From: Antedon mediterranea
Lineage: Eukaryota > Echinodermata > Crinoidea > Comatulida > Antedonidae
Length of the DNA stretch: 64,000 nucleotides
Direction: 5' to 3'
NCBI RefSeq assembly: GCF_964355755.1
Contig: NC_092670.1
Span: 35,575,795 to 35,639,794, forward strand
A program made the position numbers and the translations under genes. The first letter of the stretch is position 1; each line of letters opens with the position of its first letter. This document shows positions 1 to 64,000 of this stretch, piece by piece. The notes below the pieces were generated by a model, which was not told the origin of the DNA, searched no databases, and saw only the letters and a program-made list of their open reading frames with translations.

Positions 1-548
1 TTGAAATACTAGAAGTATTATTAAAACTGATTACTGTGTACGTTTTCTTACTAATATTATTGTAACATGTAGAAGCCGCCTACGGCTTAAATCATAAAGA
101 AAATACAGTGCATGTTACCGTTAAAATGTAGGCATGTACGAGTTGGTGTGGGTGGGTACGAGTTGGTTGAGGTATGAGTTAGCCAAGTTGGAAATAGGTA
201 CGAGTTATTTTGGGTACGAGTCGACCACTTCTAGTCTAGTACTGTAGGACCAGGCCTACTCTTCGCGATACATCGCGATAGCGCCCACACGTTGAGCCTT
301 GAATTGAGTTTGCTTAGCTAGGCCTAAATGCTAAGCCTACATTTTAAAAGGTGTATAGTATTATTATTAGTAAGAAAACGTATAATACTGTGTAGTATTT
401 AATATATGCTACCCCTCTAATAACAATGGAACGATCCATTTGATGATCTGGGTTTTCTAGTTCCATTTTGGAACTAGAAAACTCAGATATTGAGATCTGA
501 GTTTTCTAGATCTGAGTTTTCTAGACACCCAGATTAAAGGGGTGTCAC
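1..548. other. Gene-free, repeat-rich spacer
   Basis: No coding exon was recognised. At 130-235 there is a loose repeat of a TACGAGTT-type phrase. At 440-525 the phrases TCTGAGTTTTCTAG and its near copies recur directly and inverted. This looks like decayed repeat sequence. Confidence 0.5.
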
Positions 549-783
549 GAAACCTAAGACCACGGAAGCTAAGACCCCCTAAGACACAAGATTTACTCAA
601 CGAGCGAAAATAATGTGAGTTTATCTATGTTTTGCGGTAGTATTTAATTATATTTATGGTAATAAATACTGTGTTTAAAATTATGTATGGATAAACAAGT
701 ATTGTTTTTAAGCTGTAGTATATCTTAGAATTTGTTATTTTAGGTCTTGGGTCTTAGCTTTCGTGATCTTAGGTCTTAGGTTC
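549..783. mobile_element. Small inverted-repeat element (MITE-like)
   Basis: The left end reads GAAACCTAAGACCACGGAAG and the right end is its approximate reverse complement, finishing in GATCTTAGGTCTTAGGTTC. The AAGCTAAGACC phrase inside the left arm is mirrored as GGTCTTAGCTTT inside the right arm. The interior has no coding capacity. The termini and about 235-bp length suggest a non-autonomous DNA transposon; no convincing target duplication was seen. Confidence 0.55.
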
Positions 784-857
784 AGAGACAGAGAGGAAAC
801 CACAAACCAAACGAAAGTTGCCTAAGCTTCTGGTAAATGCTTTGTAGCATTCACAAA

Positions 858-1151
858 TTAAAGATTAATTAAATCCGACTTTGAATATGTTGTTGTAGTT
901 TTAATAAAGTTAATCACTTCAATAGATAAAAAACGAAAAAAAATCATGTTTTAATTTATAAAATAACAAAATAAATTTTAAAATTCAACCAAAAATTCAT
1001 TGGCTGGCAGCCAAATTTGACCATTTTTTTGCTTTAAATTAGATTTTTTCAGGTAAATACATTTGTTTGTCGTTGAAGAACTATTGTGTTACATTAAAAT
1101 AGAATATTCAACAAAAAGAATTATTTTTTCAGAAGGGCAATACATCTTTAA
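858..1151 (-). mobile_element. MITE of the GACAATACATCTTTAA family, copy 1
   Basis: The ends are TTAAAGAT-like on the left and GGCAATACATCTTTAA on the right. The interior, with the palindromic phrase TTGGCTGGCAGCCAA at about 1000-1015, is the reverse complement of the copy at 23712-24017. It is one of six related copies in the window. A short open frame starting inside it at 1063 is not considered a gene. Confidence 0.65.
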
Positions 1152-1842
1152 TAATAATAATAATGATATTTATTTGGCAAAAGTTCTTAAAAGTACGTTT
1201 TACATTTCATATTGCCAGGAGCAAGTAATAGGCATGAGCCCAAACAGAAAACTGCTCTTACTCCATCAATACAAAAAAACAAAACAAAAAACAAAACTAT
1301 CTAGCTTAGTACAAATTAATTAAAAACAAAACAAAGTTATAATGAAATACACCAATTAAGAATAAGCTGCATTGAATAAACATCATAAACAATTTAATAT
1401 TTTGAGATCAAATGTTTGGTGAGTTGGGTTTTAAAGTCTGAAATTGTAGCTCATTGTTTAACTTCATTCAGAAGTTGATCTCATAGTCTAGGAAAAATAA
1501 CAAACGATGAATATAAACATGTATTGACCTATAGTCTTACAATGTATTAAACGCCCTTCCCACCTCTGACGCTTGATCTCACAAGCTCATTAAAGGAAAT
1601 GGGAGGGTATACACTTTAAATATATCTTTTTCAATTTAGATTGAATGAACTCTACATTACATTCAACACCTTTTCTGTAACTATAGTTAAATTATGTTTT
1701 AACGTTTACTCATGGAGGTGTAAATTATTACCTCCATGGTTGATTTTTGTTATTTGATACTCAGACTTTTACATATTATAGCCTACTTAATGTTCGGAGA
1801 GAGTCATTCAGATTATTTTCAAAGAGTAGGCCTATATAACAT
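1152..1842. other. Spacer left of the foldback element
   Basis: This is AT-rich sequence without recognisable exons. It ends at the 9-bp TAAACCTAG (1843-1851) that flanks the large element; the same 9 bases recur at 17557-17565. Confidence 0.5.
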
Positions 1843-1851
1843 TAAACCTAG
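1843..1851. repeat. Target-site duplication, left copy
   Basis: TAAACCTAG lies immediately outside the left terminus and is repeated exactly, in the same orientation, at 17557-17565. A 9-bp direct duplication flanking perfect terminal inverted repeats is the expected footprint of a cut-and-paste insertion. Confidence 0.85.
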
Positions 1852-2040
1852 ACCGGCGTGAAGTTAGTTACTTATTCCTTATTCGATATTCAATTTTTTT
1901 TGTGAAGTTGGATCCTTATTCGACATTCACATTCACATGTATGGGGCGCAATAATGTAATATTTTAATTAAATAATTTTATACTTACGGCTTAGATTAAT
2001 TAGGGCTATGATTTATAGGGCTATAACTTCGTTATAAACG
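1852..2040 (+). repeat. Left unique terminal inverted-repeat domain
   Basis: This non-repetitive outer domain carries the phrases CTTATTCGATATTCAA and ATGTATGGGGCGCAAT. It is mirrored at 17368-17556 with a few substitutions and a small indel near the ATATTGCGCC phrase. The satellite monomers start immediately inside it. Confidence 0.85.
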
Positions 2041-3799
2041 GCATGGTTCGGGATGACGATACATGGGTTCGGGCTAGTAGGGTCCAGTCGTTTCAGAAAA
2101 ATACCACTTGCCCCGGTCCATGTCGTCTAGCTGCCATTTTACGCCATTTTAAAACCTTACTACAATTTAACGTTTTTTAAAATAAAAAATGCAATATAAC
2201 CGGATGATTTATAGGGCTATAATTACGTGATAAACGGCATGGACCGGGATGACAATACATGGGTTGGGGCAAGTAGGGTCCAGTCAATTCAGAAAAATAC
2301 CACTTGCCCCGGTCCATGCCGTCTAGCTGCCATTTTACGCCATTTTGAAAAGTTACCACAATTTAAGTTTTTTTTTTATAAAAAATGCAATATAACCGTA
2401 TGATTTATAGGGCTATAATTACGTTATAAACGGCATGGACCGGGATGACAATACATGGGTTGGGGCAAGTAGGGTCCAGTCAATTCAGAAAAATACCACT
2501 TGCCCCGGTCCATGCCGTCTAGCTGCCATTTTACGCCATTTTGAAAAGTTACCACAATTTAAGTTTTTTTTTTATAAAAAATGCAATATAACCGTATGAT
2601 TTATAGGGCTATAATTACGTTATAAACGGCATGGACCGGGATGACGATACATGGGTTGGGGCTAGTAGGGTCCTGTCGTTTCAGAAAAATACCACTTGCC
2701 TCGGTCCATGCCGTCTAGCTGTCATTTTACGCCATTTTAAAACGTTACTGCAATTTAACGTTTTTTTAAATAAAAAATGCAATATAACAGGATGATATAT
2801 AGGGCTATAATTACGTTATAAACGGCATGGACCGGAATGACGATACATGGGTTGGGGCAAGTAGGGTCCAGTCATTTCAGAAAAATACCACTTGCCCCGA
2901 TCCATGCCGTCTAGCTGTCATTTTACGCCATTTTAAAACGTTACCGTTACTACAATTTAATTTTTTAAAATAAAAAATGCAATATAACCGAATGATTTAA
3001 AGGGCTATAATTACGTTATAAACGGCATGGACCGGAATGACGATACATGGGTTGGGGCTAGTAGGGTCCAGTAGTTTAAGAAAAATACCACTTGACCCGG
3101 TCCATGCCGTCTAGCTGCCATTTCACGCCATTTTAAAACCTTACTACAATTTCACGTTTTAAAAAAAATTGCAATATAACCGGATGAAATATAGGGCTAT
3201 AATTACGTTATAAACGGCATGGACCGCGATGACGATACATGGGTTGGGGCGAGTAGGGTCCAGTTATTTCAGAAAAATACCTCTTACCCTGGTCCATGCC
3301 GTCTAGCTGTCATTTTACGCCATTTTAAAACGTTACTACAATTTAAGGTTTTCATAAAAAATGCAATGTAAACGTATGATTTATAGGGCTATAATTACGT
3401 TATAAACGGCATGGACCGGGATGACGATACATGGGTTGGGGCTAGTATGGTCCAGTCAATTCAGAAAAATACCACTTGCCCCGGTCCATGCCGTCTAGCT
3501 ATCATGTTACGCCATTTTAAAACGTTACTACAATTTAACGTTTTTTTTATAAAAAATGCAATATAACCGAATGATTTATAGGGCTATAATTACGTTATAA
3601 ACGGCATGGACCGGGATGACGATACATGGGTTGGGGCAAGTAGGGTCCAGTCAATTCAGAAAAATACCACTTGCCCCGGTCCATGCCGTCTAGCTATCAT
3701 TTTACGCCATTTTAAAACGTTACTACAATTTAACGTTTTTTTTAATAAAAAATGCAATATAACCGAATGATTTATAGGGCTATAATTACGTTATAAACG
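2041..3799 (+). repeat. Left arm: ~9 tandem 195-bp monomers
   Basis: Each monomer contains ACGGCATGGACCGG followed about 80 bp later by its complement CCGGTCCATGCCGT, then an AT-rich linker with GCCATTTTA and ATGCAATATAACCG. Every unit can therefore fold into a hairpin by itself. Orientation flips at about 3799, where the sequence jumps from the TTATAAACG phrase to AAGTGGTATTTTTC. Confidence 0.9.
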
Positions 3800-6700
3800 T
3801 AAGTGGTATTTTTCCGAAATGACTAGACCCTACTCGTCCCAACCCATGCATCGTCATCCCGGTCCATGCCGTTTATAACGTAATTATAGCCCTATAAATC
3901 ATACGTTTATAGTGCATTTTTTAATTTTAAAAACCTTAAATTGTAGTAACCTTTTAAAATGGCGTAAAATGACAGCTAGACGGCATGGACCGGGGCAAGT
4001 GGTATTTTTCTGAATTGACTGGACCCTACTTGCCCCAACCCATGTATCGTCATCCCGGTCCATGCCGTTTATAACGTAATTATAGCCCTATAAATCATTC
4101 GGTTATATTGCATTTTAAAAAAAAATAAACGTTAAATTGTAGTAACGTTTTAAAATGGCGTAAAATGACAGCTAGACGGCATGGACCGGGGCAAGTGGTA
4201 TTTTTCTGACACGACTGGACCATACTAGCCCCAACACATGTATTGTCATCCCGGTCCATGCCGTTTATAACGTAATTATAGCCCTATAAATCATTCGGTT
4301 ATATTGCATTTTTTATTTAAAAAAACTTAAATTGTAGTAACGTTTTAAAATGTCGTAAAATGAAAGCTAGACGGCATGGGCCGGGGCAAGTGGCATTTTT
4401 CCGAAATGACTAGACCCTACTCGTCCCAACCCATGCATCGTCATCCCGGTCCATGCCGTTTATAACGTAATTATAGCCCTATAAATCATACGTTTATAGT
4501 GCATTTTTTATTTTTAAAAACGTTAAATTGTAGTAACGTTTTAAAATGGGGTAAAATGACAGCTAGACGGCATGGACCGGGGCAAGTGGTACTTTTCTAT
4601 AATGACTGGATCCTACTCGCACCAACCCATGTATCTTCATACCGGTCCATGCCGTTTATAACGTAATTATAGCCCTATATATCATCCGGTTATATTGCAT
4701 TTTTTATAAAAAAGTTAAATTGTAGTAACGTTTTAAAATGGCGTGAAATGGCCGCTAGACGGCATGGACCGGGTCAAGTGGTATTTTTCTGAAACGACTG
4801 GACCCTACTAGCCCCAACCCATGTATCGTCATCCCGGTCCATGCCGTTTATAACGTAATTATAGCCCTATAAACCATTCGGTTATATTGCATTTTTTATT
4901 AAAAAAAACGTTAAATTGTAGTAACGTTTTAAAATGTCGTAAAATGATAGCTAGACGGCATGGACCGGGGCAAGTGGTATTTTTCTGAATTGACTGGACC
5001 CTACTTGCCCCAACCCATGTATCGTCATCCCGGTCCATGCCGTTTATAACGTAATTATAACCCTATAAATCCTATGTTTACATTGCATTTTTTATGAAAA
5101 CCTTAAATTTTAGTAACGTTTTAAAATGGCGTAAAATGACAGCTAGCTAGACGGCATGGACCGGAGTAAGAGGTATTTTTCTTAAATGACTGAACCCTAC
5201 TCGCCCCAACCCATGTATCGTCATCCCGGTCCATGCCGTTTATAACGTAATTATAGCCCTATATTTCATCAGGTTATATTGCATTTTTTATAAAAACGTT
5301 AAATTGTAGTAAGGTTTTAAAATGGCGTGAAATGGCAGCTAGACGGCATGGACCGGGTCAAGTGGTATTTTTCTTAAACCCTACTAGCCCCAACCCATGT
5401 ATCGTCATTCCGGTCCATGCCGTTTATAACGTAATTATAGCCCTATAAATCATTCGGTTATATTGCATTTTGTATTTTAAAAAATTAAATTGTAGTAACG
5501 GTAACGTTTTAAAATGGCTTAAAATGACAGCTAGACGGCATGGACCGGGGCAAGTGGTATTTTTCTGAAATGACTGGACCCTACTAGCCCCAACCCATGT
5601 ATCGTCATTCCGGTCCATGCCGTTTATAACGTAATTATAGCCCTATATATCATCCTTTTATATTGCATTTTTTATTTAAAAAAACCTTAAATTGTAGTAA
5701 CGTTTTAAAATGGCGTAAAATGATAGCTAGACGGCATGGACCGGGGCAAGTGGTATTTTTCTGAATTGACTGGACCCTACTAGCCCCAACCCATGTATCG
5801 TCATCCCGGTCCATGCCGTTTATAACGTAATTATAGCCCTAATCATTCGGTTATATTGCATTTTTATTTAAAAAAAACGTTAGATTGTAGTAACGTTTTA
5901 AAATGGCGTAAAATGATAGCTAGACGGCATGGACCGGGGCAAGTGGTATTTTTCTGAATTGACTGGACCCTACTTGCCCCAACCCATGTATCGTCATCCC
6001 GGTCCATGCCGTTTATAACGTAATTATAGCCCTATACATCATACGTTTACATTGCATTTTTTATGAAAACCTTAAATTGTAGTCACGTTTTAAAATGGCG
6101 TAAAATGACAGCTAGACGGCATGGACCGGGGCAAGTGGTATTTTTCCGAAATGACTAGACCCTACTCGTCCCAACCCATGCATCGTCATCCCGGTCCATG
6201 CCGTTTATAACGTAATTATAGCCCTATAAATCATTCGGTTATATTGCATTTTAAAAAAAAATAAACGTTAAATTGTAGTAACGTTTTAAAATGGCGTAAA
6301 ATGACAGCTAGACGGCATGGACCGGGGCAAGTGGTATTTTTCTGACACGACTGGACCATACTAGCCCCAACACATGTATTGTCATCCCGGTCCATGCCGT
6401 TTATAACGTAATTATAGCCCTATAAATCATTCGGTTATATTGCATTTTTTATTTAAAAAAACTTAAATTGTAGTAACGTTTTAAAATGTCGTAAAATGAA
6501 AGCTAGACGGCATGGGCCGGGGCAAGTGGCATTTTTCCGAAATGACTAGACCCTACTCGTCCCAACCCATGCATCGTCATCCCGGTCCATGCCGTTTATA
6601 ACGTAATTATAGCCCTATAAATCATACGTTTATAGTGCATTTTTTATTTTTAAAAACGTTAAATTGTAGTAACGTTTTAAAATGGGGTAAAATGACAGCT

Positions 6701-9700
6701 AGACGGCATGGACCGGGGCAAGTGGTACTTTTCTATAATGACTGGATCCTACTCGCACCAACCCATGTATCTTCATACCGGTCCATGCCGTTTATAACGT
6801 AATTATAGCCCTATATATCATCCGGTTATATTGCATTTTTTATAAAAAAGTTAAATTGTAGTAACGTTTTAAAATGGCGTGAAATGGCCGCTAGACGGCA
6901 TGGACCGGGTCAAGTGGTATTTTTCTGAAACGACTGGACCCTACTAGCCCCAACCCATGTATCGTCATCCCGGTCCATGCCGTTTATAACGTAATTATAG
7001 CCCTATAAACCATTCGGTTATATTGCATTTTTTATTAAAAAAAACGTTAAATTGTAGTAACGTTTTAAAATGTCGTAAAATGATAGCTAGACGGCATGGA
7101 CCGGGGCAAGTGGTATTTTTCTGAATTGACTGGACCCTACTTGCCCCAACCCATGTATCGTCATCCCGGTCCATGCCGTTTATAACGTAATTATAACCCT
7201 ATAAATCCTATGTTTACATTGCATTTTTTATGAAAACCTTAAATTTTAGTAACGTTTTAAAATGGCGTAAAATGACAGCTAGCTAGACGGCATGGACCGG
7301 AGTAAGAGGTATTTTTCTTAAATGACTGAACCCTACTCGCCCCAACCCATGTATCGTCATCCCGGTCCATGCCGTTTATAACGTAATTATAGCCCTATAT
7401 TTCATCAGGTTATATTGCATTTTTTATAAAAACGTTAAATTGTAGTAAGGTTTTAAAATGGCGTGAAATGGCAGCTAGACGGCATGGACCGGGTCAAGTG
7501 GTATTTTTCTTAAACCCTACTAGCCCCAACCCATGTATCGTCATTCCGGTCCATGCCGTTTATAACGTAATTATAGCCCTATAAATCATTCGGTTATATT
7601 GCATTTTGTATTTTAAAAAATTAAATTGTAGTAACGGTAACGTTTTAAAATGGCTTAAAATGACAGCTAGACGGCATGGACCGGGGCAAGTGGTATTTTT
7701 CTGAAATGACTGGACCCTACTAGCCCCAACCCATGTATCGTCATTCCGGTCCATGCCGTTTATAACGTAATTATAGCCCTATATATCATCCTTTTATATT
7801 GCATTTTTTATTTAAAAAAACCTTAAATTGTAGTAACGTTTTAAAATGGCGTAAAATGATAGCTAGACGGCATGGACCGGGGCAAGTGGTATTTTTCTGA
7901 ATTGACTGGACCCTACTAGCCCCAACCCATGTATCGTCATCCCGGTCCATGCCGTTTATAACGTAATTATAGCCCTAATCATTCGGTTATATTGCATTTT
8001 TATTTAAAAAAAACGTTAGATTGTAGTAACGTTTTAAAATGGCGTAAAATGATAGCTAGACGGCATGGACCGGGGCAAGTGGTATTTTTCTGAATTGACT
8101 GGACCCTACTTGCCCCAACCCATGTATCGTCATCCCGGTCCATGCCGTTTATAACGTAATTATAGCCCTATACATCATACGTTTACATTGCATTTTTTAT
8201 GAAAACCTTAAATTGTAGTCACGTTTTAAAATGGCGTAAAATGACAGCTAGACGGCATGGACCGGGGCAAGTGGTATTTTTCCGAAATGACTAGACCCTA
8301 CTCGTCCCAACCCATGCATCGTCATCCCGGTCCATGCCGTTTATAACGTAATTATAGCCCTATAAATCATACTTTATAGTGCATTTTTTAATTTTAAAAA
8401 CCTTAAATTGTAGTAACCTTTTAAAATGGCGTAAAATGACAGCTAGACGGCATGGACCGGGGCAAGTGGTATTTTTCTGACACGACTGGACCATACTAGC
8501 CCCAACACATGTATTGTCATCCCGGTCCATGCCGTTTATAACGTAATTATAGCCCTATAAATCATTCGGTTATATTGCATTTTTTATTTAAAAAAACTTA
8601 AATTGTAGTAACGTTTTAAAATGTCGTAAAATGAAAGCTAGACGGCATGGGCCGGGGCAAGTGGCATTTTTCCGAAATGACTAGACCCTACTCGTCCCAA
8701 CCCATGCATCGTCATCCCGGTCCATGCCGTTTATAACGTAATTATAGCCCTATAAATCATACGTTTATAGTGCATTTTTTATTTTTAAAAACGTTAAATT
8801 GTAGTAACGTTTTAAAATGGGGTAAAATGACAGCTAGACGGCATGGACCGGGGCAAGTGGTACTTTTCTTTAATGACTGGATCCTACTCGCACCAACCCA
8901 TGTATCTTCATACCGGTCCATGCCGTTTATAACGTAATTATAGCCCTATATATCATCCGGTTATATTGCATTTTTTATAAAAAAGTTAAATTGTAGTAAC
9001 GTTTTAAAATGGCGTGAAATGGCCGCTAGACGGCATGGACCGGGTCAAGTGGTATTTTTCTGAAACGACTGGACCCTACTAGCCCCAACCCATGTATCGT
9101 CATCCCGGTCCAAACCGTTTATAACGTAATTATAGCCCTATACATCATACGTTTACATTGCATTTTTTATGAAAACCTTAAATTGTAGTCACGTTTTAAA
9201 ATGGCGTAAAATGACAGCTAGACGGCATGGACCGGGGTAAGAGGTATTTTTTTTAAATGACTGGTGGACCCTACTCGCCCCAACCCATGTATCGTCATCC
9301 CGGTCCATGCCGTTTATAACGTAATTATAGCCCTATTATATCATGCGTTTATATTGCATTTTTTTTTTTTAAAACGTTAAATTGTAGTAACGTTTTAAAA
9401 TGGAGTAAAATGACAGCTAGACGGCATGGACCGGGGCAAGTGGTATTTTTCCAAAATGACTAGACCCTACTCGTCCCAACCCATGCATCGTCATCCCGGT
9501 CCATGCTGTTTGTAACGTAATTATAGCCCTATAAATCATACGTTTATAGTGCATTTTTTATTTTTAAAAACCTTAAATTGTAGTAACCTTTTAAAATGGC
9601 GTAAAATGACAGCTAGACGGCATGGACCGGGGCAAGTGGTACTTTTCTATAATGACTGGACCCTACTCGCACCAACCCATGTATCGTCATCCCGGTCCAT

Positions 9701-12700
9701 GCCGTTTATAACGTAATTATAGCCCTATATATCATCCGGTTATATTGAATTTTTTATAAAAAAAAGTTAAATTGTAGTAACGTTTTAAAATGGGGTGAAA
9801 TGGCCGCTAGACGGCATGGACCGGGTCAAGTGGTATTTTTCTGAAACGACTGGACCCTACTAGCCCCAACCCATGTATCGTCATTCCGGTCCATGCCGTT
9901 TATAACGTAATTATAGCCCTATAAACCATTCGGTTATATTGCATTTTTTATTTAAAAAAAACGTTAAATTGTAGTAACGTTTTAAAATGGCGTAAAATGA
10001 TAGCTAGACGGCATGGACCGGGGCAAGTGGTATTTTTCTGAATTGACTGGACCCTACTTGCCCCAACCCATGTATCGTCATCCCGGTCCATGCCGTTTAT
10101 AACGTAATTATAGCCCTATAAATCATATGTTTACATTGCATTTTTTATGAAAACCTTAAATTGTAGTAACGTTTTAAAATGGCGTTTAATGACAGCTAGA
10201 CTGCATGGACCGGGGTAAGAGGTATTTTTCTTAAATGACTGGACCCTACTCGCCCCAACCCATGTATCGTCATCCCTGTCCATGCCGTTTATAACGTAAT
10301 TATAGCCCTATATTTCATCAGGTTATATTGCATTTTTTATAAAAACGTTAAATTGTAGTAAGGTTTTAAAATGGCGTGAAATGGCAGCTAGACGGCATGG
10401 ACCGGGTCAAGTGGTATTTTTCTGAAACTACTGGACACTACTAGCCCCAACCCATGTATCGTCATCCCGGTCCATGCCGTTTATAACGTAATTATAGCCC
10501 TATAAATCATTCGGTTATATTGCATTTTGTATTTTAAAAAATTAAATTGTAGTAACAGTAACGTTTTAAAATGGCTTAAAATGACAGCTAGACGGCATGG
10601 ATCGGGGCAAGTGGTATTTTTCTGAAATGAATTGACCCTACTCGCCCCAACCCATGTATCGTTATCCCGGTCCATGCCGTTTATAACGTAATTATAGCCC
10701 TATATATCATCCTGTTATATTGCATTTTTTATTTAAAAAAACGTTAAATTGTAGTAACATTTTGAAATGGCGTAAAATGATAGCTAGACGGCATGGACCG
10801 GAGCAAGTGGTATTTTTCTGAATTGACTGGACCCTACTTGCCCCAACCGATGTATCGTCATCCCGGTCCATGCCGTTTATAACGTAATTATAGCCCTATA
10901 AACCATTCGGTTATATTGCATTTTTTATTTAAAAAAACGTTAAATTGTAGTAACGTTTTAAAATGGAGTAAAATGACAGCTAGACGGCATGGACCGGGGC
11001 AAGTGGTATTTTTCCAAAATGACTAGACCCTACTCGTCCCAACCCATGCATCGTCATCCCGGTCCATGCCGTTTATAACGCAATTATAGCCCTATAAATC
11101 ATACGTTTATAGTGCATTTTTTAATTTTAAAAACCTTAAATTGTAGTAACCTTTTAAAATGGCGTAAAATGACAGCTAGACGGCATGGACCGGGGCAAGT
11201 GGTACTTTTCTATAATGACTGGACCCTACTCGCACCAACCCATGTATCGTCATCCCGGTCCATGCCGTTTATAACGTAATTATAGCCTTATATATCATCC
11301 GGTTATATTGCATTTTTTATAAAAAAAGTTAAATTGTAGTAACGTTTTAAAATGGGGTGAAATGGCCGCTAGACGGCATGGACCGGGTCAAGTGGTATTT
11401 TTCTGAAACGACTGGACACTACTAGCCCCAACCCATGTATCGTCATTCCGGTCCATGCCGTTTATAACGTAATTATAGCCCTATAAACCATTCGGTTATA
11501 TTGCATTTTTTATTTTAAAAAAACGTTAAATTGTAGTAACGTTTTAAAATGGCGTAAAATGATAGCTAGACGGCATGGACCGGGGCAAGTGGTATTTTTC
11601 TGAATTGACTGGACCCTACTTGCCCCAACCCATGTATCGTCATCCCGGTCCATGCCGTTTATAACGTAATTATAGCCCTATAAATCATGTTTACATTGCA
11701 TTTTTTATGAAAACCTTAAATTGTAGTAACGTTTTAAAATGGCGTATAATGACAGCTAGACGGCATGAACCGGGGTAAGAGGTATTTTTCTTAAATGACT
11801 GGACCCTACTCGCCCCAACCCATGTATCGTCATCCCGGTCTATGCCGTTTATAATGTAATTATAGCCCTATATTTCATCAGGTTATATTGCATTTTTTAT
11901 AAAAAAGTTAAATTGTAGTAAGGTTTTAAAATGGCGTGAAATGGCAGCTAGACGGCATGGACCGGGTCAAGTGGTATTTTTCTGAAAGTACTGGACCATA
12001 CTAGCCCCAACCCATGTATCGTCATCCCGGTCTATGCCGTTTATAACGTATTTATAGCCCTATAAACCATTCGGTTATATTGCATTTTTTATTTAAAAAA
12101 ACGTTAAATTGTAGTAACGTTTTAAAATGGCGTAAAATGATAGCTAGACGGCATGAACCGGGGCAAGTGGTATTTTTCTGAATTGACTGGACCCTACTTG
12201 CCCCAACCCATGTATCGTCATCCCGGTCCATGCCGTTTATAACGTAATTATAGCCCTATAAATCATATGTTTACATTGCATTTTTTATGAAAACCTTAAA
12301 TTGTAGTAACGTTTTAAAATGGCGTATAATGACAGCTAGACGGTATGGACCGGGGAAAGAGGTATTTTTCTTAAATGACTGGACCCTACTCGCCCCAACC
12401 CATGTATCGTCATCCCGGTCCATGCCGTTTATAACGTAATTATAGCCTTATATTTCCTCAGGTTATATTGCATTTTTTATAAAAACGTTAAATTGTAGTA
12501 AGGTTTTAAAATGGCGTGAAATGGCAGCTAGACGGCATGGACCGGGTCAAGTGGTATTTTACTGAAACTACTGGACCCTACTAGCCCCAACCCATGTATC
12601 GTCATCCCGGTCCATGCCGTTTATAACGTAATTATAGCCCTATAAATCATTCGGTTATATTGCATTTTGTATTTAAAAAAACGTTAAATTGTAGTAACAT

Positions 12701-15700
12701 TTTGAAATGGCGTAAAATGACAGCTAGACGGCATGGACCGGGGCAAGTGGAATTTTTTTGAAATGAATGGACCCTACTCGCCCCAACCCATGTATCGTTA
12801 TCCCGGTCCATGCCGTTTATAACGTACTTATAGCCTTATATATCATCCGGTTATATTGCATTTTTTATTTAAAAAAACGTTAAATTGTAGTAACATTTTG
12901 AAATGGCGTAAAATGATAGCTAGACGGCATGGACCGGGGCAAGTGGTATTTTTCTGAATTGACTGGACCCTACTTGCCCCAACCGATGTATCGTCATCCC
13001 GGTCCATGCCCTTTATAACGTAATTATAGTCCTATAAATCATATGTTTACATTGCATTTTTTATGAAAACCTTAAATTGTAGTAACGTTTTAAAATGGCG
13101 TATAATGACAGCTAGACGGCTTGGACCGGGGTAAGAGGTATTTTTCTTAAATGACTGGACCCTACTCGCCCCAACCCATGTATCGTAATCCCGGTCCATG
13201 CCGTTTATAACGTAATTATAGCCCTATATTTCATCAGGTTATATTGCATTTTTTATAAAAACGTTAAATTGTAGTAAGGTTTTAAAATGGCGTGAAATGG
13301 CAGCTAGACGGCATGGACCGGGTCAAGTGGTATTTTTCTGAAACTACTGGACCCTACTAGCCCCAACCCATGTATCGTCATCCCGGTCCATGCCGTTTAT
13401 AACGTAATTATAGCCCTATAAATCATTCGGTTATATTGCATTTTGTATTTAAAAAAATTAAATTGTAGTAACAGTAACGTTTTAAAATGGCTTAAAATGA
13501 CAGCTAGACGGCATGGACCGGGGCAAGTGGTATTTTTCTGAATTGACTGGACCCTACTCGCCCCAACCCATGTATCGTTATCCCGGTCCATGCTGTTTAT
13601 CACGTAATTATAGCCCTATATATCATCCTGTTATATTGCATTTTTTATTTAAAAAAACGTTAAATTGTAGTAACGTTTTAAAATGGCTTAAAATGACAGC
13701 TAGACGGCATGGACCGGGGCAAGTGGTATTTTTCTGAAATGAATGGACCCTACTCGCCCCAACCCATGTATCGTTATCCCGGTCCATGCTGTTTATCACG
13801 TAATTATAGCCCTATATATCATCCTGTTATATTGCATTTTTTATTTAAAAAAACGTTAAATTGTAGTAACATTTTGAAATGGCGTAAAATGATAGCTAGA
13901 CGGCATGGACCGGGGCAAGTGGTATTTTTCTGAATTGACTGGACGCTACTTGCCCCAACCGATGTATCGTCATCCCGGTCCATGCCGTTTATAACGTAAT
14001 TATAGCCCTATAAACCATTCGGTTATATTGCATTTTTTATTTAAAAAAACGTTAAATTGTAGTAACGTTTTAAAATGGCGTAAAATGATAGCTAGACGGC
14101 ATGGACCGGGGCAAGTGGTATTTTTCTGAATTGACTGGACCCTACTTGCCCCAACCCGTGTATCGTCATCCCGGTCCATGCCGTTTATAACGTAATTATA
14201 GCCCTATAAATCATATGTTTACATTGCATTTTTTATGAAAACCTTAAATTGTAGTAACGTTTTAAAATGGCGTATAATGACAGCTAGACGGCATGGACCG
14301 GGGCAAGTGGTATTTTTCTGAAATGAATGGACCCTACTCGCCCCAACCCATGTATCGTTATCCCGGTCTATGCCGTTTATAACGTAATTATAGCCCTATA
14401 AACCATTCGGTTATATTGCATTTTTTATTTAAAAAAACGTTAAATTGTAGTAAAGTTTTAAAATGGCGTGAAATGGCAGCTAGACGGCATGGACCGGGTC
14501 AAGTGGTATTTTTCTGAAACTACTGGACCCTACTAGCCCCAACCCATGTATCGTCATCCCGGTCCATGCCGTTTATAACGTAATTATAGCCCTATAAAAC
14601 ATTCGGTTATATTGCATTTTTTATAAAAAAAACCGTTAAATTGTATAATAATATAATAATAATAATAAGATTTTTATAGCGCACATACCACTCCAGAGTG
14701 CTCAAGGCGCATAACGTTTTAAAATGGCGTAAAATGATAGCTAGACGGCATGGACCGGGGCAAGTGGTATTTTTCTGAATTGACTGGACCCTACTCGTCC
14801 CAACCCATGTATCGTCATCCCGGTCCATGCCGTTTATAACGTAATTACAGCCCTATATATCATCCGGTTATATTGCATTTTTTATAAAAACGTTAAATTG
14901 TAGTAAGGTTTTAAAATGGCGTGAAATGGCAGCTAGACGGCATGGACCGGGTCAAGTGGTATTTTTCTGAAACTACTGGACCCTACTAGCCCCAACCCAT
15001 GTATCGTCATCCCGGTCCATGCCGTTTATAACGTAATTATAGCCCTATAAATCATTCGGTTATATTGCATTTTTTATTAAAAAAAACCCGTTAAATTGTA
15101 GTAACGTTTTAAAATGGCGTAAAATGATAGCTAGACGGCATGGACCGGGGCAAGTGGTATTTTTCTGAATTGACTGGACCCTACTTGCCCCAACCCATGT
15201 ATCGTCATCCCGGTCCATGCCGTTTATAACGTAATTATAGCCCTATAAATCATACGTTTACATTGCATTTTTTATGAAAACCTTAAATTGTAGTAACGTT
15301 TTAAAATGGCGTAAAATGACAGCTAGACGGCATGGACCGGGGTAAGAGGTATTTTTCTGAAATAACTGGACCCTACTCGCCCCAACCCATGTATCGTCAT
15401 CCCGGTCCATGCCGTTTATAACGTAATTATAGCCCTATATTTCATCCGGTTATATTGCAATTTTTATAAAAACGTGAAATTGTAGTAAGGTTTTAAAATG
15501 GCGTGAAATGGCAGCTAGACGGCATGGACCGGGTCAAGTGGTATTTTTTTTAAACTACTGGACCCTACTAGCCCCAACCCATGTATCGTCATCCCGGTCC
15601 ATGCCGTTTATAACGTAATTATAGCCCTATAAATCATTCGGTTATATTGCATTTTTTATTTTTAAAAATTAAATTGTAGGACCGGTAACGTTTTAAAATG

Positions 15701-17367
15701 GCGTAAAATGACAGCTAGACGGCATGGACCGGGGCAAGTGGTATTTTTCTGAAATGACTGGACCCTACTCGCCCCAACCCATGTATCGTCATCCTGGTCC
15801 ATGCCGTTTATCACGTAATTATAGCCCTATAAATCATCCGGTTATATTGAATTTTTTATTTAAAAAAACGTTAAATTGTAGTAACGTTTTAAAATGGCGT
15901 AAAATGACAGCTAGACGGCATGGACCGAGGCAAGTGGTATTTTTCTGAAACGACAGGACCCTACTAGCCCCAACCCATGTATCATCATCCCGGTCCATGC
16001 CGTTTATAACGTAATTATAGCCCTATAAATCATACGGTTATATTGCATTTTTTATTTAAAAAAACTTAAATTGTGGTAACGTTTTAAAATGGCGTAAAAT
16101 GATAGCTAGACGGCATGGACCGGGGCAAGTGGTATTTTTCTGAATTGACTGGACCCTACTTGCCCCAACCCATGTATCGTCATCCCGGTCCATGCCGTTT
16201 ATAACGTAATTATAGACCTATAAATCATACGTTTACATTGCATTTTTTATGAAAACCTTAAATTGTAGTAACGTTTTAAAATGGCGTAAAATGACAGCTT
16301 GACGGCATGGACCGGGGTAAGAGGTATTTTTCTGAAATAGCTGGACCCTACTCGCCCCAACCCATGTATCGTCATCCCGGTCCATGCCGTTTATAACGTA
16401 ATTATAGCCCTATATTTCATCCGGTTATATTGCAATTTTTATAAAAACGTGAAATTGTAGTAAGGTTTTAAAATGGCGTGAAATGGCAGCTAGACGGCAT
16501 GGACCGGGTCAAGTGGTATTTTTTTTAAACTACTGGACCCTACTAGCCCCAACCCATGTATCGTCATCCCGGTCCATGCCGTTTATAACGTATTTATAGC
16601 CCTATAAATCATTCGGTTATATTGCATTTTTTATTTTTAAAAATTAAATTGTAGGACCGGTAACGTTTTAAAATGGCGTAAAATGACAGCTAGACGGCAT
16701 GGACCGGGGCAAGTGGTATTTTTCTGAATTGACTGGACCCTACTCGCCCCAACCCATGTATCGTCATCCCGGTCCATGCCGTTTATCACGTAATTATAGC
16801 CCTATAAATCATCCGGTTATATTGAATTTTTTATTTAAAAAAACGTTAAATTGTAGTAACGTTTTAAAATGGCGTAAAATGACAGCTAGACGGCATGGAC
16901 CGAGGCAAGTGGTATTTTTCTGAAACGACAGGACCCTACTAGCCCCAACCCATGTATCGTCATCCCGGTCCATGCCGTTTATAACGTAATTATAGCCCTA
17001 TAAATCATACGGTTATATTGCATTTTTTATAAAAAAAAACTTAAATTGTGGTAACGTTTTAAAATGGCGTAAAATGGCAGCTAGACGGCATGGACCGGGG
17101 CAAGTGGTATTTTTCTGAAATGACTAGATCCTACTCGCCCCAATCCATGTATCGTCATCCCGGTCCATGCCGTTTATCACGTAATTATAGCCCTATAAAT
17201 CATCCGGTTATATTGCATTTTTTATTTTAAAAAACGTTAAATTGTAGTAAGGTTTTAAAATGGCGTAAAATGACAGCTAGACGGCAAGGACCGGGGCAAG
17301 TGGTATTTTTCTGAAACGACTGGACCCTACTAGCCCGAACCCATGTATCGTCATCCCGGTCCATGCC
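3800..17367 (-). repeat. Right arm: ~70 inverted monomers with higher-order repeats
   Basis: These are the same 195-bp monomers in reverse orientation. A higher-order unit of 2136 bp (11 monomers) is repeated almost without change: about 4060-6195, 6196-8330, and a partial copy to about 9113. A second higher-order unit of about 975 bp (5 monomers) repeats at about 15.2-17.0 kb. Short open frames recur with the monomers only because the monomer happens to be open; they are not genes. Confidence 0.85.
14647..14713 (-). mobile_element. Retroposon 3'-tail fragment inserted in one monomer
   Basis: A monomer is interrupted between AAATTGTA and TAACGTTTTAAAATGG by an (AAT)n run followed by TTTTTATAGCGCACAT and GAGTGCTCAAGGCGC. 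Read on the minus strand this is a GCGC-rich end with a (TTATT)n tail, resembling the 3' end of the LINE at 40600-40618. It is a single unshared insertion. Confidence 0.55.
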
Positions 17368-17556
17368 GTTTATAACGAAGTTATAGCCCTATAAATCATA
17401 GCCCTAGTTAATCTAAGCCGTAAGTATAAAATCATTTAATTAAAATATTACACATATTGCGCCCCATACATGTGAATGTGAATGTCGAATAAGGATCCAA
17501 CTTCACAAAAAAAATTGAATATCGAATAAGGAATAAGTAACCAACTTCACGCCGGT
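17368..17556 (-). repeat. Right unique terminal inverted-repeat domain
   Basis: This is the inverted copy of 1852-2040. It ends AACTTCACGCCGGT directly before the TAAACCTAG duplication. Confidence 0.85.
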
Positions 17557-17565
17557 TAAACCTAG
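17557..17565. repeat. Target-site duplication, right copy
   Basis: TAAACCTAG, identical to 1843-1851. Confidence 0.85.
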
Positions 17566-19074
17566 TGTTCTGTATGTAGGCCTATTACAATCACACTGAA
17601 CTAAAAATAAGTTATATTAAACATTGCTGATAATTAACCTAATCATTAACTGTAGTTAGAAACCTGATAATAACACCTAACTTACGTTTATCAGCTTTAC
17701 AAAAGAACAGTAAATACGTAAGTTTAGTTCTCGACTGCAAGTGAGGAACAAAGAAAAACGTTTACACTAGAACTTGGAAATTCCAATTCGTTGTGCTTTA
17801 TCACGTGATGTTTTTCTTTCAGAAACGTCACTAGAATAACGACCTGTGATACGTCTAGTCAGAGGCAGAGGGAGGTGTAATATGTTATTAGGCCCTATAT
17901 ATATGTTATGTATTATGAAATAAATGCCTCTTAGATATGAAATACCTGTAATAGAACACAATTAATATCAAGAAGTGACAAATACAGTTAGGGGCCTACC
18001 AATTGTATCAAAATGCAGGATGCATGCTTGATAAATTGCAGATCACACATTCTACTACATAGAAATGTGGTATAATACTATAATATTATGTATAATGCAT
18101 GTGGCGGGGCGTTCAAATGACGTTGTTTACTGTTTCGTACATTACCGTATCACAACGAAAATGAATGTTTAGTATCTAGCAGTAACAGCTGTGTAGCATA
18201 CATTGTTAAAACTGTAGTTATAAAACCGGGAAAAACAAAGGCTTACTTTCGTAAGTTCAGTTGAGTCAAATAAGGTTTTACTATGAATATTAGTTTTGGT
18301 AGAGAAATTTCGATTTTGTTTTTAATTTACCGATTTCAATTACGCATGATATCTAACGTGTAATCTTACGAACCTTTCTAAATGGTTATGAATTTTTAGA
18401 GCGTAAAAACAAAAGTATTTAAGCGCTGTGAAAACACGTGAAACGGAGTATTAAGCTGAGGTTAAAGTTATAGAAACGGTCTTGAGCAGGCAAATGAGGT
18501 TTTAAAAATACAAACAAAAGAAGTAGAAAAAATAATGCTAGCGAATTCTACAACTTTGGTGGAGAAAACTATCAATATCGTTCGCCGTGACTTCATACAG
18601 GTGATAAAGATAATGTGAAAGTTCAGACATTTAGCGAGTGAGCGGTAGACAGTGGACAGTAGCCATGACATCGGCAAAGGGTTCGAGGCTCACTAACTGG
18701 TTCTGGTGGTAGAACGACCAATCTTCTCGAATAAGGACTATAAACCGTAGGTCCAGTGTACACTTAGCTCATGTGCACTTTAAAGTGTGCAATTAGGAAT
18801 GGACCATTTACCACCTGTTGGTACAGATCCTTCACTATAAGAGTTAGTGAGAAGTTGAATAATTTGTGTGTATTTGTAACGTTCGTCATTGGAAAATGAT
18901 GCCATAATATGATTACATTTATGAAAATGGGTACAGAGGCGAGGTAACGAGAATATTGTTCTCAAAATAACATCAAACTCGGCTAAAACATATAAGCAAT
19001 ATAACATGATATATAATTTATAAGAGGGAAATAATGATGAAATGCAGAAATTCTTACAGTTTCGACAAATAATA
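17566..19074. other. Gene-free stretch with one upstream-type shared segment
   Basis: No exon was recognised. At about 17773-17820 there is a segment containing ACTTGGAAATTCCAATTCG followed by TATCACGTGATGTTT; it is closely similar to 21707-21750, which lies about 800 bp upstream of the WBP1-like gene A start codon. The rest is AT-rich unique sequence. Confidence 0.45.
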
Positions 19075-19080
19075 TTTATT
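19075..19080 (-). terminator. Polyadenylation signal of WBP1-like gene A
   Basis: TTTATT on the plus strand is AATAAA on the minus strand, about 73 nt beyond the stop codon. Confidence 0.55.
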
Positions 19081-19152
19081 TTTCTGACTTTACATGTTTT
19101 TAGCCTAAATTAAACAAGCAACACCGCAGCCTAAAACGTCTTTCTTCAAAAT

Positions 19153-20912
19153 TTACAAAGGACTGTTATGGAATTGATCGTAACCAGATACATTCTGATT
19201 GGGTGGTGGCGATGTTTGAACCACCACAACACTCCTTCCCCAGCGGCGACAACAACAGCAATAGCAGCACGTGATACACATAAGTACTACCAAACTGACA
19301 ATAAACCTGTGGAATGAAGTAGGGGGAGACAGTGAGAGGAGGAGGAGGAGGAGATATAGAAATGAGTTTCAAGTAATAAGCCTTCAATAATAATGTATTC
19401 ATATGAATCACATATTTATTTTTGTATCATTCTGTTTAGAATAAACTCGAGAGAGCACCATACTCTCCCAATTATCCCGTCATCTTGTAACAAAACGTAT
19501 TATAAACATTATACATACCACACCCACCACAATGTGACAATGGAACAACACGTTTCATAATTGCAGCAATATTCATCACTTGAACATCTAAAATAAACAG
19601 AAATTGAATTATTTCATAATTTGACTATTCTACTTCCTCTTGGATATAAATAAACTCTTGACAAATTACTAAACGATAAATATACTCACTGAATTATAAA
19701 GCAATTCTGAAAAATAAAACAGAGCTTATATTAATAATTACATTTTGACTCAGAAATATTATCTTCCATTGGTGAACAACATTAAAATCACAAGTTTGGT
19801 AGTGTTTATCAATTGTCGGTCGTTCCTTTTTTTTTCATTCAAGTTTATTCAAAAAAATAATCACAACTGGCAGTAGTAAAACTGAATTACATGTGATGTA
19901 CAAATGATAAAATATTTAAAAAGGTGAATATAGATAAAAACATGTAAAGTTACAAGTGAAAAACGCCAAAACACCAACAAAGTTAATATAAAAATGAACA
20001 TATGTAAAAGAGGCAACATTAAAAAAGATTTTGGATCAATTTGGATACTTATACATTGGTTGTTTACAATTTAGACATAAAATAGTTATTATTAAAAGTT
20101 GCTTTGTCTTTCATTGCATTGGATAACTGGTAAACAAGCAGTAGACACAATATTTTCACAACATGTATCACATCTCTGTCATACTATTCAAAGGTTACAG
20201 AAGTACTTTATGGCAAAATAAACGGATTGTTTTCGTGCGATTCTTTCTAAATGCTCTTATTCAAGATTCAAGAAATGTTATTTGTCCATAAAAATGGAAA
20301 TTCACTTGGCTTGGTAGATTAAAACAACAATATTGCAACAATTTAAAACGTGCAGTATTATAACAGATTAAAAAAACAAGATAAAAGTTAAAAATACTGT
20401 TAAAAATGTAAAACTATTTAAAAATTACATTGTCGTCTTACATTAGAATTAAAAATATGAATGCTATTTACAACGAAGGATTTTCTAGTTCTACAAAGAT
20501 TTGCTCTTGGAGGTTGTAGCCTAATACCTGATCTATTTAAGTTATAACAGTAATGTAACGGATAAGTGGGGTCTTTCATAATATTGTTTACTTTTTTCAT
20601 AGATAAATGAACAAGGCGTTAGATCAGCTTTAATAATACGTTGTGCAATTTTACGTGGTCATATCCTCACACCAATTAACAAATCTTCCAACTTCATTAA
20701 CAAATTCATTTACATTATGCTTACTATCGCAAAGAAAACCACTAATTACAGTATCGTCAGATAGGATATGTTTAATTAAGCAATTGACGACTAATCAATA
20801 TAGATCTTACTGTTGAATTTATGAAAGTAATTTTTGAAAATACTAAACTTACGTAGTCTGCAAGAACATTTGGAAGAAAAACAACTAGAAAAAGTGTTGG
20901 CAGTTTAAGCAT
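19153..20912 (-). CDS. WBP1/VOPP1-like small cysteine-rich membrane protein, gene A
   Basis: Four coding exons join to 99 aa: 20853-20912, 19690-19706, 19519-19587 and 19153-19306. All introns are GT-AG and the phases fit (60+17+69+154 nt). Exon 1 is a signal peptide (MLKLPTLFLVVFLPNVLADY). The 17-nt exon 2 supplies a Cys. Exon 3 gives one cysteine module, DEYCCNYETCC, and the pre-membrane LWWVW. Exon 4 gives a membrane segment (FIVSLVVLMCITCC), a juxtamembrane CCYCCCCRR cluster and a short cytoplasmic tail. CC-x-CC followed by LWW/WFW and a Cys-rich juxtamembrane stretch is typical of the WBP1/WBP1L/VOPP1 family. The PPxY motifs of vertebrate members are absent. It is a paralogue of gene B, 1.8 kb away on the same strand. 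Its function is unknown; family members act in endosomal membranes and bind WW-domain ubiquitin ligases. The family call is inference. Confidence 0.75.
19830..20650. repeat. Interspersed-repeat-like sequence in gene A intron 1
   Basis: The intron between exons 1 and 2 holds AT-rich sequence with phrases such as TTCAAGTTTATTCAAAAA and TTATTTGTCCATAAAAATGG, which have the look of retroposon 3' ends. No intact coding region is present. The boundaries are approximate. Confidence 0.35.
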
Positions 20913-21080
20913 CTTGATCAGTCTGAAAAGAATAATAATAAATCTGATAGGCTTATACAAACAGGCATATAGGTGGTGGAGAGATTAGAGAAATAGAAAG
21001 TGTAACATGGTGGGTCCAAACCCTATTAGTCACACAGGCTATTCACCCCTTACTCTCCTCGATGTTTACTTAACTTGGAA

Positions 21081-21118
<38 letters not shown>

Positions 21119-22710
21119 TGTGTTGTGTCTTTCAAAGAAAGTCAAACAGGATGTGATACCATTTAATTAGTCATCCTTCCTGTGTCCCCTTAATATAATT
21201 TTTTTTAAAGTTAAGTTAGTTAGGGTATTGATTTCTAAGACTATAACATCAATCAGAATCACTACATTTTCACATTGTTTATAATCTTGCTGTTGATTAA
21301 ATAAATATTATTTTGATGCATTTAATAATGTTGTGCTATCGTTATTGTCTTGACCCTCGAGATGAATTTTACATCGTTTTAACTTAAGAGGCTTTTAAAA
21401 TGTTCGATTAAATTGAACATTTAAATGATAAATAACTACAGTTAATTCGGTTTCCGCTATTGAAATAATTCATCTAACCATAGAAGAATAAATCATAGCC
21501 TAACCCATAACAACATATTCTATAATTTAAATTACAATACTGATAATATGTCAATCTAAAATTCTAGTTAGGCCTATAATATATAATTATAATAATAATA
21601 AATTACTTACGCCTCATAAAAACTAAAAACCAATTGATACAATGTTAACCTGAATACTCAACTGTGAGGTTCAAAGATGAGAATGACCAAAAAAAGAACG
21701 TTGTACTTGGAAATTCCAATTCGCGCTGCTTATCACATGATGTTTAATTTGTTTAGATAACGTACGTATACTCTACTCTGATACGTCATGAACCAGCTTA
21801 CATTTTTTTAAATAAATTTTATAAGTTGTTTGTATTGGAGAATAATTTTCTAACCTCTTGCATTTAAAACGGACCGAAACATAGACCATAAGTGAATGCA
21901 ATTTTCGTTTCGTGGAAAATTCGTTATACATGTTAGTATACACTATAAAGAATTTACAGATAACACACATTGAATTTCATCGAACTATACCGTTCAGAAT
22001 TCTAAGATGTTTTTAAACAAGGTCATAATCATACACATGGCTGCAGTCGGGTGCTCAAGTTAGTGTTCAACGATTAACCGATCGACCAACCGACCGAAAT
22101 AGTGAGAAAATAACAAGGAATTGCACAGCGTTATCTTGTAGTAAATTCTATCAGCTGTATACCTTTCTCATGTTTAGTACAGTAATCTACCATTTCAAGA
22201 ACTAACTCGGAATATATATATTAAAGATATTTCTAATTATTGAATATTAAAAATAAAGTCGTGTTTTAAACAACCCGGTGATGCAACTTGTTTGCTGATA
22301 ATATTATTAGCTTGGTTAGTGATCCTATGAAACAGTTTGCTTTTGTGTGTTTTGTGTTACAAATTCCTTTGTGTTATTAAACTCTATTTAAGATAAATTA
22401 ATTATTAACACAAGGTTCAGTTTTACATTTCTTGTTTTGCCGTTTTTACATTTGATTTACATTTTGTATAATTTCACCAAAAAAAAAAGAAATGCGTTAT
22501 CTATAATTTTTAATAAATCTTTTATTTAATTGAATAATTGAAGAACAATTGGATTTAGACAGTGTTTATGAAATTATTTTAAAAGTAGTTTTTATACAGT
22601 TATTATAGAAATATCAAGTCCCAGTTGAAATTTTAATAATAGCAAAATAGATGCATTATAGTGCAGACGCCATTTAAGACTAATAGAGCAAATCAACCGT
22701 GGACATTTAG
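20913..22710. other. Intergenic region between WBP1-like genes A and B
   Basis: No exon was recognised. It contains a (CTA)n microsatellite at about 21083-21117. At 21707-21750 lies a segment with palindromic TTGGAAATTCCAA that is shared with about 17773-17820. GGAAATTCC matches a Rel/NF-kappaB half-site-type palindrome; regulatory use is speculation. The presumed 3' UTR of gene B, with an AATAAA on the minus strand near 22519, occupies the right end. Confidence 0.45.
21083..21117. repeat. (CTA)n microsatellite
   Basis: About eleven uninterrupted ACT/CTA triplets. Confidence 0.9.
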
Positions 22711-25631
22711 TTAAAATTTCTCTGGACATGTCATCTCGTTTTCAAAACGATGATAATCGTTAGCTTCCGATCTGTATATCACAACTTCTCTTGGCCTGCT
22801 GTAGCAACACGTACGGCAGCAGACGGCGATGCAAGAAGACAAGAGAAGCAGAAATCCTAGACTGCTTATAGCCCTGTGGAATCGAACGAAAAATGGTTAT
22901 ACTCTATTTTACAAACCATGGCAAATCCTTCTCTATTAACAACCTCGAGTTAAAATCATTGAGTACGGTACAGCCTACAGTATATTCTTTCTTTTTGAAA
23001 ATAAAAAATGCTGATAAGCAAGAGTATTAATTGCGTCACAGGTGCAAGCAATTTGTAATGCCCAGTTGTACTAATATAAATAACTTCACGTTCTGACGGC
23101 AAGAAAAAAATCCCGGCATACGTACCACAACCACCACACTGTATACCATAGCTGGTTGGCACAGCATAAGTCTGTACCGCAACAAAAATGATCATCATCG
23201 CACCTTAAAGTATAAAGACATATTATATTTTAAGACTAATCTACAAAAAAATAACGTATATGACAATACTTTGTTTTACTGGGTGTCTTCATGACCTGAA
23301 CAGGATGCTCGAGCACACTATATTTTCCACCATTCCACCAAAGCAATCTTAACTCACCCGCCATGACATTTGTATTCGCAACATTGGTTTTCTCCACAGC
23401 AGTATTCGTTCCTAGGATCGCAACTAAAGGAAATGACAACAATAGAGTTGTCAGTATTACATAGTATGGTCAAGTGTGGAGAAACAAATAACCAAACATT
23501 ATCATATGTGAAAATCAATGATACTGTAGATCTTATAACAACTTTCTGGTAGAGACTAACAGAGTGATTACAGTGCATGGAATATGATGGCACAATACGT
23601 GTGAAGAGTGGGATGGGCGTAAGTCTCTTTCTCAACATGAATTAAACTGTTCCATTTTCCATGATTCCAGGAACACGGTTGAGATACAACAAAATAACCC
23701 TAACCCCTGGGTTAAAGATATTGTCCCCTAAACAATGTTTTTTTCACATAATATTCATTCACTTTGACCAAAAACTGGATAAAAAAAAATTGTTTACCTG
23801 AAAAAAATATAATGTAAAGCAAAAAATGTTCAAATTGGCTGCCAGCCAATGTTTTTTTGGTGGAATTTAAACCATTTATTTTGTCATTTTATAAGTGAAA
23901 CATTATTTGTTTCCGTTTTTTCTACGGAAGTCTATTAAAACTACAAAAAAAACTATTAAAAGTCTGAATTAACTAATCTTCATTTTTTCATGTTTTTGGG
24001 GGACAATATATCTTTAATGTTTAAATGTATAATATCCTTACTACGAAGAATGACATTCGTGGTCACAACATCTCTCGTTACCGCAACAATATTCGTCAAT
24101 TGCACAACTGTTGAAAAAGAAACAGCATATAAGTTTATACCATCGTACACTCCACAAGCAAAGTGAATTATAACATAACAATGTGTACCACTGTGTCCTT
24201 AAACATTCAAAGTAATACATTATTAGTTTATAGCCTATACATCACAAGTACTTCCTTTTAACGAAGGATGTGTTATATAAATGTTGGTAGTTTTCAAAGT
24301 AATAGAAGTGTTTTAGGATGAATGTATATTGTTTCTATGGGGTAATTAAAAAGTGAATGTTGGTCAAAGCAGACACTTTATCAAAGTTGTTTTATTTTAC
24401 TTTTATTTCTGTAGACCAACGGGTATATCTAATAGTGGAACAACAAAAATGTAAAATAGGCTAATTTCTAATTGACAACCAATGAGAATTCAGAGTGTTT
24501 TTAGTTATTTACTAAGATGCATACTAGCACACTTCATTGTTAGCCTTTCAATAGTTTAATACTTTTCAATCTTCCCACTCATCCCCCGGTACCACCCAAC
24601 ACCTAACTTCAAACAGGCGCTACTCATATGGTACTAATTTTATTCGCTCATTTGGCTGGTATAATTCTGGGGAATTATTTTGCCCCCAAATTCTACAATT
24701 ACCCAACGGATGTCACTTACATCTTTACCGATATACTTAATAACAACCATTTGATTTACTGACTCCTGTCTGGACCTTTAATACAGCGATGTCATATGAG
24801 TGGTGGCCTCCAAGAGGCCAAACTGTAGTTTATTAATCTTTAGTATTAATTATTTAGCATTGCTTGTACAGTATCAGTAGAAATAAATAGTATGTATTGT
24901 TAAAAATGTCTGAATAAACTGGGGAAGCTTAACTTACTTTTGTTGTGTAAATTGTAAATGTACGGTTATGTTTTTCTTAGACTTTTTTAAATAAATGTGA
25001 ATTAAATGAAAGTACTTACTTTGTTGAAGAACAATCTGTTAAGCAGCACTCGTGAGGTCCACAGCAAAACTCTGCAGGACCACATCTAGAATAATAATAA
25101 ATGATTATTTACAATCATTAGGCCTAAGATAAGAGATAAGCGTTTATAAACAATTCCATCTCTGATTATTTTTCATAATTAATTTCTTTTTAGTATGTAA
25201 TACTTACTCATGTTCAAAACATTGAGACTGAAATAAAAAGAATGTAATATTTTAGTTTTTAAATCAAGTAACAACAGGCGGATCCAAGGGGCAGCCGCCT
25301 CTTTCCCTAAATTTCATCACTTCATTTTTACACCTTTTGAACATAGGCCTATTTAGTTCTAGATACATTCCTAACTTTCACATATAATTGAATAGGCCTA
25401 TTTTATTTACCAGTTAGAATGTTATTATAAGATTTAGGTTACATTTGTGAAAATCATTCATGTCAAAGAAACACCGGTAAACTAAATGTATGATCCTGAA
25501 TCTGAAGTAATAAACAGCAAATACATGTAGGAAACCACTTATGAAACCAATGTACTTACACTTGAGGAATAGTGGGAATAAGCCACGGGCAGGATACAAC
25601 AGAGTACTATGAATATGAGTTGTTTCTCCAT
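22711..25631 (-). CDS. WBP1/VOPP1-like membrane protein with tandem cysteine modules, gene B
   Basis: Seven coding exons give 176 aa: 25560-25631, 25208-25227, 25020-25085, 24042-24107, 23358-23423, 23126-23203, 22711-22873. Every junction is GT-AG and the total of 531 nt stays in frame. Exon 1 is a signal peptide (MEKQLIFIVLCCILPVAYS). A 20-nt micro-exon follows. Exons 3, 4 and 5 are each 66 nt, start and end in phase 2, and each encodes one 22-residue module: PAEFCCGPHECC, IDEYCCGNERCC, PRNEYCCGENQCC. Exon 6 carries a fourth module (DDHFCCGTDLCC) plus LWYTVWWLW. Exon 7 has the membrane helix, a CCRTCC juxtamembrane cluster and a 35-residue tail ending PEKF. The exon architecture matches gene A, with three extra modules. 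The exon 4 donor could instead be 3 nt earlier (GTAGTA), removing one residue. The family call rests on the CCG-CC-LWW pattern. The ligand is unknown. Confidence 0.77.
23712..24017 (+). mobile_element. MITE of the GACAATACATCTTTAA family, copy 2
   Basis: The ends are TTAAAGATATTGTCCCC and GGGGACAATATATCTTTAA, perfect enough to pair. The interior holds TTGGCTGCCAGCCAA. It sits in the intron between cysteine-module exons 4 and 5 of gene B and stops only about 24 bp from the exon 4 splice donor. Confidence 0.75.
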
Positions 25632-25795
25632 CTTGCTTGTTGTCATCGATTGAAATGTTCAGAGTCCACGGATATGAAATCAAGTTTGTTGATAAGAGAG
25701 GATTATCACCTCGTTATCAAATCAGTTCATATTGGTTTAAGCATGTAGAAATCATTTAGATAATTCTTCTATAGTTTAAGTATATGAAAAGAATA
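25632..25795. promoter_or_regulatory. Probable 5' flank of WBP1-like gene B
   Basis: This sequence lies immediately upstream of the signal-peptide exon and is bounded by a minisatellite. No TATA box was identified with confidence. The call rests on position only. Confidence 0.3.
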
Positions 25796-26139
25796 TGGTA
25801 TGCCAGCGTACGTAACGCGACCAAAGAATACGGTATACCAGCTGTGTACGTAATGCGATCAAAGACTACGGTATGCCAACAAACGCAACACGACCAAAGA
25901 ATACGGTATACTAGCGTACTTAACGCGACCAAATAATATGGTATACCAACGTACGTAACGCGACCAAAGACTACGGCATGCCAGCGTACGTAACGCGACC
26001 AAAGAATACGCTATGCCAGCGTACGTAACGCGACCAAAGAATAGGGTCATGCCAGCGTACTTAAGTTAACGTGACCAAAGAATATGGTATGTCAGCGTAC
26101 GTAACGCGACCAAAGAATACGCTATGCCAGCGTACGTAA
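25796..26139. repeat. Minisatellite, ~35-bp unit
   Basis: About ten imperfect copies of a unit containing CCAGCGTACGTAACGCGACC followed by AAAGAATACGGTATG. Internal variation includes shortened units and AACGTGACC variants. It directly abuts the left end of the 6.8-kb inverted-repeat element. The minus-strand open frame through it is a by-product of the repeat. Confidence 0.85.
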
Positions 26140-26289
26140 TAGACTAGTCCAGATTTGAGAAAAATGAAATGCTGTAGGCATTTTGTGTTAAAAGCAGATA
26201 AACATGTGTTTTAGGGTAATTTTGGGGTGCTGAATTCAAATTTGCTGTTTACCCGGCTCAATTTTTAGATCTTCACCCTTAAAATGTGA

Positions 26290-26700
26290 AAAACAAAATG
26301 GCCACCATTTCAGACTTATTTTGGCTTATAACTTGACTTTTAAGTGACGTAGCAAGTTAAAAATGGTGTCTATACATATGTTTGTGATAGTGAAGATTCC
26401 AACTATATTGTTATTAAAGTTGAAAATATTCTATTTCAGCCGCCATGTTGAAATCCAAGATGGCCGCCATTTTAAACGTATTTTGGCTTATAACTTGACT
26501 TTTAATTAACATAGCAAGTTAAAAATAGTTTCTATACCTATGTTTGTGATACTGAGGATTCCAAATATATTGTTGTTGCAGTTGTAAATATTCTATTTCA
26601 ACCTCCATGTTGGAATTCAAGATGGCCGCCATCATTTTAAACGTATTTTGGCTTATAACTTGACTTTTGATTAACATAGCAAGTTAAAAATGGTTTCTAC
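26290..26700 (+). repeat. Left-arm tandem repeats of the 6.8-kb element
   Basis: Three units with the phrases TTTTGGCTTATAACTTGACTTTT, AGCAAGTTAAAAATGGT and a CAAGATGGCCGCCAT box, spaced about 170 bp apart. Confidence 0.8.
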
Positions 26701-27299
26701 CTATAGTCCAGTAACAGTATGGTTGAACCTAGAACAAATTGCAACATAATTTGTTTTTGTTTTGTCTGGTTGATATGGTCCAAATTAACATCATATCCAA
26801 AGTTTACCAAAATCGGACATCGTGAAGTGGGTTCATTAGCATAAATTAAAAATGGCCGAACGGTTGGTTTTACTTATAGACCACCTACTGTAAGTGAATT
26901 ACTATTAATTATTATTAATCAGATGTCTTGTTAATTTTGGACTGAACCAAAGATGCATGTTTCGAATTCATTCATAATTCATATCTTTGTTTCTTTGCAA
27001 GTACAGATCGTTTCTCATTCGAAATGCCATTGAAGATGTTGCCATGCTCCCCAGTGTTTTCTTTAACTACAGATTTTCCAATATATTGCTTCTTTTGTCT
27101 TAAAATATTTTTTTAATAATGGCAAAATAATAGTAGGCCCCTAATAGATTTAATGCTCCATCTGCATTCAAAGTTTCGATTCCATTTCCTGAAATTTTTT
27201 GCCAAGTAGTTAAGTTAAATACTGCTTGTTGTAGATATTTAAATACTGTAATTAAGTACCAATTATCAATTTATTTACCATTTCAAATTCATAAAGATT

Positions 27300-28880
27300 T
27301 ATAACAAATGCTGGTGTGGATGACATAAGAACAAAGCTTGTTTACCGGTCACCGGTAGTGATGGCAAGTTAGAAAATTACCCAAACCCTTTGAATATGCA
27401 GTATCTTTAACTGATGGTTCTTCATCCTTGTTGGCACAATATAATGTCCTTTATGCTCGATGAATCTTGGAAACAGCATTATAATATAAGCCAAAAAATT
27501 TGTTGACTTGGTCACCAAACAGGTAAAATTCTGGCAATGAAATAGCAACTTTGATTGCAGATGAAGATGCTCACTTGTTATACCAAAAACTGCAATATGA
27601 CATTATTTATTTCATGTGTCATTTCAATTTTGGATGTTTCCATACACGTGTGATCCAATAGACTGGGGTAATAATGTTTCACAACATTAGGCGCTATATA
27701 AATCCACGATATTATTGTATGAAAACTATTAATTTGATATCTAATTATTATACTATAAATTAAATTTATATTTATGTGTGTAGGCCTACATATTACCACT
27801 AATTGCAAAGCATATATAGCTTAATGTTTATTGCGTAATAATTGTTTAATGGGCTAGGCCGGGTAGCGGCGGCCGGGTATGTGCAGGTGTTCACAGGTCC
27901 CCAGGGCACAGAGAACTACATGCACAACAATCCTAGGATATGCGCAAAAGCAAGGCAAGTCAGAAATTTATGCGAGGCATCGTTTTACCATCATCAAAAA
28001 ATGCGAGGCATCATTTTATTATTTCCCAAAATTTAGGATCGATTATTATTCTTTGAAAACAGAACAGTATCAGCAATAACATATTACAGCATTTTTATTG
28101 ACAAATTAACAAATATATTGAGATTAAACGTGTTTTTCACCAATAAATGCATGAGAAATTGACGCATTCCACTTTGTTTTAGTCCTCTATTATCATTTTG
28201 GCCGTGAAGCTAGTTAATTCTATTTCCTTATTCTGAATTGAAGGCATTATATATAATACTGTAGATGAAAAAACCTCAAAACGAAACCTCTACTTCCTCT
28301 GGTATCCAGTATCATTTACTACTATGGCTAATGCTATCATCTTACACTATTGATAATTTTATAAATTACAGTACCTTTTTTTTGTAAGCATTTTGTACTG
28401 TACTTTTATAAGTGTTACCCCAAATGTCACAACAATCATTAATATATGGTAATATCAATGCATAAATAAAATAAATTATACACTACTTTTCATCAGTTTT
28501 CTCAATTTATATATTATTATTATTATACTGATTTCTTTATCAATTATTGTTTGTATACATTTAACATGTTTGTTTTTTTACCAATTTTACAATCTATTTC
28601 TATTCCAAGAAATGTTTTGATATAAATACGTTGTTGTTGTATTGAATTGATTCTGTGAAGTCTTTTTGACCAACTCTTTCATTATCATTATGAACAAACA
28701 ATTTGAACATTGTAGTCAACTTATACCAGCCACGATATGACTTGAATGAAAAAAACAATCGTTACATAAAAATAAACAACATAGCATGATGAGTGTATAT
28801 ACGAATCTATTTCGATACGCTAGGCCTATTTTAAAAATATAAATAATTGATTATTAGGCCTATAATATTGCATAATAGCA
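27300..28880. other. Non-coding interior of the 6.8-kb element
   Basis: No gene was recognised. Two ATGCGAGGCATC phrases at about 27968-28012 are mirrored by TGCCTCGCA phrases at about 28889-28970 and about 31343, suggesting a nested inverted structure. Confidence 0.4.
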
Positions 28881-28887
28881 CGTTAAG

Positions 28888-28966
28888 AAATGCCTCGCAC
28901 CTTTTTGAAATTGTAAACTATATGCCTCGCACCTTTTTGAAATTGTAAACTATATGCCTCGCATGC
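28888..28966. repeat. Short tandem repeat, ~33 bp unit
   Basis: Two adjacent copies of TGCCTCGCACCTTTTTGAAA plus TTGTAAACTATA, followed by a partial third copy. Confidence 0.8.
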
Positions 28967-29032
28967 CTCACACTTATATTTGGTGTGTCTCGACGTTGCC
29001 TCACACAATCGAATTGGAACAATACAATGAAA

Positions 29033-29104
29033 ACTCCAGTGGTCTAATGGTTAGGAGATCTGCATATCAAGCAGAAGGTTCCGGGTTTGAATCTCGGAGA
29101 GGGC
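29033..29104 (+). pseudogene. tRNA-like sequence (degenerate, SINE-head type)
   Basis: The A-box region TGGTCTAATGGTTAGGA, an anticodon arm TCTGC-loop-GCAGA with loop ATATCAA, and a T arm with GGGTTTGAATC are all visible, followed by a TTTTT run. The 7-bp acceptor stem does not pair, and the anticodon would be ATC, which is not normally used. It is most likely a tRNA pseudogene or tRNA-derived SINE head. Confidence 0.5.
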
Positions 29105-29174
29105 TTTTTCTCATTCTCACAGGTTTCGTCATTTTTATTTTCTCTAATTAATTAAATTTCATTATATCGGGAGG

Positions 29175-29399
<225 letters not shown>

Positions 29400-29400
<1 letters not shown>

Positions 29401-30225
29401 TGGTATACGTTGTGTTGTTTTTGTATTTAACATTACGGAATGAACTATTGTGTGCGTTATATCTGCATTTAAATGTGTTTTCGGTTAGTCCGACATATGT
29501 TTCAACTTTATCATCATCATTTGTTGTTACTGTAGCCTGATAAACAACACCACTGGTTAGGCATTTCCCATCTAATGGGCATTCATTTCGACAGTTGCAT
29601 TGCTTGATGTTATCACAGGGCATATCATTACGTAATACATTTTTGTTGTGGGCCGATATTACAGACCCTATATTAGGCATACAACTATAGCTGATTTTAA
29701 TGGTGTTTCTATTAAATATTTTTCTGGTGGTATTGGTCGGGTTGTACTTCAGATTGTGGTCGTATCCACTTTCATACAAGGCTTCTTGGTACGGTTTCTT
29801 TGATTCATTGAAAACAGTTTCATTCGAAGAAATGTTTGATAATCTTTTGTTTATGCCTTCAGGGATGTTCTTAATTATTGATGCTGGATGATTACTTTTG
29901 CAATGAACATAGCGTGGTTTGTTGTTTTCCTTTAAATAAGGCTTATAGCTTCCATCGTTGAGATTAAGCGTTACATCTAGGTAGTTTATAATTTTCTTAT
30001 TCGCTTCGATCGTTATCTTTAGATTATGTTCTTTGAATGTGCTGCAGAGATCTTTTTTTATTTTTTCAATAACATGAGGAGTTTCATTAAATGCCGCGAG
30101 TCCGTCATCCCTGTACAATCCTATGTTATTACCGTACTTGGGCTCCAGTTTGGCTAGCAGAAACAGACCAATTAACTCGCATGTTTCAGCACCGTCGTAG
30201 CTACGAGCTATATAGGTCTTATATA
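29400..30225 (-). pseudogene. Penelope-like element remnant: reverse transcriptase C-terminus plus GIY-YIG nuclease
   Basis: The minus-strand frame encodes the end of a reverse transcriptase with the catalytic motif [12 protein letters not shown] linker follows with [19 protein letters not shown] and a Cys-rich [13 protein letters not shown]. It ends with a GIY-YIG endonuclease start, VVYQATVT...[19 protein letters not shown] followed by GIY-YIG defines Penelope-like elements, which often insert next to TA-rich DNA. The N-terminal RT part is absent. The passage between NPTNTT and RKIFNRN appears shortened relative to related elements as I remember them, suggesting an internal deletion. The frame fades into TA microsatellite at both ends. 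Non-functional. Confidence 0.8.
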
Positions 30226-30266
30226 TATATATATAAATCAATGATGTTGCGTAGCACTGTGTAAAT

Positions 30267-30337
30267 TATATATAAATCATACTGTAAATTATAGAAACAG
30301 TGCTCATATGAGCACTGTTTCTATAATTTACAGTATG

Positions 30338-30348
<11 letters not shown>
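30267..30348. repeat. 82-bp perfect palindrome
   Basis: Bases 30267-30307 are the exact reverse complement of 30308-30348, with no spacer. The centre is GTGCTCAT|ATGAGCAC. It lies between the Penelope remnant and the LINE 3' end. Confidence 0.95.
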
Positions 30349-30364
<16 letters not shown>

Positions 30365-30368
<4 letters not shown>

Positions 30369-31092
30369 CTCTTTTGTGGCGCAAACACTACTATAAATGG
30401 TCCAATGATGTGTCCGGTCTTTGTACTTTATGTGGGAATGGTGAAATTGAAGACATTAAACATTTTTTATTAAACTGTAAAGCATTTGATAATATTAGAA
30501 TGAAAGAATTATCCAATTTACAAAATAATCTTGTACTCTGTAATGATTATGACACATGGAATCGTTACACAACAGCAAGTGCTGATGATAAATTACAGTA
30601 TATTTTAGGTGGAGATTCTATCGCGATTTGTAAAGAATCTGAGACCTTTTTTGATTTGTTTTGTAAACAATACACAAGAGCTGCATGGGAGAAACGGTCA
30701 GAACTTAAATCTCCCAATATATAGATTGTTTTTCTTTTGTATTGTTGCTTTTATATATGATTTGTAAATATTATACACCTGTGATAACAACTATAGGTCC
30801 TCAGTACCTGATGTTGAAACACAATGGTTTGTATTGTAAACTCTTTACTATATTTTATGTTTATTTTTATATACCTTTTTATCAACTCAAACCTATGATA
30901 CTGTCGGACAATTTAATACAGTACCTATATTACCATGTTGGTAATGATTTATCTTTTATATTTTTACAAATAGTTTAAGAACCTGTATCCGTCATATAAT
31001 GTATTGTTTTGATGTATTATGTTAAATTGGATGCACCACTTCTGTGTGTGCCACCGATGCAAAGGTGTCATTTCCTAATAAATTATTATTAT
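30365..31092 (+). pseudogene. LINE 3' end (RT C-terminal zinc-knuckle fragment and tail)
   Basis: The plus-strand frame to 30724 contains KWSNDVSGLCTLCGNGEIED followed by IKHFLLNCKAF, the C-x2-C-x-H-x-C knuckle near the end of many non-LTR reverse transcriptases. After the stop there is about 340 nt of 3' UTR, then an AATAAATTATTATTATT tail. 5'-truncated and inactive. Confidence 0.7.
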
Positions 31093-31374
31093 TACTACTT
31101 TTATTCACATTCCTATTATCTCATGTCATTAAATCATATTATTTAACACATTTTTGTTAATTCCAAATGTCATCAGTAACATTTTTACATTTATGAATTC
31201 CGTATTACCTCCTTTTTTCATTAATGTTCTTATCTTTTTCTAAACACTTGACAATGATCATCATTATCATCTATCTCGTTTTAAAATATTTTACACATAA
31301 AGAACAATCCCTTTTTGAGTTTTTCATTTTCATTTGTTTGTTTGCCTCGCACTTTGTTACTACCCTGTGTGTGT

Positions 31375-32800
31375 GTGTGTGTTTAAAATAGGCGCCATCT
31401 TTGATTTCAACATGGCGGCTGTTTACAACTTTAATAACAATATATTTGGAATCCTCAGTATCACAAACATAGGTACTGTATAGACATCATTTCTAACCTA
31501 CTATGTTACTTAATGTTAAGTTATAAGCCAAAATACGTTTTAAATGGCGACCATCTTGAATTTCAACATGGCGACTGAAATAGAATATTTACAACTTTAA
31601 TAACAATATATTTGGAATCCTCAGTATCACAAACATAGGTACTGTATAGACATCATTTCTAACCTACTATGTCACTTATATGTTAAGTTATAAGCCAAAA
31701 TACGTTTTAAATGGCGACCATCTTGAATTCCAACATGGCGACTGAAATAGAATATTTACAACTTTAATAACAATATATTTGGAATCCTCAGTATCACAAA
31801 CATAGGTACTGTATAGACATCATTTCTAACCTACTATGTCACTTATATGTTAAGTTATAAGCCAAAATACGTTTTAAATGGCGACCATCTTGAATTCCAA
31901 CATGTCGACTGAAATAGAATATTTACAACTTTAATAACAATATATTTGGAATCCTCAGTATCACAAACATACTGGTACTGGTACTGGTTCAAATAACCGT
32001 CTCACAGAGACATCTGGTAGCCATTGACTTGAAGTTGGCATTTGGATGTGTTACTTTTAAATGTAGGCTTACAGTATGAGAGTGACTACTACCAAATTAC
32101 ACAGTCACAAAACAACTTATAAAACAGTTCATATATACAGTTAAAACATTGCTGGGAATTATAAATTTCTGTTGAAGCAGGCTCTAATGAAGTTGCATAG
32201 GTACTGTATAGACATCATTTCTAACCTACTATGTCACTTATATGTTAAGTTATAAGCCAAAATACGTTTTAAATGGCGACCATCTTGAATTTCAACATGG
32301 CGACTGAAATAGAATATTTACAACTTTAATAACAATATATTTGGAATCCTCAGTATCACAAACATAGGTATAGAAACTATTTTTAACTTGCTATGTTAAT
32401 TAAAAGTCAAGTTATAAGCCAAAATACGTTTAAAATGGCGGCCATAAGTAAGTAATATTTATTGCTTTCCAAATACAGTACAAATAAATAAAACAGAATA
32501 ATGTAAATGAAATAAAAAGAGAAACATAAAAATATAAAAATACAAGACTAGACAAGAAAATAAGCATGGAAAGCAGGGGATGGCCCTTTAAGCCCAGAGG
32601 CTTGTTTCCAAAGGGGTCCCATCTTGGATTTCAACATGGCGGCTGAAATAGAATATTTGCAACTTTAATAACAATATAGTTGGAATCTTCACTATCACAA
32701 ACATAGGTATAGACACCATTTTTAACTTGCTACGTCACTTAAAAGTCAAGTTATAAGCCAAAATAAGTCTGAAATGGCGGCCATTTTGTTTTTCACATTT
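31375..32800 (-). repeat. Right-arm tandem repeats of the 6.8-kb element
   Basis: About seven inverted units, each with ATGGCGACCATCTTGAATT, CAACATGGCG and CTCAGTATCACAAACATAGG phrases, at a spacing of about 150 bp. Units are interrupted by unrelated insertions at about 31970-32195 and 32450-32620. The latter carries CCCTTTAAGCCCAGAGGC, a retroposon-like end. Confidence 0.8.
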
Positions 32801-33099
32801 TAAGGGTGAAGATCTAAAAATTGAGCCAGGTAAACAGCAAATTTGAATTCAGCACCCCAAAATTACCCTAATAAAAAAAATGTATTCGCTTTTAACACGA
32901 AATGCCTACAGCATCTTATTAGAGTGGACATATGACTATCTGGACTAGTCTATAAAGCGAGCAATTAAACACATATCAACACAGATATATGCATTATGGT
33001 TTATCAGCAGAGGATTTAATCATTATTTCTAAATAATTCCTCCTTGTTAATCGGGTAACTAACTAAACTCAACAAAGGGGCACATCATCCCATCATAGA

Positions 33100-33208
33100 C
33101 GGTACCGACATGGCACTTTTTTAGTAGTGATATAGACGGTACCGACATGGCACTTTTTTAGTAGTGATATAGACGGTACCGACATGGCACTTTTTTAGTA
33201 GTGATACA
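33100..33208. repeat. Three tandem 37-bp repeats
   Basis: Three nearly identical copies of a unit beginning TAGACGGTACCGACATGGCA and ending TTTAGTAGTGATA. Confidence 0.9.
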
Positions 33209-33446
33209 TCATAACATACATACTATCAAACCATTTTAGTAAAATTCGACCAATCATTAACAACATATTAAAGGCCATCAAAGGGTAATAGTAATGTTGA
33301 CGAAGTTCTCACGATCATAAATATTTTCCGAGATTTACATTTTAAAAGATGTTGGTTCTGCTTGGCTGCTTCTGAATCTGAATGCATGACTAATGATCTC
33401 TAATTTTAACTAAAATTTAAAACTCGACCGGTACAACAACAGCAGA

Positions 33447-36371
33447 ATGGTAAGTTTATACACAAAACAAACTATAGTTATGCCTTTTTCGAATCGATGT
33501 TATAAGCATAGATTATGACTCACTCTAGTTCTGAGTTGAACAAAGTGACAGTTAGGTTTAATGAAAACACTACGACCATTATAGATTATTGTTTAAAAAC
33601 AAATAATTAAGCCTAAATTCCAATGACGGGGACTCAGTACAATTCCACACGTGTTTTCTTCAAAGACGAACATTAGGCCAACTGGTTCTATGGGCGAGTT
33701 CAGGCTTAGCAATTTACACGGATAAGTTGGTTACTGTCCATCAATAGCGATAATGCTAAAGCTTAGTAAATTAACTAAACTTGAACGTGTCCTAAAAAGT
33801 CTGTACACCTTAACTCGATGATCGATTGACGAGAAGGCATTTATTTATTAGAACTTGGCAGCAGACTTCCCCAAAAGGAATCACACAGAATAGGAATCTC
33901 TTGTTAAAAAATGTAATTTTCTAATATTTAGTAAATTATTATTACATAAAAATAATGTTATGTTGCAGGTTGTCAATCGTGGCCGATGCTGTGTTGCAAA
34001 TTCATTAAAATCAGTAATAGTGTTTCTTCTTTTGTGGGGAATAATATTAGGCATCTATGAATTGTCTTCGATAAAAAGCAATCACATCAAAGTTAAAGAT
34101 GTGTGCATAACTTGTCGAAGTATGAGTAGGTGAGTTTGAAGTTTAACAGGTCATAGATACAGTAGTTTCCCTTTTAGTTTAATATTTGTTTAAATTATAT
34201 TGAATATATTTATATTAAACATAATTGTTGTACAATCTTTAATATGTCTAAAGCTCTGTCTACACTATCAAACTATTTTGAAGAAAAAAAGTGTGATGTG
34301 GCCAAATAATGGTATTGACATGACATCATCATGTCCATGTATGGTTTGATAGTGTAGACAGAGCTAAAAAAGGAATGCATCACCACATCGTCGTATCAAG
34401 TCAACAGATAATTCTTTGTTTTCTCTTGTTAACTGACAATACCATATGATGTAAAACTATAACACGATTATTTTTCTTTTTAAAGCTCCGTCAAACTGAA
34501 TGAGCTTCCAAAACTTAGGATGGCCTCGTCGAATCGACCATTATTACCGACAAACCGAAATGAATTCATCAATAGGCGTACATCGAAAAAGTCTAAATTG
34601 AGTAAGACTACCTTACACACAGATGCACACAACAGCCTCAACTCAGTATTTCGTAAGCAAATCAACGCTACAGCTGTATCACTTATGCGGTAGGCACATC
34701 TTTGATATAATAGCTTTTAAGTGTGTGAGGTGGTAACGATTGACTTGTTGATTATCTACCAATACAGTATAGTTCGGTCTTACCATTGCGATGGGGGTTT
34801 ACCAACAATGAGGTATTGATATATCGGTGATTGGTGGTAGTGAATAGTTATGGTAGTGGTGTTGATTATGTAATTATTTTCGGTTCAAACCGAGACGACG
34901 CATTTTGATTGGAGGTTACTGGTGGTGTTGAAAATTACCCTAACGATGACAATTGTGGTGATGGCAGAGCGATTAGCCACGTATGGATATGCGACAAAAC
35001 CATTATTTGAATCATCAGCGTTTTCACGCACGTGGAAGATACGTGTTTAGAAAGTCTGCAGTACTAAACAATGTTTTTCTTTTTTTAGGCAAAAATTAAT
35101 AACCAACGGCTTTTCGCCAAGGGATAGTGTACACATCTATAAAATAACCTACAGACGTGGAAAAGGCGTAGCCGGCGTATCGTTCCCGGAACATTCCAAA
35201 CACTGGACGCGACCAGATGGATCACCATGGTTGTCTGAAGCTGAAACATGTGCTGTTGTGGGAAACAGTGGGATATTGAAAGGAAGTAAATGCGGTAACG
35301 AAATAGACTCGCACGATTTGGTTTTTAGAACTAATATGTCGCCTATTGACGGTTTCGTTAAAGACGCCGGACGAAGAACGACTCTGAACACCGTGAACAG
35401 AGTGGCAGCTGACAAGATATTCAAGTGCTTGATAGTTAAACAGAGACAATGCCGCACGCCGGCTTTGGATTATGCGAGTAGCCACTTAACTGATGCCATA
35501 ATATGGATGCCTAAGATGAATACAAGAGCAAATCAGTATTACAGAAGAGCCATATCGGAGTTCCAGAAGTACTTCAGAGGATTCGTATTTGGATATCCAA
35601 ATAAAAACCTGGAATTACCTATACGCAAGTTAGTATAAATTCTCTTTAATACTCATACATAAACCGGATATGTCTATACTATCAAATGCTATGTGACAAA
35701 AAAATGCTATGTGCCCATGGACATTATGATGTCAAATCACTACTATATTTGTGCATATCACTATCCTATTTGGACACATCACACTTTTTTGTACTGTTAA
35801 ACTAGTTTGACAGCAGAGCTTTAAAAGAGACAATTTTTGTTTTGTCGTCTTACTAAACTGAAAGTTTACAATAAATTAGATTTAACTCGCACTTCGGCAA
35901 TTGACGCAAGGCAGAGAGTTGTTGTTTTTTGATTTCTAATTAACAAATCTATAGAAAAACGACAGGATTGAAAACATTTTGGTAAGGTCTAATAAAAAAA
36001 AATTAGTAATATGCTTATATGACCATCATTCACAATAAATCAAGCAACGATATAAAAAGGTATTTTTAGGTTTTCTGTAACCATATGATTTGTTTTTGTT
36101 TTCTATCAGGCTGTGGAACCTAACTGATGTGCCTACGTCGGGTCTCTATCTATATGCTATTGCAGGTACGGTGTGTAAAAAGATATCCTTGTATGGGTTC
36201 TATCCGTTCACACATACAGAATCTGGACGAGCATTAACATATCACTATTTCGATGAAGAAACTATCGTGGACAGAATCATACCTCATAACATGACAAGGG
36301 AGTATTTGGAGTTATTAAAACTAAACGAAGCAGGTGTCGTACGATTAGTTACTGATAATTGTAAACAATAG
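33447..36371 (+). CDS. ST8SIA-like: ST8Sia-like alpha-2,8-sialyltransferase (GT29)
   Basis: Five coding exons give 389 aa: 33447-33449 (the ATG alone), 33969-34129, 34486-34689, 35089-35628 and 36110-36371. All junctions are GT-AG and the phases fit (1170 nt). It is a Golgi type II membrane enzyme: short cytosolic tail, signal anchor SVIVFLLLWGIILGIYEL at about residues 15-32, then a stem. Sialyl motif L starts at about 177 (CAVVGNSGILKGSKCGNEID...FRTNM), motif S is at about 311-336 (PTSGLYLYAIAGTVCKK...YGFYPF), and HYFDEE carries the motif VS histidine at about 348. The motif L and S cysteines that form the family's disulfide are both present. The enzyme would transfer sialic acid from CMP-sialic acid to sialylated glycans. 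The ST8Sia assignment rather than ST3 or ST6 rests on motif resemblance. The non-coding part of exon 1 was not delimited. The start is unusual in that the ATG touches the splice donor. Confidence 0.85.
34251..34366. mobile_element. MITE AAGCTCTGTCTACAC family, copy 1
   Basis: The termini are AAGCTCTGTCTACACTATCA and TGATAGTGTAGACAGAGCT. It lies in the sialyltransferase intron between exons 2 and 3. Confidence 0.85.
35666..35826. mobile_element. MITE AAGCTCTGTCTACAC family, copy 2
   Basis: A degenerate copy with TGTCTATACTATCAAATGC at the left and AACTAGTTTGACAGCAGAGC at the right, in the sialyltransferase intron between exons 4 and 5. The interior ATGTGACAAAAAAATG and GACACATCACACTTTTTTG phrases are those of the other copies. 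Confidence 0.75.
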
Positions 36372-36423
36372 CCGGAATGATTGATTCCGCAACGACGTCT
36401 GACGCAAGCGCAAGACCACTCTA

Positions 36424-36566
36424 GAGCTTGGTGCCCACTGGAAATGATGCAAGGACGCAAGACCAATCAAAACCGATGGATTATTCGAATTGTTGCTTGT
36501 GATTGGTCAATTTGATTTCGTTGCGGCTTACGCCCTTGCGTTGCGTCCAAATGGGAACCAAGCTTG
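36424..36566. mobile_element. MITE AGCTTGGTTCCCACT family, copy 1
   Basis: The ends are AGAGCTTGGTGCCCACTGG and GGGAACCAAGCTT, with GACGCAAG/CTTGCGTTGCGTC mirrored inside. It lies 50 bp beyond the sialyltransferase stop codon, so it may be part of the 3' UTR. Confidence 0.6.
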
Positions 36567-36898
36567 ACTTTCGAAAACAACCGGGATACGCATGTTGTAT
36601 GGTCAGTAACGTTTAATTTCATAAACATAACATTTGGACGATCTGCTATTTAACAGTTGATTTTCTTTTAAAAAACCGAAATGGAAGATTAGATCAGATC
36701 TAAATATTATATTTATTGACTGAATTGTGTATGAATCTTGCTGGCTGTAACAACATGTAGTAGGCCTAACATGCCTACTCTATTAAAATGGAAAATGGAA
36801 ACAAAGTAAATTATTGTATTTTTTCTGTACAATAACATATTTATTGAACATTATAACTTTGAACTTGATAGTTCCTTATCAGGTACTGCCTCTGTTTA

Positions 36899-37095
36899 AT
36901 GGTTCCCACTAGCGACGCTACGCAGCGACGTATCGACGCAAAGTGCTGTATTGTGTAATTACAATTGGGAACCGACGACGCAACAGTGCTTCCAACATCG
37001 TTGGTGAGGTTTCACGCAGGCGGGGGCAAACTCAATGATTGGAAGGGCATTTTCTTACGTTGCATAGGTTGCGTTGCTAGTGGGAACCAAGCTTT
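36899..37095. mobile_element. MITE AGCTTGGTTCCCACT family, copy 2
   Basis: The left end is TGGTTCCCACTAGCGACGC and the right end GCGTTGCTAGTGGGAACCA. It lies between the convergent sialyltransferase and MORN2 genes. Confidence 0.65.
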
Positions 37096-37563
37096 AGTGA
37101 CATGATACTGACGACGATGTTTTTCATAGCGCTTTTGTCGTTTGATGATATTCATATTTTTTAAGTAGTTTATATCTGCTGCTGCTTTTACGGATTTTTT
37201 CGAGAGCTTTTCCAACTTTCGTTAAGTCCTTGCCGATAGCGTAGAAAAAGTAACATAAACTTGAGTAAAACAAGCAGCAGCTGATATAAACTACTTACAA
37301 AATTGTAAAACTTTTTCAAAATGTATAATACAATAAGCAATTGTTAATGATGTTGATAACGACGACGATATCATCTGTGACAAAGGTGAAAACCATCTGC
37401 GTTTATCAATGGGTCAGTTTACTCAAACTTCAGGTTGGCCGCAAATCGAAAAAATAACCATTATTAATCATTGTATTGAATAGAATATTATTATACAATT
37501 TAATTTCCTATACAAAAATATTATACAAACTGAAATACAATAACCAACGATTGTGATGTACAA

Positions 37564-39536
<1,973 letters not shown>

Positions 39537-40125
39537 TTCAGCAGCACAATATGATTATGTTCTTCCAATAAATTTCAATTTAACTGTGTCAACTTTGTGC
39601 TTGATGTATCTTGGTTACGTTTCTATGACACGCCCATGGTGCCTGGATTTTAATTTTTTGTTTATGTTTATGTTTATTTTAGATATAATGGGTAAGTTTA
39701 GGCGTTTAAAGTTTATATTATGAAATTACACTTTAAAAGGTAATATAATTACTTGTTTAGATCTAATATTAATTAACCTGGAATTACTAGGCCTAGGTAT
39801 AATATTCCTATTTATTCGACAAACATAAGGCACATTCATCACACCATAGCCAGTTAGAATACTGCCCTCACCCTGTAACAAAACGAAATTATACGTACTC
39901 GTTTGTTTTGTACACGACGTACGTGTATGTGATGTTGTTCATGCGTCAAATTTTAGCTGTCATTTGTGTTTTTGGTATTCATGTAAGTTATATATACGAA
40001 TAAATAGGATTTCCTAAATTAATACAAGATTAGGATATCCTCAATACATTATAGGCAATATACTTTTAAGCAAATAAAAAGCTAGGTTACTAAAAGAAGG
40101 CTAAGCCTAGGGCCTAGCTAGGGCA
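39537..40125. other. Upstream region of MORN2
   Basis: It holds unremarkable AT-rich sequence and short TAGGCCTAGG motifs. No gene was recognised. Confidence 0.45.
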
Positions 40126-40618
40126 AAATCTCAAATACAACGTTTGCAGCGCTTGCAAAATATGGCAGCTAGAATTGTAACTTATACAAAATCAAACGCT
40201 CACATAACTCCTGTCCTGATGGATTTGCATTGGTTGCCTGTTCAACAACGTATTAAGTACAAACTTGCGTTGTTTGTATTCAAGATCCTAAATGACAGTG
40301 CTCCTGCTTATTTATCTGACCTTGTGGATCGTTACGAATCATCCCGCAGAGGCCTACGATCATTGTCACAAAACCTTCTTCAAGAGCGTAGAGCGAAAAA
40401 TCAGTGGGGTCAGAGATCTTTTTACGTTGCGGCCGCAAGTGTATGGAACAGCTTACCAGCAACAGTTAAATGCTCAACTAGTCTAAACAGTTTCAAGACC
40501 AACCTAAAGACGTCGCTATTCGCTGATGTTCTCGCACGTTGTTAATGCACAAAGCGCAATGAGCGCCACATGGGTGGAGGATACCGGCGCTATATAAGTT
40601 TTCATTTATTATTATTAG
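40126..40618 (+). pseudogene. LINE 3' end (CR1/L2-type reverse transcriptase C-terminus)
   Basis: The frame 40144-40545 contains LQNMAARIVTYTKSNAHITP, LHWLPVQQRIKYKLALFVFK, WGQRSFYVAAASVWNSLP and SFKTNLKTSLF, the familiar C-terminal tail of CR1/L2/Jockey-type LINE proteins. The 3' UTR ends in GGCGCTATATAAG and a (TTA)n tail. 5'-truncated. Confidence 0.85.
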
Positions 40619-41932
40619 GCCTAGTTAGGCTCTAGTCTAGGTTACTAGGCCTAGGCGGATGACGGTCGAAGCGGCCGCCAGTTCAATAACGGTAATTTGT
40701 ATGGAACTCCGTGTGTGCTTTGATTGTCGTTGTTTTGTAATTTTTGATTGTCATTGTTTCGATCGACAGGTTTTCTTTTCCTCGGACGTAAATAACAACC
40801 TACTGTACATTATTAATATCTATAGTAATTTATTCTCTTTTTTTACAGATTGAATGTGATACGTTCTTTTAAACGAAATGGCGAATCGATGATTACTTCC
40901 TATAGGCTATATGTTTAATAAAGTCAATAAAATACATTGTGGTGTTTGTATTGTATATTAATATAATATATAATAAGCCAATTATTAAGAATAATGTATA
41001 TATTTTTTCAATAAAGTATAACAAAATATATATATATTTGTTATTGTATATTAATATATTAGTAAAGTAACTACTGTAAGTAGTACGTGTTCGCAAACAT
41101 AATTTAATTACAATAACATGATGACATCAATTTATTTATTTAATATCCTAAATTGTTTTATACCTTCAGATATATAAATATTGATCAATTTAAAATGAGT
41201 TTTAAATAATAAAATAACATGCAAGTGTCTGTACGGTACGGTAATTAATTACGCGAATTTCTGCTAATAACTCGACTGGCGGCCGGCCAGGAATAGTGCT
41301 GTAGAAGGTTGCGTTTTCGTCTTTACGTTGCTTTATTGAAAACACAAACAATGTATTACAATGGAATAACACTTAAATGTATAACACACCCTATTACTAA
41401 TCAATAAAAACAAGATTCGATAGTACAGTGTAAACTAAACGAGATATAAAAATTCTGCAATACCGTACGTAAATTATTATTGCAATAATGTATAAAGATT
41501 CGATGTAAATGAGATATAAAGATTCGGCAATACCGTACGTAAATTATTAATGCAATACTGTATAAAGATTCGATAGTATGTAAATGAGATATAAATATTC
41601 GGCAATACCGTACGTAAAGCCGTAGGCCTAGCTAGACTTTCTGATTTCTAGCCTGTGGTGTGCTACGAATTTATCCAGCGCCTCTTATTCTAGGCCCAGC
41701 AGTAGGCTAGGCCTAGGCTATCAATCATGGTGGTAAAGTACATGTTGTACTCGATTAACCCTCCCACTTCAGGCAAGCAGGAGTAAATTAATTAAGAATA
41801 ATTAATAATAATAACAAACATTTTATTTTACAGTAGGCCTATTTCTTATTTTTTCAGACTTTTTAAACCTTGATTGATATGACGACAGGTAGTAAATAGA
41901 AATAGGACGAAAGGCAGTTTAGAAATAAATAA
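40619..41932. other. Spacer and probable 5' region of the FLYWCH gene
   Basis: Mostly AT-rich, with a ~72-bp tandem repeat at 41414-41619. A splice-acceptor-like TTTTACAG at 41826-41833 could define the 5' UTR exon that carries the FLYWCH start codon. No other gene was recognised. Confidence 0.4.
41414..41619. repeat. ~72-bp tandem repeat, about 2.8 copies
   Basis: The units share GATTCGAT, GAGATATAAA and GCAATACCGTACGTAAA in order. Confidence 0.8.
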
Positions 41933-43989
41933 ATGGCAGAACCAGAACCAACAAAAGAGAATGACACATGTCCTCTTGCAACCACAAAAACAAAGAGAAA
42001 TGTTGGACCAAAGTCTAAGAGACAGAAAATCAATCAAAATAAAGAAGACATTCAGAATGATATGACTGATAACCATGAAGAACAGAAAGATGAAGAAAAT
42101 AGTGTGAAAAATAATAGCAGTATTGAAAACCAAGATTGGCAACCTCTTGTATTTCCGACTAAAGGTAAAATTAAATTTGAGGATTTTAAAAACATAATTC
42201 TTGCATTTGGAGGTGTCCCCTTAGGTGTTCTCCACTACGTTTTAACATTAAATAACATTAAACAATGTAGGGACCAATTATAAGGTTTAAAAGAGAGATA
42301 CCGTAATATTTAAGTTTAGCAATTTAATTTTTTTTTTTTTAATATCTTTAGTAGATGAAACTATGTTACCACTTCATGTTGTCGTCGAATATATTTCAAC
42401 ATTTGAGCCAGAACGCAAGCAACACTTTTTGTTCCTGGCACACGACCTATCCTTACGGAACCTAACACACACAGTGCTCAATAAAGTTGGATTCCGCAAT
42501 CTGGATAAATTATATACATTTGAAGGTATGGATGAGATAAGATATGCAGTGGTAATGGCTAGGGAATTTCTGCTACAGTAGAGTGGCATGAAGACCAATA
42601 AGTTACAAAATTTAAGTTTTTAATTGAAGAACCGATACCAGAAAAGAGTGGGTTCAGTAGATATAATACATCCGTAGATATAATACAAATTCATCCGATT
42701 ATCTGTGCTGTATCACCACATGCTAGACACATAAATTCTGTAATACACTACAGTGTCAATATGTACTGTTTCATATGTGGTTTCTGTATTGTATTAAGGT
42801 TAGATGTAAGACCTCTCATACAGGTATCATGTGGTACATATTTGACACTTTTATAGAATTTGCCTATGATATTGGACAAATTATACATACCAGGATTTAA
42901 CTAACCAATGTATTATAAATATTTACAGGACGTCTTCAGATTGGGTCGTTGAAACCGCTTACTTTCAGTACTATTACAGACAACCTTGATGACTCTATTG
43001 AGAACTTGTTTAAGTCAATTATTTCCAATGTAATTCTGTACATCAAAGTAAAAAAGATGTAAGTTTCTTTCTATTCTTTAAAACTTTCTTTGATTCTGTA
43101 ATAATCTGTAGATCTTGAATTTTGTTGACTGAGACTTCTATGTCATTGTGGTAGAGTTCATAGTATTGTATATTTCAATTTTAGACTCGATGACACCAAT
43201 GAAGAAGAAAGACTAAACTATCAAGAGGTACGGCTGATACGTGGCACAGGATACCTTATTAATGATTACTTCTATGTTAGCGATCGGCAAAGTGATAGAA
43301 AGGACGTTCTATATTTGCGCTGCAATCGTCAACGACAAGGTAACTGTCCTTCTCGTGCTCGGATTCTTCGTGAGCTTGGATGTGCAGTGTTGGCAAATAA
43401 AAATCACAACCACCCGCCACCTAATGTACATAAGCACGAGTTTATGCATCGTTGCCGGAACGATTCCCGTGACCCTAAAAAATTTAGTAGAAATTTAAAA
43501 GATATATATGATGAGATTTGTGAAGATGTTTTAAATTGTAGTGATGAACAATTATCAGAAGCTCAGCAGGCAGTCCAGGACTGGGACAGTGTTAAAAAAA
43601 TTATGCAGAAATGCCGCAGTCGTGGATTGAAACTTCATCGGGCGAATTTGAAGGACAGCGATTCTCTTTCAAACTTTTATGTTATGGCTAACAAATCAAA
43701 ACGAATGAAAATGGAAAACGATACACCAGATAATTCATCTAGGACTGAGGACAACTCTACAAATCAGGAATTTATTTCACTTCGGGACACTACCTTCTTT
43801 AGTGCTGTGCCACAAATAAATTTACCATCAGGTAATAGTGTACCGCTAATGGTTGATGGTGTTAGGAGTGAACCTCTTCCAGTTAATAATGCACATCAGA
43901 CATATAATAATAGTCAGTACCACATGAATACAAATTGGACTACAACAGAAAACTTTATGGTGCATGTGCAGACATCCAGTACAAATTAA
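41933..43989 (+). CDS. FLYWCH-type zinc-finger protein
   Basis: Four coding exons give 446 aa: 41933-42164, 42352-42525, 42929-43058 and 43185-43989, all GT-AG with matching phases (1341 nt). The N-terminus is acidic/basic with a KSKRQK-type nuclear signal. Exons 2 and 3 encode a helical segment (for example LPLHVVVEYISTFEPERKQH) that I do not recognise. Exon 4 opens with a FLYWCH-like finger, GTGYLINDYFYVSDRQSDRK...YLRCNRQRQGNCPSRARI...NHNHPPP, at about residues 195-260. Its zinc ligands Cys-Cys-His-His are all present. A polar Asn/Ser-rich tail of about 180 residues follows. FLYWCH domains bind DNA or protein and also occur at the N-terminus of Mutator-like transposases, so transposon ancestry is possible. 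No transposase catalytic domain is present. AATAAA lies at about 44080. Confidence 0.75.
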
Positions 43990-44404
43990 ACAAAAGTGGT
44001 GTTTATCGTTGGTCAGTCTTTTTGTATAAAGCAAGTGGATAAGATGGATATGCTATAATGCATTGCCAAACAATAGATTAATAAAGAATAAATGTTGTGT
44101 TATTGTACCACAGTTTCAATTTATTAATTGGTAATCACTAATAAAGTCAAACTACTGTAAATAATTAAAAACCTGCAGCTCCTTGGATAGATTTTTAAAT
44201 AATTTTGAATAAATAATAATAAGGTGGCAGTATTATATGATACTCTGACAAACTGTACATTGGACTGCTGCTTTTATATTGCTTTATAATGAATAAAAAA
44301 CATCTGTAATTAAGTTTTTATATCGCTAGCGACATTAAGAACTATCGCCTCTGCTATCAGGCCAATGGCATTTAACTCCTAAATATTAACTCTAAATAAA
44401 TAAT

Positions 44405-46130
44405 CCATCGATTGTTGCATTCACCAAATAACACCAATCTTTAAATCTGGAGACAAACCTAACGTTAACAATTACCGTCCCATTTCTGTTCTTTCTATTT
44501 TTGCCAAAACCTTTGAACGTATAATTTATGATAGGACGTATTCCTTCATTCAAAAACACCAAATTCTCTGCGAGAATCAATACGGTTTTCGTTAAGGATA
44601 CGATTCAGCAATGGCCCTCCTGCAACTCACTAATGATATTATGCCATTGAAAACAATAAATTTGCTTCTGGTATTTTCATAGATCTTTCTTTGACACCAT
44701 AGACCATTCAAAATTATGGTATTCGCGGAATCACTAACAACCTCTTTAATAGTTATCTCTCAAACAGACTCCAATTTACCAAATTCAATAATGCTTCCTC
44801 CAAATTCCTTCCTATATCTCATGGTGTCCACCAAGGTTCTTTACTAGGCTCTCTACTTTTTTTTACTTTACAAGTCCTTGTCCTTTGAAACACCAAAAAA
44901 AGAAGGTCAAAATATTCTAAATTTAAAGTGGCCATATCAAAGTAATATTAAAGTTATTCACTTTAAGTCGAAAATTTAAGCCAAAAACAACAAGTTTACG
45001 TAATTAACAGGTAAATTAGTTTGATTACATTTCATCTGGAAAATCGTCACGAGCGAAAGTAAACAAAGATTTCAAACCATGAGTACGCATTATGCATATG
45101 CTAAATTAGGATTGTTTACAACTCGTCACGGTTAAGAAGGTATTTTCACACACAGATCATGAGGAAGTTTTATGATTATGCATACAGGGTAGCCAAACAA
45201 GCGTATTTCATTATGGGATATGTTTGGATTGAAAACTTTGACTGGAAGTCAAAGTTATTTTTTTAACAAAAAAACGTCTGTATTTCAGTAAAAAAAAATT
45301 TTTTTTCAAAACATTTTTGGTGATAGTTAATAACTATTATCAAAATGACCCACCTTTTTTCGAAATCTTTAATTTTTTTATTTTTTTGGAATTAGTCAAA
45401 GGGACAATACATCTTTAATGATATTAACGCATCCTCTAATAAACTTTCTTTTTTCCTTTACGCTGATGATACCACCGCCCTTTATACCAATAAGAACTTC
45501 CAGTAACTTGTTAAAACTGTTAATCAAGAGCTTGTTTTTAATTATTTTTCAGAAAATAAGCTTTCAGTTAATACCAAAAAATGCTGTGCAATTTTTTTTC
45601 GGAATCCAAACAAGAATATTCCTTTGATGCATGGACAGATTGAAATTAACAAATATATAATTCAAATTGTAAACAATACTAAATTTTTGGGCGATTCAGG
45701 GATTCAGGTCTTGTGGAAACCGCATAAAAAGATCTCCAAAAACATTGGTATTATTGTTAGACTTTCTTTCTTTATTCCATGCCATATCCCCTCCGTACCC
45801 TTTACTGTAGCCGAATCCTTCCATATCTTAATTACTGCAATATTGTATAGTGCAACACACCTATGATCAATCAAACACAATTAATAGCCTCTTTGTTAAG
45901 CAAAAGAAGGCCGTTCGCATTATCACTGGCGCTCAACCTTTAGCCCACACTGACCAACTATTCTCATCTCTTAATTTACTTAAACTTAAAGACATTAATA
46001 TACTCCAACAAAGCAATTTTCTTTATTCTTTAACCAACGGCTTATACTCTCCTCAATTCTGTACTTTATTTCATTCTTATTCTTACTACCATACTTACCC
46101 TTACTAGAGAGAGCCGCAACCAACTTGCAT
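44405..46130 (+). pseudogene. Broken Jockey/CR1-type LINE reverse transcriptase
   Basis: Reading across frames gives FKSGDKPNVNNYRPISVLSI, ENQYGFR, HGVHQGSLLGSLLF, then (after an insertion at 44867-45418) the catalytic LYADDTT, and later KKAVRIITGAQPLAHTDQLF. These are the successive motifs of a non-LTR reverse transcriptase. Several frameshifts and stops make it inactive. Confidence 0.85.
44867..45418 (+). mobile_element. MITE of the GACAATACATCTTTAA family, long copy, inside the LINE
   Basis: The right end GGGACAATACATCTTTAA matches the family and the left end is degenerate (AGTCCTTGTCCTTTG). It splits the reverse transcriptase between GSLLF and the INDINAS...YADDT block, so it inserted after the LINE. 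At about 550 bp it is the longest family member here. Confidence 0.75.
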
Positions 46131-46544
46131 ATTCCCCAGCATAAAAAACATCATTCCAACTCAACATCAGATTCAGTGGTCCCAAAATTTAGAATAATTT
46201 ACCCATCAAAATCAAGAATTTAACAACGAAGAAAAGCTTTTCATATAATTTCAAACGCCATACTTTCATTCAATAATAAAAAGGGGAAAAATACCGCTAG
46301 GCTACTCATTACAGTTACAGCTGCTTTTGTTGACCCTTTCTGTTTTTCTGTTTTACACTTCTTTTAATGTTGTAATCTCATAATTTACAAATGTAAATTT
46401 AAAGAAATGTTATAAGCATTTATTTATGTATTGAATTGAGAGGAGTTACTGTTTTAATTTATACAAGATATATAATGTTTTAACCGAGCGGTAACACGCA
46501 GGTTTAATAATGATTTTGCGAAATCGCTTAAAATTAAATGAAAA

Positions 46545-46706
46545 TGTTTTCCTTAAAAAAATGCAATTTAAAGCATGGTCTAATTGGCTGCCAGCCAATG
46601 GATTTTATAAGTGAAAACATTATTTGTTTCCGTTTTTTTTTCTATGAGCGAGTAACATTTAATTAATCTTCATTTTTCATGTTTTTGGGGGACAATACAT
46701 CTTTAA
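46545..46706 (+). mobile_element. MITE of the GACAATACATCTTTAA family, partial copy
   Basis: It contains TTGGCTGCCAGCCAATGG, TTATTTGTTTCCG and the terminus GGGGGACAATACATCTTTAA. The left end is not clear. It ends 170 bp from the H2B stop codon. Confidence 0.7.
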
Positions 46707-46759
46707 GCTTATAAAATACAATAATCCGAACAAAAGCCAATTTAGGTTGTATAAAAACA

Positions 46760-46765
46760 TTTATT
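46760..46765 (-). terminator. Polyadenylation signal of H2B gene 1
   Basis: AATAAA on the minus strand, about 108 nt past the stop. No canonical histone stem-loop (GGCTCTTTTCAGAGCC type) lies between. Confidence 0.65.
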
Positions 46766-46872
46766 AACTGACAACACACATAAAATACAAGTCAAAATAT
46801 TGGTCACTATTGCAGTTCAAATTATTCAATTCCAAAATGTTCAAAACGGCAGCTCATTTTCAAGTCCCTGGA

Positions 46873-47250
46873 TCAGTTGCTGCTGCTTGTGTATTTTGTG
46901 ACCGCCTTCGTTCCTTCACTGACCGCATGCTTAGCAAGTTCTCCCGGCAAAAGTAGTCTCACTGCCGTCTGCACTTCTCGGCTACTTATGGTAGATTTCT
47001 TGTTGTACTGAGCCAATCTTGATCCTTCATTTGCAATACGTTGAAATATATCGTTCACGAAACTGTTCATGATTCCCATAGCTCGGCTTGAAATACCAGT
47101 GTCTGGGTGGACTTGCTTCAACACCTTGTAGATGTAGATATTGTAGCTCTCCTTTCGTTTACGTTTGTTTTTCCTGCTTGGATTCGACGAAACCGCCATC
47201 TTAGAACCAGATTTATTAGCAGCTTTTCCAATGTTACTCTTTTTCGGCAT
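46873..47250 (-). CDS. H2B: Histone H2B, gene 1
   Basis: Intronless, 125 aa, the usual H2B length. A Lys/Ser-rich N-tail precedes the histone fold with [56 protein letters not shown] and [20 protein letters not shown], then KYTSSSN. It packages DNA as a dimer with H2A. The start is the first ATG of the frame. Upstream on the minus strand are an octamer ATGCAAAT (47363-47370) and a CCAAT box (complement of ATTGG near 47400), both usual in H2B promoters. It is polyadenylated in type: AATAAA and no stem-loop. The body is nearly identical to gene 2 at 51163-51537; the N-tail and residues such as QRIANEGSR versus ERIANEASR differ. Confidence 0.95.
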
Positions 47251-47362
47251 TTTGGTAGATTCAGGTTATAACTCACAGAAGATACAAGAGAAGTGTTCAG
47301 TTCCAGTTCAGTGTTGGATTTGACTGAGAAGACGTCAAATCATTGTATTTATAGTGAAGCTC

Positions 47363-47370
47363 ATTTGCAT
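47363..47370 (-). promoter_or_regulatory. Octamer element of H2B gene 1
   Basis: ATTTGCAT on plus (ATGCAAAT on minus), about 115 bp upstream of the start codon. Octamers are characteristic of H2B promoters. Confidence 0.65.
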
Positions 47371-47549
47371 AAAGGTGCAAATTATTTTTCGTAGCCTTGA
47401 TTGGTCGAAATGTATAGCCAGGTGTTTCCTCTTGAAAGCGTAAAACACTAGAGGTATGTTATTTCACACAAAGGCCGTTTAAGTAAACAAAATGAATTGT
47501 CTACGCCGTGGATGTCAGGCATTGTGTCGAAGTATACGGTTCTACGTGG

Positions 47550-47700
47550 TATATTTTGATTATCATAAAAAACACTCTACGAAGTTGTATGTAGATTATA
47601 AAAAACACTGTACAAAGTTGTATGTAGATTATAAAAATGACTTTACGAAGTTGTATGTAGATTATAAAAAACACTGTACATAAAAGTTGTATGTAGATTC
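47550..47700. repeat. 33-bp tandem repeat, about four copies
   Basis: The unit begins GAAGTTGTATGTAGATTATA and ends AAAAAACACTGTAC. As 33 is divisible by three, it leaves a repetitive open frame (YVDYKKHCTKL) that is not considered a gene. Confidence 0.85.
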
Positions 47701-49148
47701 GTATTGTGATTGCATTGACAAATGGTAATCAAAAATTATCATAAATGATTAATAAATTATTGGCCTAAATACAGTAATCCTAAATGAGTATTCATGATGA
47801 TTATTATTGGGGGTCACGGTTCATACTAGGACGCCACGGAAGTACATATATAATATAACGTATGGACGCAAATAAACAAGTTCCGTGCGTGAGCGCGTGT
47901 GGGAACCGATGACGTAGCAGCACGGTGCCGTAGACGTAATATTCAAAACCGTTTTCACATTTGCGCGTACGTCACAACCAAAACTTGTCCTCATAAATAT
48001 GTCAATTGTATTAATAATAGTAATAATATTCTTGGATTTAAAGCGTAGGCCTAAAGAGAGAGTAATAGTAAATAAATGAAAAGCAAATTGTTGAAACGAT
48101 GCGATGACATTAATGTGCTTATTAATACATTGTATTAGTTTATATGTATGTGTATTGTTTCTGGGGTCTTTCTCGAGACAAGAAACTTGATTTCTTCTAG
48201 AGAAGACCCCAAATGATGGCTTATTACCTTGTTTTCGTTTAAATAATGTACACACCTATATATTACACTGTAAAATAATATGCCATTGTTGAACAAATAA
48301 ATGTTTTTTGAACTGAACTGTTTTTTAGTAAACTGCACGCATTATCTGGCATTTGTTGGCCAAATATCTAGTAATTTGCTTAATGATCTTTGATACAATA
48401 ATTTTATTTTGTTTTTACAATGGTTCTATGATGGTACCGAAACGTCAATCTCTATTTTGTCATTAAACATTTTGTATTGAAATTATTACTTCTTTCGAGT
48501 CGGAATTTAATTTTTACAAAAATTACGCCGAATTTCCGCAATTTGAGAACATTTTTCAAATCTAAAAAACCGTTCATTAATATTTTTTTGCTATCCCTAG
48601 TAAATACTGTAGGCCTACCGGTAAAGTTTTAGTTGTCTTGGTGTTTTGAATTTGCCATTTTGTAAATTTCAATCTGACAGTTTAGATATGTAGGCCTACT
48701 TACTCAATTGTTTTAACTTTATCCGTTTTCAATTCGTTATTTTAATTGGGTTAGTTTGTATTGACCGCACCATAGCTTGATGTGACGTTAAATCATGGAC
48801 CAAATGAATAAGTGTGCTCATGGTCCTACGAATCATAAAGTGAATATAACTTCAAATGTTTCATTATTTCTATAGAAATTAAATATATTGTCTACAATAT
48901 TTATATTATGAGAAAGCATTTCTTCTGACCATCTACAAAGAAATATGTTTTCAATTTTACATGGGATGTAGGACTGTGCATATTTAGGCGTCTTTAAAAG
49001 GCCTAGCTAGTACATACTTAAAACTAGCTAAGACAAACAAAGCGTGACGAACACAACATAGCGATTAGCGTAGGCCTAGCCTCGCCATAATTTCGTTTTT
49101 TGAGACACGCGCTGAAACCCGACAACAGTGTGTATAATAGTGGTAGCG
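47701..49148. other. Gene-free stretch
   Basis: No supported exon. An imperfect hairpin GGGGTCTTTCTCGAGACAAG opposed to CTTCTAGAGAAGACCCC occurs at 48161-48210, reminiscent of a retroelement 3' end. The rest is AT-rich. Confidence 0.4.
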
Positions 49149-49156
49149 TGCTGATG
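49149..49156. repeat. hAT target-site duplication, left
   Basis: TGCTGATG, repeated exactly at 50473-50480. Confidence 0.85.
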
Positions 49157-50472
49157 CAGTGGTGGCGCCAGCGGGGGGGGGGGGGGGGGCTACGGGGGCT
49201 CTAGCCCCCTCGTCGGAGAGCCTAGCCCCCCCCGTCGGGGAACACGGGTACTTTTTGTCGGGGAATATAATATACAGTAAAAAACGTTCGCGTTCACTTC
49301 ATATAGCTTCAGCGCCTAGAAAACCACGACGTTCCATTGACCGTGAGAGTACGTCAGAGGGCTATTATGCACTTTATATGCATTCATTATTGCCAGCAAT
49401 CTAACTTACTACTAAACAATAGCTAGGTTCGCACTTGTCTCTCTGGCGGTATCCCTTTGTACGAATCGTTCAACGTTGGGTCGAGACGCGTGATATCATG
49501 TTCCATCCAGGGACCAAAATGTGTACTGTAGTTATTTTCCAGGCGAAGTTTACTGACGGTTACGTCGTGTACTGCGTCGACGTACGGTACACTACAGCAA
49601 AAACGAATTACGTTAATTGTTCGTAAGTTCACCAATTTTTTTAATTTACAAGTAACCTTCTGTACCGTGGGGCACCTAAAATAAATTTTTCATCCATTAC
49701 TATAAACAAAAAAACATGCCATTTTCGCTTAGTCAACATCTTATTATAGCTAAGTTATTACATTTTCAATGTCCTGTATGTCATGAATTTCTCACCACTC
49801 GGAAGTCCAGATGGCACGCACGCATCCATACACTTGGGAGGAATAAACTTATTTCCCCGACTGAAAAAGGTCTACGCTTGCGTTTTTTAAGCCTCTAGGC
49901 CTGATGTTTTCGAAGTATAAAATGCAATTTTTTGAAGACCTGCAGCTATAGTTTTAAACAGTTTCTTAGCTCAGCCCCAACAATAAAGCTGGTCATATTT
50001 CGAAGTACAAGAAGTGCATTTTCCGGGACCTAACATCTCTATTTTTCAAAACATTTCTTAGTTCAGTCACAACCTTGATAGGGACTTATATATTTTGTTT
50101 CATGTTTTGAAGTATAGGCCTAATAAGTCCAATTTCCGGGACCTCCAACTCTATTTTTCTAAATTTTCTTTGAACTTTTATTTTTTAAATTGAAAAATAT
50201 GGATTGAAACAGTCATCGCGCATCGTTTTTTTTGCACGCAGTATTTTATTTATGCATTATAAAAAATGGAAAAAATGGCTACCCTAGATCTGATTAAAAT
50301 GACCTCAAATGACGCTAGAACGCGTTGCTTCCGGGGGCTTCGCCCCCTGGACCCCCACCGGGGGCCCTTGGCGGCCCCCTGGCCCCCAGCCTAGTGATGC
50401 TCGCTTCGCTCGCATAGCCCCCTCGTCGGGGAATGTAGCCCCCGCGTCGGGAAGATCCTGGCGCCACCCCTG
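49157..50472. mobile_element. Non-autonomous hAT transposon, 1316 bp
   Basis: The terminal inverted repeats are CAGTGGTGGCGCCAG at the left and CTGGCGCCACCCCTG at the right, flanked by an exact 8-bp duplication. CAG-start termini of this kind and 8-bp duplications are diagnostic of hAT elements. The subterminal regions are GC-rich with repeated TAGCCCCCTCGTCGGGGA-like boxes at both ends and a run of about 17 G at the left. The interior is AT-rich with no recognisable transposase; short open frames at 49159-49404, 49435-49626 and 49716-49898 resemble nothing known to me. Confidence 0.88.
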
Positions 50473-50480
50473 TGCTGATG
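50473..50480. repeat. hAT target-site duplication, right
   Basis: TGCTGATG, identical to 49149-49156. Confidence 0.85.
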
Positions 50481-51000
50481 GTACGATACTATTTATTAAA
50501 TTATGATAAATATGCCTAAATTGTCGGTTTATTTCTTTAGATTTGTTGTGGTAGTCCTACTTGAGCACACATGCTAGGTCCAGACCACCTAGCCCAGTTA
50601 AAACCAACATGATAGGTCGAAATGCAAAAACAGGGGCCAGCGAATAGTCTAGGAGTTCTACAACTGACAATTTAGGCATATTTATCGTTTGTTAAATATA
50701 TAATCCACGTAAGTGAAACACATGAAATAATATTTGTATTTGTATTATTGTATTGCTTATTCTTAAGCCTATATTACCCACTTTGTTTTAATTCCAAAAT
50801 TAGAAATAAGTTCACCTAGTGCTGCTCGATGGCGGTTTTTATAATAACGATCGAGCTAATCTTATTGGTCCGAAGTCGGGTCACACTATCCAGCTGGTAT
50901 TCGATTAGTTGGCATACTGCCATTGGTTAATAAGGTTAGTGGACATGCGAAGATTTTTATATTAAAAAGGAAATACATAACCACAAAGTACTTTTATAAA
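50481..51000. other. Spacer between hAT element and histone pair
   Basis: No gene was recognised. Confidence 0.45.
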
Positions 51001-51006
51001 ACAAGT

Positions 51007-51012
51007 TTTATT
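51007..51012 (-). terminator. Polyadenylation signal of H2B gene 2
   Basis: AATAAA on the minus strand about 150 nt past the stop. A 6-bp stem with 4-nt loop (GGCTGTGTATACAGCC on minus) at 51048-51063 resembles the shape, but not the sequence, of the histone stem-loop. Confidence 0.55.
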
Positions 51013-51162
51013 CTAATCAAATAACACAAATAAAATATACAAAAATTGGCTGTATACACAGCCTTAATAAATAGATATATAATAAAGTTCCATAGTGTGA
51101 AGTTTTTCATTTACTGCTACAAGGTCTTTAGTACTGCTGTAATGTTTCTAGTTCTGCAATGT

Positions 51163-51537
51163 CTAGTTGCAACTTGTGTATTTTGTGACGGCCTTCGTTC
51201 CTTCACTGACCGCATGCTTAGCAAGTTCTCCCGGCAAAAGTAGTCTCACTGCCGTCTGCACCTCTCGGCTACTTATGGTAGATTTCTTGTTGTACTGAGC
51301 CAATCTGGATGCCTCATTTGCAATTCGTTCAAATATATCGTTCACGAAACTGTTCATGATTCCCATAGCGCGGCTTGAAATACCAGTGTCTGGGTGGACT
51401 TGCTTCAACACCTTGTAGATGTAGATATTGTAGCTCTCCTTTCGTTTACGTTTGTTTTTTCTGCTTGAACTACTGGCGACAGCCATTTTAGTGCCAGCTT
51501 TCTTTCCTGCTTTACCAGATGTTGGTTTTGGAGCCAT
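51163..51537 (-). CDS. H2B: Histone H2B, gene 2
   Basis: Intronless, 124 aa. The chosen start is the ATG at 51537 ([20 protein letters not shown]); the frame stays open 32 codons further upstream, but that extension has no H2B character and runs through the promoter. The histone fold is complete ([15 protein letters not shown] through [20 protein letters not shown]) and ends KYTSCN. It is divergently paired with H2A at 51919 across 381 bp. A TATA-like ATATAAAT and an octamer ATGCAAAT (51670-51677) lie upstream. Confidence 0.95.
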
Positions 51538-51918
51538 GTTGATAACTAAGGTTTTGTTTTTCACTTCAAGCAATAGGCATATATCTATGAGAACTGTTTG
51601 GAACGGATCATTTGCGGTTACTGTATATAACAAACTGTTATTACTATTTATATCCTTGCTCCCAATATAATTTGCATATCACCTGAGCCATCCAGCGAAA
51701 GGGTAATCTGATTGGCTAATACAAGTAGGACGCTAGAACAATGATGGACCGATGAGGATACTAATTTGCATACAGCTTTACGGTATGGGAATTCGATTCG
51801 CCATATAAAATGCAATAACACCGCGAAAATCGACCAAACCTGTTGTAACCTTAAGTTGAGGGTACCGTACGTCTTGTTAATTTTAATTTAATCAAATTAT
51901 ACCCGTTTAACGTGCAAT
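51538..51918. promoter_or_regulatory. Shared divergent H2A/H2B promoter
   Basis: The 381-bp intergenic region contains two octamers ATTTGCAT (51670-51677 and 51764-51771), an ATTGGCTAAT CCAAT-type box near 51713, a TATA-like sequence for H2B near 51645 and CATATAAAATG for H2A near 51803. The arrangement is typical of paired core histone genes and suggests coordinate expression. Confidence 0.7.
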
Positions 51919-52293
51919 ATGTCTGGACGTGGTAAAGGAGCTAAGGTTAAAGGAAAAGCTAAGAGTAGATCTAGCCGAGCAGGTTTGCAATTTCCCGTAG
52001 GAAGAGTACATAGATTTCTGAGAAAGGGAAATTACGCCCAGCGTATAGGTGCCGGTGCTCCGGTCTACATGGCTGCCGTATTAGAATACCTGACTGCTGA
52101 AATTTTAGAACTTGCCGGTAATGCTGCCCGGGACAACAAGAAGACTAGGATTATACCACGTCACTTGCAACTTGCCATTCGCAACGACGAGGAATTGAAC
52201 AGATTACTAGGATCGGTGACGATTGCTCAAGGTGGTGTGTTGCCGAACATTCAATCGATACTTCTACCGAAGAAAGCTCAATCCAAGTCGTAA
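51919..52293 (+). CDS. H2A: Histone H2A
   Basis: Intronless, 124 aa. It opens [20 protein letters not shown] and contains [20 protein letters not shown], the acidic-patch region [20 protein letters not shown] and the docking segment [20 protein letters not shown]. It forms the H2A-H2B dimer of the nucleosome. It is a canonical-type H2A: no H2A.X SQ(E/D) end and no H2A.Z or macro features. Small differences from the common invertebrate form include GAKVKG and [15 protein letters not shown] lies 123 nt past the stop and no histone stem-loop is seen, so its mRNA is probably polyadenylated. Confidence 0.97.
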
Positions 52294-52415
52294 TAAATGC
52301 ATAAACTGTTCTAGAAAGAAAATACGGGACTGAACTTTATAAACTGGACATTTAACTATTGATGAGGACACTTTAGAAACTTAGTTTTGCCGTTTTATTT
52401 ACGTTCGATTCTGGT

Positions 52416-52421
52416 AATAAA
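52416..52421 (+). terminator. Polyadenylation signal of H2A
   Basis: AATAAA about 123 nt downstream of the H2A stop codon; no canonical stem-loop lies between. Confidence 0.65.
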
Positions 52422-54519
52422 ATAATTATTTTACCTATATTAAATTGTGTACGGTTTTCCTTATTTCTCTGATCCGCTATTGTCGTTATTTTAAGGCGTT
52501 TCCGATCGTAAATATTGTGTGGATTCCCTCCCTATTCGGGCCAAAATGTTGTATCGTTTAAAAGTTATTCACTCAAGAAGAACAAATTCTACTTTTCGGC
52601 TAAATTTATTTTGAAGTTTTCTATTATGTGACCAAAAATCTACAACTACACCGATATTGTCATAATACATAATACAGTAGTTCACTTTGACCACGTTTTG
52701 GGTTGAATTTATTTTGTTTTGTGAAGTGGAAACATTTACAATGTGTTAAATAATACGATGTTATGTTATATGAGATAATATGAATTAATATGAATGTGAA
52801 TAAAAGTGGCGTTTGCGCCACAAAAGAGAAAAAAAAAAATTAACTACGAAAGTGACTTTATTGAAACTACGAAATGATTATTTTGAAGTCTTATTTCCTT
52901 TCAACAATTTAATTATTTTGCTGTTGTGGCAGGTTACAAGAGCTGTCAAAACAATATAGATTATCTGATAAAACTCCTAGAAAGTAGGAAGCCTTTAGCC
53001 ATTGTCCCCTGACTGATAAGCGAAATAATTATTTTTGTTGACTTTTTTCTGTAGAAGTGAAACTGCAAAATGGCCTATTCAAATTATGATTTTTATTTTT
53101 CATATTTTTGGAGACAATACATCCTAAACAGAAAAAACAAGGTGAAACTTTTATATTTTCAATTTTTATTTCTTACAATTTGCGTTGCCATTCTTAACGG
53201 ACGAATATAATAAACATCTGTGTGTAGTGTTATTGCTAAATCAAAATAAAATAACTTAGGCGTGAAAGACAATTGGACGAGACATTGCCGTATATTTGAA
53301 AAAATAAAACACTAAACGCTGCAAAGAAATACTTTTCCATACGGTTGTTTACAACTGAAAGATACTCTGTACTGTATCTCTGTATAACCTTAACATGGTA
53401 TCACATGTGATTGTATTACAGAATAGGCCTACTGCAGATCACTCAGTGTGGAGATACTGTACAGAGAATCGGATGTCCGTAAATAATAATTGCACACGCT
53501 TTGTTTCATGGAAGAAAGACACTATATAATTATAACAACATTTGTGCAAGTCGTGGTATATAATACAATACCATATTTAAAACAATAATTAGGCCTATTT
53601 TCTTCTTCCTGAGAAGAGTTAACACGCACACACATTTGTCTTAATAAAAAGAAGTACAATAAACAGAACCATATTAAATTGGTAGAATTTATGTACCACA
53701 ATATGAAGACGAAAAATTACAAAGACTTTGACATCTATTTGGACCACTAACCACAAAAAAAACTATTCTTTAAAAATAAATTCTATATAAATATTTGTGT
53801 TCATTTAACAATTCGTATACCACCATATATAAATCTTTTAATAATGAAACATAGGACTGTTATTAGACCATAAATACTAATTTTGGAAATTAGTTTCATA
53901 TCTGGAGATGTTGCAAATTCATGAATATTTAATAATTATGTAAGAAAATATAAATATAACTTAATACACTGTGTGAGTAAAATTAATTTATGTAGAAATT
54001 TATTTTAAAGACAAATTTATTTTTGGGACTTATTTTCCAGAAGATTAATACAATATTTACATTATTTTTTACAAATATATCGTAGAAAACAAATGGCAAA
54101 CAATACAGTTAATTAACTTTTCACACATTTTAGCCACATAATCCCCTTTGACACTGAAATTTTGTAACATACAGTATTATAGATATAAACACCATAAAGG
54201 TAAAGGTTCACATTGGTGAAAAGCACCAAAAATCACAAATTAAAGTGTTGTAGTGAAAAACAAACACTACACATTACTAAAGGATGATTCACACTTTAAG
54301 CACATTGGTGTTATAAATATCCAGATTTCAGGTGTGGGCTCATTGGTGTGATCTTACAGTGTGAAAGGCGGCAGAAAAGAAATTATACATAGGCATACAT
54401 TTTGAAATCAGCTGCTGCACATAAATGGCTGTGTAAGACACTATTAGACCACCTATGAATGTACATGTTACAGAGTAAACAGAATAGAACATATTCTGAC
54501 AAGATCCACTGTATCCTTG
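52422..54519. other. Gene-free stretch
   Basis: No exon was recognised. It contains a MITE remnant (52994-53127) and, at 52800-52834, a sequence shared on the opposite strand with both flanks of the LINE fragment at 30.4-31.1 kb. The remainder is AT-rich. Confidence 0.45.
52994..53127 (+). mobile_element. MITE of the GACAATACATCTTTAA family, short copy
   Basis: The left end is TTTAGCCATTGTCCCC and the right end GGAGACAATACATCCTAA, pairing as imperfect inverted repeats. Only 134 bp long. Confidence 0.55.
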
Positions 54520-55045
54520 ATGGTGCCTTTTTTTGTAGGCCTTTCTGGTGACTTTTCTTAAGCCTTGCTGGTGCTTTTTCATAGTCGATCAGTAGTGCCT
54601 TTTCGTGGACCTTTCTGGTATCTTTCCAAAGGCCTTTTTGTGTCTTTTCGTAGACCTTTCTGATAACTTTTCTTAAGCCTTTCTGATGCTTTTTCATAGT
54701 CAGTGGTGTCTTTGCAAAGGCCTTTCTGGTGTCTTTGCAAAGGTCTTTCTGGTGTCTTTCCAAAGGCCTTTCTGGTGTCTTTGCAAAGGTCTTTCTGGTG
54801 TCTTTCCAAAGGCCTTTCTGGTGTCTTTCCAAAGGCCTTTCTGGTGTCTTTCGTAGACCTTTTTGGTGTCTTTGCAAAGGCCTTTTTGGTGTCTTTGCAA
54901 AGGCCTTTCTGGTGTCTTTCGTAGACCTTTCTGGTGTCTTCGCAAAGGCCTTTCTGGTGTCTTTCCAAAGGCCTTTCTGGAGTCTTTCGTAGACCTTTCT
55001 GGCGTTTTTGCAAAGGCCTTTCTGGTGTCTTTATGTCTTTCCGAT
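54520..55045. repeat. 23-bp minisatellite, about 20 copies
   Basis: The unit is AAAGGCCTTTCTGGTGTCTT plus TGC/TCC, with substitutions such as AAAGGTC and CGTAGACC. Because 23 is not a multiple of three, three repeats make 69 bp and each open frame yields the same 23-residue repeat. On the minus strand this gives three overlapping frames of 144-164 codons (KTPERPLERHQKGLCKDTRK). There is no start context, splice or homology support, so it is taken as non-coding. Confidence 0.9.
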
Positions 55046-55791
55046 GTCATTTCGTAGCACTTTTTTGTTTTTACACAGTCCTTCAATTTATGGCATGTGT
55101 TTGTATGCCTTGTTTTTTGTACGCCTTGTTTTTTGTTCACCTTCCTCAAATGTTTTACTGGCTTTTAATGTGATCCCAACAGCTAAAAACTCACACTCTT
55201 ACTGTGGGTTTAGTGATAATACACTGCTTTATCCTATAAAGATTCTCTCTTTTTAATTATTTAAAACCGAAATGGAATGAGTGTTGTGTTTTTGTATTTA
55301 CATTCAGGAATAAAAAATATTCATTAAAAATCCATACCCTTAACAATTAAATAGAGGATGTAAATGAAGTGGACCAATCTCACCTTACATAGATTAGTAC
55401 CATCAATATGTTTTCTTAATTTTTAATTTAAATTAACCATATCAATAGTCAATAATTAAATACTATACTGTATCAAATGTCGGTAGACAATAATAACAGA
55501 AAATTCTGTTAATGCCATGTTAAACAGTATTATTACTGTTCATAAACCAGCTATTCAGCCCATTTACATAACTAAAGTTAGTGTAAACCAATGCTAAATC
55601 TTTGAGGTCAGAGGTTTATGACGTTCCATTACATTGTACAAGCCGTTAAGGGAAAACATTTGCTTGTAAATACCATAATGAATAAGGTGCCAACAACAAC
55701 ACATTTATGTAATCTTTAATGCCACTAGATTTCTTGGTCACTATCTGTGATTGGCTTGAGTTTATATTGTCAATAACATTTGATATTTGAA
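55046..55791. other. Spacer downstream of the RhoGAP gene
   Basis: No gene was recognised. It probably includes the RhoGAP 3' UTR next to 55792. Confidence 0.4.
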
Positions 55792-58700
55792 CTATGTGTG
55801 CCGTGATTTTATGATCCATTCTGCTGTCGGATTTATTTTTACTATCGTTAACATGTCAGTCTCAGGATCAAGACATCGTCCACCTAAAAAAAATTAAATC
55901 ATAAGAATAATAATATTTATGAACAGCAGACAACATATTACATTGAGTAAACAAACAATAGTTTAAAGGTGGGTGGCATTTCGTTTATAGGTGCTCCAGA
56001 CAGCCCCTTTAAACACAACCTTGTTCATGGTAGCCATTGGCTTTATGTTGATACTGCTTTTGGTAATAGCTTTAGATTGTACCGCATGGGAAAGGTTTTT
56101 TTTCCTTGCTCTATTCGATGATAAATCAAATGCAATTTGGACCCCATTGGAAATGGGCTGGTTTTTTCCGGCCTAATGGGTGTTCCTGATGCGTTATTTT
56201 GTCTTTTAGCATCAAATAAATTCAATCAATCAATAGGTCACCGGTTCTATCAAATGGAAATCTCCCTACCTTGTAATGAGCGACAGCCCATCATGTATCA
56301 GTACCTCGACATCTTTAAATGCACATTTTTACTTTTCATTATATTATATATTTTGTTTTTGGACCAGCCATAAGAAAATCTCTAGGGAAGGTAATATTAT
56401 CATGATATTACTACTATTGTAGGACTAAAGCTATGTTCATATTGAGCCCGGATACATGTACCATTTGTAGGGAATCTGAAATGATTTCAAGGCTCCCAGC
56501 TCAATGTGAACACAGCCTTAAATAACATAACATTACTTACATAAGTTTCCTCCTATTTCGTAAAGGTAGAATTTATTTTTGTACATAATGTTACCAACTC
56601 CACAATCATCAATTGAAGGCTGCCGACTGAAAAAAAAGTAAATAACAACAATCACATTATTAAATTTAGAGACATTGAACTCCTGTATATGACCAATAAA
56701 TTCAAATTATAACACTTCCATTATTAAATTAAAAAACATTAAACTAAATACTGTATATGACCAATTATAATCCCATGCTCCTTTACCCTCTTTTAGACAA
56801 AATTCCGACACAAGAATCCAATGTTAATTCAACTCAAGGATAATTTTTCAGTTCATTTACGGTTACCTTATTATTCCAGATGATCATATAATTATATGAT
56901 CAAATAAAGTCACAAATTTCCTCAACTTATAGTTTCAAATTTAATACATTTTCAGTATATCCCCGAGCGGTTTAAGATTTGTATTATATATTAATACCTA
57001 TACCCTTTTCACATCAATTTGTAACAAGTTGTAACCAGATTTGCATAGTGTGAGTCCCTTGTGAATCCTCGGAAGAAAAAAAACACATCAACAATAGGCC
57101 TGTGTTTTTGTCCCGAGATGTTCCGAGTTCTTACTGCGCATGCGTGTATTGCCCTAACTGACCAATCATAGTAAGCAAATAGCGCAACTATTCTTTCCTC
57201 CCGAGATTTCACGCATATGTATGTGTGAAAACATGTAATAAGTCGAGAGATCAAACCTGGTTACAAGTTGTTACAATTTATGCAGATGTGAAAGGGTATT
57301 ATATTAAATTCATTTTTAGATTTTTACCTTTGTAACGTTGCTGCTTTCTTTTCGTATTTTGTTTGGCTTGGCCGCCTTGTTGGAAGTGTTATAATAGGTT
57401 CTGCATCGCGGATAAACTTAGCTACTATATCTCCGGCTGTTGTTTTCTCACTCAGTTGTATCGTCGTACAAATCTTTGTAAATTCTGGCGCCCTCACACG
57501 TATAACACCATCCCTTGCATCTTCCTGAAAGAAAATACATGAAAATTCTTAATTTTGTTATGTTTTGTAGTATCTGACAATGACATGTACATACTACATG
57601 TACTAAACAATTGTTTGTTTTGTTTTGATATATTTAGGCAAACTGCCAAAGATAATCATGAGAACAATTTTTCATTATCCTTCTTAAAGGTGGCAATCCT
57701 GTTCACAAGATGCTCTACAAACAAAGTCTTATAACAAGTCTTTGGGAGTGGAGTTGTCAATTTTCATTAGAAAAAATCCTGACATATGACAGGACTTGGA
57801 TAGGTAGCCAAGCATCATAACCACCACAATGTAAATAGAATTAGAGAAAGTGTCTGATTCAGGTTTGAGAAGCTTACCTCATACTGGCTCATCTTCTTGT
57901 CACCTTTTCCTCTACCTTTAAATAATGTCATTACCTGAAACAAATAAACCAAATATTAATTTTATGCTACTACAGTATACCAACTATATTTTGGAAAACC
58001 TTACTTGCCATGTAAATCTTTTTAAAACCCTTGGCTTGGTAATAGCTTAATTTATAGCTCATAAAGCTTGTATTTAATTACTAGCATCAATTAGTAGAAT
58101 GAGAAAAGTTTAATAAAACAAGATTTTTTACTGTATTATTAGTGCATGAAAATGCATGAATATACACTAAGGGGCGATAACCTCATGTGTAAAGTGAATT
58201 TACGAGTATAGCTAATAGCTTATAATCTGAACTAATTTGTGAGTTATCACGTATCATTTATAATATTGGTAAATCCACACTGGCTTTTAACGATTTTAGT
58301 AAAATATTTTGTCCTCTGTCTCTGAGCACTTGCTCATCTGTGGAGAGATAGGAACTTTGTATATTCTTTTCATAGTGTTCAGGGTAGCAACAGAGTGAGG
58401 TCAGATTTCTAAAGCTCTGTCTACACTATCAAACTTAATGTGACAAAAAAATGTGATGTGCCCATATATGGACATGATGATTTCCATATATCATCTAATA
58501 TATTTGGGAATATCAATACCATATTTGAGAATATCACTACCATATTTGGGAATATCACTACCATATTTGGGCACATGTTTTTTTTAAAACTAGTTTGATA
58601 GTGTAGACAGAGCTTTACACTCATGTGGGGCTTAGGGCGTGGAGTAAAAGAGTTGTGAGTTACAACCCTGGGTCTGAACCATTGGAAGGCAAGCATGTAC

Positions 58701-61465
58701 TTTACTTGGTTCCTGATGTATTAACATATAAACTTAACAATTATTTTGAGCCCTATAAGGCATATGAATGCTTAAATAATATTCTTAATTATTTCCTCTT
58801 TCAGTTAAAATTCTAAAGGTAAAATAAAAAAAAAATTACTTACTGATTTACTATCTTTAGATTTCCTTGTCTCAGCTTCATAAATCTTCCTAACTTGTAG
58901 TAACATCTTAGTTGGAACCTAGAAATTGTTTTCAATATAGTAATCACATATGTATTTTTCATGAAAGTATTGTACATATAAGAAACATATGATTTTTATT
59001 TCTATCAAAACATTGTATTTATTTTATTTTTTTTTTAAGATCATCAAGTCAATCAATCAAAATAACATTGAGTTCCAATAATGGTGGCATCACAAAGAAG
59101 TGTCAAGGACGACAAAAGAAAACAGAAAAAAGCAAAAAATATATATATATATATAAATCACAGAAATGAAAATAACAATAAGTGAGGTTTAAATGAGGAA
59201 AAATTTTAACAATCGGATTTGTTTTCTAATTTGTACACAACAAAAAATACTTACGACCCATAAGATATGATGATACCGGATGAGCATTCGCATCACATTG
59301 GAAATTCCCGCTGCCATATACAACTCATCAAAGACTGGAGATTTCTTGTGCGAAGCTTTTGCGGTGAACAGATTTGGCGCCATGATCATTGCAACGTTAT
59401 TTAAGGTCATCTTGTTATACCTCTCATTCGCGACTACTTTACTTAAGAACTGAAGTAACAACTGAAAGATGATAAACAAATTGAATTAAAATCATCGGTA
59501 AATTGGACTTTATTACATTTAACAAACATTTATATTTATTTATATTACAATATACTATAAAATGGACATTTGACTATCAATCCATTCAACTGTAAATGAG
59601 TAGGCCTACCTGGGTAAAAAATATTAAGGATGTTTAGTCAGTATGGAAAGGAACTGCTCCCCCACCCCCCTACCACATAAGGCTTAGTACAACACTTCCT
59701 AACAGCTCATTTTCTTACGTTCAGACTGAATATGGGAGGGACTTCACTACTTTCATAAACAATTCTGTTCTACAAACGGATTTAATTAACCTTACCTTTA
59801 ATGTAGCCCTGTGAACATCAGATAAGACAAGAATAAGAAGATTTAGACACTGTAACTGGCGTTTTCTATCAGGAATTCCTTTAACAAAGAAAATAAATAT
59901 TAGTTAATATTAATACTGCTTGTTTGTTGAGAGCTCAGAACTAAGCAGACTGTGGCGTACTCACAGGCTTACAAGCTTAAGTTACACCATTTGGTTTAGT
60001 CACGGTTAATAGCGTTTGGCAGAATTTTATTTACATATACTTGTTATCATCGATCAATAAATCTTAGGCACATTAAGTTCATGATATCCAGATTATTTTC
60101 ATTTATTTTAAACACATCTTACGTTCTATTTGAGCAAATCCACTTATGTACTCCATCATCAGAATTGGTGTTGGTAGTTCTCGCAAGAATTGTTTCAGAA
60201 GCCCTACCATGTCGTTCACTCGGATTTCATCAAAATTAAATTTGCCATCATAGAAATTTTCCTCAATATCTTGTTTAAGAACCTGCAAAACATAAATAAA
60301 AATAAAAAAATAAATATAGATATTTATTAAAACAAAATAGTATTTACTTTTTATTTTTCAATGTACAATACTGATATACTTTGTGGTCATACTGTCTAAC
60401 AAATAGTTTTACAAGTAGGTGATTGGTTTATTTGTAGTCATATGACACATCTAACAACTAACAGTAATGTTACTTTAAATCAACAATTCTTTCTACTTGT
60501 TCAATGCAGTGCATCAAGATAATTACTGCAGTCACATGACAAACAATCTAACAACTAACAAGATGAGACTTGGAGAGGAAGTTCACAAATTGGGACAGGC
60601 TGATAATTATTGCACAGCCTGCAATTACGGAAACCATCAATTTGAGTGGTAAATCCGCAGAGTACAAAGAACTATGTTTTAAAACATGTACTGCTAGTAT
60701 ACGTTTGCAGGACACTGTACAATACGTGTGCCCATGGGTAAGGTTTGTATGCCCTTGAATGTTACAGATTAAACATCTTTGTTAGACCAAAAGCGAGGGA
60801 AAATGGCACACAGGTGTGTTAGATAGGATGGCATAGGATTTGGTAGAAAATTTGTTATTGTCCTAATGCCAGTGTGTTAGCAATTGAGTCATTATATCAT
60901 CTCTTTTGCTACAGTTTTAAGTGGTATGATAGAGTCATTCAAGTGCTAAATGTTCCATCCTAATATATAGATGAAAATACCAGATTAAATAAATTATTAA
61001 AATTATTGATAATTTCCTTATTTACATTACTTGAAAATTTTTTCAACCTTAAATACAATTATGACAATGATGATGATGGCATAATATTGTTTATTATATT
61101 TTTTGCATTGATATCTTTTGAGTTTTTATGACAAATGATGATGATTATTTATATTAATACGGCTATAATGGTGGCGGTTTAATAGGATACTGATTCATAT
61201 ACCTGTATCTGAAAGTAATATTACAAATATATTTTATGATGATGGATTATTAAGATTATGATGATATGATAATGACGATCATCACATTTTTTCATTCATT
61301 TGGTCATGATAAAGAATCTTTAATTTAGATAACAATGTCAGCTAGAACTACCAAGATTATTGAAAGTTTATAATGTTAAATTCTCACCCTGATTCTTGCA
61401 GCAGACCCTGGCACCCTAAGTACACCTTCATCTGTTAAAGCTTTCTCTTCTAATTTGGAAATTAA
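55792..61465 (-). CDS. ARHGAP18/28/40-like: ARHGAP18/28/40-type Rho GTPase-activating protein, C-terminal part
   Basis: Nine 3' exons give 344 residues to the stop: 61388-61465, 60123-60282, 59796-59878, 59255-59461, 58844-58918, 57878-57934, 57328-57524, 56541-56626 and 55792-55883. All are GT-AG and all phases fit. The RhoGAP domain runs through the first four: LTDEGVLRVPGSAARIR carries the arginine finger in GVLR, followed by MVGLLKQFLRELPTPIL, RKRQLQCLNLLILVL and KMTLNNVAMIMAPNLF. The domain after it, DGVIRVRAPEFTKICTTIQL, FYLYEIGGNLCGRCLD and NPTAEWIIKSRHT, is the conserved C-terminus of ARHGAP18/28/40 (Drosophila conundrum). The protein stimulates Rho GTP hydrolysis and controls cell cortex and actin. 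The N-terminal half and start lie beyond 64000. Three small transposons and a retroposon tail occupy its introns. Confidence 0.9.
55960..56240 (+). mobile_element. Retroposon 3'-end-like repeat in RhoGAP intron
   Basis: The sequence ends GCATCAAATAAATTC followed by (AATC)n, a typical short-tandem tail of a non-LTR element or SINE. No coding capacity was found. The 5' limit is approximate. Confidence 0.45.
56426..56520. mobile_element. 95-bp MITE in RhoGAP intron
   Basis: The left end is TAAAGCTATGTTCATATTGA and the right end TCAATGTGAACACAGCCTTA. It lies about 20 bp from the donor of exon 56541-56626. Confidence 0.7.
56992..57302. mobile_element. ~310-bp MITE in RhoGAP intron
   Basis: The left end contains CCCTTTTCACATCAATTTGT and AACAAGTTGTAACCAG; the right end mirrors them as CTGGTTACAAGTTGTTACAA and GATGTGAAAGGGTA. 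It stops about 25 bp from the donor of exon 57328-57524. Confidence 0.75.
58410..58618. mobile_element. MITE AAGCTCTGTCTACAC family, copy 4
   Basis: The ends are TAAAGCTCTGTCTACACTAT and ATAGTGTAGACAGAGCTTTA. It contains three ~30-bp repeats of an ATACCATATTTGGGAATATC type. It lies in a RhoGAP intron. Confidence 0.9.
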
Positions 61466-64000
61466 CTGAAAAAAAAGAGTTAAAGAAAGAACACTTTATT
61501 TATATGATATAATATAACTAAATAATTAATATAAAAGTATTAAAAGACTGTTCCAAGATTTGAACAAAAGACCTTTGAATTAGAAGGCAGCCGTGTTCTT
61601 GTTACCAAAAAATGACAAAGTAAAAATAAACCGTACATCATCCATCCACATGGTTCCTTACCACACAAATTTGAAAACTACAGTAATCACCAACCTCTAA
61701 TTTCCTATCTTAAAAACAGGGTATATACCTGTAAGAAAGGTAATGACGGTGCAGAAGCGCAAACCAGAAAAATTATCAAATTACTTTGGTGCGATCACTG
61801 CGTTTCTTACTGATCAAAACAGGTAACATGGTACAGGTGTTGGGTGATTTGCGGTTGCAATCTCAATTACGGCGGGCCTTTGAATTCATAGTACCCCAGG
61901 CTAGCTCCAGGCTATTATACAAGTTTAATGCAGCTAAAGGAAGACGCTTATCTATCTGTGCCGCTTTACTGATTAAGAACGTTTTTATCAAGGAAACGTG
62001 TTAGAAACTACACTGAATGGACACTTTCTATCAGTAATCATATGACACAAGGGAAATATGGGTCTATGTTAGCCGAAACTAAGTGTTGGCCGACATAAAT
62101 ATTTTCAAACCTTAATTAACCTATAAATAAATTAGCCTCGGTCAAAAATTGTAATGGTGAAAGTTGAAAATAAGGCAATGATTAAAAGACTATTATCTAA
62201 TAGTACACTGTCAAAATTAATGAAAAAAAACATTCAAAATTGTATGTTTACTCTAAGTAGTCTATGCAATATTTAGCAAGTTTTAAGGGGTAATCATACA
62301 CACCTTCTTGAACGGCCTCATAAACTTTGAAACAAATTAAAAACAAAGGTTCTGGCAGTAAAGTATATAGTTACTGCAGTAACTGCAGTATTCCAAGACA
62401 CGGCTCCTATTAGAGTGGTATTAAAACAACAGAGCCACTACGAACAAGATTCACGGTAGCAGAAAACAAAGTGCTGTCATTAAATTCAATCCCTACGGTA
62501 AGACCAAATTAACAATCACTTCAACAACCAAATCAAAGTTCATGACATCAAACAACATACCCGTTTGTAAAACCCCCATAAAGGATATTGGACACGAAAG
62601 CAGTTTCCACACCACCAAACCAAGCCAATAGTAGAGAAGCTTTAATTAGCTATAGAAAGTATATTAATGCGGTTTGTAAATCAGTTCCAGAAAAGTAAGT
62701 GGAAATGCGTTAGTGGAGTCATTTGGTCCTTCAATTGACCATGTTGATGATGGACAATGGGAAGTTGTTAATGTATGTTTGTTTAATTTTAATACTTTAC
62801 CACCTGGTTAGTCGGCTTGGATTTTGTAAATGTTTTGATATATGAATGTCTATTTAATGAAGTTTGATTGTTTTGTGGAGAAAAAAAACTATAAATAATG
62901 AATGACATCCTATAGCAAACATTTTATCTGTGTGCGGCAAAAATAAAAAACAGCCACACCTACATCTGCGGACTGAACAAATTGATAGGACAAATAAAAA
63001 TAATTTACACAAAAAATGTCAACTTCAACAAAAATAATATACTAAATAATCAATAACAACATTATTAATGCACATTAAATACTAAATTTTCCACTTTAGA
63101 AACTTTCCTCTTATCAAGGTCAATCCACTTTAGAAACTTTCCTCTTATCAACGTCAATCCAGAAAAAAAGCAAACATGTGATGTAGTAACATAAAACCGT
63201 AATTTAAATTTTTAAACAAAATGTATTCAACGTTTAAATAGTTAACTGGAATTCAATGGATTTTTGGTTGAATTTAACTGTATATTATGAGCGAAATCAT
63301 AATTGTTGTCCTTTTATTTGTCATTAAAAGTGAATAACTTGAATAAAATTAATAATTTCATTAGGTTTTACTAATTTTATTCAAATAATAAAATGAAATG
63401 AAATCTTTATTTTTCATGTTTTGGTGACAATACATCTTATTATTTGATATTATTTTTTCTTTTTTTAAAGTAGCCTATATACTGTATTTAAAAATATAAA
63501 AAATTTCCTTGTTCCTTAAAATTCATTTACTTAAATTCAATTATTAAAATTGGCTCAATATCAGTATGGGATATAAGCTGATTACACTTGTTTATTCGAA
63601 TTGTTGGTGTCTGTGTCTACATATCAGATACATTTTATCCTAAGTTTAGGAGGATACAATCCAGATGAATGCTATAGTCATTGCAACTCCTATAAAAGTA
63701 CACACTGGGGATAGCCAGATAAAAACCAGGTACAAGTTCACACAATATTCACGAACACAGGAACAATTAAAATCATCGTTTAATTAGTAATGGTTACATT
63801 TAAAACGTTTTACCCGTAATAACAAATATGTGGTCAAAGTGAGAATTTGGTGAAATTGGTGACAGGCACCTCATTAAAATTATCAATTATAACTGTTTTG
63901 TCATTGTAAATTTGCAATAAAATTATTTTATTTCTATTATCGTTGCATGTAAACATAAATCTAAATTTTTAATATTACTCAATTTGATTTATCTTCAAAC
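61466..64000. other. Upstream RhoGAP intron (and repeats)
   Basis: No further RhoGAP exon was found up to the window end, so this is presumably a long intron. It contains a 36-bp direct duplication (about 63088-63160, with CCACTTTAGAAACTTTCCTC) and the tail of a GACAATACATCTTTAA-family MITE at about 63395-63440. Confidence 0.45.
63088..63160. repeat. Two tandem copies of a 36-bp unit
   Basis: CCACTTTAGAAACTTTCCTC followed by TTATCAAGGTCAAT, repeated with a single change (AAGGTC to AACGTC). Confidence 0.85.

Follow-up and report, generated by a model that had tools for sequence, protein, structure and literature searches.

Satellite arrays as the arms of a probable foldback transposon family in the Antedon mediterranea genome

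Satellite arrays are usually pictured growing in place. A locus on contig NC_092670.1 of Antedon mediterranea raises the question of whether a whole array can also travel, as a single transposon, to a new site. In the 64-kb window analysed here (the whole stretch of 64,000 nucleotides), two tandem arrays of ~195-bp monomers run in opposite directions between inverted ends, and an exact 9-bp duplication lies outside those ends. An earlier reading of the letters alone (the sequence-only reading) had proposed a foldback transposon, its arms made of satellite DNA and its target duplication 9 bp long, and had offered two histories for it: an array that moved whole, or one that grew after a small element landed. 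The foldback proposal holds up: the same genome has ten sister copies of the element and, besides these, a second family. We regard the window element as one copy of a non-autonomous class II transposon family of the FB foldback type, with a probability of roughly 0.86, and use the name F1 for this element and its relatives with the same ends.

The element proper is 15,705 bp long (1852-17556) and is flanked on both sides by exact copies of TAAACCTAG, at 1843-1851 and 17557-17565; the span of 1843-17565 given earlier takes in both duplications. Within the 64-kb window the 9-bp word starts only at 1843 and 17557, with no occurrence on the other strand, and its two copies lie directly outside ACCGGCGTG (from 1852) and CACGCCGGT (17548-17556). 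Between them the order is a 160-bp end, 9 full monomers, a single flip at 3799/3800, 69 full monomers and a second 160-bp end. The two ends are inverted repeats, and their alignment holds across the whole 420 bp compared and on into the arms. The unique end domain amounts to ~160 bp of inverted match, shorter than the ~190 bp first estimated. Its left copy (1852-2011, forward orientation) begins with ACCGGCGTGAAGTT and contains two motif copies of the GTGAAGTTGG...TTATTCGA type; the right copy (17396-17556, reverse orientation) ends in CACGCCGGT and is 97% identical to the left. The left arm (2012-3799, forward) consists of 9 full monomers of 192-200 bp and a 31-bp partial one, and the right arm (3800-17395, reverse) of a 101-bp partial and 69 full monomers in the opposite orientation, in agreement with the earlier description of terminal inverted repeats, a single flip near 3799 and about 9 against about 70 monomers. 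An Rfam search of the 64-kb window gave no matches.

The 78 full monomers of this element have a mean pairwise identity of 0.894. The earlier statement that the interior is made only of monomers is right about the ~195-bp unit and wrong in its "only": monomer R13 (14601-14861) is 261 bp long and includes ~66 bp of foreign sequence at approximately 14646-14711. Near the ends, homology between the two arms follows the order of the monomers: left monomer 0 is nearest to right monomer 0 (0.974), and left monomer 3 to right monomer 2 (0.985). Left monomer 6 is nearest to right monomer 10 (0.99) and then to right monomer 5 (0.979), and right monomers 10 and 5 are themselves 0.99 identical. Two adjacent blocks of 11 monomers in the right arm, 4097-6232 and 6233-8368 (2,136 bp each, reverse orientation), are identical monomer for monomer, and represent either a private tandem duplication or an assembly duplication.

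We searched the 354-Mb assembly (18 contigs), whose histone H2B is near to crinoid sequences, with the left 201 bp of the element and found at least 47 matches, with 40 of 293 candidates scored. These include at least 11 complete F1 copies, counting the one in the window, with sizes of 12.0-24.4 kb; this count leaves out twelve ends that are unpaired or truncated, and also a rearranged copy of ~3.9 kb at C10:11.435 Mb, whose flanks show no matching duplication. An exact 9-bp target duplication, expected by chance at ~4^-9 per element, flanks 10 of the 11 complete copies. Listing the terminal domains with their flanking 9 bp, as had been suggested, therefore found ends paired around exact duplications, and not ends that always lie inside larger arrays without them. 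The 24.4-kb copy, of which only the ends were fetched, has GGCCTACGT on both sides. The other ten, namely the window copy and nine further inverted pairs, were read whole and span 11,993-20,371 bp. Nine of these have the exact duplication; the exception is C11a, in which 7 of 9 positions agree and the left copy has seemingly been expanded by ATAT.

All ten copies read whole have the same plan (end, array, single flip, opposite array, end, with no unique middle), to which C7b adds two insertions, and in all ten the direction of the monomers relative to the nearest end is constant. The numbers of full monomers to the left and right of the flip are 9/69 in the window copy, 45/14 in C10a, 18/43 in C11a, 39/20 in C4a, 17/44 in C4b, 36/59 in C4c, 51/39 in C5a, 36/24 in C7a, 6/58 in C7b and 34/68 in C8a, that is, 6-69 per arm and 59-102 per copy. 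The 20 ends of these copies differ by 0-3.8%, the window copy's left end being the most diverged. The ten copies have no coding capacity, the longest stop-to-stop frame in each being 66-89 aa.

Assembly is difficult where repeats are inverted or in tandem, and it could itself have produced the exact 2,136-bp duplication; this raises the possibility that the structure as a whole is a false inverted duplication or a collapsed satellite. However, ten loci keep the plan with flips at different places and with six junction sequences, target duplications lie outside both ends, and the plan recurs in the sister family F2 described below, so that an artefact of this kind is barely credible. The variable position of the flip likewise argues against the possibility, named earlier as a refutation, that the inversion at 3799 is an assembly join.

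If a small element, consisting of the ends and a few monomers, had transposed and each long array had grown after landing, monomers should cluster by element. This is not what we see. Leaving out C7b, the mean monomer distance is 0.1036 within elements and 0.1054 between them, and the between-element share of monomer diversity is 1.7% (3.2% with C7b). These shares are small but exceed the maxima of 200 label shuffles (0.9% and 1.8%, respectively), as expected from local duplication. In six of the ten copies the nearest relative of a monomer is more often in another element, and in four (the window copy, C10a, C4b and C4c) it is more often in the same one. Nearest monomers in the same element number 38 of 77 in the window copy, 36 of 59 in C10a and 60 of 95 in C4c, so local amplification has been substantial in some copies.

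Long collinear runs of monomers connect elements on different chromosomes: 33 monomers at 97.8% identity between C5a and C8a, 27 at 98.0% between C4a and C5a, 24 at 98.3% between C4a and C8a, and 16 at 98.8% between C11a and C4c. The best of 190 shuffled comparisons scores 11.9, a value exceeded by 21 of the 190 arm pairs, eight of them at above 24 and 13 at 12.5-15.9; 19 of the 21 are between elements. The window copy has shorter runs in common with other copies (5-12 monomers), and 32% of its monomers are matched at ≥98.5% elsewhere.

The position of the flip tells a similar story. Five of the ten copies (C8a, C11a, C5a and, both in reversed orientation, C4c and C7a) have one flip junction between the same two monomer positions. 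Its 22-base word is exact in four of them and has two changes in C7a, and the base adjoining the junction is present in all five copies and in none of 729 full monomers. Given the same junction and a base absent from all full monomers, the common flip centre most simply arose once and was then carried to five sites. We looked for this junction in the window copy, where it is absent.

Together, the common junction and the collinear runs between chromosomes show that array content is inherited: it passes through transposition and is then altered by local block duplication. In C10a a private repeat of 21 consecutive monomers, shifted by 13, is 99.8% identical, and the window copy has its own exact and private duplication of 11 monomers. 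These private blocks, and the widely differing arm lengths, are what growth after landing would predict. It does not predict the weak clustering by element, the junction common to five copies or the runs between chromosomes, nor that the shortest of at least 11 complete F1 copies should be 11,993 bp (insertions not subtracted), even though one F2 pair is 1.4 kb apart. We therefore consider growth from a small element to be very unlikely as the origin of the arrays. Of the two histories proposed earlier, the evidence favours movement of whole arrays and keeps growth as a later private change; F1 arrays have both moved as units and changed afterwards.

A second end type, which begins AGCGCCGTGAAGTTGG and defines F2, came to light through three loci whose matches were diverged. 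With 40 of 60 candidates scored, a search for this end found at least ten inverted pairs, the two ends of a pair lying ~1.4 to 33.5 kb apart; exact 9-bp duplications flank nine of these ten, and in the tenth 7 of 9 positions match. Both of the F2 copies that were read whole follow the F1 plan, with oppositely oriented arms and a monomer direction fixed relative to the nearest end. The first, of 14.3 kb, has 8.6 and 63.6 monomers on either side of the flip; the second, of 7.8 kb, has 13.3 and 14.6, and its left end includes ~2.2 kb that is monomer-free and mostly nested-looking. The 189-bp F2 monomer aligns over its full length to the F1 monomer with a score of 114; the best of 200 shuffles scored 34. 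Because ends and monomers have diverged together in F1 and F2, the array is the transposon's own arm, an old and integral part of it.

This bears on the idea that two transposon ends picked up a free satellite array as their cargo. The monomers do have the length and tandem order of ordinary satellites. A genome search with the monomer gave matches that all lie in C7b (2 of 68 candidates scored). Cargo would not, however, be expected to hold a fixed direction relative to the nearest end in every copy read, to have a position-specific first monomer (0.966 identity across 16 arms, against 0.90-0.92 at the next eleven positions) or to recur as homologous monomers in the same plan in a sister family, and we judge capture to be highly improbable. 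The evidence from ten relatives of the window element and from a sister family is thus that a satellite array can move whole, as one transposon. In F1 and F2, tandem arrays are carried as units in ~20 insertion events, of which 19 show an exact 9-bp duplication; the two families offer a concrete route by which satellite arrays are brought to new sites, and a natural series in which array duplication, deletion and flipping can be measured after a known landing.

The TU elements of the sea urchin, another echinoderm, have long inverted arms, 8-bp duplications and short tandem repeats, whereas the duplication in F1 is 9 bp. TU elements are named among the foldbacks in the Tetris paper (PMC4079207). 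The foldback architecture of F1 is itself already known, from Drosophila FB and Tetris. FB of D. melanogaster has end sequences, opposite repeat blocks and 9-bp duplications, and its arms are unequal, one having two blocks and the other seven or eight (PMC7642927); the elements described there are 2.4-2.6 kb long, with ends of 467-479 bp, a middle region, and blocks that each comprise five repeats of 27-31 bp. The likeness to F1 (opposite repeat arms, unequal and variable in length, and 9-bp duplications) is structural only. F1 differs from what is described there in its 12-24 kb size, its ~195-bp monomers in numbers of 59-102 full units and its lack of a middle. The asymmetry of the arms, which the sequence-only reading had found unusual, is ordinary by comparison with both FB and the 6-69 monomers of F1 arms.

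Tetris of Drosophila virilis is described (PMC4079207) as having a unique end domain, ~220-bp tandem repeats, 8-10-bp duplications, arms of up to 1,735 bp and a middle domain, and it is linked to satellite arrays. By this description it resembles F1 in having unique ends followed by satellite-length tandem repeats. Its long arrays, of up to 66 copies, are presented there as an amplification that may have disrupted the element, whereas F1 elements are intact around arrays of 59-102 full monomers. In root-knot nematodes, the Mutator/Foldback element Tm1 (PMC3169594) has composite inverted ends of variable length with a mostly 14-bp motif in 1-9 units per end, 9-bp duplications and a candidate transposase copy; F1 has similar repeat-bearing inverted ends and 9-bp duplications, but we found no transposase copy for it. 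Helentrons of the Pacific oyster also spread satellite-like arrays, mostly of up to 5 and at most 29 monomers (PMC7492417), and make no target duplication; in F1 the spreading is done by a different kind of transposon. A Helitron or Helentron was rejected as the identity of the element, since no target duplication is expected of one and 19 of 21 F1 and F2 pairs have exact 9-bp ones. Extra copies of the end motif are reported for Galileo (PMC3688188). Such copies were sought inside the F1 monomer by aligning it with 150 bp of the end, and none was seen (score 25, shuffled mean 24.8, 144 of 300 shuffles as good). We found no giant satellite foldback in the open-access literature searched. What is apparently new in F1, measured against these accounts, is the size, the lack of a middle and the evidence that arrays of tens of monomers moved within intact, target-duplicated elements.

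A 29-base tip motif, GTGAAGTTGGTTACTTATTCC, occurs 61 times in the genome at up to 3 mismatches, against none for the reversed control, and these sites are the ends of F1 and F2 and of a few other types that have only the tip in common, including short inverted-end elements of ~0.7 and 1.6 kb. Short elements with this tip lie at C1:29.98 Mb and C8:22.62 Mb, and a group with it lies on C3 near 20.8 and 22.9 Mb. As the tip is common to F1, F2 and other end types, one common transposase acting on it is the simplest reading. An autonomous copy was sought at eight further tip-motif sites and not found there; these sites are other end types with the tip in common over ~27-41 bp, together with two F1 tips that are interrupted or cut. 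At one of the eight a frame looks gypsy-like by eye. The target duplications of MULEs are ~9-11 bp long, and the 9-bp duplication is consistent with a Mutator-like transposase, a class we infer tentatively from a feature that is not exclusive to it. Mutator-type (PF10551) matches were found at 36 places in the genome; at the four that were opened, no matching ends lay within 4-5 kb, the nearby hits being weak 12-base matches at 3 mismatches.

For F1 as an FB-type foldback family, we propose that a transposase acting in trans would recognise the conserved tip motif and move the whole 12-24 kb unit, and that copy number would rise by replication or gap repair. Arm length would then drift through unequal exchange or slippage during repair, and either microhomology or the 15-bp inverted repeat within the monomer could give rise to new flips. 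The junctions are compatible with such a step. Six junction types occur among the ten F1 copies, each with 0-4 bp of microhomology; that of the window copy has 2 bp (GT) and is private to it. In the consensus monomer, ACGGCATGGACCGGG and its complement form a 15-bp inverted repeat, the longest present, and the folding of a single monomer is more stable than that of shuffled sequences (z = -2.95, with 2 of 200 as good). The junction of the window copy falls at the edges of the two 15-bp arms and that of C4b adjoins them, so the monomer's own inverted repeat marks the switch in two of the six types, and the flips probably come from foldback switching or from inversion at short inverted repeats.

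A further reading, which we regard as possible though doubtful, makes mobile replicators of the satellite arrays themselves, as a foldback lineage whose arms must be long. In that case total length might be fixed by descent, or because the transposition complex requires many monomers, and the inverted arms, by exchanging with each other, would shift the flip at constant length. Were this so, satellite DNA would here be shaped by selection for transposition and not by drift in place alone. Five of the ten F1 copies read are 11,993-12,450 bp long, and a sixth is ~11.9 kb once its two insertions are subtracted; these near-12-kb copies divide their arms from 6:58 to 45:14.

Finally, 20 target sites (11 F1 and 9 F2, with the right-hand copy taken for C11a) show no strong consensus; A stands at position 6 in 10 of the 20, and G at position 9 in 10.

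The window carries open frames for two H2B histones, one H2A histone and one sialyltransferase (GT29), at 46873-47265, 51163-51678, 51892-52293 and 35051-35638, and the element at 1852-17556, which belongs to the foldback transposon family F1, is therefore set in a gene-bearing stretch. A further open frame of 286 aa at 43129-43989 contains a zinc finger of the FLYWCH type (Pfam PF04500, E 2.9e-06). Because FLYWCH fingers are present in some Mutator-type transposases, this frame may be a gene of the host or what is left of a transposon. On the minus strand, tandem 23-bp/68-bp repeats at 54383-55164 are open in several frames.

A second inverted-repeat pair with the outer motif ATAGACTAGTCCAGAT occupies 26139-32953, separate from the F1 element and unrelated to it. 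Its arms contain tandem repeats with a unit of 162-167 bp and enclose other, non-arm sequence; no clear target duplication was seen around the pair, which is perhaps another foldback-like element.

Elsewhere in the genome, the ends near position 100 in six loci (L069, L070, L071, L072, L075 and L076) are of other types, having only the 29-base outermost tip motif in common with F1 and its sister family F2. Inverted ends lie approximately 0.7 kb apart in L076 and 1.6 kb apart in L075, and these end types are possibly cross-mobilised relatives of F1 and F2.

In one F2 end domain, at locus L057, inverted GCGAGGCA/TGCCTCGC repeats bound a stretch of approximately 1.9 kb (positions ~290-2165), which is probably a separate element nested within the domain. 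Words related to these repeats also occur in the window at 28890-28963. At two loci, L073 and L074, the F1 tip is broken off after 30 bp by other sequence; the two loci share one left flank, and in L073 the F1 end picks up again approximately 970 bp further on. The F1-type ends at L038, L039 and L040 are older, and in them other sequence takes over before a single monomer is complete; of these three loci, the last two are 98-99% alike, lie 29 kb apart on chromosome C4 and are flanked by sequence that, judged by eye, is LINE-like.
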